From NCBI GenBank assembly GCA_020718085.1, contig DYDB01000002.1, forward strand, positions 52,386-99,316: a stretch of 46,931 nt of DNA, in the 5' to 3' direction. Below are positions 1 through 46,931 of this stretch, one piece after another; position 1 is the first letter of the stretch; each line of letters begins with the position of its first letter. The notes below the pieces were generated by a model, which was given only the letters and a program-made list of their open reading frames with translations, ran no database searches and was not told the DNA's origin. This DNA comes from Micavibrio sp. (lineage in GTDB: Bacteria; Patescibacteriota; Minisyncoccia; Moranbacterales; GCA-2747515). Made by a program: the position numbers and the translations under genes.

Positions 1-425
1 CAGCTCTTTTTGTGGGATGGCTTGTCGGTAATTTGACACGACGTTTTGGGAAAAAGAGAATAGCACTCCTTGGTATATTGATCGGCTCGACAATATTGGT
101 GTCATTTGTGCACGTGTCTGATCCGATTGTCGCCATTTTGACTGTATTTGGAGCAGCATGTTTTATCAGTGTTGCACTGCCAGCGATCAGCGCTGCATAT
201 GCAGATTATATTTCCGAGTCACCGCGCGTTGACGGTGAGATTGAAGGCATAGAGGATTTTTCTTCTAATTTTGGATATGTTGCCGGTCCGATATTGGCAG
301 GTGTTCTTGCAGAATTTTTGAGTATTCCAGCCGCATTTAGTATTTTAGGATTGATCGGCGTGGTTCTTGCCGGAATATTGCTTGTGGTGACACCATCACA
401 TATTACTATCAGAGTTAGAGCATAA
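1..425 (+). CDS. MFS-type transporter, C-terminal part (5' end outside window)
   Basis: The frame is open from base 3 and ends in TAA, so the gene starts before the window; the GTG at 12 is internal. What remains is about 140 residues with a cytoplasmic loop of the MFS type (GNLTRRFGKKR, like the GxxxDRxGRR loop between helices) followed by four hydrophobic segments. The order of loop and helices fits the last third of a 12-helix major facilitator. The substrate cannot be told from this part. A hairpin with a T run follows at 465-496. Confidence 0.7.
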   Translation, partial: ALFVGWLVGNLTRRFGKKRIALLGILIGSTILVSFVHVSDPIVAILTVFGAACFISVALPAISAAYADYISESPRVDGEIEGIEDFSSNFGYVAGPILAGVLAEFLSIPAAFSILGLIGVVLAGILLVVTPSHITIRVRA

Positions 426-464
426 CTCTTTTTCAAAATTTGTGAAATATTAGGAAGCACTTTT

Positions 465-496
465 GGGTACTACTCAGCAGTAGAGAATACCTTTTT
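465..496 (+). terminator. Putative intrinsic terminator after the MFS gene
   Basis: The inner stem CTACT/AGTAG closes on a 4-base loop, the outer GGTA/TACC pairs across a 4-base bulge, and TTTTT follows. The bulge makes this a moderate call. Confidence 0.4.
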
Positions 497-512
497 GTAA
501 TTATCTAATCAT

Positions 513-902
513 ATGCTTATGCAAAAAAATCCTATTGGCTGGGTGGAAATCCCGGTACATGATATGGACCGTGCAGAAAAATTCTACGAACAATTTTTTG
601 GGTTCAAGTTTCAAAGACAAGAAGAGAAGAATGGATATCTTATGAGCTTTTTTCCGATGGATATGACGAGTTATGGTTCTGCCGCAGCGCTTGTAAAGGG
701 AGAATATTACACGCCGTCACATCAAGGGTCGGTTGTGTATTTTACTGCGCCGGATGGCAGTGTGGAAAAAGCGTTGGAGAAGGCGCGAGTACAAAGCATT
801 AACATTATCGTGCCAAAAATGAACATCGGAGAAAACGGATTTATTGCCATGGTCGAGGATTCAGAGGGCAATCGCATTGCGATCCATTCTATGGAGAGTT
901 GA
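513..902 (+). CDS. VOC family protein (glyoxalase/bleomycin-resistance fold)
   Basis: A 129-residue protein, the usual size for a single-chain vicinal oxygen chelate protein made of two beta-alpha-beta-beta-beta modules. The N-terminus reads GWVEIPVHDMDRAEKFYEQF, the classic first strand and helix in which a pair is matched by position and followed by an aromatic-rich helix. The C-terminus has the typical E-D-S-E-G-N-R-I-A-I-H ending, in which a metal-ligand glutamate would fall. Many such short bacterial VOC proteins have no known substrate, so no reaction is assigned. No Shine-Dalgarno is seen before the ATG. It ends in TGA, which shows that TGA is a stop here. Confidence 0.85.
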   Translation: MLMQKNPIGWVEIPVHDMDRAEKFYEQFFGFKFQRQEEKNGYLMSFFPMDMTSYGSAAALVKGEYYTPSHQGSVVYFTAPDGSVEKALEKARVQSINIIVPKMNIGENGFIAMVEDSEGNRIAIHSMES

Positions 903-930
903 TTTTTTCTGACTAAGTCTTATAACATTT

Positions 931-1401
931 ATGATAAAATTAGTTTCAATTTTTTTGTCGGTATTGATTGCAGAATCTGCAGGGATCATTGGTTCGATCT
1001 TTACTGCTTCCAGTGTAAGAACGTGGTACGTTGATTTGATCAAACCTTTGTGGAATCCGCCATCGTGGATATTTGGTCCCGTATGGACAGTTCTTTATGC
1101 TCTCATGGGTATTTCTGCTTATATCGTGTGGCAAGAGCGCAGCACTTCTCATGTGCGGACGGCTCTTTTTGTATATGGTGTTCAGTTAGCGTTGAACATT
1201 TTATGGTCAGCGATCTTTTTTGGTTTCAAAAATCCGCAAATTGCATTTTTTGAGATTCTCGTGCTCTTATGTTTTATAATCATCACAACAATTCTCTTCT
1301 GGCGTATTAATGTATGGGCAGGTGTTATGCTTGTTCCGTATATTTTATGGGTAGTTTTTGCAAGTTATCTTAACTATACGATCTGGAGACTTAATGGATA
1401 A
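931..1401 (+). CDS. tspO: TspO/MBR family tryptophan-rich membrane protein
   Basis: A 156-residue, five-helix membrane protein. The family signature runs from about residue 31: WY..L.KP.WNPPSWIFGPVWT, followed by LYALMGISAYIVW, which are the conserved tryptophan and proline residues of the TspO ligand pocket. Near the C-terminus WAGVMLVPYILWVVFASYLN is the usual helix 5 with its LWV.FA.YLN motif. TspO proteins bind porphyrins and sterol-like ligands in the membrane and are linked to stress responses; the role in this organism is unknown. A -10-like TATAAC at 921-926 lies just before the ATG, so the transcript may have almost no leader. The gene is convergent with the zinc operon. Confidence 0.93.
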   Translation: MIKLVSIFLSVLIAESAGIIGSIFTASSVRTWYVDLIKPLWNPPSWIFGPVWTVLYALMGISAYIVWQERSTSHVRTALFVYGVQLALNILWSAIFFGFKNPQIAFFEILVLLCFIIITTILFWRINVWAGVMLVPYILWVVFASYLNYTIWRLNG

Positions 1402-1418
1402 TTTTAATTATTTTTTTC

Positions 1419-2225
1419 TTATCCTATTTTTTTATACAAAAGTGTCATACCGAATAATAGCGCGTTGATCATGACGATCGTTGCGCCTGCTGGCAGATCA
1501 TAAAAAAATGAGACTGTGATACCACAGAGTACAGAGAGAAGTGCATATATAATTGCATAGAACATAGCACTTCTAAATCTTTTGGCAATCTGTAATGCTG
1601 TAACAGCAGGAATGATGAGAAGTGCAGAAACGAGCATTACCCCAACAACTTTAATGGACAGAACAACTGTGATAGCTGTAAGTAGCGCAAGAAGTGTGTT
1701 GATCGTGCTTGTTCTAATGCCAGTGGTTTTGGCGTATTCTTCATCGAAGGTTGCAGAAAAAAGATCCCAGTAGAAAAAACGAATTGTCAGCAATACGATA
1801 AAAGAAAGGATGATCGATGATATAACTTCAAGTGTGCTGATGGCAAGGATATTTCCGAAAAGATAACTAAACAGATCAATATTGAATCCGCGTGAAACAC
1901 TTGCCAAGATCACACCACCGGCGATACCGACCGCAGAGATAATGCCAATTGCCGCATCGCCGTAAATGCGTGTTTTTTCAGTGATCTTGATGATGAGGAT
2001 CGCGCCGATCATTACCAATGGTACAGCAATATAGAATGGATAGAGACCGAAAAAAATACCCAGGGCAATTGCGCCGAAGCTTACATGTGAAAGACCATCT
2101 CCGATGAGGGACATCTTTCGTAGCACCAAGAACATGCCCAATACGGCGCATGTAATTGCAACAAAAGATCCTGCAAGAAATGCTTTTTGAATGAATGCAT
2201 ACTGGAGAAAGTGTAATATATCCAT
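1419..2225 (-). CDS. znuB: Zinc/manganese ABC transporter permease (ZnuB/TroC type)
   Basis: A 268-residue ABC-3 family permease with about eight hydrophobic segments, last gene of the zur-znuA-znuC-znuB operon on the minus strand. The segment with VLRKMSLIGDGLSHVSFGAIA near residues 35-55 is the conserved cytoplasmic coupling region of metal permeases (D-x-L-S-H). The later GVMLVSALLIIPAVTALQIA is the second family block. It starts 4 bases after the znuC stop, which implies translational coupling. It would form the membrane dimer through which Zn passes. Manganese cannot be excluded from the permease alone; the Fur-type regulator and histidine-rich binding protein favour zinc. Confidence 0.93.
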   Translation of the reverse strand: MDILHFLQYAFIQKAFLAGSFVAITCAVLGMFLVLRKMSLIGDGLSHVSFGAIALGIFFGLYPFYIAVPLVMIGAILIIKITEKTRIYGDAAIGIISAVGIAGGVILASVSRGFNIDLFSYLFGNILAISTLEVISSIILSFIVLLTIRFFYWDLFSATFDEEYAKTTGIRTSTINTLLALLTAITVVLSIKVVGVMLVSALLIIPAVTALQIAKRFRSAMFYAIIYALLSVLCGITVSFFYDLPAGATIVMINALLFGMTLLYKKIG

Positions 2226-2228
2226 AAA

Positions 2229-2981
2229 TTAGTTGTGTTGATGCCAAATGATATGTTGCCCAATCTTTTCAAAACATGTAGACGCATCTTCTTGCGCGCA
2301 AAACTCTGTAATAGGTCCGAAATACACAAGTGTACGATCAATGTAGAGCAATTTATTGGCGTGGGTACCAATGTAGCCCGTATCATGTGTGATGAGGATG
2401 ATCGTCATTTTTTTCTCTGTGTTCAATTTCTTTACCAAGGTAAAAAATTCATTGCGTGATTCCGGATCAAGTGCCGTAGACGGTTCGTCAAAGATGAGAA
2501 GCTTTGGCTCAGCAACGATCGCGCGGGCAAGCATGACCTTTTGTTGTTGCCCGCCTGATAACTCAGAGATCATATGATCCTGTAAAGATGTGATATCCAG
2601 ATCATGCAGGGCTGCAGTGACTTTTTGCCAGTCAATACGAGTCAGTACACGCGGGGGTCTTTTGTCAGATAGAAGTCCCAACGCAACGATCTCTTTAACT
2701 GACGCGGGAAAAAGCATATTGATGCCTGTGTGTTTTTGTGGAAGGTAACCAATTTTGCCGAAATCTGCAAAGGTTTTTTGAGGTGTATCAAAAAGGGTGA
2801 TCGTTCCATGGGAAATAGGGATCAATCCGAGAATTGCTTTAATGAGAGTGCTTTTGCCAGCGCCATTTGGTCCAGCCAGTCCGACAAAGTCGCCTTCGTC
2901 AATCGTAAAAGAAACATCACGGATTGCTTCGTTTTGTCCGTAATGAATCGAAACATTTTGTGTAGTGAGAATATGTGGCAT
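2229..2981 (-). CDS. znuC: Zinc ABC transporter ATP-binding protein
   Basis: A 250-residue ABC ATPase. Walker A GPNGAGKST is at residues 37-45, the Q-loop glutamine in YLPQKH near 80-84, the ABC signature LSGGQQ at 141-146, Walker B LLIFDEP at 161-167, the D-loop ALD just after and the switch histidine (ITHD) at about 199. All catalytic elements are intact. YLPQK after the Q-loop is typical of metal-chelate ABC proteins. It starts 2 bases after the znuA stop, so the operon is tightly packed. It powers uptake through the permease encoded next. Confidence 0.95.
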   Translation of the reverse strand: MPHILTTQNVSIHYGQNEAIRDVSFTIDEGDFVGLAGPNGAGKSTLIKAILGLIPISHGTITLFDTPQKTFADFGKIGYLPQKHTGINMLFPASVKEIVALGLLSDKRPPRVLTRIDWQKVTAALHDLDITSLQDHMISELSGGQQQKVMLARAIVAEPKLLIFDEPSTALDPESRNEFFTLVKKLNTEKKMTIILITHDTGYIGTHANKLLYIDRTLVYFGPITEFCAQEDASTCFEKIGQHIIWHQHN

Positions 2982-2983
2982 AG

Positions 2984-3943
2984 TTATTTACATGATAAAC
3001 CGTAAGTGAGATTTTGCAAATTATTTTCCATGATCGTGATAAATGTTGTGCCATTCTCAAATTCTTCTTTTGTGATATTGTGTGCAGGGTTGAGCATGCG
3101 TAATTGTGTACCGGTTTCTTGTGCAATTGTTTCTGCAATTTTTGGACTCAGTAATTCCTCATAAAATATTGTTGTGATATGATCTTTCCTTACTTGTTCA
3201 ATGAGTAGGGAAAGATCGTGAGCGGATGGTTCTGCATCAGGAGATATTCCATAAGCTGTTTCATAGGATAAATTGTATTTTGCGCTCAGGTAACCAAATG
3301 CATAGTGTCCGCCGTAAACAATTTGACGAGAAGTGCAGTTTGCGAGTGATGTTGCATATGTACGGTCGAGAGACTCTAGCTTTTCTTTGTAATTTGTCGC
3401 ATTGGTGTGATAGTCGCTGGCGTGTGCAGGGTCTTTTTGTGTGAGAGCTGCTGTAATCGTGTCCACCATCCTTTGCGCATTATCAAGATCAAGCCAAATG
3501 TGTGGATCGATGCCGCTATGGTGCTCCTCTTCTTGCGTTGACTCTTCGTGAACATTTTTTTCTTGGGTTAATGCGATGTCAGAACTTGTGTCAACACCGA
3601 TCAGTTGTGCGTTAGTTGTACTTTTGATCATGTCGTCTGCCCAAGGCTCCATGAATTTTCCCGTGTATACGAAAAGATCAGATTCATTGATCATGATCAT
3701 GTCATGGGGCGTGGGTTCAAACGCATGCGCCTCAACGCCTGGCGGAAGAAGAAGTGTGACATTTACGTGATCACCGCCAACATTTTTTGCAAAATCATAC
3801 AATGGGAACAATGTGGTGACAATGGAGATGCGATCATCTGATTGTGATGATTGAGGAGCATCTTTTTTTTGTGTGCGCAAAGAAAAAAAGACAACGATTG
3901 CAATAAATATTATGACGATAATGAAAATTATTTTTTTGCGCAT
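2984..3943 (-). CDS. znuA: Zinc ABC transporter substrate-binding protein
   Basis: A 319-residue cluster A-1 metal-binding protein. Residues 4-22 form an uncleaved-looking hydrophobic anchor with no lipobox cysteine, so the protein is probably held to the outside of the cytoplasmic membrane by this helix. Candidate metal ligands are His73 (EAHAFEPTP), His148 (DPHIWLD), His213 (GGHYAFGY) and Glu262/263 (FYEEL), the standard ZnuA set. A short His/Glu-rich loop (residues 131-142, ending EEEHH) precedes DPHIWLD, as in zinc-specific members. It follows zur by 32 bases and belongs to the same operon. Confidence 0.95.
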   Translation of the reverse strand: MRKKIIFIIVIIFIAIVVFFSLRTQKKDAPQSSQSDDRISIVTTLFPLYDFAKNVGGDHVNVTLLLPPGVEAHAFEPTPHDMIMINESDLFVYTGKFMEPWADDMIKSTTNAQLIGVDTSSDIALTQEKNVHEESTQEEEHHSGIDPHIWLDLDNAQRMVDTITAALTQKDPAHASDYHTNATNYKEKLESLDRTYATSLANCTSRQIVYGGHYAFGYLSAKYNLSYETAYGISPDAEPSAHDLSLLIEQVRKDHITTIFYEELLSPKIAETIAQETGTQLRMLNPAHNITKEEFENGTTFITIMENNLQNLTYGLSCK

Positions 3944-3975
3944 AATGTTTTCATATTAAAATTATAGAGATAAAA

Positions 3976-4392
3976 TTATGCATGGCAACGTGTGCAATAC
4001 CCATAAAATTCTACAGAATGCCCTGTGATCATGAATTGATTTTTTTTTGCAATTTTTGTTGATTCGCATACCAGATGGTCGTGCATGAGAATTTTTGTGA
4101 TCTTTTCGCATGCAAGGCAAATGAGGTGATGATGGTGATCGCGGGGAATTTCGTAATAAGCATCATCGGCAATCATGTGTTTGTGAATAATGTTGTGATG
4201 CACAAGAAAACGCAGTTCACGAAAAATTGTGGAACGGTTTGGTGTAAGTTTGTGCTTTTTGAGATGTGAAAGAATATCATCATATGAGATCAAGCAATCT
4301 TGTGCCAGTAAATTGCGAATGATCGCTGAGCGCACAGGAGAAATGCGACCGCCACACGTGCGGATCTTGTTCAATATATGTTCGTAAGTCAT
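3976..4392 (-). CDS. zur: Fur-family metalloregulator, probably Zur
   Basis: A 138-residue Fur-family repressor. An N-terminal winged helix (about 1-80; recognition region TPNRSTIFRELRFL) is followed by a dimer and metal domain with HHHH at 86-89 and the two structural-zinc CxxC pairs at 92-95 (CLAC) and 133-136 (CTRC). Its position as first gene of the znuACB operon argues for Zur rather than Fur, Mur or PerR. A perfect inverted repeat at 4401-4427 sits just upstream and is the likely self-binding operator. The metal assignment is inferred from context. Confidence 0.9.
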   Translation of the reverse strand: MTYEHILNKIRTCGGRISPVRSAIIRNLLAQDCLISYDDILSHLKKHKLTPNRSTIFRELRFLVHHNIIHKHMIADDAYYEIPRDHHHHLICLACEKITKILMHDHLVCESTKIAKKNQFMITGHSVEFYGYCTRCHA

Positions 4393-4400
4393 AGGTAAAT

Positions 4401-4427
4401 TATAAATGCATCATTGTTGCATTTATA
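4401..4427. promoter_or_regulatory. Candidate Zur operator (10-bp perfect inverted repeat)
   Basis: TATAAATGCA and its exact reverse complement TGCATTTATA are separated by 7 bases (tcattgt). The repeat covers the predicted transcription start (about 4418) and three bases of the -10 of the zur promoter, so an occupied site would block the promoter. AT-rich palindromes of this size are typical of Fur/Zur operators. Binding by the neighbouring regulator is inferred. Confidence 0.7.
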
Positions 4428-4453
4428 TTAGAACACAAATTTATGTATGTCAA
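4425..4453 (-). promoter_or_regulatory. Promoter of the zur-znuACB operon
   Basis: On the minus strand a perfect TTGACA (4453-4448) is followed by a 17-base spacer and TAATAT (4430-4425). Transcription would start near 4418, about 26 bases before the zur ATG. This is the best -35/-10 pair seen in the window. Confidence 0.75.
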
Positions 4454-4485
4454 TCACAGTTATTATTTTTTCACCTAAACAAATG

Positions 4486-4494
4486 TGATATAAT
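4486..4494 (+). promoter_or_regulatory. Extended -10 promoter of the 4522 gene
   Basis: TGATATAAT is a perfect extended -10 (TGn plus TATAAT). A start near 4501 would give a leader of about 20 bases with no Shine-Dalgarno before the ATG at 4522. It points away from the zur promoter. Confidence 0.65.
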
Positions 4495-4521
4495 GAACTT
4501 GTAAATATCAAAATAAAAAAC

Positions 4522-5178
4522 ATGAAAGATCAAAAAGTCTCCACAATACTTGGTACAATCATTCTCATGATTATTGCTGCGACAGTTGCTACATTTACAT
4601 TGTTTTGTATAAAAAATTCACCAGTCAAAACGGATGTGGTGCCGGCTGTTGTTCAACAGCGACTCATTCCTAGTAATGAAAAAAAACAAGAATCTAATGT
4701 TGAAGAAGATGTTGACATGCAAAAAGAAGCATTAGAGTCTTTCGACGAATGGAATGAATGTCGCAATGAAAAATTTGGCTATACAATTAATTATCCAAAA
4801 GAATGGATTATTGCTAACCGAGGCATAGGAGGATTTCAAAAAATCAATCAGTGTAATTTGGGTCGTTTATTTTTTTATTATTTTAATGAATCATCGAATC
4901 AAAACCCTTCTTTTTTAACTATTGATGTTAGTGATGTCATGATGGAAGGTACAACATATGAAGGCAGTAAGTCATTGGCTGATTATTTCAGTAAAGTACA
5001 CATGGATGGAAAATTTGAATATTTTGTTTTAGATGGTGAGCAAGCTGTACGTGTGGAAAATAATTTACATTCAAATGTATTTGTTTATCATAATAATAAA
5101 ATTTTTCATATGTATGAAAACAATTTGACAGAACAATTATTTGAATTTTTTCTGAAAACATTTAAATTTTTGGATTAA
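4522..5178 (+). CDS. Membrane-anchored protein of unknown function (PsbP-like region)
   Basis: A 218-residue protein that I cannot place in a characterised family. Residues 10-32 form one hydrophobic helix after a short basic N-terminus, followed by a charged linker and a domain from about 75 beginning NEKFGYTINYPKEWIIANRG. The pattern F-x-x-x-Y-P-x-x-W is common to the PsbP-like/small-lipoprotein fold found in many secreted bacterial proteins. It is likely exported and anchored by its N-terminus. The gene is AT-rich and has only one GATC in 657 bases, unlike its neighbours, which may mean recent acquisition. A strong bidirectional terminator follows. Confidence 0.75.
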   Translation: MKDQKVSTILGTIILMIIAATVATFTLFCIKNSPVKTDVVPAVVQQRLIPSNEKKQESNVEEDVDMQKEALESFDEWNECRNEKFGYTINYPKEWIIANRGIGGFQKINQCNLGRLFFYYFNESSNQNPSFLTIDVSDVMMEGTTYEGSKSLADYFSKVHMDGKFEYFVLDGEQAVRVENNLHSNVFVYHNNKIFHMYENNLTEQLFEFFLKTFKFLD

Positions 5179-5203
5179 AAAATAGAACTATATACAACAC
5201 ATA

Positions 5204-5236
5204 AAAATCCCTATCAGCATTGCTGATAGGGATTTT
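5204..5236. terminator. Bidirectional intrinsic terminator
   Basis: A 16-base arm at 5204-5219 is the exact reverse complement of 5221-5236, giving a long stem with AAAA on one side and TTTT on the other. It lies between convergent genes and can serve both. Confidence 0.88.
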
Positions 5237-5262
5237 GGTTTTATGCGAATGTTATCGCAAGA

Positions 5263-7128
5263 TTAGTTTTGTTCCCACAAAATGTTGTTCACACCGTCAC
5301 CATAGGGATCAACGCGATCCCATGTGGATGTTGTACGATTCCATTTGTAGGTTTCCATGTGCATATGCTGTGCACCGGGTGAACCAAACTCTCCTGATTC
5401 TGCGACGTGCTGATCTCTTGTGATTAATGCATAACCATTTTGTTCGATGTTTAATCGCATCGATAGCTCCAAATTATCATTGTGTAGAAATACGGTCATG
5501 TAATCATCAATAGAGTCATTCAACAATACATTTTTGTGTATGATGTAGAATGTGTGATGACTAAGCCAATTGGTGATTACTACGCCTGGCAAAGGACATT
5601 TTGTTGTATTCCTCCACAGATCGGCAGGTTGTGGTTTTTGTGTTGTCGTTGTAGCGACGCAGAGCGTGCCAGATTCTGGTACATGAATATCTGTGCCGGT
5701 TGGCGTTGGATAATCATATCCTGGGTGACCATCGTAGAATGCAATCACGTCGTTATAATTCAATATTCCATCAAGAAAATACTGACTTGGATTACTGCTT
5801 TTAAACCCAGGGGCAAAGCAGTTAGTATAATCGCTGGGACTACATGATTGACTTGTTGTATAACAATAACACCCATATTCTACAAGTCCCTCTTCGCCAT
5901 TGAACAATGTAATAACTCCATTTTTTTCATACGGTGTTGTACCGTTATGATCCATCACTGACGATACGGGAGCTGTATACGCCGTCACATCCTGAAGCGG
6001 AAAAAGAAATCCCTCGCTTGGCGTGATACTGCGCACCGCCCACACCGCACAATATGATTGTGTTTTCGCTTTTTTGTACGGCGTGCTCCATTGATATGGC
6101 ATAATATAATATGCTTGCGTAGGATCAATAGTTGCATTTGTAGATGACCAGTTGCCAATATTCGACACGATATTGGTAAACGGATGACCGGTTTCCAATC
6201 CTGGTTTACTGTAACCATAATTTCCGACAGACATCAATTCGACAATGTTTGGGAGTCGCCAATCTTTGTGACCAAAGTTTGTGGACACATTGTTGCTTAA
6301 ATTCATGCCACCAATATGATCCAACGCACTTTGCCATGTATTGTATCCGTTAAGTCTGGTGTTTTTGGTCCACATGAGACCGGTAAGATTGTCCGTGACA
6401 GTGTTGTCGCCATTGTCGGTGAAGCGTGGATTTGGTCTGGTAATACCGACGTGCTTGTTCCCATCATCATGTGATCCATAACTGACAGTTAATCCGGTTG
6501 TTTGTAAGTTTGCAGGAAAATTGGGATCAACAGTACCATCAAGCGATCCGCCACGTACCGGCCATATATAGAATCCCGCAGTCTTTGATCCGGCATTTCC
6601 ACCACCGTCACTAAGACTGAGGATCATTGCCCATGCTGTGCTTGGCAGATAATATACTGCTGTTGTAGATGAAAAATAGTTGGCCTGCACATTGGTAAAT
6701 GGATGATTATCCGGCAGCGCAGGATTGCTGTGTCCATGATCGATCAGGCTTGCAAGTTCGACAATATTTGGCAAGCGCCAATCATTGTATCCGAGATTGG
6801 GATACATATAGTTGTTCATGCCGTCAATGTAGCTCAGAGCTGTACTCCACGTCTTTTTTGCTCCGGCAATATTGGCATTTTGCGTCCACATAAGACCGGT
6901 GAGATTGTCTGTGACAGTATAGTCTTGGTTTAGTGTGAATCTTTGTCCATCAACTGCAACTCCTGTTGCTGTCTCACCGTCTTGTCTCGTGCCTCCACAG
7001 GATATGATGCCACCTGTCGGACCGTAGCACGTTGTTTGTCCCGTCTTTGGGAGAGAAATGATCTCTGCTTGTGCATAATTTATGCAACACAAAAATGACA
7101 TGATAAATACGAGAAAACATTTTTTTAT
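5263..7128 (-). CDS. Secreted protein: two DUF1566 (Lcl_C-like) domains fused to an M23-like peptidase domain
   Basis: From the ATG at 7101 the protein has 612 residues. Two DUF1566 units lie at about 58-190 and 230-355, each with T-V-T-D-N-L-T-G-L-M-W-T and N-Y/H-K-DWRLPNIVEL blocks and ending in an aromatic W-x-V-R strand. The last 180 residues hold GHPGYDYP (about 455-462), an H-x3-D, and QHMHMET (about 577-583), an H-x-H: the zinc-ligand layout of LytM/M23 endopeptidases; VDPYG follows, as in that family. The ATG at 7101 would cut the signal peptide. Codons upstream in frame back to an ATA at 7128-7126 add KKCFLVFI and make a good signal peptide ending INYAQA, with GGAG about 8 bases before the ATA. 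The peptidase call is mine from motifs; target unknown. Confidence 0.8.
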   Translation of the reverse strand: MKKCFLVFIMSFLCCINYAQAEIISLPKTGQTTCYGPTGGIISCGGTRQDGETATGVAVDGQRFTLNQDYTVTDNLTGLMWTQNANIAGAKKTWSTALSYIDGMNNYMYPNLGYNDWRLPNIVELASLIDHGHSNPALPDNHPFTNVQANYFSSTTAVYYLPSTAWAMILSLSDGGGNAGSKTAGFYIWPVRGGSLDGTVDPNFPANLQTTGLTVSYGSHDDGNKHVGITRPNPRFTDNGDNTVTDNLTGLMWTKNTRLNGYNTWQSALDHIGGMNLSNNVSTNFGHKDWRLPNIVELMSVGNYGYSKPGLETGHPFTNIVSNIGNWSSTNATIDPTQAYYIMPYQWSTPYKKAKTQSYCAVWAVRSITPSEGFLFPLQDVTAYTAPVSSVMDHNGTTPYEKNGVITLFNGEEGLVEYGCYCYTTSQSCSPSDYTNCFAPGFKSSNPSQYFLDGILNYNDVIAFYDGHPGYDYPTPTGTDIHVPESGTLCVATTTTQKPQPADLWRNTTKCPLPGVVITNWLSHHTFYIIHKNVLLNDSIDDYMTVFLHNDNLELSMRLNIEQNGYALITRDQHVAESGEFGSPGAQHMHMETYKWNRTTSTWDRVDPYGDGVNNILWEQN

Positions 7129-7260
7129 TGTTCACTCCTTTTTTGCAAGTAATTGTTGATTGAAACTCTTTAACTCACATGCTTTTTTTGATCTAGTGCC
7201 ACCTCCTTTTTTGAGTTTTGATGATGTGTAAGTTGTTAAGGGACGCATTTTTTCTGTGGC

Positions 7261-7282
7261 ATATCACATTAAATTGTGATAT
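7261..7282. promoter_or_regulatory. Palindrome in a divergent intergenic region
   Basis: ATATCACA and TGTGATAT are exact inverted arms separated by 6 bases. It lies between the DUF1566-M23 gene (minus) and the PGPGW gene (plus), and its right arm overlaps a TGATATGGT extended -10-like element for the plus gene. It could be an operator. No regulator gene is adjacent. Confidence 0.45.
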
Positions 7283-7318
7283 GGTGAAAATGTTTATTCT
7301 CACACGCGATCCCTTCAT

Positions 7319-7546
7319 ATGATTGACAAAACAGTATCATGGGTAAAGATTTTTATCAATAGACATCCTGCACTTAAAACAACTCTGGGTGTGGTTTTGG
7401 TGATAATTGGTATTGCTGCACTCGTGACACCACTTACACCAGGTTCGTGGCTTGCGCTTATCGGTCTGGAGTTCCTCGGCTTGCGGATCGTATTGCGTGA
7501 TTGGGTACTTAAACAAAAAGAGGTGTATATTGATCAAAAAAAATAA
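7319..7546 (+). CDS. Small PGPGW-type transmembrane protein
   Basis: A 75-residue membrane protein with two hydrophobic segments (about 21-38 and 42-60). The joining turn TPLTPGSWLALIGLEFLG corresponds to the P-x-LPGPGW motif and following glycine-rich helix of the PGPGW family, whose function is not known. Its stop is one base before the start of the next gene, so the two are probably co-translated. No TGG-rich or catalytic residues are seen. The family call rests on the turn motif and length. Confidence 0.7.
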   Translation: MIDKTVSWVKIFINRHPALKTTLGVVLVIIGIAALVTPLTPGSWLALIGLEFLGLRIVLRDWVLKQKEVYIDQKK

Positions 7547-7547
7547 T

Positions 7548-8051
7548 ATGAACATACAATTACATGTGCAACCATTTCAGGAAACACTACATGCAAGCAT
7601 GTGTGGTCCGGCATCACTCAAGATCGTTTTACGACATTATGGATTAGATAAAACAGAAGAAGAATTAGCAAAAATGTGTAATGTAGATGCAGATCTGGGT
7701 ATTTCTGATGAGGATATTAAAAGAGTTGCCACAAAACTTGGTTTTGTAGTGAAAATTAAAAACGAGGCATCTTTGGAAGATATTGCAAAATGGTTGAGTC
7801 TTGGTGTGCCACTAATCGTAAATTGGTTTACGCGAGGACGCATGGACTACGATGAGGATGATGTAGCTGACGGTCATTACTCTGTGGTGACAGGATTGGA
7901 TGATACATATATTTATGTTCAAGATCCGGAAGTAGGGCGTGTGCGTAAGATCACACGTGAGAATTTTGCGCATGTATGGTTTGATTTTACGGGTGCACAC
8001 ATCACACCAGACACATTGATCGTACGACAATTTATTGCAATTTATAAGTAA
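7548..8051 (+). CDS. C39-like papain-fold cysteine peptidase domain protein
   Basis: A 167-residue protein from the ATG at 7548; the longer open frame to 7452 overlaps the previous gene and is not used. The catalytic set of the peptidase C39-like family is visible: Cys19 in MCGPASLKIVLRHYG, His near residue 110 in DGHYSVVTG and Asp near 127 in VQDPEVG. There is no signal peptide, transmembrane segment or ABC domain, so it is not a bacteriocin-exporting C39 protein. Stand-alone members are common but poorly studied. A cytoplasmic role cannot be specified. It ends 7 bases before chorismate mutase. Confidence 0.85.
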   Translation: MNIQLHVQPFQETLHASMCGPASLKIVLRHYGLDKTEEELAKMCNVDADLGISDEDIKRVATKLGFVVKIKNEASLEDIAKWLSLGVPLIVNWFTRGRMDYDEDDVADGHYSVVTGLDDTYIYVQDPEVGRVRKITRENFAHVWFDFTGAHITPDTLIVRQFIAIYK

Positions 8052-8058
8052 TTTTCTT

Positions 8059-8328
8059 ATGGCAGAAATACGAAATGCAGATGAAAAGATCAGTGCTTTG
8101 CGTGAAGAGATTGATGCGATCGATCGACAAATCTTTGATCTTTTAGTTGCGCGATTTACATGTGCGCATGAGATTGGTGTTGCTAAAAAAGCAAATGGGT
8201 ATGCGATCACCGACTTGAATAGGGAAAATGTTCTCATTGATCGTGCTGTGGCGCAAACGGGTTTTGATCGAGGATTTATTGAAAATTTTTATGCTGTGAT
8301 CATTGCAAGATCAAAAGAGCAACAATGA
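8059..8328 (+). CDS. Chorismate mutase (AroQ class)
   Basis: An 89-residue all-helical protein of AroQ type. The motif ISALREEIDAIDRQIFDLLV with R in the following LVAR is helix 1; AKKANGY holds the active-site lysine; ITDLNRENVL supplies the Asp, Arg and Glu of the second block; and a Gln near the C-terminus (KEQQ) matches the last ligand. The protein would convert chorismate to prephenate. Its start is the ATG at 8059, not the TTG at 8035 that overlaps the preceding gene. No other aromatic biosynthesis gene is nearby, so its metabolic setting is unclear. Confidence 0.88.
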   Translation: MAEIRNADEKISALREEIDAIDRQIFDLLVARFTCAHEIGVAKKANGYAITDLNRENVLIDRAVAQTGFDRGFIENFYAVIIARSKEQQ

Positions 8329-8362
8329 GTTTGTAAGAAGAGCCTGCGTATGTGAACGAATA

Positions 8363-8371
8363 TGATAAAAT
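8363..8371 (+). promoter_or_regulatory. Extended -10 upstream of the P-type ATPase
   Basis: TGATAAAAT matches the extended -10 pattern seen before several other genes here. It implies a start near 8378 and a leader of about 40 bases. Confidence 0.5.
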
Positions 8372-8417
8372 GACAGAGATGCTGACAAATGTATAAGTCC
8401 TAATAGTATGAAAAAAG

Positions 8418-10955
8418 ATGATCGAGAAAAATAGTGGCTTGAATGCCAATGAAGTCAAAATGCGGTTGGCACGTGATGGATTTAATGAATTGCCATCACA
8501 GAAAAGGCAAAGTGCATTTTCCATTTTTATAGGCGTGATCAAGGAGCCCATGCTTTTTTTGCTTATTGCTGCCGGTGGTATCTATTTATCTCTGGGTGAG
8601 GTGCAAGATGCGGTGATGCTATCGGCATTTGTTTGTGTTGTTGTGGGCATCACTTTTTATCAGGAGAGAAAAACAGAGCGCGCTCTTGAAGCACTTCGCG
8701 ATCTGTCCAGTCCACGTGCTTCGGTGGTGCGCGACGGTGAGCAATATGTGATCCCTGGGCGTGAAGTGGTATGTGATGACGTGGTGGTTTTACGTGAAGG
8801 TGCTCGCGTCCCTGCTGATGCCGTTGTGATCTCGTCAACACATTTATATGTGGATGAATCACTACTTACGGGAGAGTCCGCACCCGTACGCAAAAGTGAA
8901 TGGGATGGACTCGTGCAGCTCACGCAACCCGGAGGAGATGATCTGCCGTTCGTTTTTTCCGGAACAATGGTGACACAAGGTCATGCACTTGTACGTGTTA
9001 CATCTACAGGAATGAACACTGAAATTGGTAAAATCGGTATTGCATTACAGTCCATCGAAGAAGAAGAAATGCTTCTCACAAAAGAAACGCGCGTATTGGT
9101 TCGTAACTTTGCTATTGTCGGGGCGCTATTGTGCATCTGTGTTTTGACGGCATATGGGTTTTTCTATCATGATTGGATCAAAGGTGTTTTGTCCGGATTG
9201 TCATTGAGCATGGCACTTTTACCCGAAGAATTCTCTGTTGTTTTGGTAGTATTTTTAGCGATTGGTGCGTGGCGTATGTCGCGACAGCGTGTTTTGGTGA
9301 GAAGATCTGCAGCGATTGAAACGCTTGGAGCCGCGACAGTGTTGTGTGTTGATAAAACGGGAACATTAACTCTCAATGAAATGCGATTAGCAAGCATGAT
9401 GGTCGGAGATGAGTTTTTTGATCTTGATACGGAGGAAGAAAAATTCATGCCGGAAAAATATCAGACATTATTAAAATGCGCGCTGCTTGCCAGTCAACAT
9501 GATCCCTTTGATCCGATTGAAAAAGAAGTGCATCGTACATGTGACATTGTGTTGCATGCAACAGATGTGCATCTTGATACGCAGTGGAAGTTATTGCGAG
9601 AGTATCCGCTGTCAAAAGAGCTTCTTGCTTTATCACATGTGTGGATGTCGGTAGATAACAATGTGTGCATTGCTGCTGCCAAGGGTGCGCCAGAGGCGAT
9701 CATTGATCTTTGTCATATGGATCATATACACAGTGAGAACATTATGCAAAAAGTGAAGAGCATGTCACAAAATGGTCTGCGTGTCCTTGGTGTGGCACAA
9801 GCAACAGTAGATTGTCCCGATCTTGCACGTGATCAGCATGATTATTCTTATGAATTTGTCGGACTCATCGGCTTTGTGGACCCTGTGCGATCATCGGTTG
9901 TGCAAGCAGTACAAGAGTGTTATGACGCCGGCATACGTGTCATTATGATCACAGGTGATTATCCGGGGACGGCGCAATTTGTGGCAAAAGAGATCGGCCT
10001 CAAGAATGCTGATGAATATATCACTGGTGCTGATTTGAAAAAATATGATCGTGCGGCACTGTGTAAGCGTATTCAAGATGTTAATATTTTTACACGTGTT
10101 GTACCAGAGCAAAAATTAGCGATCATTGATGCCCTCAAAGCAAATGGTGAGATCGTGGTCATGACCGGTGATGGCGTTAATGATGCACCGGCATTGAAAT
10201 CGGCACATATCGGTGTTGCAATGGGAAAGCGTGGTACGGATGTGGCGCGTGAGGCATCTGACCTTGTGCTCTTGGATGATCATTTTCTATCTATTGTGCA
10301 AGCAGTAAAAATGGGTCGTCGTATTTTTGATAATCTCAAGAAAGCGATCGCATATATTTTTGCCGTGCATATCCCAATTGCGGGCATGTCTCTTATTCCG
10401 GTCATTTTTCATTTGCCAATCGTTCTTTTTCCTGCACACATTGCTTTTCTGGAACTTATTATCGATCCGGCATGTTCTGTGGTTTATGAATCGGAGAAGG
10501 CAGAGAAGGGAATCATGCGTCGCAACCCGCGCAATCTCAAGAAACGATTGCTGGATCGGCCAACGTTCGTGGTCAGTTTGCTGCAGGGCATAAGCGTTTT
10601 AATGGCAACGCTTGTGATATATGTTTTAGCATTACATTGGCAATTTGATGAAGAAAAAATTCGTACGATCACTTTTATTACACTTGTATTTGGAAATCTG
10701 ATGTTGATCATTACGAATTTGGCACAGTGTAAAAGCTTCGTGAAGATCTTGCGTGAAGATAATAAAGCCTTGAAATACATTCTTGGTGCTACGATGATCT
10801 GTCTCACGCTCATATTATATGTACCATTTTTGAGAGAGATCTTTCACTTTGGTAAATTGCATATGCAAGATATCTTTGTGAGTCTTTGTGTAGCATTTCT
10901 GAGCATTGTGTGGTTTGAATTATATAAGATGATCACAAAAAAAGATCTTGTGTGA
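8418..10955 (+). CDS. Cation-translocating P-type ATPase (P2-like)
   Basis: An 845-residue P-type ATPase complete in all cytoplasmic motifs: an N-terminal cation-ATPase domain (GLNANEVKMRLARDGFNELP), actuator TGES at 151-154, phosphorylated Asp312 in DKTGTLT, the nucleotide-domain KGAPE, and the hinge GDGVNDAP from residue 584. Helix M4 carries LLPEEFSVVLVVFLAIGAWR, so the ion-site proline is followed by EE rather than the EGL of SERCA. That variant is common in uncharacterised bacterial P2-like pumps. About ten membrane helices are predicted, four of them after the hinge. Calcium is possible but the ion is not proven. The start at 8418 fits the usual N-terminus; the ATG at 8408 runs into a stop. 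Confidence 0.93.
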   Translation: MIEKNSGLNANEVKMRLARDGFNELPSQKRQSAFSIFIGVIKEPMLFLLIAAGGIYLSLGEVQDAVMLSAFVCVVVGITFYQERKTERALEALRDLSSPRASVVRDGEQYVIPGREVVCDDVVVLREGARVPADAVVISSTHLYVDESLLTGESAPVRKSEWDGLVQLTQPGGDDLPFVFSGTMVTQGHALVRVTSTGMNTEIGKIGIALQSIEEEEMLLTKETRVLVRNFAIVGALLCICVLTAYGFFYHDWIKGVLSGLSLSMALLPEEFSVVLVVFLAIGAWRMSRQRVLVRRSAAIETLGAATVLCVDKTGTLTLNEMRLASMMVGDEFFDLDTEEEKFMPEKYQTLLKCALLASQHDPFDPIEKEVHRTCDIVLHATDVHLDTQWKLLREYPLSKELLALSHVWMSVDNNVCIAAAKGAPEAIIDLCHMDHIHSENIMQKVKSMSQNGLRVLGVAQATVDCPDLARDQHDYSYEFVGLIGFVDPVRSSVVQAVQECYDAGIRVIMITGDYPGTAQFVAKEIGLKNADEYITGADLKKYDRAALCKRIQDVNIFTRVVPEQKLAIIDALKANGEIVVMTGDGVNDAPALKSAHIGVAMGKRGTDVAREASDLVLLDDHFLSIVQAVKMGRRIFDNLKKAIAYIFAVHIPIAGMSLIPVIFHLPIVLFPAHIAFLELIIDPACSVVYESEKAEKGIMRRNPRNLKKRLLDRPTFVVSLLQGISVLMATLVIYVLALHWQFDEEKIRTITFITLVFGNLMLIITNLAQCKSFVKILREDNKALKYILGATMICLTLILYVPFLREIFHFGKLHMQDIFVSLCVAFLSIVWFELYKMITKKDLV

Positions 10956-10998
10956 TCAATGAGTATGTAAAATTGCCCATATTGACCAAAATATCGAG

Positions 10999-11032
10999 AA
11001 CGACTATAGTGTGTGAATGTAGTCGTTTTTTT
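10999..11032 (+). terminator. Intrinsic terminator after the P-type ATPase
   Basis: AACGACTA (10999-11006) pairs with TAGTCGTT (11020-11027) over a 13-base loop and runs into a T tract. Confidence 0.75.
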
Positions 11033-11063
11033 ACAGATCAATAGAACCAATGGAGGTTGGGAC

Positions 11064-12170
11064 ATGCAAAAAGGAAAGAAGGACAAAGGTGCTCAGTATG
11101 TTGTTATTATGGCTGGCGGCTCTGGTAAGAGATTGTGGCCAGAGTCGCGATCACGCAAACCAAAGCAGTTTCAATGTTTGGTAAGAAAAGATCAAACATT
11201 ACTGCAGGAAACGCATGCGCGTGTTAAGGATCTTGTGCCTGCAGGCCACGTTTTTGTTTCTACAATTACTGAATATGCAGAGATCGTGCGTGAACAATTG
11301 CCGGATATTCTACCGGAAAATATTATCATAGAGCCGTGCGGTCGTGATACAGCGCCTGCGCTTGCATTTGTTGCAGATCATATCAATCGCTTGAATACTG
11401 AAGCAATCATTCTTACTGTACCATCAGATCATACGGTCAAGGAGGTCGGTCTTTTTGCGGGTGTGGTCAATACAATGTTTCACGTGGTTCGTTTCCATCC
11501 AGAAAGAATCGGGCTTATAGGTATCAAAACCACAGAGGCAAGTACGGCGCTTGGATATATTAAGATGGGAAATGAAATGAGGCAAAAATTTTCTCACGCA
11601 GTGTATCGCGTGGCTTCTTTTGCGGAAAAACCTTCTGAGGAAAAAGCGAAAGAATATTTTAATGATTGGCAATATTTGTGGAATTCTGGATGTTTTGTTT
11701 TTTGCGCCAGCACATTATTGGATCAAATCAGAGCGCATGCGCCAGAGATCACGCAAGTGTTGATGCGGATGCGAGATGTTTCTGATCTAGATATGAAGCA
11801 TGATCTTTTTGCCACACTGCCGTCCAAACCGATTGATACAACGGTTTGGGAAAAACTTGCAGATACGGATTTGTTCGTTGTGCCTGCAAATTTGACTTGG
11901 AGCGATGTGGGCAATTGGCGATCATTGCATGATTTTCATCGCAGTGATGATCTACAACAAAATTATTTTCGGGGCACAGTCGTTGATATTGATACAACAA
12001 ACAGCTTTATCTTTGGCGATAAAGAGACTGTGATCGCAACACTTGGTCTCGATGGTATTGTCGTTGTTAAATCGGGTGGTGTGATCTTTGTTGCTGATCG
12101 CAAGCGAGTGGAAGATGTAAAAGTGGTAGTTGCAAAGATCCAGAAACAAGGACTTGATGGATTATTGTAG
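11064..12170 (+). CDS. manC: Mannose-1-phosphate guanylyltransferase
   Basis: A 368-residue nucleotidyltransferase that would make GDP-mannose from mannose-1-phosphate and GTP. The signature VVIMAGGSGKRLWPESR with KPKQF near residues 12-40 is the GTP-binding loop of this family; FAEKPSEEKAKEY and WNSGCFVF, and later WSDVGNWRSL, are the sugar-phosphate blocks of GMP-type enzymes. It lacks the C-terminal cupin isomerase domain, so it is monofunctional. The ATG at 11064 has GGAGG 7 bases before it, which settles the start over the GTG at 11013. GDP-mannose would feed the glycosyltransferases encoded after 29 kb. It is flanked by terminators and so forms its own unit. Confidence 0.93.
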   Translation: MQKGKKDKGAQYVVIMAGGSGKRLWPESRSRKPKQFQCLVRKDQTLLQETHARVKDLVPAGHVFVSTITEYAEIVREQLPDILPENIIIEPCGRDTAPALAFVADHINRLNTEAIILTVPSDHTVKEVGLFAGVVNTMFHVVRFHPERIGLIGIKTTEASTALGYIKMGNEMRQKFSHAVYRVASFAEKPSEEKAKEYFNDWQYLWNSGCFVFCASTLLDQIRAHAPEITQVLMRMRDVSDLDMKHDLFATLPSKPIDTTVWEKLADTDLFVVPANLTWSDVGNWRSLHDFHRSDDLQQNYFRGTVVDIDTTNSFIFGDKETVIATLGLDGIVVVKSGGVIFVADRKRVEDVKVVVAKIQKQGLDGLL

Positions 12171-12185
12171 ATACCCATTGATCAC

Positions 12186-12221
12186 AAAAAAGCCGATTGT
12201 CAGTGAACAATCGGCTTTTTT
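12186..12221. terminator. Strong intrinsic terminator after manC
   Basis: A 15-base stem (12186-12200 with 12207-12221, loop cagtga) has A and T tracts on either side, so it may work in both directions. Confidence 0.9.
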
Positions 12222-12289
12222 CATCATAATATGTGAAATAATTATTTAAAAAAAGTGTACTAGTAAGAAGTTAATAACATCACGAATTT

Positions 12290-12871
12290 ATGAACACACA
12301 TCTTATTTTTTATGCGCATCCAAACAAAAAAGGTTTTTGCGGTGAGTTCTTGCGCGCAGTAGAAGAACATATGCAAAAGAAGGGGCATGTTTATGAGGTA
12401 ATTGATCTGTATGCCATTGGTTATGATCCGATCATGAAAAATGAGGAACATTACACTTCTGGAGGATATGAGATCGCATCGGAAAATAAAATTTTTCAAG
12501 AAAAGATCACACAAGCAACATCTCTCATTTTTATCTATCCAACATGGTGGCAAAATATGCCGGCAATTCTTAAGGGTTTTGTCGATCGTGTATTTACAGC
12601 AAGATATGCCTTTAGATATGTGAATGATCTTCCCGTGGGACTTCTCAAAGGGCGCAAGGCAGTTGTATTTACATCATCTGGTGGTCCACGTGTATATACA
12701 CGGTTTTTTGCAGGCGATCGTGCAGTAAAGGTTTTGGCAAAAGACGTACTTGCTTTTTGTGGTATAAAAACAAAGTGTTTTCCGATTGGTGGCGCGCGAA
12801 AGCTTACAGATGTAAAGAAAAAAAATATCGAAAAACTTGTGCAAAAAGGCATGAAATTTTTAAGTTTGTAG
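12290..12871 (+). CDS. NAD(P)H oxidoreductase, flavodoxin-like fold (MdaB/KefF family)
   Basis: A 193-residue protein with the FMN phosphate-binding start LIFYAHPNKKGFCGEFL, the helix-strand pattern of quinone reductases, and IFIYPTWWQNMPAILKGFVDRVF (about 80-102), the hallmark substrate and FMN loop of the NAD(P)H dehydrogenase (quinone) family. It then has the usual FTSSGGPR strand. It is likely a soluble FMN enzyme reducing quinones or similar compounds with two electrons. It lies 6 bases before the ASCH gene and is probably co-transcribed with it. The physiological acceptor is unknown. Confidence 0.88.
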   Translation: MNTHLIFYAHPNKKGFCGEFLRAVEEHMQKKGHVYEVIDLYAIGYDPIMKNEEHYTSGGYEIASENKIFQEKITQATSLIFIYPTWWQNMPAILKGFVDRVFTARYAFRYVNDLPVGLLKGRKAVVFTSSGGPRVYTRFFAGDRAVKVLAKDVLAFCGIKTKCFPIGGARKLTDVKKKNIEKLVQKGMKFLSL

Positions 12872-12877
12872 AAAAGA

Positions 12878-13201
12878 ATGAAAATAATGAAATTTCGCAA
12901 GCATCTTAGCGTGCATGTTCTTGCTGGGACAAAAACTGTAACATGGCGACTTTTTGATGATAAGGATCTTTCTGAGGAGGATGTGGTTTCTTTTGTAATA
13001 TGGGAGACGGGAATAGAGTTCGCACGAGCAAAATTGAAAAGTGTTATACAAAAACCTCTCGGTCAATTGGAAGAAAATGATTGGCAGGGACATGAACGGT
13101 ATTCTGATAGTGAAGAGATGTGTCACACATTTACAAAATATTACGGGAAAATAGTTGACTCACGTACAATGGTCAAGATCATCACATTTGAAATATTATG
13201 A
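12878..13201 (+). CDS. ASCH domain protein
   Basis: A 107-residue protein from ATG 12878 (a second ATG at 12887 is as good). It has the ASCH/PUA-like pattern MKFRKHLSVHVLAGTKTVTWR, where the helix and the K-T-x-T-W-R strand form the putative RNA-binding cleft, then WETGIEFARAKL and the ending D-W-x-G-H-E-R followed by FTKYYGK. ASCH proteins are thought to bind RNA or act on modified nucleosides; a few are amidohydrolases of N4-acetylcytidine. This small stand-alone form is frequent in CPR genomes. The substrate is not known. Confidence 0.8.
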   Translation: MKIMKFRKHLSVHVLAGTKTVTWRLFDDKDLSEEDVVSFVIWETGIEFARAKLKSVIQKPLGQLEENDWQGHERYSDSEEMCHTFTKYYGKIVDSRTMVKIITFEIL

Positions 13202-13246
13202 TCTTTCTTTTATGATTAAGTGTAATAATAATTAACGTATATTTCT

Positions 13247-13633
13247 ATGAAGAAATTCTTTAAGGAGTTCCAAGAATTTGCAGTAAAAGGCAATGTAATG
13301 GATCTGGCGGTTGCTGTGGTCATTGGTAATGCTTTTGGCAAAATTGTCACATCACTTGTGAATGATATCATCATGCCTCTCATGGGTATTGTGCTTGGAG
13401 GACTTAATTTTACGAAACTGGAGGTGACATTGGAAGATATTACGTTAAAGTATGGGAACTTTTTGCAATCGATCGTGGATTTTGTCATTATCGCATTTTG
13501 TATCTTTGTTGCGGTAAAAATGATGAATGTCGTGATAAAGAAAAAAAAGGCGGAAGAAAAAAAAGAAGGAAAGGCTAACGCAAAAGAAGTTGAGCTTCTT
13601 GTGGAAATTCGGGATTTATTAAAGAAAAAATAG
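13247..13633 (+). CDS. mscL: Large-conductance mechanosensitive channel MscL
   Basis: A 128-residue channel of standard length. The amphipathic N-terminal helix MKKFFKEFQEFAVKGNVMDL runs into TM1 (AVAVVIGNAFGKIVTSLVNDII), which holds the gate-forming small residues; a periplasmic loop and TM2 (VDFVIIAFCIFVAVKMMN) follow, and the C-terminal bundle ends E-x-x-LL-x-EIRDLLKKK. All family blocks are present. It would release solutes upon hypo-osmotic shock. The HAD gene follows with no spacing, suggesting a shared transcript. Confidence 0.96.
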   Translation: MKKFFKEFQEFAVKGNVMDLAVAVVIGNAFGKIVTSLVNDIIMPLMGIVLGGLNFTKLEVTLEDITLKYGNFLQSIVDFVIIAFCIFVAVKMMNVVIKKKKAEEKKEGKANAKEVELLVEIRDLLKKK

Positions 13634-14110
13634 GTGATCATTCGAAACGTACAATTCTTTCATGATGTGAGCACGGATGCTATTAGTGATTCTGTGGTGA
13701 TCTTGGATATTGATGGAACATTGACGTGCAGTTCGAGTATGCACATAAATGATAGAGTGCGTGAAAAAATTAGGGAATTAAAAAAAACGAATGCCGTTTA
13801 TATTTTTTCCAATAATTATGATGGCGAGCGCAGTAGGATCATTGCACATGATCTTGGTTTGCCATATATTGAAGCTCCGCACAAAAAGCCAAATAAGAAG
13901 ATCTTGAATTATATTGAAAGAGGAACGAGCCCGGTTGTAGCAATAGGGGATAAATTTTTAACTGATGGTCTTTTTGCACATTTTTCACGTGCCACACACA
14001 TTCGCGTGCGCCGGTATCGATGTTCTGCGGATTCGGTATGGGATCGATTGGCATGTATTTTTGATGATTGTGCATATTTTATTGCACATTTAGTTGGTTT
14101 GACGAAGTAG
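13634..14110 (+). CDS. HAD-superfamily phosphatase, YqeG-like (subclass IIIA)
   Basis: A 158-residue HAD phosphatase. Motif I DIDGTLT is near residue 24, motif II FSNN near 57, the motif III lysine in KKPNKK near 85-90, and motif IV GDKFLTDG near 103. The compact layout with no large cap matches the YqeG/HAD-IIIA phosphatases, some of which act on lipid-linked phosphatidylglycerophosphate. The start codon is a GTG directly after the mscL stop, so translation is probably coupled. Both aspartates of motif I are in place, so it should be active. The substrate is an inference only. Confidence 0.82.
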   Translation: MIIRNVQFFHDVSTDAISDSVVILDIDGTLTCSSSMHINDRVREKIRELKKTNAVYIFSNNYDGERSRIIAHDLGLPYIEAPHKKPNKKILNYIERGTSPVVAIGDKFLTDGLFAHFSRATHIRVRRYRCSADSVWDRLACIFDDCAYFIAHLVGLTK

Positions 14111-14167
14111 GGTGTGTGAAAGTAAATCATTCTTATATGCGTATGAGTGTATGGAGGAACGGATGTT

Positions 14168-14181
14168 ATCATGATCATGAT
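14168..14181. promoter_or_regulatory. 14-base perfect palindrome just before the sigma factor start
   Basis: ATCATGATCATGAT is its own reverse complement and ends 5 bases before the ATG at 14187. It could be an operator or an mRNA stem that hides the start. GATC is over-represented here, so chance is not excluded. Confidence 0.35.
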
Positions 14182-14186
14182 CGTGT

Positions 14187-14768
14187 ATGATGCAATACAA
14201 AAACAGACAACAATCTGATGAGGAATTGGCGATCTTGACGCGAGATGACCCGTCGTTTTTTGCACCGCTTATGGAAAGATATGAGGCAAAGATGCTCTTG
14301 TATATTAAGCGTATTTCCGCTGTGACCACTGAGGAAGCGGAAGATATTTTGCAAGAAGGATTTTTGAAAGCATATCAGAATGTGAATAATTTTGATGAAA
14401 AACTATCTTTCTCGTCCTGGTTGTATCGCATTGTCCATAATGAAACGATCAGTTATTGGCGAAAGAAGAAAATTCGTCCGCATGGAAATTCCATATACGT
14501 GGATGATGATTTTCTGGAGCGCATCGCAGATGCGCGAGATATTGTGGAAGATATGGATCGTAAGCGATTAAAAGGTCTTGTGCAACAAATTTTTGATGAG
14601 ATGGATGAACGATATCGTGAGATACTCGTTCTCAAATATATTGAAGATAAGAGCTATGAGGAAATTTCTGATATTTTGAAAAAACCTGCAGGAACGGTTG
14701 CAACACATATAAATCGTGCAAAAAAACAATTTAAAGAACTGTATCAAAAAAGTAATATTAACGTGTAA
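14187..14768 (+). CDS. Sigma-70 family RNA polymerase sigma factor (ECF-like)
   Basis: A 193-residue two-domain sigma factor. Region 2 (about 23-92) has the -10-binding helix EDILQEGFLKAYQNVNNFD and SFSSWLYRIVHNETISYWRKKK; region 4 (about 130-183) has the HTH KSYEEISDILKKPAGTVATHINRAKK. There is no region 1 or 3, as in ECF sigmas. It is followed 9 bases later by a membrane protein gene, the usual place of an anti-sigma factor. Residues 93-128 form a long charged linker. Target promoters are unknown; the small exported protein downstream is a candidate. Confidence 0.92.
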   Translation: MMQYKNRQQSDEELAILTRDDPSFFAPLMERYEAKMLLYIKRISAVTTEEAEDILQEGFLKAYQNVNNFDEKLSFSSWLYRIVHNETISYWRKKKIRPHGNSIYVDDDFLERIADARDIVEDMDRKRLKGLVQQIFDEMDERYREILVLKYIEDKSYEEISDILKKPAGTVATHINRAKKQFKELYQKSNINV

Positions 14769-14777
14769 TCAAATCAT

Positions 14778-15632
14778 ATGACGGAAAATCGCGCAGCACA
14801 GCGGGCGATGGAAAAGATCATGAAAGGCGAGGTAAAAAAAAGATCGCGAGTACGTTTTGTAGCGGTTAATTTTTTACTTTGGTTTTTTGGTGCGCTTAGC
14901 GTTGTGGCGGGAGCAGTGATCGTCAGTATTATTATTTTTACCATTGTTAATAGTGATGCGGATCTTCACCATGAAATTTATGGATGCGCATTTCCACGCA
15001 TGACATTTGTTGCCATCGGAGTATGGGCGCTTCTTACAGGACTTTTTGTGATATTGTGTGATATGTCTGTGCGCAATACAAACAGAGGGTATGTATATCC
15101 TATTTGGCTAATTGTCTTGAGTAATGTGTTTTTGAGCGCGATCTTTGGCGTAGTTTTCTATAAAATTGGTGTTAGTTATGATGTGGATCACATGCTTGGT
15201 ATGCACATGCGTTACTACTATGATATCGACAAGAGACGTGCAATGCTTTTTAATATGCCAGATAAGGGGATTGTGATGGGACAGATCATTGCTCATGAGC
15301 CAACATATGTTGTTATGTTGACGCCGGAACAAAAATTATTGGCAGTTGCCACGGATAATCTTGATGAACAAAAAAGATCATACTTGCGTGAAAATGAACA
15401 AGCTGTTTTTCTTGGTAAGATCAATGATAATGGTGTATTCGTGGCATGTGATATGCGCACAAGACAGATGAACGGCGTGCGTCAAGCGATCAAGGACAAA
15501 TTACGCGTTGAAATGGAAGGGGAAAAAATTGAGGAACAAAAAAAGCGTTTTATTGAACGTGTGCGTATCACAACATATCAAATACCACATATCTGCAATG
15601 AACAAATGCAGTGGCGCATTGTTGGTGAATAA
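14778..15632 (+). CDS. Three-helix membrane protein, possible anti-sigma partner
   Basis: A 284-residue protein not recognised by family. A basic N-terminal segment of about 25 residues is followed by three hydrophobic helices (about 27-57, 73-96, 110-133) and a soluble C-terminal region of about 150 residues. With three helices the N-terminus and C-terminus should lie on opposite sides. It has no ZAS zinc-binding H-x3-C-x2-C motif, so if it is an anti-sigma factor it is not of the common zinc type. The role is inferred only from its place directly behind the sigma gene and ahead of a terminator. Confidence 0.55.
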   Translation: MTENRAAQRAMEKIMKGEVKKRSRVRFVAVNFLLWFFGALSVVAGAVIVSIIIFTIVNSDADLHHEIYGCAFPRMTFVAIGVWALLTGLFVILCDMSVRNTNRGYVYPIWLIVLSNVFLSAIFGVVFYKIGVSYDVDHMLGMHMRYYYDIDKRRAMLFNMPDKGIVMGQIIAHEPTYVVMLTPEQKLLAVATDNLDEQKRSYLRENEQAVFLGKINDNGVFVACDMRTRQMNGVRQAIKDKLRVEMEGEKIEEQKKRFIERVRITTYQIPHICNEQMQWRIVGE

Positions 15633-15653
15633 CGTTCATATGGACAAAAACGG

Positions 15654-15683
15654 ATACTTCCATTTGTGATGGGAGTATTTTTT
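15654..15683 (+). terminator. Terminator after the sigma factor operon
   Basis: ATACTTCCA (15654-15662) pairs with TGGGAGTAT (15670-15678) with one G-U pair, loop tttgtga, followed by a T tract. Confidence 0.6.
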
Positions 15684-15785
15684 GTGCAACTCCATGTGCA
15701 TGAAAGATGTTCACATATTTTGCGTATTACGTTCTGTGAAGATCGTGCGGGTGAAGATCTTCTCGTAATATGTAAATATTATTTT

Positions 15786-16241
15786 ATGAAACAAAAGAGA
15801 AAAATATTTATCAGTTCATTGGTCACAGTGGCTGCTGTCGGGGCATTGAGCGTTAATATGGCACAAGCGTCCTATCTTGGCATAAAAGGTGCAAAACGTA
15901 TTAATCCGTTACCTGGTGTTGTTGCATATACTGTTGGTGATGTAGTACAAGATGCTGTTGTTTTACACGATACATGGGATTTTGAACATGATAAAAATAA
16001 CTATCATCATAAAACACGTCGCGCAGCAATAAAAGATGCCTTCGAATCAGAAAACTGGCAGTTATATCACGTGGCTAGTAAGGGTACATATGCTGCGCAA
16101 GTAATTGATACACCGGAAAAATTTGCTAAGTTAATTGAAGCGCAAGACCTATTTCAACAGAGTCGTTTCGAAGAGGCGCGAGAAGTTGCGCGAGAAGTTG
16201 GTATATATGATCAGAAAATGTGGCGCAAACTGATCGGATAA
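15786..16241 (+). CDS. Small exported protein of unknown function
   Basis: A 151-residue protein from the ATG at 15786; the frame is open upstream to 15666 but this start gives an ideal signal peptide, MKQKRKIF, a hydrophobic core and cleavage after NMAQA near residue 25. The mature part is about 125 residues, with no cysteines after the signal and several His and Asp/Glu-rich stretches (HDTWDFEHDKNN; YHHKTRR). The C-terminal half carries a helical EAREVAREVG repeat. I do not recognise a family. It may be a target of the sigma factor encoded upstream. Confidence 0.7.
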   Translation: MKQKRKIFISSLVTVAAVGALSVNMAQASYLGIKGAKRINPLPGVVAYTVGDVVQDAVVLHDTWDFEHDKNNYHHKTRRAAIKDAFESENWQLYHVASKGTYAAQVIDTPEKFAKLIEAQDLFQQSRFEEAREVAREVGIYDQKMWRKLIG

Positions 16242-16259
16242 ATAAGGGCGGTTGTTCCT

Positions 16260-16281
16260 GCCGAAGCATATATGCTTCGGC
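16260..16281. terminator. Intrinsic terminator
   Basis: A 22-base perfect palindrome (GCCGAAGCATA and its complement) is followed by TTTTGTTGT on the plus strand. Confidence 0.75.
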
Positions 16282-16305
16282 TTTTGTTGTAAAAATGTCT
16301 TTTCG

Positions 16306-16335
16306 TGATAAAATGAAGTATGATTTTCATATAAT
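16306..16335 (+). promoter_or_regulatory. Two tandem -10 elements upstream of ftsK
   Basis: TGATAAAAT (extended -10, 16306-16314) and TATAAT (16330-16335) precede the ATG at 16350. The first gives a leader near 29 bases, the second near 8 bases. No Shine-Dalgarno is present. Confidence 0.5.
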
Positions 16336-16349
16336 ACAGATTTACTACT

Positions 16350-18722
16350 ATGAGCTCAAAGAAAAAAACGGAAAACACAACAGATTATGAGGAAGGAGAT
16401 GGTGAACAATTTGTTTCTCTGCACTTGAGTGGGCATGCAAAACGCTCTATCGCATCGATCATTCTTTTTGTTATAGCACTTCTTTTTGTGCTTGGGTTTT
16501 TTAATGCAGCCGGTGTTGTTGGTGTAAAAATGACTGTTGGTGTGGGAAAGATCTTTGGATGGGGTAAGTATATTGCGCCGTTCGTCTTTGCTTTTGCAGG
16601 TTTTATTCTTTTGCGCAAAAAAGTTGACACGCAATTTTATGTTACAAAAATTATTGGCATATCATTTGCTTTTTGGGGTTTTTTGGCTGTATTGCATCTT
16701 TTGCCATTTGATCTGACGCAATATGCAGATATGGCAAAAAATGGTGTTGGTGGGGGATATTTGGGATATGTCATTGCGGGTGTTTTGGTAAGTGCCATGG
16801 GTAAAATTGCAGGTATGATCGTATTGATCGCAGTTATTTTAGTCGGTTTGATCGTGGCGTTCAATATGTCTTTTGTTGGTGTGAGCGATCGGGTTTCTGA
16901 TATGCCTGCGAAACGATCATGGTTTTTTTGGCATAAAAAAGATGACGATACAGAAGATGACACTGACGACGACGATGTGAATCTATCTGATAATGAAGAT
17001 AATGAAGAACATGTGTTTGATGATGACACAGATTTTGATGATGAAGAATATCAGAATATGCATGTTCAGCCTGTGGTAGCAATACAAAATTCTGTCTCGA
17101 AGCCAATGGCAGCACAAAAAGTCCAGGAAGTTGTGGATCGTCATGTTGTAGAGCAACAAGAAGGGCGGATCACTTTGCCAGAAAATGTAGAATGGGAATT
17201 GCCGCCATTGAAATTGCTTAAAAAGGGAGGTGAAAAGCCACAATCCGGTGATGTGAAACAAAAAGCATTGCGTATCCAAGAGACATTTGCGAATTTTGGC
17301 ATTGCAATGGAATTGGATGATATTGTGACAGGTCCGACAGTGACACAATATAGTTTTCGACCACAAAGTGGTGTGAAACTTTCGCGCATCACAGCACTCA
17401 ATGCTGATCTGGCGCTCGCACTCGCTGCACATCCAATTCGCATTGAAGCTCCAATTCCAGGAAAACCTTTTGTGGGGATCGAGGTGCCAAATAAAATTCC
17501 AGCAACAGTGCGTATGCGTGATCTTTTAAATACGGATGAATTTTCCGATCAAGAGAAAAAACTTCTTCTGGCACTTGGGGAAGATGTAAATGGAGAGTAT
17601 GTTTTTGAAAATCTAAATAAAATGCCGCATCTTCTCGTTGCTGGTACAACCGGATCCGGAAAGTCCGTAACGATCAACTGTATTTTACTTTCATTGCTTT
17701 ATAAAAATTCTCCGGATGATCTGCGCTTGATCCTTGTGGATCCAAAACATGTGGAGTTGTCACTCTATAACGGGATTCCACATCTATTAGCGGATGTGAT
17801 CGTTGATAACAATAAGGTAATCAATGCGCTTAAATGGGCTGTTTCTGAAATGGAAAGGCGATATAAATTACTAAATGAAACAGGTTCGCGGGATCTTTCT
17901 TCGTACAATCAAAAACGTCATACAGGCGGTGTGCGACATTTTACAGATCCGGAGACGGGACAACGATGTGAGGAAGAAATGGAAAATTTGCCGGCAATTG
18001 TGATCGTAATCGATGAACTGTCAGATCTCATGTCTTCAAATGGCAAAGAAGTTGAGAGCGTAATTGTGCGATTGGCACAAAAATCTCGTGCTATTGGGAT
18101 TCATTTGATCATTTCCACACAACGTCCGAGCGTTGAAGTTATCACAGGTCTGATCAAAGCCAATCTTCCGGCACGTATTGCTTTGAAAGTTGGATCAAAT
18201 GTTGATTCTCGCACGATCATTGATGCACCTGGCGCGGAAAAACTTGTGGGTAATGGAGACATGCTTTTTGTTGGTCCGCAAAGTTCTACGCCACATCGCC
18301 TGCAAAGTGCATTTGTGGAAGAAGATGAGGTCAAGAAGGTGGTGGGATTTATCCGAAGGCAAGCACAAAATCTCGGAGCATATGATATTGATGAAGATTT
18401 TGCAACAGGAGGTAATGACGTGCGTAGCAGTAATGTGGGAAATTCTTTTGGTGGAGCAGCAGCACTTGATCTGGATCATGGAGGAAATTCTGCAGGATCA
18501 GAAGATCCTATATATGAGGAAGCAAAAGAATTGATCATTGAGGCGGGTAAAGCATCAACCTCGTATATTCAACGACGTTTACGTATAGGATATTCACGTG
18601 CAGCACGTCTCATGGATGAACTGGAAAGCAATGGCATCATCGGTCCGGCAGAAGGATCTCGTCCACGGCAGGTTTTGGTTGGTCGCAGTGAAACGACAAA
18701 TAGTGTAGAAGAAGAAATATAA
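16350..18722 (+). CDS. ftsK: DNA translocase FtsK/SpoIIIE
   Basis: A 790-residue FtsK. Four to five membrane helices lie in the first 180 residues, followed by a very acidic linker (about 195-240, runs of Asp and Glu) in place of the long Pro/Gln linker of enteric FtsK. The motor has the alpha and beta domains: Walker A GTTGSGKS from about residue 432 and Walker B IVIVIDELSDLM near 550, then the STQRPS element. The winged-helix gamma domain at about 735-780 (SYIQRRLRIGYSRAARLMDELE) would read KOPS-like sites. It would move the chromosome ends through the septum. The length and motifs are those of full-length members. Confidence 0.96.
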   Translation: MSSKKKTENTTDYEEGDGEQFVSLHLSGHAKRSIASIILFVIALLFVLGFFNAAGVVGVKMTVGVGKIFGWGKYIAPFVFAFAGFILLRKKVDTQFYVTKIIGISFAFWGFLAVLHLLPFDLTQYADMAKNGVGGGYLGYVIAGVLVSAMGKIAGMIVLIAVILVGLIVAFNMSFVGVSDRVSDMPAKRSWFFWHKKDDDTEDDTDDDDVNLSDNEDNEEHVFDDDTDFDDEEYQNMHVQPVVAIQNSVSKPMAAQKVQEVVDRHVVEQQEGRITLPENVEWELPPLKLLKKGGEKPQSGDVKQKALRIQETFANFGIAMELDDIVTGPTVTQYSFRPQSGVKLSRITALNADLALALAAHPIRIEAPIPGKPFVGIEVPNKIPATVRMRDLLNTDEFSDQEKKLLLALGEDVNGEYVFENLNKMPHLLVAGTTGSGKSVTINCILLSLLYKNSPDDLRLILVDPKHVELSLYNGIPHLLADVIVDNNKVINALKWAVSEMERRYKLLNETGSRDLSSYNQKRHTGGVRHFTDPETGQRCEEEMENLPAIVIVIDELSDLMSSNGKEVESVIVRLAQKSRAIGIHLIISTQRPSVEVITGLIKANLPARIALKVGSNVDSRTIIDAPGAEKLVGNGDMLFVGPQSSTPHRLQSAFVEEDEVKKVVGFIRRQAQNLGAYDIDEDFATGGNDVRSSNVGNSFGGAAALDLDHGGNSAGSEDPIYEEAKELIIEAGKASTSYIQRRLRIGYSRAARLMDELESNGIIGPAEGSRPRQVLVGRSETTNSVEEEI

Positions 18723-18802
18723 TTTGCCTAAAGTGTGTTCTATCAGTTAGAGTGAATGTAAGGAGATTGTGTGTACAAATCCGGTTAATTTGATGTTGTG
18801 AT

Positions 18803-19801
18803 ATGGTTGAACAAAATTTTGTACGAAAAAAGGTAAAATCTTTGACTCTTGGAGAAAAATTGCGACAATTACGCGAAGAACGACACATGCGTGCTTATGA
18901 TCTCTCGCATAAGATCAATGTTAAATCTGCGTATATTGAAGCATTGGAGAAAGGGCAATATAATCAACTACCAACGAAGGTGTATGTGAAGGGCTTTGTG
19001 CGTTCATATGCACGGTTTTTTGGTGTGACAGAACATGTATTGATAAATCTTTTTGAAAGAGAATATAGCGTATATAACAACATTAATAATAAGGAAGAAG
19101 AAGAGACCGTAAATAAATTGCCACAAGTACCACGCTTTGTTTTCACACCACGCATCCTAATGGTTGGTGTTGGTTTTGTTTTTCTTCTGGCAATTGGTAT
19201 ATATTTATATTTTGGTATTGATAATTTCGTTTCATCCCCGTGGATCATTGTGGAGCAACCTATGCAAAACAGCATTGTGACGGAAGACTTTGTCATCATA
19301 CAAGGTAAAACGCGAAATAATTCGCGCGTGTTCATTAATGGGCAACAGACATTTGTGAATATGGACGGGTCATTTTCTGAAAAGGTTGGACTATCATTTG
19401 GAATTAATGTGATTCAAGTTAAAAGTATCAATAAGTTTGATAAAGAAAGTGTGACAGATATTGTTGTTGATGCACAATATGTTATCGAACAGCCTACAGA
19501 AGAAAAAAAAGATGAAATGTCAGTTTTTGTGCGTACGACAAGAGAAAATATTCTCGTGTATATTACTGCAGATGATGTTAGTGTCTATAATGATATGATC
19601 GATGCATCTGACACAAGGGAATTTCACTTTACGAGAGAAGTTAAGCTTACAACAAGTAATGGTAGTGAAACAATGGTTAGTTGTGATGGCGAAAAATATA
19701 TAAAATTGAGCAATGATAGTGGAGTTATCAAAGATCATGTTTTTGATAAGGAGCATATGTGCGAGACTCTTATAGAGGTTGAGAACAAAGAGAAAAAATA
19801 A
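18803..19801 (+). CDS. RodZ-like protein: HTH, single membrane helix, Ig-like exterior
   Basis: A 332-residue protein. Residues 15-80 form an HTH of the RodZ type (LGEKLRQLREERHMRAYDLS; VYVKGFVRSYARFFGV, the typical YVKGF-x-R-x-YA motif). A hydrophobic helix spans about 113-133. The exterior part begins with a glucodextranase/Ig-like domain (about 150-215; VVEQPMQNSIVTEDFVIIQGKTR-like start) and ends in a beta-rich tail. RodZ links MreB to the wall-synthesis machine; no mreB is nearby. The ftsK-rodZ-recA order is seen in other CPR genomes, as I recall. Cell-shape function is inferred from the family. Confidence 0.88.
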   Translation: MVEQNFVRKKVKSLTLGEKLRQLREERHMRAYDLSHKINVKSAYIEALEKGQYNQLPTKVYVKGFVRSYARFFGVTEHVLINLFEREYSVYNNINNKEEEETVNKLPQVPRFVFTPRILMVGVGFVFLLAIGIYLYFGIDNFVSSPWIIVEQPMQNSIVTEDFVIIQGKTRNNSRVFINGQQTFVNMDGSFSEKVGLSFGINVIQVKSINKFDKESVTDIVVDAQYVIEQPTEEKKDEMSVFVRTTRENILVYITADDVSVYNDMIDASDTREFHFTREVKLTTSNGSETMVSCDGEKYIKLSNDSGVIKDHVFDKEHMCETLIEVENKEKK

Positions 19802-19806
19802 GATAA

Positions 19807-19835
19807 GTGACAATTATAATAGTCTTTAGTATAAT
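19807..19835 (+). promoter_or_regulatory. recA promoter
   Basis: GTGACA (19807-19812), 17 bases, TATAAT (19830-19835). A start near 19842 gives a leader of about 78 bases. A second TATAAT lies at 19815-19820. I see no LexA-like palindrome. Confidence 0.65.
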
Positions 19836-19919
19836 AAGAAGACAGAATCGCTGAGCATATTTGCGATGTGAAGACAAAGGTGTTGGGGGATCATGTAATC
19901 ATTTTTAAATGAAAAACAT

Positions 19920-20963
19920 ATGGCAAAGAAGAAGTCGGAAAATCTTGAAGAAAATAACAAGAATATTGACGCAGTTGTTAAGGAAATTAGAACAAAATTT
20001 GGGGATGGTATGCTCATGAAGTTGGGAGATGTACAGCGTGTGGATGTTGCTGCAATTCCTACAGGATCGCTTTCTTTGGATATTGCGACGGGAATTGGTG
20101 GCGTACCACGCGGTCGTGTGATCGAGATCTATGGTCCAGAATCATCCGGTAAGACAACGCTTGCATTGCATATAGTGGCAAATGCACAAAGAGATGGTGG
20201 AACAGCGGCATTTGTGGATGCAGAGCATGCACTTGATCCAGAATATGCAAAAAATATTGGTGTGCACATCAATGATCTACTTGTATCACAACCTGATGCA
20301 GGAGAGCAGGCTCTAGATATTGTGGAAACATTGGTACGATCGGACATTGTGGATGTGATCGTGGTGGATTCCGTTGCCGCATTGACACCTCAGGCAGAAA
20401 TTGATGGTGAAATGGGAGATCAACATATGGGGCGACAGGCCCGACTTATGAGTCAGGCGATGCGTAAGTTGACGCCGATCATTGCAAAGTCGAATTGTGT
20501 GGTTATTTTTATCAATCAGATTCGCATGAAAATCGGTGTTATGTTTGGTAACCCAGAGACAACAACGGGGGGTAATGCACTCAAATTTTACTCCTCTATG
20601 CGTATGGATGTGCGACGTGCAGCACAGATCAAAAAAGGAGAAGAGGTTGTGGGTAATCGTGTAAAAGTAAAGATCGTAAAGAATAAAGTTGCTCCACCAT
20701 TTAGAGTGGCAGAATTTGATATCATGTATAACGAAGGCATCTCGCTCTCCGGCGATGTGTTGGATATAGGCTCACAACATGAGGTAATCACAAAGCGAGG
20801 AAACTCATACAGTTATAAAGAGGAAAAATTGGGCGTGGGACGAGAAAGCGCAAAGGCAACATTGAAGGCAAATAGAAAGCTTTTAGATACAATTGTTAAG
20901 GACGTGCACAAAGTGGTAAAAGATGCGATGAAAAAAAATGATCCTGTTGAGGAAACAAAATAA
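19920..20963 (+). CDS. recA: Recombinase A
   Basis: A 347-residue RecA with all functional parts: N-terminal helix for filament contact, [19 protein letters not shown], Walker [10 protein letters not shown] near 70-78, the MAW loop around [16 protein letters not shown], Walker [10 protein letters not shown] near 144-152, loop L1 EGEMGD-like (here [10 protein letters not shown]), and loop L2 after [21 protein letters not shown]. It catalyses strand exchange and repair by recombination. The C-terminal acidic tail is short. No regX or lexA gene was seen, as is usual for reduced CPR repair sets. Confidence 0.98.
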
Positions 20964-20992
20964 TTCGTCGTTTGCGGTAAGATCACTTTTTG

Positions 20993-21001
20993 TGATACAA
21001 T
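20993..21001 (+). promoter_or_regulatory. Extended -10 promoter of the pil operon
   Basis: TGATACAAT (TGn plus TACAAT) sits 31 bases before the pilM ATG at 21033. It overlaps an ATG at 21000, which argues that this upstream ATG is not used. The inverted repeat ATCAC-TTTTT-GTGAT overlaps its left end. Confidence 0.6.
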
Positions 21002-21032
21002 GAAGGAGCAAAAATGTAAAATAAAAAAGTTT

Positions 21033-22076
21033 ATGTCATTTTTTTCATCAGGTTCAGGTCATTATCTCGGAGTAGATTTCGGTACACAGTCGATCAAGGC
21101 TGTGGAGTTAAAGATGTCAAAAGGTAAACCGTGCTTGGCAAATTATGGTTGGGTGAATGTTACGAATATTAAAGAGGTTCCTGATACATATGATAACGAT
21201 TATGCAAAACTCTTAAATGATGCATTGCGTGAATTGTTCACGCAAATGAAACCTTCGGTTAAAAAAGCGATTGTGGCGATCCCAAGTTTCAATGGACTGG
21301 TGATGATCGTGGATTTTCCGCGCATGAGCGAAAAAGATGTTGCATCGGCGATTAAGTTTGAATCTCGAAAATACATTCCCGCCTCATTGGATGAGGTAAA
21401 TGTAAGTTGGGAAGTCTTAGATGATAAAAGTGAACAAGATAAGGAAAAGCCAACGATGAAAGTTTTATTAGTCGCTGCACCAAAAAGTGAAGTGCAATAT
21501 TATGATAGTCTATTCAAAGGTGTTTCTGTTGCCATTGATTCTTTGGAATTAGAGTCATTTTCTTTGGCGCGGGCAATAATTGGCAATACAAAAGGCAGAT
21601 TTATTTTGGTGGATATGGGGGCAAAAACAACAAATATCGTACTTGTAGAGGATGGTATTGTGCACGTGAGTCGTAGTGTGGATATTGGTGGTTCTGACAT
21701 GACGAATGCGATCATGCAAAGCTTAAATATTTCTCGTGAACGTGCTGTGGTTTTGAAGGAAGGTGGAGAAAACTTTTTTACTGGCGCGACAAAAGTGGGA
21801 TTTCCATCATTAAATTTTGTGGCAAATGAAGTTAAACGTGTGTTGGATACGCAAAAGAGTGATGCTGTAGAGTCTTTGGTGTTGTGTGGAGGTGGCTCAC
21901 TTTTGGTAGGGTTACCTGAATACATGTCGCAATTGACTGGGTTGAAAGTTACAATGGGTAATCCGTTGAGTCATGTGATCTATGACGAGAGCACTTCTGG
22001 CAATATCAAAAATCTCGCTTCATCGTTTTCTGTCGCGATAGGATTGGCTTTGCGTGGTGTGGAAGATGATAAATAA
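21033..22076 (+). CDS. pilM: Type IV pilus assembly ATPase-fold protein PilM
   Basis: A 347-residue actin-like protein from ATG 21033. The start MSFFSSGSGHYLGVDFGTQS matches PilM N-termini, and an upstream in-frame ATG at 21000 overlaps the promoter. It has the phosphate-1 loop GVDFGTQSIKAVEL, the middle segment FILVDMGAKTTNIVLVEDG for phosphate 2, and the C-terminal CGGGSLLVGLPEYM adenosine motif. PilM binds the cytoplasmic N-terminus of PilN and joins the inner-membrane platform to the motor. It is the first gene of pilM-N-O-B-rr-T-C. Confidence 0.94.
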   Translation: MSFFSSGSGHYLGVDFGTQSIKAVELKMSKGKPCLANYGWVNVTNIKEVPDTYDNDYAKLLNDALRELFTQMKPSVKKAIVAIPSFNGLVMIVDFPRMSEKDVASAIKFESRKYIPASLDEVNVSWEVLDDKSEQDKEKPTMKVLLVAAPKSEVQYYDSLFKGVSVAIDSLELESFSLARAIIGNTKGRFILVDMGAKTTNIVLVEDGIVHVSRSVDIGGSDMTNAIMQSLNISRERAVVLKEGGENFFTGATKVGFPSLNFVANEVKRVLDTQKSDAVESLVLCGGGSLLVGLPEYMSQLTGLKVTMGNPLSHVIYDESTSGNIKNLASSFSVAIGLALRGVEDDK

Positions 22077-22101
22077 TTATTTTTTTCGTAAATTTTTTAA
22101 T

Positions 22102-22110
22102 TGGTAAAAT
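22102..22110 (+). promoter_or_regulatory. Extended -10 directly before pilN (leaderless start)
   Basis: TGGTAAAAT ends 6 bases before the pilN ATG (22117). With the usual 6-7 base distance transcription would begin at the ATG itself. Confidence 0.45.
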
Positions 22111-22116
22111 AAAAAT

Positions 22117-22869
22117 ATGGTTTCGGGGATTGGATTTAAAAATACGACCGACGAGGATCAAGGAGCTCCTCGCAAAAGAACTGTTTCACGAGCACTGCTT
22201 GTTGCTTTTGGCATTCTCGTGGTAGTAGTGGTTTCATATGGTCTCTTGAAGTTATGGGAAGGTTCCTTGCGTTCGCAGTCGGATGCATTGAATCAGGAGA
22301 TTGATTCTGTAAACAAAGAAATCTCCAGTTCTCTCTCTGGAGAGGTTGCTGATTTTGCTGTACGTTCAACAGTTATGGAAAAAGAATTATATCGCGGTTA
22401 TGACACGAATGATATTTTTGTGGAAATTGAGAACATCATGATCCCTCGTGTTGTACTAAAATCATTCCAACATGATTCTGGCGCACATGAAAAAAAGACA
22501 GTGGGATCAGTCAGTTCTGTGATCACAGGACAAGGTAAAGTGACGATTAGTGCTGATGCGGATACATTTGATGTGATGGCACAGCAAATTGATGTGTTCA
22601 AACAGAGTAAATACTTTACAAATGTAAAGGTTGGCACAACAGATCGCGATGACTCTGGCCGTATCATTTTCACATTATCAATGGATGTACAAAATTCAGA
22701 GACATCCCCATATGATCAGGGAGGTGCAACAACTACAGATTCCGCAACAAGTGTGCGCGTTGACAATTCACAAGGTTCTGCAACAAATGTACGCGTTGAC
22801 GATGGAGCACAAGGCAGTGTAGATGTAACGACTGACTCTGGTGCAACAAATGTGAATATCAATCAATAA
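22117..22869 (+). CDS. pilN: PilN-like type IV pilus assembly protein
   Basis: A 250-residue bitopic membrane protein placed between pilM and pilO. The N-terminus is short and charged, followed by one helix at about 29-50 and a coiled-coil-like stretch (51-75), then a ferredoxin-like beta-alpha-beta periplasmic domain (about 85-195). PilN usually has a conserved N-terminal INLLP motif for PilM; here it is replaced by a Gly/Thr-rich start. The C-terminal 45 residues are a repeat-like tail of Ser/Ala/Thr-VRVDN/D units. The position and topology give the call; sequence identity to classical PilN is low. Confidence 0.8.
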   Translation: MVSGIGFKNTTDEDQGAPRKRTVSRALLVAFGILVVVVVSYGLLKLWEGSLRSQSDALNQEIDSVNKEISSSLSGEVADFAVRSTVMEKELYRGYDTNDIFVEIENIMIPRVVLKSFQHDSGAHEKKTVGSVSSVITGQGKVTISADADTFDVMAQQIDVFKQSKYFTNVKVGTTDRDDSGRIIFTLSMDVQNSETSPYDQGGATTTDSATSVRVDNSQGSATNVRVDDGAQGSVDVTTDSGATNVNINQ

Positions 22870-22893
22870 ATATATTATTAGTAATACAAAAAT

Positions 22894-23601
22894 ATGATCA
22901 TCAGAATCCTTCTCTTTCCCGTGATCTTGCTGCTCGTTCTGTATTTTGTCATTGCGTTGGTTGTGCCAACAACCCGCTCGATCTCAGCAGAAAAAAAGAC
23001 AGTTGAACAAAGAACGATCGCGTTGGATACAGCACAAAAAAAACTCGGTGATGTTAAAGCGTATGTGCAAGAAGTATCAAGTCATTCCAGAGAAAAAGAT
23101 TTCGTTTCTGATTTTGTGCCAAATGATCAACGAGAAGAGATCCTTCTTAGTGATATCTCACAACTTGCGGAAAAAACAGGTGTCAGTTTGTTTTCTGTTG
23201 GTTTTTCAGAAGGTCGTCAGGATGTGCGATCCTCTGCAGCAGCAGATGAAAAGGCGCATTTGATTGAGGGTAAGATGATCGTTAGCGGTACGTACGAAAA
23301 CTTCAAAAAATTCTCTCACGAACTCTTCCATGTTAAACGTCTCTATGCTTTCAAAACTTTTGATCTCACAAAAGTTGAACTAGAGAAAAAAGAAGGTGAA
23401 GAAAATACACCACAAGAACAAATGCTCAGTGGTGTGGTATCTTTCGCATATGGCTATATTCCTGGACAAGCGCAGATCAATCCGACAACATTTACTCAAA
23501 AAACAAACTTTGATTTTATTGATGGTGTCATTAAAGCAACAACACAAACCAAACCTTTAGAATCGCGACCAACCAATAGATCAAATCCATTCTTACCATA
23601 A
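22894..23601 (+). CDS. pilO: PilO-like type IV pilus assembly protein
   Basis: A 235-residue bitopic protein. One hydrophobic helix (about 3-26), then a coiled-coil region (about 30-65, heptads with SAEKKTVEQRTIALDTAQ), then a ferredoxin-like domain (about 80-190, ISQLAEKTGVSLFSVGF). The C-terminal tail is Pro/Thr/Asn-rich. PilO partners PilN in the alignment complex across the periplasm. It lies 24 bases after pilN and 5 bases before pilB. Call by order and topology. Confidence 0.82.
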   Translation: MIIRILLFPVILLLVLYFVIALVVPTTRSISAEKKTVEQRTIALDTAQKKLGDVKAYVQEVSSHSREKDFVSDFVPNDQREEILLSDISQLAEKTGVSLFSVGFSEGRQDVRSSAAADEKAHLIEGKMIVSGTYENFKKFSHELFHVKRLYAFKTFDLTKVELEKKEGEENTPQEQMLSGVVSFAYGYIPGQAQINPTTFTQKTNFDFIDGVIKATTQTKPLESRPTNRSNPFLP

Positions 23602-23606
23602 CATCA

Positions 23607-25445
23607 ATGGACATGACGCAAAATGAAAATAATTTAGATATAAAGGATCAAGGTCCAATAGAAGATCACACGGATAGTGATCAGATTGCTGTACAGCCTA
23701 CACAAGATGAAACGACAGAGCCCTTGGGAACTATAATAATAGAAGATTCCGAGGAGCAAAAAAATGTCATTGAAGATCAGATCATCTCGCGTGCAAAGGA
23801 CTTGGGTGTGAAGTATGTAATAGAAATGCCGACTAACGCAAACCGGGAGTCTGTCCAGTTGATCTCTGAAGATATTGCACGAAAAAATAAGATCGCGATT
23901 TTTGATCGTGATAAAAAAGATAAAATATTACATGTTGCAATGAGTGATGTGCAGGATGTAAATGCATTGAATATTCTTCGCTTTATTGCACAAAAAGACC
24001 ACATGAGCATTGAGGTGTATTTGACATCTGATGACTTGTTGGACAAACTGTATGGATTATATGGAAGTGCGGAAAAAGCCGTTGAGGACGTCGTGCAATC
24101 TTTTGAGATCGAAGGAGAAACAAAAACTGATGTGCTAAATGTGATCGGAGAGAAAGAGAGTATCCAAGATGCGCCTGTTGCAAAGTTGGTGCATGTGATC
24201 ATTAAACATGCATTGGATGGTAAAGCGTCGGATATTCATATTGAACCGATTGATAAGACATATCGCGTTCGATTTCGTCAGGACGGTATTTTGCATGCAT
24301 CGCTTACATTTCCGCAAGAGGTGGGCAAAGCAGTAATTTCACGTATTAAAATTCTTTCAAATTTAAAGATCGATGAGAGGCGTAAGCCACAAGATGGACG
24401 TTTTCGCATTAGTGATCAGGGGGATGATATTGATTTTCGTGTATCCAGCCTTCCCGTTGTGGAGGGAGAAAAGATCGTAATGCGTGTTTTGGAAAAAGAT
24501 CGACAAACATTTGATTTGATCGAACTCGGTATGATGGGAACGCAGCATGAGATGTTCTTGGAACGCATCAAAGATCCATTTGGCATGATTCTTATGACAG
24601 GTCCGACCGGCTCTGGAAAATCTACAACTCTCTATGCTTTTTTAAAAATTTTGAATGGGGAGGAACGAAATATTATTACGCTTGAAGATCCTGTAGAATA
24701 TTTTGTGCCGGGCATTAATCAATCACAAGTCAAACCAGAAATCGGTTATTCATTTGCAAGTGGGCTACGCAGTATCTTGCGTCAGGATCCAAATGTCATC
24801 ATGGTGGGAGAGATTCGTGATGGTGAGACTGCAGAACTTGCGGTGCACGCAGCACTTACGGGACATCTTGTTTTTTCTACAGTGCATACGAACAATGCCA
24901 TAGGTGCATTACCGCGTTTGATCGATCTTGGCATTGAACCATTCCTGATCGCGTCTGCTGTTCGTGTGATCGCGGCCCAGCGTTTGGTGCGTAGTATTTG
25001 TCTTGATTGCAAAGAAGAAATGCACATGCCGGATAATATTATCACAAAGATCAAACGTGAATTGGAAGGTGTATCTGAGGAGGAAATGAAAAAGTATGGA
25101 TTGGATATATCACAAGGATTCAAATTTTATCATGGCAAGGGATGTAAAAATTGTGCCGATCTCGGATTAAAAGGACGTCTCGCGCTTTATGAAGCAATTG
25201 AAGTGGATAATGAAATGCAAAATTTGATCGTGGAGGAAGATGGAAATATTGTGCACATTGAACGTTTGGCGCGAAGTAAGGGATTTATCACTTTAAAACA
25301 AGATGGTATACTAAAAATGCTGCTTGGATTGACAACCTTATCTGAGCTGGAACGTGTGACAGAGGGAGATATGAGCATTGGCGGGAAGATCGATGAAGTG
25401 ACTGATGAGGAGCAAATTTATGAGGACCTCAAACACAAGCATTGA
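23607..25445 (+). CDS. pilB: Type IV pilus extension ATPase
   Basis: A 612-residue hexameric motor that drives pilin polymerisation. The N-terminal domain carries a GspE/MshEN-like fold (about 60-160) that in other members binds nucleotide signals. The core has Walker A GPTGSGKSTT near 332-341, the Asp box (ITLEDPVEYFVPGINQ), Walker B VGEIRDGETAELAV, the His box TGHLVFSTVHTNNA and a zinc tetracysteine CLDC...CKNC (about 466-520). All catalytic glutamates are present. The start is ATG 23607, or the ATG six bases later. It precedes the response regulator and pilT. Confidence 0.96.
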   Translation: MDMTQNENNLDIKDQGPIEDHTDSDQIAVQPTQDETTEPLGTIIIEDSEEQKNVIEDQIISRAKDLGVKYVIEMPTNANRESVQLISEDIARKNKIAIFDRDKKDKILHVAMSDVQDVNALNILRFIAQKDHMSIEVYLTSDDLLDKLYGLYGSAEKAVEDVVQSFEIEGETKTDVLNVIGEKESIQDAPVAKLVHVIIKHALDGKASDIHIEPIDKTYRVRFRQDGILHASLTFPQEVGKAVISRIKILSNLKIDERRKPQDGRFRISDQGDDIDFRVSSLPVVEGEKIVMRVLEKDRQTFDLIELGMMGTQHEMFLERIKDPFGMILMTGPTGSGKSTTLYAFLKILNGEERNIITLEDPVEYFVPGINQSQVKPEIGYSFASGLRSILRQDPNVIMVGEIRDGETAELAVHAALTGHLVFSTVHTNNAIGALPRLIDLGIEPFLIASAVRVIAAQRLVRSICLDCKEEMHMPDNIITKIKRELEGVSEEEMKKYGLDISQGFKFYHGKGCKNCADLGLKGRLALYEAIEVDNEMQNLIVEEDGNIVHIERLARSKGFITLKQDGILKMLLGLTTLSELERVTEGDMSIGGKIDEVTDEEQIYEDLKHKH

Positions 25446-25469
25446 AATCTTTTATTATAAGGTAAATCT

Positions 25470-25859
25470 ATGACACAAGAAGATACAACGAAAAAAACAA
25501 TTATGATCGCTGAGGATGATGCATTTATCGGTGATATTTATGAGGTAAAATTAAAGGATGCTGGATACAATGTGATCTTGGCAAGCAATGGACGTGATGC
25601 AATCGAGAAATTGGAAGCCGGTGCTCGACCGAACATCATGCTTTTAGATATTGTGATGCCGTACATGGATGGCTTTGATGTTTTGGAAGCCATTAGTCAT
25701 CGTCCAGAATGGAAAGAAATCCCGGTTGTGCTTTTGACAAATCTCTCTCAAAAGGAAGATGTTGATCGCGGCATGTCGCTGGGCGCAAAAGACTTTTTGA
25801 TCAAATCGCACTTTACTCCGTCAGAGGTTTTGGCAAAAGTGCAAAAATACATGATATAA
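25470..25859 (+). CDS. Single-domain response regulator (CheY-like)
   Basis: A 129-residue stand-alone receiver domain with the acidic pair EDD near 14-16, the phosphorylation Asp in MLLDIVMPYMDG near residue 59, Thr in VVLLTN near 89 and the conserved Lys in DFLIKSHF near 111. It has no output domain. Its place between pilB and pilT makes it a likely PilG/PilH-like regulator of pilus extension and retraction. No histidine kinase is in the window, so its phosphodonor is unknown. Confidence 0.92.
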   Translation: MTQEDTTKKTIMIAEDDAFIGDIYEVKLKDAGYNVILASNGRDAIEKLEAGARPNIMLLDIVMPYMDGFDVLEAISHRPEWKEIPVVLLTNLSQKEDVDRGMSLGAKDFLIKSHFTPSEVLAKVQKYMI

Positions 25860-25894
25860 ATAAAGGAATTTTTTAAATAAACACAAAAAAGTAT

Positions 25895-26995
25895 ATGAGC
25901 TCCTTGCATGTTGAACAGAGATTAAAGAACTTATTGCGACTGGGTGCACAACAAAATGCGTCAGATCTTCACTTTGCTGTGGGACGACATCCGACCCTTC
26001 GTATTGATGGAAAACTTATTCCACTCGAGCAAGAAGCTGTGCTGTTGCCAGAGGATACGAAGGCGTTTGCAGATTATTTTATGAACTCACACCATAAAGA
26101 AAAATTTCTCGAAAACGGAGAAATTGATTTTTCATACAGTTTGGAAGACAAAGTTCGTTTTCGTACCAATGTTTTTTATCAAAGAGGTTATGTGGGTATT
26201 GTCATGCGTGTGATCAATAGCAATATCCGACCGCTTGATGAATTGGGTGTGCCACAACTGGTATATGAATTTGCGAATTTTTCACAAGGACTATTTCTTG
26301 TAACCGGACCTGTGGGTCATGGTAAATCAACAACTCTTGCAGCGCTCGTGGATTATATCAATCACAATAAAAAAAGCCATATTATTACAATCGAAGATCC
26401 GATTGAATATATGTATGAACAAGATCTTTGCATTATCAATCAACGTGAAATTGGGCAAGACTCTCAAACATTCGCAGGTGCTTTGCGTGCAGCTCTTCGT
26501 GAGGATACCAATGTGATCTTGATTGGTGAAATGCGTGATCTGGAGACGATTGGTACGGCAATCACTGCTGCAGAAACAGGACACCTCATCTTTGCCACAC
26601 TTCACACCAATGATGCTGCGCAAACAATTGATCGTATCGTTGATACGTTTCCATCACATCAACAAAATCAAATTCGTGCGCAATTGGCAAATGTTCTCCT
26701 TGGTGTAATGTCGCAACGTTTGATTCCGCATACAAATGGTGGGCGTATTCCTGCATGTGAGATCATGATCAAAAATCATGCAATTGAGAACCTCATTCGT
26801 GAGGATAAGACATATCAAATTGATACTGTAATTGAAACAGGTTCTAAAGACGGGATGATCTCTCTTGATAAATCATTGGCGCAACTTTTGCAGTCAGGAG
26901 ATATTTCTTTGGACTATGCAATGACCTATGCAAAAAATCGTGATTACGTGCGAATGCTGGTGGGACGTGGAGAGCAGATTCATATTGAAGAATAA
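25895..26995 (+). CDS. pilT: Type IV pilus retraction ATPase PilT
   Basis: A 366-residue motor. N-terminal PAS-like domain (ASDLHFAVGRHPTLRIDGKL) at about 20-100; Walker A GPVGHGKSTT near 139-148, which differs from the more common GPTGSGKST but keeps the G-x4-GK-S/T pattern; Asp box IEDPIEYMYEQ, Walker B IGEMRDLETI and His box TGHLIFATLHTNDAA follow. No C-terminal AIRNLIRE block is exact, but AIENLIRED is its counterpart. PilT disassembles the pilus for twitching or DNA uptake. The shape and length are those of PilT, not PilB. Confidence 0.95.
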   Translation: MSSLHVEQRLKNLLRLGAQQNASDLHFAVGRHPTLRIDGKLIPLEQEAVLLPEDTKAFADYFMNSHHKEKFLENGEIDFSYSLEDKVRFRTNVFYQRGYVGIVMRVINSNIRPLDELGVPQLVYEFANFSQGLFLVTGPVGHGKSTTLAALVDYINHNKKSHIITIEDPIEYMYEQDLCIINQREIGQDSQTFAGALRAALREDTNVILIGEMRDLETIGTAITAAETGHLIFATLHTNDAAQTIDRIVDTFPSHQQNQIRAQLANVLLGVMSQRLIPHTNGGRIPACEIMIKNHAIENLIREDKTYQIDTVIETGSKDGMISLDKSLAQLLQSGDISLDYAMTYAKNRDYVRMLVGRGEQIHIEE

Positions 26996-27074
26996 GATCA
27001 GTTCGTAAAGTGACAGGTAAAAAGTTTATGAAGTTCTCATACCCACGCATAATGGATCTTTGTAAACCCGACAT

Positions 27075-27100
27075 CTTTATAAACTTTAAACTTTATAAAC
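27075..27100 (+). repeat. Short direct repeat before pilC
   Basis: CTTTATAAAC occurs at 27075-27084 and 27091-27100 with TTTAAA between, and partial copies flank it. Each copy also holds the palindrome TTTATAAA. It lies in the 120-base gap before pilC and may be regulatory. Confidence 0.6.
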
Positions 27101-27115
27101 CTTTAACTCTAATAT

Positions 27116-28324
27116 ATGCAATTCAAATTTAAAGCGACGACACGTGAAGGTGAAGTAAAACGAGGCAAAATTGAAGCAATTGATAAGGAAGCGGCAACAA
27201 AACTACTGCAGACGAATGATCTCGTGCCGCTTGAACTTAAAGAAGTGAAACAGAGCACATCCATCTCCGGTGTTTTGGAACGAATGACATCTTCTATCAC
27301 ACAGAAAGATCTCTTACTTTTTTATCGTCAACTTTCAACTCTTGTGGGTGCAAAAATTCCGATTGCACCGGCACTGCGTACAATTCACAATCAGACACAA
27401 AATGCGCAATTACGCATCGTGGTCACGGAGGTGGCTGCTGATGTGGAGGATGGTATGGCAATTTCAGAGAGCTTTGCAAAACATGAAAATGTTTTTACCA
27501 CTCTTGCAGTAAGTATGATCAGAGCGGGAGAATTATCGGGAAATTTGCAAGGCGCGATTGACTTTGTGGCTGAAAGTGCAGAACAGAATTATCAACTTAA
27601 AAGTAAGGTGCGTGGGGCACTTATGTATCCCGTTTTTGTGATCAGTGTTGCCATGGTAATTGGTTTTTTGACGATGACGTGGATATTGCCAAAGCTCACA
27701 CAAGTTATTAAAGACCTAAATGTGGAGATTCCATGGTATACCCAGCTCATGATCAAGATCGGTGATTTTATGCAAGCATATTGGTGGGCGGTACTTGTTG
27801 TGATCTTTGCACTTGTAGGAGCAATGATCTATTATGCACGATCTGAGGATGGAAGTAAGGAGTGGGACCGGATCAAGTTGCATATCCCAATTATTGGACA
27901 ACTGTTTCAATATGTTTACATTACACGTTTTTCAGAAAATCTTTCCGTGTTGCTCAAGGGAGGCATTCCAATCGTGCGTGCACTTATTGTTGTGGGTGAT
28001 GTGGTGGATAATATTGTGTATAAAAATATCATTCTCAAAGCTGCACAAGATGTAAAAGTTGGCGGTGAGATCAATAAGGAATTTTTCAGACATGAAGAAT
28101 TTCCACCGATGGTGTCCAGCATGATCAAGATTGGTGAAGAAACGGGACGTCTCAGTGAAATATTGGAAGATGTGGCACGGTTTTATAATGCAGAAGTAGA
28201 TCAAATTACACGCAATCTGTCATCGATCATTGAACCTATTCTTATCGTTATTTTGGGTATCGGTGTTGGTGTGTTGGTGTTTTCCGTATTGTTGCCAATT
28301 TACAATATTGCGGGACAATTATAA
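27116..28324 (+). CDS. pilC: Type IV pilus inner membrane platform protein PilC
   Basis: A 402-residue platform protein with two T2SSF domains. The N-terminus MQFKFKATTREGEVKRGKIEA is the classical start; domain 1 holds LLLFYRQLSTLVGAKIPIAPAL and the pair of helices near 170-230; domain 2 holds FSENLSVLLKGGIPIVRALI, the paired repeat of the first. GEETGRLSEILEDVA is the last block, followed by the C-terminal helix. It sits inside the cytoplasmic ring of PilB/PilT and hands pilins to the fibre. The spacing to pilT (121 bases) is wider than in the rest of the operon. Confidence 0.95.
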   Translation: MQFKFKATTREGEVKRGKIEAIDKEAATKLLQTNDLVPLELKEVKQSTSISGVLERMTSSITQKDLLLFYRQLSTLVGAKIPIAPALRTIHNQTQNAQLRIVVTEVAADVEDGMAISESFAKHENVFTTLAVSMIRAGELSGNLQGAIDFVAESAEQNYQLKSKVRGALMYPVFVISVAMVIGFLTMTWILPKLTQVIKDLNVEIPWYTQLMIKIGDFMQAYWWAVLVVIFALVGAMIYYARSEDGSKEWDRIKLHIPIIGQLFQYVYITRFSENLSVLLKGGIPIVRALIVVGDVVDNIVYKNIILKAAQDVKVGGEINKEFFRHEEFPPMVSSMIKIGEETGRLSEILEDVARFYNAEVDQITRNLSSIIEPILIVILGIGVGVLVFSVLLPIYNIAGQL

Positions 28325-28364
28325 TTAAGAATTAAGAATTAAGAATTAAGAATTAAGAATTAAG
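28323..28364 (+). repeat. Heptamer tandem repeat AATTAAG x6
   Basis: Six exact copies of AATTAAG, beginning inside the pilC stop codon. Shorter traces of the same sequence follow the second pilin (39892-39916) and precede the pilW-like gene (42094-42104). Confidence 0.9.
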
Positions 28365-28502
28365 AATTTTCGGAAAAGATAGAACGGCTGTTGATTGAAA
28401 AAATAAGATTGTAATGGACAGATTTTAGAATTGCGAACAAATAACTTTGTACTGGTCGGGAGATAGATTTAAAAATCAAAATTCAAGGGATTACTTTACA
28501 TT

Positions 28503-28525
28503 TTGTAAATTGATCATTGAAAATT
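28503..28525 (+). repeat. Dispersed intergenic repeat, copy 1
   Basis: A 23-base sequence beginning TTGTAAATTGATC and ending GAAAATT. It matches exactly 44525-44547, and its core recurs inverted at 44418-44437. Confidence 0.75.
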
Positions 28526-28577
28526 GACATGGGGGTAATGTGTGAATAGAGGTATTTCATTTTTTGATATTCGGGTG

Positions 28578-28622
28578 TATAATAGTTTAGTAAAGATAAA
28601 AACAAAAAAGGAATGGAGGTGA
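28578..28622 (+). promoter_or_regulatory. Pilin promoter -10 and strong ribosome binding site
   Basis: TATAAT (28578-28583) gives a start near 28590; GGAGGTGA (28615-28622) lies 7 bases before the ATG at 28630. It is one of the few strong Shine-Dalgarno sites here and fits a highly expressed major pilin. Confidence 0.65.
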
Positions 28623-28629
28623 CAATAGA

Positions 28630-29025
28630 ATGAAAAAAGGTTTTACATTGATCGAACTTTTGATTGTTATCGCAATCATCGGTATCTTGGCATCTATTGT
28701 GTTGGTATCGTTGAACAGTGCACGTAACAAAGCAAAACAAGCATCATTTAAATCATCAGCATCATCAATTGCCCCAGCAGCGATTTTGTGTTGTGACCAG
28801 GTTGGCGCAACCCTTAATGCGACTGCAGGTGCAGAAATTTGCTCTACAGCAATCGGCGCAACATACCCAGCATCACCAGTGATCAGCAGTGTGTCAGTTG
28901 CAAATCAGTGTTCCGGAGGCAATTTTCGACTTACTATTACTGCTAACTCAAGCGAAGCTGGCGGTTGTACAAGTGCAACGGTTACAGAAACAGCAACAAC
29001 TTTTGCGGGTGCAGGGTGTACTTAG
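28630..29025 (+). CDS. pilA: Type IV pilin (probable major pilin)
   Basis: A 131-residue prepilin with a four-residue leader, MKKG, cleaved before [20 protein letters not shown]; Glu at +5 of the mature form is present. The rest is rich in Ala, Ser and Thr and holds six cysteines: an adjacent CC pair (about residues 54-55), then C in EIC, NQC, GGC and AGC. The same six-cysteine order is seen in the second pilin at 39466. The strong ribosome binding site and placement after pilC argue that this is the main subunit. Ser/Thr-rich loops are possible glycosylation sites; that is inference. Confidence 0.93.
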
Positions 29026-29040
29026 TCAAAAAAAATGTTG

Positions 29041-29084
29041 GTACTTGCTATTCAGTGGTGAATGGCAAGTACATAGATTTTTTT
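29041..29084 (+). terminator. Intrinsic terminator after the pilin
   Basis: A 14-base stem (29041-29054 with 29059-29072, one G-U pair, loop gtgg) is followed after 4 bases by eight T. Confidence 0.75.
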
Positions 29085-29122
29085 TGAGGTATATTTAATA
29101 TACATACTTAACCATAAATTCT

Positions 29123-30823
29123 ATGATGTTGGATCGCATAAAAAAGCACTGGGATTCTCGTCCCCTTAGTGCGCTGTTTGTTGTTTTTTTAATATTATTT
29201 CTGGGTTTTTCTGTGATGTACGGATATTCCGCGGGCGATCCTCTTTTAGATGATCACTATTTTCATTTTAAATATGCGTATTTATTGCGCACAGAAGGAA
29301 TGGATGTGGTAAATCATTTTGATTGGATCTATCTCTCAGGTCATGGTAAAGAAGGTGGTAGTCGTTATGCAGTGACTTTGTATCAAATATCTTTGATCCC
29401 ATTCACATATTTTGACAATTGGCTTTTGGCAATACATATTGCAGATGCATTCTATACAAGTTTGGCTCTTGCTCTGTTTTATTATGTGTTGCGTAAAGCG
29501 CATGTGCAGTACCCGTTCTTTTTTATTATGGCGATGTTCAGTTCTATATATTTTATTGAACGGTTGCTGTATGGACGCGCATTTGTATTGGCGATTGCAT
29601 TGGTCTTTCTGGAGATGTATTTTGCTGTAGAGAAAAAATATAAACTGTTGTTTTGTGTGTGCGTATTTCACATTTTGTGGCATCAGTCTACGTATTTTAT
29701 GCCACTATTCTTTGTGGGAATTGTTGAAGCTGCGCGATATCTAATAGAGCAGAAGATGTTTTTGAAAAATGCATTTTCAGTAATTCTTGCAACAGTTGTG
29801 GGTATGGCATTTTTTCCGGGATTTCCGCAGTCACTGTTTTTATGGATAGGTAATATTATCAATATACAAATGAATGCACAGTCACATGTGCAAGATGTTA
29901 ATTCTGTATCAATTGGTGGCGGAGAAATGGTCTCAAAAGATTTCATGAATTATTTTACAGATGAAAAAATTCTTCTTTTTCTCTTTGTCTTAGCTTGTTC
30001 TTCTGTTATTTCTCTCTACGTTTTACAGAAAAGGAGTGGCATATCTTTTTTGACCAGTTTGGATCAAAAAAAATTGATCTGGATCTATGCACTTTTTATG
30101 GGCATGATCTGTATGATGGCCGGATCGATCACGATCAGTGGGCGCATTTTTGACTTCTTTATTCCAACTGTCTTCATTCTTTCTGCTTTTCTGGTAACAT
30201 TCTTCGCTGATACAAAAAAAATTACTGTAGATCATTCGCTTGGTGTGTATATGAAATTTGGCGTTGGGATGTTTTTTGGTATACTTTTTCTCAATACATG
30301 TATCAATGTCTATGCGACCGCGCAGCAATTTGATTATATGCCGGCGCAACAAACAGCACAGTGGATCCAAGACCATTCATCTGGGAGGGATAAGGTTTTT
30401 TTGCATAATTGGAGTGTTTTTACATTGATGTTTTTCACAAATTCACATAATATTTATAGTACGGGCATTGAGCCGATGGCCCTCAAATCCTTCAATGAAG
30501 AATTGTATTGGAAATACTATAATATATTTAAATACAATTATTATTGCGATGATTCTGGAGATTGTGGTGACACTGTGATGGCGATCAAAGAATCATATAA
30601 AGTTGCGAGTGATGAAAAAAAAGATAAATTTGAAAAAGATAATGGATTACGGATCATTCATTCGATCAAAAATGATTTTGATGCGAAATTTATCGTATCG
30701 GAAACTGAAGCATTTACTAAGACCATTCAACAAAATCCGGATTTGATCGAGGACCAATTTCATGTAAAATCAGATGATTTTACAGGGAGATATACAGAAT
30801 TTACAGTGTTCAAGTTAAAATAA
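29123..30823 (+). CDS. Multi-pass membrane protein, predicted GT-C-type glycosyltransferase
   Basis: A 566-residue protein with 10-12 hydrophobic helices in the first 400 residues and a soluble C-terminal part of about 150. The first loop after TM1 reads SAGDPLLDDHYFHFKYAYLL, resembling the D-x-[DY]-x-Y-H motif of STT3/PglB and related GT-C enzymes, in which an acidic pair binds the lipid-linked sugar. No WWDYG motif is seen in the C-terminal part, so it is not a classical oligosaccharyltransferase. It lies directly after the pilin and before the glycan genes, so a role in pilin or surface glycosylation is possible. The GT-C call is an inference from topology and one motif. Confidence 0.55.
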   Translation: MMLDRIKKHWDSRPLSALFVVFLILFLGFSVMYGYSAGDPLLDDHYFHFKYAYLLRTEGMDVVNHFDWIYLSGHGKEGGSRYAVTLYQISLIPFTYFDNWLLAIHIADAFYTSLALALFYYVLRKAHVQYPFFFIMAMFSSIYFIERLLYGRAFVLAIALVFLEMYFAVEKKYKLLFCVCVFHILWHQSTYFMPLFFVGIVEAARYLIEQKMFLKNAFSVILATVVGMAFFPGFPQSLFLWIGNIINIQMNAQSHVQDVNSVSIGGGEMVSKDFMNYFTDEKILLFLFVLACSSVISLYVLQKRSGISFLTSLDQKKLIWIYALFMGMICMMAGSITISGRIFDFFIPTVFILSAFLVTFFADTKKITVDHSLGVYMKFGVGMFFGILFLNTCINVYATAQQFDYMPAQQTAQWIQDHSSGRDKVFLHNWSVFTLMFFTNSHNIYSTGIEPMALKSFNEELYWKYYNIFKYNYYCDDSGDCGDTVMAIKESYKVASDEKKDKFEKDNGLRIIHSIKNDFDAKFIVSETEAFTKTIQQNPDLIEDQFHVKSDDFTGRYTEFTVFKLK

Positions 30824-30967
30824 TATATACAGATAAAAAATAATAAATCCCCAAGAGATCTTTTTAGAGGTGTGTTCCTCATGTTTTTAATATAAAAGAC
30901 GATCGCGACAGAGTTTTTAAAAAGGAATTGCTCCAGGTGCTTTTTCACGCTTTTTGGTTGTCATATC

Positions 30968-30976
30968 TGTTATAAT
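30968..30976 (+). promoter_or_regulatory. Perfect extended -10 with long leader before the 31155 gene
   Basis: TGTTATAAT matches TGnTATAAT exactly. A start near 30983 gives a leader of about 170 bases, much longer than elsewhere. The rest of the 330-base gap (30824-31154) has no gene that I can support. Confidence 0.55.
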
Positions 30977-31154
30977 AAGAAAGTACAGCGATTTGTTCAA
31001 TAATATCTTTTTACATAATTCATCCATGCTTCGTCAAAAAATATTTCTATATGTGCTTGTTCAAGTCAATAATCAGTGTGAGGCGCAAAGTCTAAACGAT
31101 ATTATAGTTAATTGTGGAAGAAATTCACGGTATTTTAATTAAAATAAGTAGGAT

Positions 31155-32072
31155 ATGAATAATAAGATTGTTGTTGTTATCCCATGTTATAACGAGGAAA
31201 AAACGATCAAAAAAGTTGTCGGTGATTTTCAAAAAGAGTTGCCAGAGGCGCGAATATTGGTTGTGGACAATAACTCGACTGATCATACGCGAACGGAAGC
31301 GCTTAGTGTTGGTGCTGATGTTGTTTTTGAAAAGAAAAAGGGGAAAGGTTATGCGGTGCAACGTTCTTTGGAAGAATTTCGTGAGGATATCTTTGTACTT
31401 GTTGATGGTGACAATACCTACAAGGCAAAAGATGTGCATAAGCTCATTGATCCAATTGCAAACGATCATGCTGATATGGTGGTGGGTGATCGCATGATCA
31501 TCAAAAATCGTGATGCATTTAGCACAAGTCATTGGTATGGGAATAAATTTCTCAACGGTGCGCTCAATATGATCTTTCGCACGCGATTACGTGATATGCA
31601 ATCCGGTCTGCGCGTGATGAATAAACGGTTTATCAATTCTACAGCACTTTTGGCTGGCGGTTTCTCGATCGAACCAGAACTCACTATTCAGGCAATTGAG
31701 AAAGGCATGATCATCACGGAGATACCCATCACTTTGGTTAAACGCCCTGATGGTAGTCATTCCAAGATCAATGCAGTGCGTGATGGAACGATCGCTCTAT
31801 ACACTCTCGTATCACTGTTTCGCGATTATCAACCGTTGCAATTTTTCGCGATTTTGGCGGCCATTTGTTTTTCATTGGGTATTCTCCTTGGTTGGTATGG
31901 CACTGCTGATTATTTTGCTACCGGACTTGTGACTCGCGTGCCGTCGCTCATTATGTCTGGATTTTTGACCATTGCCGGTCTGATCAGCATGATCGCGGGC
32001 CTTATCCTCAGCTCGATCAAGCGTCGCCATGATGAACTTGTTGTGCTATTAAATCGTATTAAATTACGATGA
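31155..32072 (+). CDS. GT2 glycosyltransferase with C-terminal membrane helices (DPM-like)
   Basis: A 305-residue protein. Residues 5-220 form a GT-A fold: VVVIPCYNEEKTIKKVV, the nucleotide-sugar Asp in VVDNNSTDHT, the DxD-type VDGDNTYK near 95, and the acceptor loop DMQSGLRVM with the family arginine. Two hydrophobic helices close the protein (about 228-250 and 262-285). Such enzymes move a sugar from a nucleotide donor to polyprenyl phosphate at the membrane. GDP-mannose from manC is a plausible donor. First gene of the glycan cluster. Confidence 0.85.
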   Translation: MNNKIVVVIPCYNEEKTIKKVVGDFQKELPEARILVVDNNSTDHTRTEALSVGADVVFEKKKGKGYAVQRSLEEFREDIFVLVDGDNTYKAKDVHKLIDPIANDHADMVVGDRMIIKNRDAFSTSHWYGNKFLNGALNMIFRTRLRDMQSGLRVMNKRFINSTALLAGGFSIEPELTIQAIEKGMIITEIPITLVKRPDGSHSKINAVRDGTIALYTLVSLFRDYQPLQFFAILAAICFSLGILLGWYGTADYFATGLVTRVPSLIMSGFLTIAGLISMIAGLILSSIKRRHDELVVLLNRIKLR

Positions 32073-32247
32073 TGCTACAAAGAATGGTTGCTTGTATAAA
32101 AAAGGTTTAATGCAAAGATCATGCACATATGAGATGCACATAAAATTTAAATGCAAAGTGACGGTAAAATGAGAATTTTGTGTCTTTCTGTTTTGCTTGA
32201 AAAATGATAGGATTGTGTAGTAAAGCTTTTTGGGATCCACAAAGCAC

Positions 32248-33267
32248 ATGAAAACAGCTGTCATTATCGTAAATTACAACAAGAAGGACCTTTTGGAAAA
32301 GTGTCTGACATCGCTCGTGCACACAAAAAAATGTGATCACACAGTATTTGTCGTGGACAACGGTTCGAAAGATGGCTCGATCGAGATGGTACAACGATCA
32401 TTTCCATATGTTGCAATGATCGAAATGGGATATAATGCGGGTTTTTGTAAAGGAAATAATGCAGGTATCCATGAAGCGATCAGTCAAGAATATGATGTGA
32501 TCGTCTTGCTTAATAACGATACGGAAGTTGATGGGTATTTTCTTCACGAATTGACCAAATTGATCGATGTGGAGAAAAAAATTGGCATGGTCGCACCAAA
32601 GATCCTCATGTTTGCAAATAAAAATACGTATGATTCTGCAGGATTATTGATCACGGTAGATGGATTGGCTCTAAATCGCTTGATCGGTCAATCATTAGCA
32701 CAAGATGGCCATCCATGTGAAGTATTTTGTCCAACTGGTGCAGCAGCAGCATTTCATGTTGATGTGCTTAAAGATATCAAACAAGACGGGATGTATTTTG
32801 ATGAGGATTACGCATATTATTTGGAAGATGTTGATATGGGGTGGCGTGCGCGTTTACGTGGCTGGTCGTGTGTATACAATCCGCAATCAGTTGTCTATCA
32901 TCATAAAAATGCCACATCTGGTGAATATTCTGCATTTATTGCTTTTTATACAAATAGGAATCTCTATTACAACATCATCAAGAATTATCCCGGCATATCC
33001 TGTTTAAGGGCCATGGTGTATTCTGTCATTCGTTATCCGTATCTTTTTGTTCTTGCGCTGTGTCACAAAAGTGTAGCATCACGGTATACGCATACGATCG
33101 CCATGCGTGAACTCATGACAATCACCATGCGAGGATTGTGGGATGTGGGAAAAAATTTTGTACGACTGTACAAAAAAAGGCGCTATATACAGCGCAGAAA
33201 GATCGCACAAGATCATATGCGATGGTTTAAAGATTTTGGTGTGGGATTTGTGGAGTCGAAAAAATGA
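32248..33267 (+). CDS. GT2 family glycosyltransferase (rhamnosyltransferase-like)
   Basis: A 339-residue GT-A enzyme from ATG 32248; the TTG at 32230 would add six residues with no gain. The start TAVIIVNYNKKDLLEKCL, VVDNGSKDGS, the DxD-equivalent LLNNDTEVD near 90, and the acceptor block YFDEDYAYYLEDVDMGWRAR near 180-200 match the WbbL-like branch that adds rhamnose or similar sugars. The C-terminal 60 residues are basic and may contact the membrane. TGATAGGAT (32205-32213) is a probable extended -10. Confidence 0.87.
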   Translation: MKTAVIIVNYNKKDLLEKCLTSLVHTKKCDHTVFVVDNGSKDGSIEMVQRSFPYVAMIEMGYNAGFCKGNNAGIHEAISQEYDVIVLLNNDTEVDGYFLHELTKLIDVEKKIGMVAPKILMFANKNTYDSAGLLITVDGLALNRLIGQSLAQDGHPCEVFCPTGAAAAFHVDVLKDIKQDGMYFDEDYAYYLEDVDMGWRARLRGWSCVYNPQSVVYHHKNATSGEYSAFIAFYTNRNLYYNIIKNYPGISCLRAMVYSVIRYPYLFVLALCHKSVASRYTHTIAMRELMTITMRGLWDVGKNFVRLYKKRRYIQRRKIAQDHMRWFKDFGVGFVESKK

Positions 33268-33348
33268 TCGTGCGAGAGTATGATTCATTACAAAGTTCAA
33301 AAATATATAGAAAGATAATGTGATGTAATAGTTTATAGTAAAATACGT

Positions 33349-34533
33349 ATGGGATTTTGGTCTGTAAAATGTGGCACGGCGTTTGTTATTCTTAAACGGG
33401 AAGGTTTGTGGCATGGTACAATTTTTGTGATACGAGCAACTCGTGACAATCTCAAGAAGATGTTTATGCCACTGCACGGTGATATCCTTCTCGTTAGTGC
33501 TGGAGTTGGCGCAAGTGTAGAATATCGTACGGAGCATGTTGCAGAGGAATTATCCCGACATGGGATCAGAGCGGTGGCTGCAATGCAAGGTCATCCACTG
33601 CTCATGCATACGATTGATGAATTTTCCGTATTTGTCTTTCATCGCACTTTTTATAATGAAAGACTTGAAAGTTTTATCCAACAGATCAAAAAAAAAGGAA
33701 AGACAATCATTTTTGAAACTGATGATCTGGTTTTTGATGCAAAATTATCAGAACATGTAGATCATCTCAAAAATATCTCACCTGTGGAAAAAGAAGCATA
33801 TGATGCGTGTACGGGGGTGCATATTTTGGAGGATCCCTATGTACAAGTAGCAACAACAACCACGCATTTCTTGGCTGAGCGGATTGAAGAGCGAGGAAAA
33901 AAGGTTTTTATTGTGCCAAATAAATTATCTCAACATGATGTAGACATTGCAACAATGATCAATAAAGAAGTTTCTAAGCGTACCGATAAGGATGCACTCA
34001 TTCGCATTGGATATTTCAGTGGATCAAAGAGTCATGACAAGGACTTTTCCACAATTAGTGAAAGTATGATTCATATTCTGGAGAATAATAAAAATGTTAT
34101 CTTATGCATTGCTGGATATTTATCTGTGCCGAGTGATTTGTCGGAAAAATATAGGGATCAGATCACCGTTTTGCCTTTCGTGAATAGGGAAGAACATTTT
34201 CGTAATATTTCCATTGTGGATATCAACATCGTACCGTTGGAGCGTAACCCATTCTGTGACGCGAAATCGGAGATCAAATTCATTGAAGCGGGTATTTTGC
34301 ATGTGCCAACTGTAGCAGTCAGTAATCCAACATTTTCTGATGCTATCGTTCATGGGGAGAGCGGTTTTCTCGCGGGAAATACAGCGGAGTGGATAGAGTT
34401 GTTACAAAAATTGATTGATGACGAGCAATTGCGAAAAAAGATCGGTGATAATGCATATAAGACCGTTATGGAAAAATATACGACTTTATCTACGAATGGA
34501 GAATATATTAGTTTTCTAAAAAAACACGTGTAG
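33349..34533 (+). CDS. GT4-like (GT-B) glycosyltransferase
   Basis: A 394-residue protein with a two-domain GT-B layout. The N-domain starts near residue 45 (DILLVSAGVGASVEYRTEHVAEELSRHG, split over two strands); the C-domain begins at about 220 with IRIGYFSGSKSHDKDF, and KFIEAGILHVPTVAVSN with a following HGESGFLAGNTAEW is the donor-binding E-x7-E-type region. The first 40 residues look poorly matched to the family and the true start may be later. -10-like TATAGT and TAAAAT end 5-10 bases before this ATG. The donor sugar is unknown. Confidence 0.82.
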   Translation: MGFWSVKCGTAFVILKREGLWHGTIFVIRATRDNLKKMFMPLHGDILLVSAGVGASVEYRTEHVAEELSRHGIRAVAAMQGHPLLMHTIDEFSVFVFHRTFYNERLESFIQQIKKKGKTIIFETDDLVFDAKLSEHVDHLKNISPVEKEAYDACTGVHILEDPYVQVATTTTHFLAERIEERGKKVFIVPNKLSQHDVDIATMINKEVSKRTDKDALIRIGYFSGSKSHDKDFSTISESMIHILENNKNVILCIAGYLSVPSDLSEKYRDQITVLPFVNREEHFRNISIVDINIVPLERNPFCDAKSEIKFIEAGILHVPTVAVSNPTFSDAIVHGESGFLAGNTAEWIELLQKLIDDEQLRKKIGDNAYKTVMEKYTTLSTNGEYISFLKKHV

Positions 34534-34549
34534 ATCTTAGTACACTTAT

Positions 34550-35881
34550 ATGAGGAATTTGATCAAAAAAAAATGGAATATTTTGCGAAGTGATAGGGAA
34601 TTGCAAAAGATTTTGACCAACATGAATTGGTTGTTTTTGGACAAGGCAATCCAGATTAGTTTAGCTTTTTTTGTTGGAATATGGGTAATTCGTTATCTCG
34701 GTCCAGAAAGATATGGCGTGTTGAGTTATGCAAGTGCGATCGTGGCATTTTTTGGCATTTTTGCAAAACTGGGATTGGATGCAATTGTAGTGCGAGAGCT
34801 CGTTAATGCTGAAATCAAGAAAGAAATACTATTGGGTACAAGTTTTTATCTCAAGCTTTGTGGCGGTCTCATAGCAACAAGTCTTGCTATTTTTACAGCT
34901 ATGATCTTACAAGATGATGATCGCATGATCTATGCTGTAGCGATTATTAGTGCGAGTTTGATTTTTCAGGCTTCTGATGTTGTAGATTTTTGGTTTCAGT
35001 CACGTGTTACTGCAAAACATATTGCCTATGTACGCAGTTTTTCATGCATCGCAAGTGCCGTGATGAAGATCTGGCTCATTTTAGGAAATATGCCATTGGT
35101 GTGGTTTATGGTAGTTATAGTTGTGGAATCAATATTCGTTTCTGTGGGATTTGCGATTGCGTATATATATAACAAGAATATTATTGGTAAGTGGACGTAT
35201 GATGCTCGTGTTGCAAAGAAACTTCTTGTGGATTCATGGCCTCTTATATTGTCAGGTTTTGCGGCGATGGTTTATTTGCGGATCGATCAGATTATGATCG
35301 GGAATATGCTGGGATATCAGGCATTGGGTAGCTATTCTGTAGCCGTAGGATTGAGTGAGGCATGGTATTTTATACCGATTATCATAAATAATTCTGTATT
35401 TCCTGCGATCATCTATACCAAAAAAAGAGATGAGGAACTGTATCAATTGCGGTTGCAAAAACTATTTGATATGATGGCATGGACTGCATTTATTATTGCA
35501 CTACCAATAACGTTTTTTAGTCATAGGATCATTGCAACGCTTTATGGTGTTGAATACACACAAGCGGCTGATGTTCTCGTGATTTATATTTGGGCTGGAG
35601 TATTTGTTTTTCTGGGTTCAGCTAGAACCAAATGGATGATAGCTGAAAATTTACAGAAACACATATTTTATTTTGCAGGGATATCAGGTATTGTAAATAT
35701 TGTACTAAATATTTTTTTCATCCAATCTTACGGCATCAATGGTGCGGCTTACGCAACGTTGATTAGCTATATTATTGCTGTGATCTTGATGCCATTTATG
35801 TTTAAAGATACAAGATCAAGTGCATACATGTTGTTAAAAAGTCTGAATATTTTGAGAGTATTTGTTTTTCGAAAAAAGTAA
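34550..35881 (+). CDS. Wzx-like lipid-linked oligosaccharide flippase
   Basis: A 443-residue polysaccharide transporter with about 12 helices. The N-terminus holds LDKAIQISLAFFVGIWVIRYLGPERYGVLSYASAI, the conserved MATE/Wzx start (split here: F-x-G-x-W-V-x-R-YLGPE-x-YG). A second block YLRIDQIMIGNMLGYQALGSYSVA near 240-265 is the matching repeat in the second half. It would flip the assembled lipid-linked glycan to the outer face of the membrane. Its neighbours are glycosyltransferases; no Wzy or ligase was identified apart from the GT-C-like protein upstream. It converges with the DUF616 gene, 3 bases apart. Confidence 0.9.
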   Translation: MRNLIKKKWNILRSDRELQKILTNMNWLFLDKAIQISLAFFVGIWVIRYLGPERYGVLSYASAIVAFFGIFAKLGLDAIVVRELVNAEIKKEILLGTSFYLKLCGGLIATSLAIFTAMILQDDDRMIYAVAIISASLIFQASDVVDFWFQSRVTAKHIAYVRSFSCIASAVMKIWLILGNMPLVWFMVVIVVESIFVSVGFAIAYIYNKNIIGKWTYDARVAKKLLVDSWPLILSGFAAMVYLRIDQIMIGNMLGYQALGSYSVAVGLSEAWYFIPIIINNSVFPAIIYTKKRDEELYQLRLQKLFDMMAWTAFIIALPITFFSHRIIATLYGVEYTQAADVLVIYIWAGVFVFLGSARTKWMIAENLQKHIFYFAGISGIVNIVLNIFFIQSYGINGAAYATLISYIIAVILMPFMFKDTRSSAYMLLKSLNILRVFVFRKK

Positions 35882-35884
35882 GTA

Positions 35885-36634
35885 TTATTTTTTAGTGATT
35901 TGTGATAAATCAATATCAGTATATTTTTTTAACATAGTTTCAACATATTTTATGAAAGCATCGCGTTTGCGGCCGATGTCTTTGTGTCCTACATAAAAAA
36001 AATACTTGTTATCATACATGTTTATATCCAACATTTTAAAATGCAATTTATTTTTGCAAGCAATGTAATTGAAACTTAATTGATCCCTCTTGCTATAATT
36101 TGATAATTCATTCCACCACGCTTCGTCAAAATCAATGATTTCTTTTTCATTATGTTTTCGCAACAAACAACCTGACCAGAGAAGCCCATTATTGTGAGGA
36201 TGCTTTTCAGATAAATATTTATTTCTTTGTGTTTCCATTAGACCAATGTCGTCCAAGCGGAGTTTTATGCATGCATCAAATTCGTCATATAAACAAGTTC
36301 TACTCGGGTGCTTAAATGTAGACAATGACACATCTTGCAAGTTTTCCTTGATCATTACTTGCGGGTTAAATCCCTTTTTAGTCAGCATGGAGGCATCAAG
36401 CCAGATGGAATATTTGTATTCTGGTAAAAATCTGTGTGGAAGTATTTTATACATACGAGCATTTCTTGTTGGGTCATTATGGATTTTTTCCACAACTCGA
36501 ACGTCGTAAAATTTCGATTTTAGATTAGAATCATCTGTAAAACATACAAAATCACAGTTTTTGTGATTTTTGATTTTTTTTAACGTGTCATAGTTATTAA
36601 ATATGGCTGTGTAAACCACGATATCATTTTTCAT
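35885..36634 (-). CDS. DUF616-type glycosyltransferase-like protein
   Basis: A 249-residue protein matching the DUF616 pattern: VVYTAIFNNYDTLK, CDFVCFTDD near 32, RNARMYKILPH near 60, YSIWLDASM near 75 and the H-P-x-R-x-C-x-YDE block near 108-118. Related proteins in plants and bacteria are placed among glycosyltransferases; the substrate is unknown. It is on the opposite strand from the rest of the cluster, is AT-rich and has only two GATC in 750 bases, unlike its surroundings, so it may have been acquired separately. Confidence 0.82.
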   Translation of the reverse strand: MKNDIVVYTAIFNNYDTLKKIKNHKNCDFVCFTDDSNLKSKFYDVRVVEKIHNDPTRNARMYKILPHRFLPEYKYSIWLDASMLTKKGFNPQVMIKENLQDVSLSTFKHPSRTCLYDEFDACIKLRLDDIGLMETQRNKYLSEKHPHNNGLLWSGCLLRKHNEKEIIDFDEAWWNELSNYSKRDQLSFNYIACKNKLHFKMLDINMYDNKYFFYVGHKDIGRKRDAFIKYVETMLKKYTDIDLSQITKK

Positions 36635-36673
36635 ATATAATAATGATTTGAATTTCAGACTTTATAAAGTGAA

Positions 36674-37336
36674 TTAATTTTCTTTTCGCACAACAATCGC
36701 AAAACCATTTCCCACTTTATCATCAACATCTCGCACTGCTGTAATATGCCAACCTAAATAGTTAATCAGTTCGACGACATCCTCAGTGATCCATACTGAA
36801 AAATGCATGCCATTTTTTTTTGGATCGTTATATGTTTTTGATAAGCCAAGGTCGTTTTGGGCAGCTTGTAAGTCATGTCTTTCGATGAGATCGGACAGAG
36901 TCGTGCGCGGCTTATCCTTATCAAATGTACGTTCTTTGTGTGGAATGATCATGAATATGTAACCGCCTTTTTTAACAACGCGATACCATTCCTTTAATGC
37001 GTTTATAGGATCATAAAAATGTTCCAACACATGAGAATTGATGACAAAATCGACACTTTCATCTGGCAATGGCAATTGATCTCCAGGTGCCACAATGTCC
37101 ACAGCAAGTGTTTTACCACACATTTTTTGTTCCTCTTTCTTATAAATTGTTTCGTTTGAATCTTCAATATCAACGTTGAGCGTATTCAAGCCAAAGCTGT
37201 TATGCGCTGATCCTCCAATCTCAATACCTTTTAATCCATCGAGATATTTATGGGCAAGTCTTGATTCTTTGAACCTTAGCAGATTGAAATGAGATAATAT
37301 TCCGTGTATTTGTAATTTAATATTATTTATGTTCAT
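36674..37336 (-). CDS. Class I SAM-dependent methyltransferase
   Basis: A 220-residue protein from the ATG at 37336; the open frame runs upstream to 37489 but would overlap the divergent gene. The Rossmann methyltransferase motifs are visible: motif I KGIEIGGSAHNSF (about 40), the acidic end of strand 2 near LNVDIEDSN, LPDESVDFVINSHVLEHF (about 98-115), and EWYRVVKKGGYIFMIIPH. Motif I (E-I-G-G-S) is less glycine-rich than usual. It probably methylates or otherwise decorates a sugar. Divergent from the next gene. Confidence 0.85.
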   Translation of the reverse strand: MNINNIKLQIHGILSHFNLLRFKESRLAHKYLDGLKGIEIGGSAHNSFGLNTLNVDIEDSNETIYKKEEQKMCGKTLAVDIVAPGDQLPLPDESVDFVINSHVLEHFYDPINALKEWYRVVKKGGYIFMIIPHKERTFDKDKPRTTLSDLIERHDLQAAQNDLGLSKTYNDPKKNGMHFSVWITEDVVELINYLGWHITAVRDVDDKVGNGFAIVVRKEN

Positions 37337-37471
37337 AATTATTGTGTCTGTTTTTACAAATAATTTTTTGTAATGTATCGGATGTTGGAATTTTAGCATA
37401 TTTATGAAATTGGTGCATAAGAATCGGTTATGATATAGTTCAATATTATATGGTAAATATACACTATAATT

Positions 37472-38131
37472 ATGATTTTCAGCTTTCAAGAATTAAAGGA
37501 TAAAGTGTTTTTTGATCAAAAGAAATTTAGAGATAAAAAAGCATTGAGTTACATGAAAGACTGTGTATCTGTACTAGATGTTGGCTGTGGAGAGGGTAGA
37601 TTTATCAGTCATGATCCAAAGCGCATTGTTGGGATCGATCAAAATGAGAAGAGTCTGTCAATTTGCAAAAGAAATGGATACAACGTTTTCAAAGGTAATG
37701 TTACACAACTTCCTTTTGATGATTGCCAGTTTGATGCTGTACATTGTGCGCATGTTATTGAGCATTTATTTCCAAAAGATGCATACAAACTTTTACAAGA
37801 AATGAGCAGAGTTTTAAAAAAAGGAGGCATCTTATGTTTGCGTGCTCCGATGTTCTATAACGGATTCTATGATAATTTTACGCATATTAAGCCATATCCG
37901 CCGTACGCGGTTTTGCATTATCTATTGGATGATGGTGTGCAAAGAACTTTTGATGACATGGGTTATTCTTTTGAAAAAATCACACTTATTTTTAGGAGAA
38001 ATCAGTTTTTTGAAAGATCTTTTCATGGTTATTTGAAGATATTCTATTATTTATCAAATATCCTTCATCGTTTCGGAATTGCGCATCCCAGAAGGACGGG
38101 CTATATGCTTATATTGAGAAAAATTCATTAA
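37472..38131 (+). CDS. Class I SAM-dependent methyltransferase (UbiE/Methyltransf_11 type)
   Basis: A 219-residue enzyme. Motif I VLDVGCGEGRFI near 34-45, motif II acid in VGIDQNE near 53-58, motif III QLPFDDCQFDAVHCAHVIEHL near 79-98, then LKKGGILCLRAP. All blocks for SAM binding are there. A perfect TATAAT (37465-37470) abuts the ATG, which would put the transcript start a few bases into the gene; either a different promoter or a slightly later start is used. It is likely part of the glycan locus. The target is unknown. Confidence 0.87.
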   Translation: MIFSFQELKDKVFFDQKKFRDKKALSYMKDCVSVLDVGCGEGRFISHDPKRIVGIDQNEKSLSICKRNGYNVFKGNVTQLPFDDCQFDAVHCAHVIEHLFPKDAYKLLQEMSRVLKKGGILCLRAPMFYNGFYDNFTHIKPYPPYAVLHYLLDDGVQRTFDDMGYSFEKITLIFRRNQFFERSFHGYLKIFYYLSNILHRFGIAHPRRTGYMLILRKIH

Positions 38132-38218
38132 GGTTTTTTGGTAGTTTTTTCTGATTATATCTTCAAATGGTCAGATACGTGCATATTAGTTTTTTGATTA
38201 AAGAATTAGCGGTTTTTT

Positions 38219-39265
38219 ATGAACAAAAAGATAGCTGTGGCGATACTAGGTTACAATAGTCAAAAATATTTAGATGCGTTGTTTAATTCACTTCTCGAAC
38301 AAGAGCGGGATAGCGACGATTATTATTACATTGACAATGCGTCACATGATGCGTCTGTGCGTATCGCACAGAGATTTGAACCGCGGATCACTGTTGTGCA
38401 GAATTCCAAGAATAATGGTTATGCAGGAGCATATGGAATTTTTTTGGAGAATGCCTTCATAGTAAAAAAGTATGATGCGGTGATTTTGCTTAATCCGGAT
38501 GTAATCGTCGATCGAAAATGGTCATTGCAATTGGTGTCGGCCGCTTATGCTGATCCGATGATCGCAATCGCACAATCGAAGGTCTTGCAATTGGATAAGA
38601 ATGGAATACAATCCGAGCGTATTAGTTCTTTTGGGGGCATGTTGCACTATTTGGGATTTGGGCTCCTTAAACGTAAAGAAGATGCACGGAGCAAAAGGGG
38701 TGAAACGGACTTTTGTGTGGGAACAAGCATGCTCATCAAACGGGAGGCTTATGAAATGTGTGGCGGTCTGGATCATGATTTCTTTATGTATTTGGAAGAT
38801 CTTGATCTGTCTTGGCGTATGCGGATTTGTGGATACCAGTGTATTGTGGCTACGGACTCGGTGGTATGGCATCACTATGTCTTTAATAGGACCGGTGATA
38901 AAAACCGTCGCAAGTTTTATTATGTGGAGCGTAACAGGCTTTTTTGTTTGTGGAAAAATTACAGCTATAGAACACTCGTTTTACTTCTGCCGGCTCTGCT
39001 TATTATGGAGTGTGGTATCTTGTGTCATGCTATTGTCAATGCGTATATCATAGATAAGGTTCGGGCGAATTGGGATTTCTTACGCGAGATTCCTGTATTG
39101 CACAAAAAGCATTGTGATGTGCAGGCAATGCGCACAGTGTCCGATCGTGAGATCTTTGATACGATGGCTACGAGTGTGCAATTTGATGAATTGGATAGCA
39201 TCTTTTTAAGGGCGGCAAATGTGTTTTTTATATTGTACTATAAGATCATGCGGATGATCATATAG
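38219..39265 (+). CDS. GT2 family glycosyltransferase
   Basis: A 348-residue enzyme like the one at 32248. VAILGYNSQKYLDALF, IDNASHDASV, the metal-site LLNPDVIVD near 88 and the acceptor block FMYLEDLDLSWRMR near 183-196 are all in place. Its last 100 residues hold a hydrophobic segment (LVLLLPALLIMECGILCH) that would hold it to the membrane. It ends the glycan locus; 200 bases later the second pilin begins. Confidence 0.87.
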   Translation: MNKKIAVAILGYNSQKYLDALFNSLLEQERDSDDYYYIDNASHDASVRIAQRFEPRITVVQNSKNNGYAGAYGIFLENAFIVKKYDAVILLNPDVIVDRKWSLQLVSAAYADPMIAIAQSKVLQLDKNGIQSERISSFGGMLHYLGFGLLKRKEDARSKRGETDFCVGTSMLIKREAYEMCGGLDHDFFMYLEDLDLSWRMRICGYQCIVATDSVVWHHYVFNRTGDKNRRKFYYVERNRLFCLWKNYSYRTLVLLLPALLIMECGILCHAIVNAYIIDKVRANWDFLREIPVLHKKHCDVQAMRTVSDREIFDTMATSVQFDELDSIFLRAANVFFILYYKIMRMII

Positions 39266-39413
39266 GAGGGATATCAAAGCTATATACAGTAGCTATATTT
39301 CATTTTTATGATTGACACATCGTGCATTTTTGGTGATGAACTCACAAGATCATTTCAAGAATTTAAAGATCATTAAAATCGAATTGACTGATTTATTAAT
39401 ATCTATAAATTTG

Positions 39414-39422
39414 TGATACAAT
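39414..39422 (+). promoter_or_regulatory. Extended -10 before the second pilin
   Basis: TGATACAAT, the same sequence as before pilM. A start near 39429 gives a leader of about 37 bases to ATG 39466. TTGACT at 39384 is too far (27 bases) to be its -35. Confidence 0.55.
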
Positions 39423-39465
39423 ACACAATAGGAAAAAAGGGGATTAATTTTTTGACGTTCCCAAT

Positions 39466-39882
39466 ATGCGAGCCGAAAAGGGATTTACGCTCATTGAACT
39501 TTTGATCACAGTTGCGATCATTGGTATTTTGGCCTCGATCATCATGACAACCATTGGGTATGCTCGTGATAGAGCAAAAGATGCCTCGTTCAAATCAAGT
39601 GTGGCTACGATCCATAAGGCGGGAATCATGTGTTGTGATGAAAATGGGGAAATCCAGGCAAAAGCGGTAAATGCCGGAGTTCCCGTACAAATTTGTACCG
39701 ATGGAGACATGACGGATAGCATTTATCCAGATGATTTGCATATTGGCGCTGTAACAGTGGCGGCGCAGTGTGATTTTGATGGACATTTTGAGATTGTAAT
39801 TACACCAGGGACACTAAATTCAGGAAATTGTACGAGTATCACATATAGTGAGATCGGTTTTGTGAGCAGTGAGGGCTGTTGA
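39466..39882 (+). CDS. Type IV pilin, second copy
   Basis: A 138-residue prepilin with leader MRAEKG cut before [20 protein letters not shown]; Glu+5 is present. It is clearly a paralogue of the pilin at 28630: both go on with A-R-(N/D)-(K/R)-A-K and S-F-K-S-S, have an adjacent CC pair, and then IC, QC, a CTS and a terminal GC, giving six shared cysteines. The middle is richer in Asp and Glu than in the first pilin. No strong ribosome binding site, so it may be less abundant. It opens the pilD/minor pilin group. Confidence 0.92.
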   Translation: MRAEKGFTLIELLITVAIIGILASIIMTTIGYARDRAKDASFKSSVATIHKAGIMCCDENGEIQAKAVNAGVPVQICTDGDMTDSIYPDDLHIGAVTVAAQCDFDGHFEIVITPGTLNSGNCTSITYSEIGFVSSEGC

Positions 39883-39968
39883 GGTCAAAATAAGAATTAA
39901 AATGAAGAATTAAGAGTTTGTGACATGTGTGATCATGGACAATCTTCTGATGTAGGTGTGTAGAAAAT

Positions 39969-40766
39969 ATGATTTATATAATTCTCTTTTTCATTTATGG
40001 ATTGGTAATTGGCAGTTTTTGTAATGTTGTAATTCATCGCTTGTACACAAGAGAGGGCGTTGTCCTTCAACAGTCGCATTGTCCGCATTGTAAGTCTGAC
40101 ATTATATGGAAAGATAACATCCCTCTATTGAGCTACTTTATATTACGTGGTAAGTGTCGTGTGTGTCGACAAAAAATTTCCATGCAGTATCCTCTGGTGG
40201 AAGTTACAACGGGAGTCCTTTTTGGTGTTGTGGGATTTTTTTATACTAATGGATCAATAGACAACCTGCTCATTGCTGTTTTGTATGCTTTTGTGTTTGC
40301 ACATCTTATGGTGATATTTGTGTATGATTGGAAGCATATGGAAATTCCTATGAGCGTCATGTGGATGGCGATCATGCTTTCCTTTGTCATAAATGTAATG
40401 ATAGATATACATGCACATGCTTTTGCAGAAAATTTATGGGAAAGCATAAGTTTTTTGCATGGTGCAAGTGCGCTAGTAGCATTCTGTTTCTTCTTTGGAT
40501 TGAGTTATGTGTCAGATGAAACTTGGATGGGCTACGGTGATTCGTTCATTGCAATTGTTTTGGGTTTAATTTTGGGTCCAATCGCAACATTTGTGGCACT
40601 CCTCACAGCATTTTGTGTTGGTGCAATTTATGGCATTGGATTGATGGCTGTGAAAAAGCGTTCACTGAAAACAGAGATTCCATTTGGACCATTCCTTATT
40701 TTTGGACTTTTTACGGCATTTATCCTGCAATATGCATATCCTGATCTTTTTTCTTTTTTTATTTGA
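39969..40766 (+). CDS. pilD: Prepilin peptidase / N-methyltransferase
   Basis: A 265-residue A24 aspartic peptidase. The N-terminal methyltransferase part has GSFCNVVIHRL and four cysteines in CPHC and CRVC (about 38-65). The two catalytic aspartates are in VYDWKHMEIP (about 117) and GYGDSF (about 190), the GxGD motif. About eight helices. It would cut the leaders of the six prepilins in the window and methylate the new N-terminus. This is the only such peptidase seen. The spacing to the next gene is 49 bases with its own promoter. Confidence 0.95.
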   Translation: MIYIILFFIYGLVIGSFCNVVIHRLYTREGVVLQQSHCPHCKSDIIWKDNIPLLSYFILRGKCRVCRQKISMQYPLVEVTTGVLFGVVGFFYTNGSIDNLLIAVLYAFVFAHLMVIFVYDWKHMEIPMSVMWMAIMLSFVINVMIDIHAHAFAENLWESISFLHGASALVAFCFFFGLSYVSDETWMGYGDSFIAIVLGLILGPIATFVALLTAFCVGAIYGIGLMAVKKRSLKTEIPFGPFLIFGLFTAFILQYAYPDLFSFFI

Positions 40767-40789
40767 ACATACACAACGTATATATTATG

Positions 40790-40798
40790 TGGTACAAT
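40790..40798 (+). promoter_or_regulatory. Extended -10 before the minor pilin genes
   Basis: TGGTACAAT fits TGnTAnAAT. A start near 40805 leaves a leader of 11 bases to ATG 40816. Confidence 0.5.
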
Positions 40799-40815
40799 AT
40801 ATACTATAAGAACGC

Positions 40816-41421
40816 ATGATTGTAAAAGTAAAAACAATGCAAAACAAAAAAGGTTTTTCACTCTTGGAAATGATCATTATTGTTGCGATCATTGTGATCA
40901 TGACGATGGTCATGTTTGTGATCTCATTTAAGGATCGATCAACAAAAGAACTTGAGGCTGTTGGTCGTGAAGTGGCAGCAGCAATTCGTGAAGCACAAAA
41001 TAATGCATTGACAGGACGTCAGCGTGGCAATGATCAATTGCCGTGTTCTTTTGCTTTTCAAATAACTGATGGTGGAGGAGGTTATAGTATTAGAGGTACA
41101 CAGAGACCATCTGATGATGTCTGTCCAGATGATGAGGAAATTTCGTTTTATAACAATATTTTCTTGCAAGAAAACTTGTCCGAAAATGATACGCATATTG
41201 CAGGTACGGACAGTAATGGGAATGCTAGTTCCCATGTGATCTTTACAGTGCCATACGGAAAATATTATGATAGCGGAACAGGTGCAACCACACCGAGTAC
41301 AGGTACTGATTTTGTTATTACAAAAGACGGTGAAGAGAAAAAATTTCATGTGTGCGTATATTCAACCGGTTTGATCGAAGAACTTGGATTTAATGATAGT
41401 GATGGAGCATGCCCATTTTAG
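40816..41421 (+). CDS. Minor pilin, GspH/FimT-like
   Basis: A 201-residue prepilin-type protein. The cleavage motif is KKG before FSLLEMIIIVAIIVIMTMVM; ATG 40816 gives a 12-residue leader, and ATG 40837 (MQNKKG) a more usual one of six. The helix runs on to EAVGREVAAAIREAQNNALTG, which resembles the GspH/FimT block where the helix turns toward the globular domain. There are four cysteines in the C-domain. It likely belongs to the minor pilin set that starts a fibre. Confidence 0.85.
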   Translation: MIVKVKTMQNKKGFSLLEMIIIVAIIVIMTMVMFVISFKDRSTKELEAVGREVAAAIREAQNNALTGRQRGNDQLPCSFAFQITDGGGGYSIRGTQRPSDDVCPDDEEISFYNNIFLQENLSENDTHIAGTDSNGNASSHVIFTVPYGKYYDSGTGATTPSTGTDFVITKDGEEKKFHVCVYSTGLIEELGFNDSDGACPF

Positions 41422-41432
41422 TAAAAAATGTT

Positions 41433-42089
41433 ATGTTTATGAAAATGCGTAAAAAAGAAAAAGGGTTCTCGATTGGCGAGGTGATGGTTGCCATGTTTAT
41501 CTTGCTTGTGGGTATTGTAGATGCGATATTTTTGACCGTACGTAGCGTGGAAGGTTTGCATGACAGTCGCGACGCAGTGATTGCCACACTGCTTGCACAA
41601 GAAGGTGTGGAATTAGTGCGTAATGTGCGAGATAATAATGTGACACAGGATTGTCCTGGAGATCAACGATGCACGGCGTTTGATGAACAATATGGATTTC
41701 TTTCTGTTACGGGAGCGCCGATTTCGTGGTGTACGATAGATTATGATACGGATACGGACGATTCTCATCTTGATTGTTCAGGAGCAAGTCGGGATGATCG
41801 TCTGTATCTTAATAATGAAAGAGAATTATATGATCATGGGGGAGGATCTGGCACATACCTCGATACGGAATTGAGGAGACGGATTTACGTTGAATACGAC
41901 ACATCCGATAATCTGCCATTAAATGCTTCTACGCCAGTTGACCAAATTACAGCAAATGTGACAAGTGTAGTGGTTTTTGGGGAAGCGGATTTCCCAGATT
42001 CAGGAAATATTGAGACAGAATGCATGATCGCACGAGGTTGTGTGTATGCACAAACGCGACTTACATCGTGGATCAATTATGGGGAGTGA
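41433..42089 (+). CDS. Minor pilin, PilV-like
   Basis: A prepilin-type protein of 218 residues from ATG 41433; the frame is open to ATG 41409, overlapping the previous gene by 13 bases, and ATG 41439 and 41445 are also possible. The motif is EKG before FSIGEVMVAMFILLVGIVDA, typical of PilV with Glu+5. LAQEGVELVRNVRDNN is the PilV/PilW-type start of the globular domain. It holds several CxxxxC-like pairs. It is part of the H-V-W-X order. Confidence 0.85.
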   Translation: MFMKMRKKEKGFSIGEVMVAMFILLVGIVDAIFLTVRSVEGLHDSRDAVIATLLAQEGVELVRNVRDNNVTQDCPGDQRCTAFDEQYGFLSVTGAPISWCTIDYDTDTDDSHLDCSGASRDDRLYLNNERELYDHGGGSGTYLDTELRRRIYVEYDTSDNLPLNASTPVDQITANVTSVVVFGEADFPDSGNIETECMIARGCVYAQTRLTSWINYGE

Positions 42090-42114
42090 GAAAATTAAGA
42101 ATTAAAAATTTCGC

Positions 42115-42819
42115 ATGATCGATAATATGATGAAAAAACGAAAAGGCTTTACACTTATTGAACTTATGGTGTCGATTTTCATTTTTCTCATTATCATGAC
42201 GGCGATTGTGGCCATTTTTGCGAGGCAAATTCAGGCATATCGTCACGCACGTGTGTCACAAGGTGACTTGGAAAATGCGCAGTTTGCCATGAATTACATC
42301 GCAAAGACACTTCGTACAGCTACTGTTCTCGGAGAAAATAATACTGACCTGCGTGATGCTGTACAATTTGAAGATGCAGATTTCGCAAAATATAAAATTG
42401 AATCTTCCAATAAACTGGTTCTGTATGACTTTTCTCAAGAACTGTGCATGCGTTTCTTTTTTGCTACAGGAAACGGAGCACATCCATACACGGATCATGG
42501 AGATCAAGCATTGTGGGTAGAGTCGGTTGAGGGCGTGGGTTTTGATCAGATTGAGGAATGTTTGTCCGATATAACATATGACGGCCCAACATACAAGTAT
42601 GAGCGATTAACAAGTGGAGATGTCACAGGAACATTTTGGATTGCTCCCACACGATATGAAGATCAATTGGGTTCGAAAAGAACGGACACAATTGGGCGCG
42701 TGACGATTGGTATGTCTGTTTTGCCGAAAAAGGAAAACATACTTTATGATGATCGAGAACCTGTGTTCATTCAGTCTTCTGTATCGCTGAGAGATTATCC
42801 GCCGGATCTCAGTTTCTAG
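42115..42819 (+). CDS. Minor pilin, PilW-like
   Basis: A 234-residue prepilin-type protein. MIDNMMKKRKG is the leader, cut before FTLIELMVSIFIFLIIMTAI; Glu+5 present. The block LENAQFAMNYIAKTLRTA (about 57-74) matches the PilW/GspJ helix. Two cysteines are in the globular part, and the last 40 residues are charged. It lies 25 bases after the PilV-like gene, with a trace of AATTAAG repeat between. Confidence 0.87.
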   Translation: MIDNMMKKRKGFTLIELMVSIFIFLIIMTAIVAIFARQIQAYRHARVSQGDLENAQFAMNYIAKTLRTATVLGENNTDLRDAVQFEDADFAKYKIESSNKLVLYDFSQELCMRFFFATGNGAHPYTDHGDQALWVESVEGVGFDQIEECLSDITYDGPTYKYERLTSGDVTGTFWIAPTRYEDQLGSKRTDTIGRVTIGMSVLPKKENILYDDREPVFIQSSVSLRDYPPDLSF

Positions 42820-42841
42820 GTTTATTTAATTAGACTTTATT

Positions 42842-44230
42842 ATGAAATATCATCAAAAAGGATCCATTGTTGTTTTTGCACTTATCGTATTGTCATTTAT
42901 TCTCATTGCAGCATTTTCTGTTGCGGCAGTGACGCTGGTGGAGCGACGCAGTGCCAATATTTCTGTAAATTCTACAACGGCATTTCAACAAGCGGACAAG
43001 GGCATGGAAGAATTTTTGCAACAACTCTATAAAGATCTGGAACAAACAGACACGCTTAATACGCTCACAGCTAAATTAAATGAGATCTATGGATCTGGAA
43101 TGTACACATGTCAAGATCCTTCAGCTGCGGCGAGTGCGAGCATACCATCATATATTGGTGATGAGGATACAGAATTTATTATTTCTGCCTATATGGAAAA
43201 GCCAGTTGAGGCTCATAATGCAGGATGGAATAATGATGCTCTTATTCCGATTAGAGATTGTGGAACGGAACTTGCAGATGTGGCGCGTTTCAAGGTAGCG
43301 GGAAATTATAGCACAGCTGTACGTGCGATTTTTGTAAAATTGCGCGATAGTTTGACGCGTGGACTCGTAGCACACTGGTCATTTGAGGATCGGGCGATCA
43401 ATTCACGTTTGACAGAGAATGAGGAAGCACATATCGCACAGGATCTATCCAAAAACGATCACATACTGACATTGTGTCATCCTGAGGATCTGCCAATCAA
43501 AGTTGAATTAACAGATGGTACGGACATGGGAGATGTTGTGACATTTACGGATTGTGCGGAAAATAGCAGTGATTTTATTGTTCCTGAAAAAGATGAGGCG
43601 TGGGTGGAAGGCTTTGTGCTTGAAACGGTAGATCCTGGTCCACTTGGCGATGATGCACAAGAAGCGATTTATTTTGATGGCAATGACTATTTGGCAATGT
43701 ACGCCAAGGATAGTTGTGCTGCAGACGATTACAACTGTGTGGAAAATGATACAGAAAACAAAATTAGTGATCTTACTAATGGGATCACGATCTCTCTGTG
43801 GATAAAACCTGACAGCACAACATCTACTGGCACACTTATATCACAATATAGTAGCAATAATGGATTCAAAATATATTTGGATGCAGGAAAGCCATGTTTT
43901 ATGTTGCAAAATAAAAAGGCGTGTGCGGATGACGCTATTAGTGATGAATGGCATCATGTTGTGGGACGATGGCGTGAGGGAGAAGTAGTGAAAATTATTG
44001 TAGATGATAAAGAGAAAGAGGGTGAATCGTTAAATGCTTCTATAACTGTGCCTGACGAAACGTTGTTCGTAGGTTCTCAAGATGATACAACAGGATTTTA
44101 TACGGGTGCAATTGATGATCTGCGTATGTGGGATCGATCATTAACGGATGCAGAAGTTAATCGTTTGTGTACGATCGCACAAGGTAGTCCGGAAGATCCA
44201 GATGATCTGGACCCGAAATGCTTTAAATAA
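42842..44230 (+). CDS. PilX-like minor pilin with LamG/concanavalin-like domain
   Basis: A 462-residue protein. The N-terminus MKYHQKGSIVVFALIVLSFI is a prepilin-like start with QKG before a hydrophobic helix but without Glu+5, as in PilX/GspK, which caps the fibre. Residues 40-175 hold an alpha/beta region. From RGLVAHWSFEDRAINS (about 177) to the end runs a LamG/concanavalin-like module: YFDGNDYLAM, ITISLWIKPDS near 316, EWHHVVGRWREGE near 377, DDKEKEGE and FYTGAIDDLRMWDRSLTDAEV near 418-438 are its standard strands. Such modules bind glycans or proteins. A tip adhesin is inferred. Confidence 0.85.
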   Translation: MKYHQKGSIVVFALIVLSFILIAAFSVAAVTLVERRSANISVNSTTAFQQADKGMEEFLQQLYKDLEQTDTLNTLTAKLNEIYGSGMYTCQDPSAAASASIPSYIGDEDTEFIISAYMEKPVEAHNAGWNNDALIPIRDCGTELADVARFKVAGNYSTAVRAIFVKLRDSLTRGLVAHWSFEDRAINSRLTENEEAHIAQDLSKNDHILTLCHPEDLPIKVELTDGTDMGDVVTFTDCAENSSDFIVPEKDEAWVEGFVLETVDPGPLGDDAQEAIYFDGNDYLAMYAKDSCAADDYNCVENDTENKISDLTNGITISLWIKPDSTTSTGTLISQYSSNNGFKIYLDAGKPCFMLQNKKACADDAISDEWHHVVGRWREGEVVKIIVDDKEKEGESLNASITVPDETLFVGSQDDTTGFYTGAIDDLRMWDRSLTDAEVNRLCTIAQGSPEDPDDLDPKCFK

Positions 44231-44265
44231 CCAACGTTGTAATTTTGATTTGAATATAGTGATCC

Positions 44266-44291
44266 AAAGCCCTCCAAAAGAGGGCTTTTTT
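44266..44291 (+). terminator. Intrinsic terminator after the minor pilin operon
   Basis: AAAGCCCTC and GAGGGCTTT form a 9-base stem with a CAAAA loop, followed by further T. Confidence 0.88.
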
Positions 44292-44417
44292 GTTTTGATG
44301 GTTGTAGTGTAGAATAGCTAATAGATCAATAGATCATTAGAGAGGCATATAAGTGGTTAGATTGAAGTGGTGATCACATGACTGGATTTTGCGAAAAGAT
44401 ATACTGATCAAAATTTC

Positions 44418-44547
44418 CAATGATCAATTTACAATTTTCAATCAATGCCTCAATGATCAATTTCAAAACATTGCGGAATTGAAGTACTAAACCTGTTTGC
44501 CGGTATGCAGAAATTTATTGTAAATTGTAAATTGATCATTGAAAATT
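44418..44547. repeat. Inverted copies of the dispersed repeat before ligA
   Basis: A 20-base arm (44418-44437) is the exact reverse complement of 44522-44541. The right arm is part of a 23-base match (44525-44547) to 28503-28525. Another similar piece (CAATGATCAATTT) is at 44451-44463. The gap 44231-44633 otherwise holds the terminator and no gene. Confidence 0.85.
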
Positions 44548-44618
44548 AAATCCATGTTATTTCTCAATGTGATGTCTACAAAATGTTGTGTATTTCATTA
44601 ACGTGTCTCATATATTAA

Positions 44619-46721
<2,103 letters not shown>

Positions 46722-46797
46722 AGGAGATATGGAGCGTTTATGAGGTGGAAAATTTCAGCCAAAGTTTGGTGGAAATAAAGTAATTATTATAAAATAT

Positions 46798-46931
46798 ATG
46801 GAAACAGTCGAAGAAAAAACAGATTCTCAAGCAATTGGTGTGCGCTATGGTGGATTTTGGGTGCGATTGGCGGCACATATTATCGATGGTTTTGTGGTAT
46901 CTGTAGCATCTATGATCATTGTCATTCCGCT
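46798..46931 (+). CDS. RDD family membrane protein, N-terminal part (3' end outside window)
   Basis: The frame from ATG 46798 is open to the window edge (44 residues). VRYGGFWVRLAAHIIDGFVV is the RDD start, with the conserved Arg and the Asp of the first helix. The function of RDD proteins is not well known; some act as sodium/proton antiporters. -10-like TATAAA (46788-46793) ends 4 bases before the ATG, so the message may begin at the start codon. Confidence 0.8.
   Translation, partial: METVEEKTDSQAIGVRYGGFWVRLAAHIIDGFVVSVASMIIVIP

Follow-up and report, generated by a model that had tools for sequence, protein, structure and literature searches.

A PilX-type minor pilin with a C-terminal LamG module, a candidate pilus-tip adhesin of Candidatus Moraniibacteriota

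Introduction

Why should the last minor pilin of a type IV pilus operon carry a LamG-type domain, and could such a protein take part in the recognition of a host? The question is raised by a gene in a 46,931-nucleotide stretch of DNA (hereafter the window, meaning the whole stretch analysed) from Candidatus Moraniibacteriota (Patescibacteria), to which both the source genome and its named relatives belong. To our knowledge, host recognition by uncultured Patescibacteria is largely unknown.

Results

A pilin and a LamG fold in one reading frame

The gene lies on the forward strand at 42842..44230 (ATG at 42842, stop at 44230) and encodes a 462-amino-acid fusion of a PilX-type minor pilin and a LamG module. 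As it is conserved over its full length, at 46-55% identity, in 5/5 same-genus genomes, the frame is not a product of chance. Residues 1-172 (42842..43357, +) make up the pilin part, which we call the carrier; a short linker, about RDSLTRG, stands between it and the LamG/ConA-like module of residues 173-446 (43358..44179, +), whose first strand is GLVAHWSFED and whose last is RMWDRSLTDAEVNRLC.

Residues 310-440 (43769..44161, +) match Laminin_G_3 (Pfam PF13385) with 82.2 bits against a cut-off of 27.6 (E 5.5e-23), and the same domain is found in all 14 of the full-length family members aligned. The alignment sets the beginning of the module before the Pfam match, with GLVAHWSFED at residue 174, and its whole span (~173-446) at ~275 residues; together with the jelly-roll fold described below, this bears out the LamG-type module of ~280 residues that an initial annotation of the window had claimed. 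Between the first and the later LamG strands lies an acidic, Cys-containing insertion (residues ~191-305; 43412..43756, +), missing from the shorter homologues L020, L024 and L025. Its residues 191-272 have a mean identity of 37% within the genus, while the first LamG strand, at 82%, is the best-conserved part.

A search of solved structures returned neuronal pentraxin-1 (E 3.4e-6). The AlphaFold2 prediction, built on an alignment of the window protein and four relatives, is poor for the whole protein (mean pLDDT 50.7) and usable for the LamG core alone, where pLDDT reaches 72-91 over residues ~311-400 and falls towards 440. This core superposes on ConA-like jelly rolls, among them pentraxins and perlecan/laminin LG3, with E ~1e-8 in Foldseek and Z ~16 in VIA-align. 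Jelly-roll halves from the binding domains of clostridial toxins are among the top structural matches, and there is a weak Pfam match to PF07953; with pentraxins and laminin LG domains scoring alike, we take these matches to reflect no more than a common ConA-like fold. We also set aside the NCBIfam family TafC (E 3e-5), which covers the LamG part alone with 23 bits, far below its 410-bit cut-off. Judged from the alignment, the pentraxin calcium motif is partly kept and is not retained across the genus. In general, LamG folds also occur in protein binding or in purely structural roles.

The carrier is of the PilX type

The carrier begins with the leader MKYHQKG, predicted to be cleaved at KG^S, and its mature start, SIVVF, has no Glu5; a hydrophobic helix and a small head follow. 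The invariant cysteines C90 and C140 lie in the head, which closes with a last strand of the form ...RAI/V.V. In the 18-row carrier alignment G7, S8 and F12 are invariant: G7-S8 is the predicted prepilin-type cleavage site, presumably processed by PilD, and F12 confirms that Glu+5 is missing, as had been annotated.

The window protein has no match to PilX_N (PF14341) at E<=5 and none to N_methyl (PF07963) at E<=1. Among its relatives PilX_N is found weakly in 7/14 full-length members and, at E<=1e-4, in 31 of 78 carriers, most strongly in L119 (41.0 bits against a cut-off of 25.5). Since the window protein itself stays under the PilX_N threshold, its membership rests on these homologues and on its own marks. 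T2SSK, the GspK family, is matched by none of the 14 members at E<=5 and is absent from the 25 families listed for the 78 members at E<=1e-4. By sequence, the carrier is best placed with PilX_N and not with GspK: of the original label, 'PilX/GspK-like', the former half stands and the latter finds no support in the sequence. When the carrier was predicted alone (pLDDT 65), neither Foldseek nor VIA-align paired it with a solved pilin, so that the pilin fold of its head is putative.

GspK of type II secretion is a capping subunit without Glu5, with an alpha-domain inserted in the sheet of its head. The window protein likewise lacks Glu5 and carries an extra domain; its module, however, is C-terminal and all beta, its head counts only ~110 residues, and the T2SSK match is nil.

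The gene closes a run of pilus genes

The LamG pilin closes a compact pilD-H-V-W-X run, all on the forward strand. The PilD-type prepilin peptidase (39969..40766), recognised by its signature in the translation and without an NCBIfam match, has relatives of 57-63% identity in the same position. It is followed by a GspH/FimU-like minor pilin (40816..41421; TIGR01708, E 1.9e-6, under cut-off), a PilV/GspI-like one (41409..42089; TIGR02523 PilV, E 9.2e-7, under cut-off) and a PilW/GspJ-like one of 234 amino acids with Glu5 present (42115..42819; N_methyl, E 7.3e-10). Directly upstream of the LamG pilin lies the PilW-like gene, an arrangement shared by the window and the family clusters read (L052, L053, L055, L057 and L058, with L056 and L054 read partly, as they meet contig ends), in which X is likewise the last pilin. 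In the family operons X alone is enlarged, with 365-546 amino acids vs ~170-280 for H, V and W.

A terminator-like hairpin with a 9-bp stem and a T run (44266..44288, +) lies 36 bases past the LamG-pilin stop and likely marks the operon end; terminator-like sites number 8 in the scanned stretch, against 3.1 expected by chance. The description of the protein as the last minor pilin of its set thus agrees with the order found: X after H/V/W, with the hairpin behind it.

Upstream of pilD stands a major-like type IV pilin with the GFTLIE motif (39466..39882, +; N_methyl, E 4.6e-9). The remaining machinery, also on the forward strand, comprises a PilB/GspE-type extension ATPase (23607..25445; TIGR02538/TIGR02533, E ~1e-155), the PilT retraction ATPase (25895..26995; TIGR01420, 453 bits, over cut-off), the PilC/GspF platform protein (27116..28324; TIGR02120, E 3.9e-101) and, beside pilB-pilT-pilC, a major-type pilin (28630..29025; N_methyl, E 8.6e-9); PilM, too, lies within the window. 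The annotated presence of PilT is hence upheld, and its TIGR01420 match is the single one over cut-off in the whole genome. PilY1 (PF05567) matched neither the window protein nor anything in 19 related genomes, a weak negative given that the controls were silent as well. On the reverse strand, the window also encodes a 612-aa protein (5263-7101) in which a repeat occurs twice in similar form (W[ST]..L..I.GMN / DWRLPN.VEL) and the C-terminal part is of a different kind.

Other pilus-related and LamG-bearing loci of the genome

A second type IV pilus-like cluster, without PilT, is found on another contig of the same genome (L048, G000:C14, ~3900-13500, reverse strand). It includes a PilB-like protein of 611 aa, PilC-like, PilM and PilN/O-like proteins, a 219-aa pilin, a 515-aa pilin bearing CarboxypepD_reg and a 535-aa PilX-like protein, whose unassigned tail (VVYGPMHVNGG-type) may be solenoid-like. 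In many of the order's genomes the carrier is matched a second time, more weakly, by an ORF of ~470-570 aa (e.g. G437:C3:89314, G486:C75:8189), perhaps the counterpart of this PilX-like protein.

Elsewhere in the genome, one open frame of 1010 aa holds a tandem pair of PilT/PilB-like ATPase matches (G000:C8:45090-47216). Another likely surface adhesin is a protein of 2241 aa (L049, G000:C16, 2063-8788, reverse strand) in which Laminin_G_3 and DUF2341 are each matched by two stretches.

Modules are exchanged on an order-wide carrier

A pilin+LamG ORF occurs in 14/17 genomes of the family, no full-length copy being detected in the remaining 3/17. A full-length profile run on the phylum drew in so many unrelated LamG proteins that it says nothing about pilins; a carrier-only profile, used in its place, finds the carrier pilin in 107/113 genomes of the order. 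The 78 distinct carrier ORFs divide into 26 with LamG, 12 bare, 9 with Fib_succ_major (11 by Pfam), 4 with propellers (2 LVIVD, 1 Kelch and 1 VPS10) and 27 others, which are unclassified rather than novel, as module assignment is incomplete. TSP1 was also found in the same slot. LamG-bearing minor pilins thus exist elsewhere in CPR, as the initial annotation had suggested checking. Bare carriers stop at the very strand after which LamG begins in the window protein, and the swapped modules are mostly of types known for binding.

On a carrier-only tree, the LamG distribution needs about nine gains or losses, which this quick method on 152 columns cannot separate from each other; at least four of them are forced by well-supported branches, and several branches are open. 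One branch (98, starred) unites 11 LamG-bearing carriers from the family to which the window belongs. The carriers of family f10 lie mostly away from other pilins; therefore, not all carriers are strict positional orthologues. One genome (G045; L026, L128, L141) has several carriers, with tails that are bare, Fib_succ_major, Fib_succ_major + TSP1 and others, as if a set of alternative tips were kept. Across the phylum at large, 132/287 genomes encode a protein with a PilX-type N-terminus; in one of these proteins (L160) it is joined to an RCC1 propeller, the module described for PilX2 of Nanosynbacter lyticus TM7x.

Within the genus, the LamG core retains 40% identity vs ~42-54% for H, V and W. 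Because the core diverges barely faster than its neighbours, an arms race is not clearly indicated, and we find accelerated evolution of the binding module unconvincing.

Discussion

We favour, with a probability of about 0.62, the reading of this protein as a modular tip pilin, whose carrier docks in the H/V/W/X tip complex and displays the LamG module for binding to a surface ligand. It is the best reading because the C-terminal module varies on one order-wide carrier. Gene content and known families suggest how it would work, from processing to a role towards the host. PilD would cut the carrier prepilin at KG^S, and X would join H/V/W in an initiation complex that starts the pilus at the filament end. 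Without Glu5, X should be unable to sit normally under another subunit and would consequently cap the filament; LamG, attached to the final strand of the pilin head, would be exposed at the tip. As the pilus grows, LamG would meet a ligand on some surface, most probably a glycan carried by a microbial host or by particles, and retraction by PilT would then pull the cell in. In one fused polypeptide, LamG-X would do the job of PilY1 in other bacteria.

Precedents make a tip adhesin plausible. The nearest are in Nanosynbacter lyticus TM7x (Saccharibacteria), where PilX1 has a beta-jelly roll and PilX2 an RCC1 propeller, and where deletion of pilX2 lowers host binding from 10.6% to 4.6%, function having been tested for PilX2 only (PMC12206443). 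Common to both systems are the patescibacterial background, a minor pilin of the PilX type extended by a C-terminal domain and no predicted PilD signal peptide; TM7x T4P locus one has PilT and PilD, likewise present in the window locus, and the T4P-1/T4P-2 split of TM7x is resembled by the window locus and the second cluster, L048. TM7x is genetically tractable, and those genes of its locus one that were tested proved essential. TM7x nevertheless belongs to a distant lineage of Patescibacteria, and the PilX1 jelly roll, compared here by description, is not termed LamG. In Streptococcus sanguinis, the lectin minor pilin PilC binds sialylated glycans and glycosaminoglycans (PMC9934059): there, too, a ConA-like lectin module is grafted on a minor pilin and proposed to sit at the tip, but PilC has a class III signal peptide with Glu5, an extra Ig-like module and an unrelated carrier, and it serves a monoderm pilus with just three minor pilins. 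In Myxococcus, a Glu5-less PilX is placed uppermost among the minor pilins of the tip complex, where it holds PilY1 (PMC7541494). The type IVa PilX of Myxococcus and Pseudomonas shares with ours the lack of Glu5 and, on our reading, the presentation of an adhesive part at the tip; its adhesin, PilY1, is a separate non-pilin protein, whereas the window module is fused to PilX itself.

Such tip-type proteins, for instance TM7x PilX1/PilX2 and S. sanguinis PilC, are already known. Moreover, a 2021 census of modular pilins counted PF13385 among the commonest added domains and listed several PF13385 pilins from CPR (PMC8179133), so with lectin-bearing modular pilins described, the novelty of the LamG pilin is below what a first reading implied. 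Like the proteins of that census, ours joins a pilin to an extra C-terminal module not specific to pilus biology. Membership there required, however, the N_methyl motif (IPR012902/PF07963), which the window protein lacks, and PilX-type carriers such as ours would be missed for this reason. What is freshest in the present work is that modules are swapped, across a whole order, on a carrier without Glu5, a type that such a survey would pass over.

The protein could adhere to something other than a host, such as sister cells, DNA, extracellular polysaccharide or inert particles. No feature of the sequence points to a particular ligand, LamG modules also belong to free-living bacteria (PF13385 is found in 5/14 control genomes), and the same genome has the separate 2241-aa LamG surface-type protein. 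We still hold such a purely non-host adhesin to be rather unlikely, as the one large-module PilX tested in Patescibacteria serves host binding and, according to that report, the cultivated Patescibacteria are all episymbionts (PMC12206443).

Two further alternatives would change the role of the module or its place. LamG might be a structural cap at the tip, a fold stabiliser or a stop to retraction, with adhesion left to something else; in Myxococcus the priming of extension is a further task of the tip complex, which has been proposed to act as a cork against retraction (PMC7541494), and the strong conservation of the first LamG strand within the genus is what a docking surface would have. 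That a module is dispensable for capping in the 12/78 bare carriers of the order, and that swaps among unrelated folds suit a binding function more readily than an unvarying mechanical one, leave this explanation improbable. We give slightly less credit still to a low-abundance subunit placed along the shaft with its LamG hanging sideways: where a modular pilin has a flexible linker, Raynaud et al. allow that it may lie in the filament body (PMC8179133), but the loss of Glu5 and the last-gene position of X mark a capping subunit (PMC7541494).

Returning to the modular tip pilin, we tentatively extend it to Moraniibacteriota as a whole, and perhaps to all Patescibacteria: the Glu5-less PilX may be a standard socket that accepts one receptor-binding module or another (LamG, Fib_succ_major, Kelch, LVIVD, VPS10, RCC1 or none), in effect a PilX-PilY1 fusion, and might be the main determinant of host range. 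Were this so, the type of host would be readable from the module. For the organism at hand, the LamG pilin provides a concrete, testable domain as a candidate for host recognition; for its relatives, a conserved pilin scaffold with exchangeable modules means that module, ligand and host can be asked about genome by genome.
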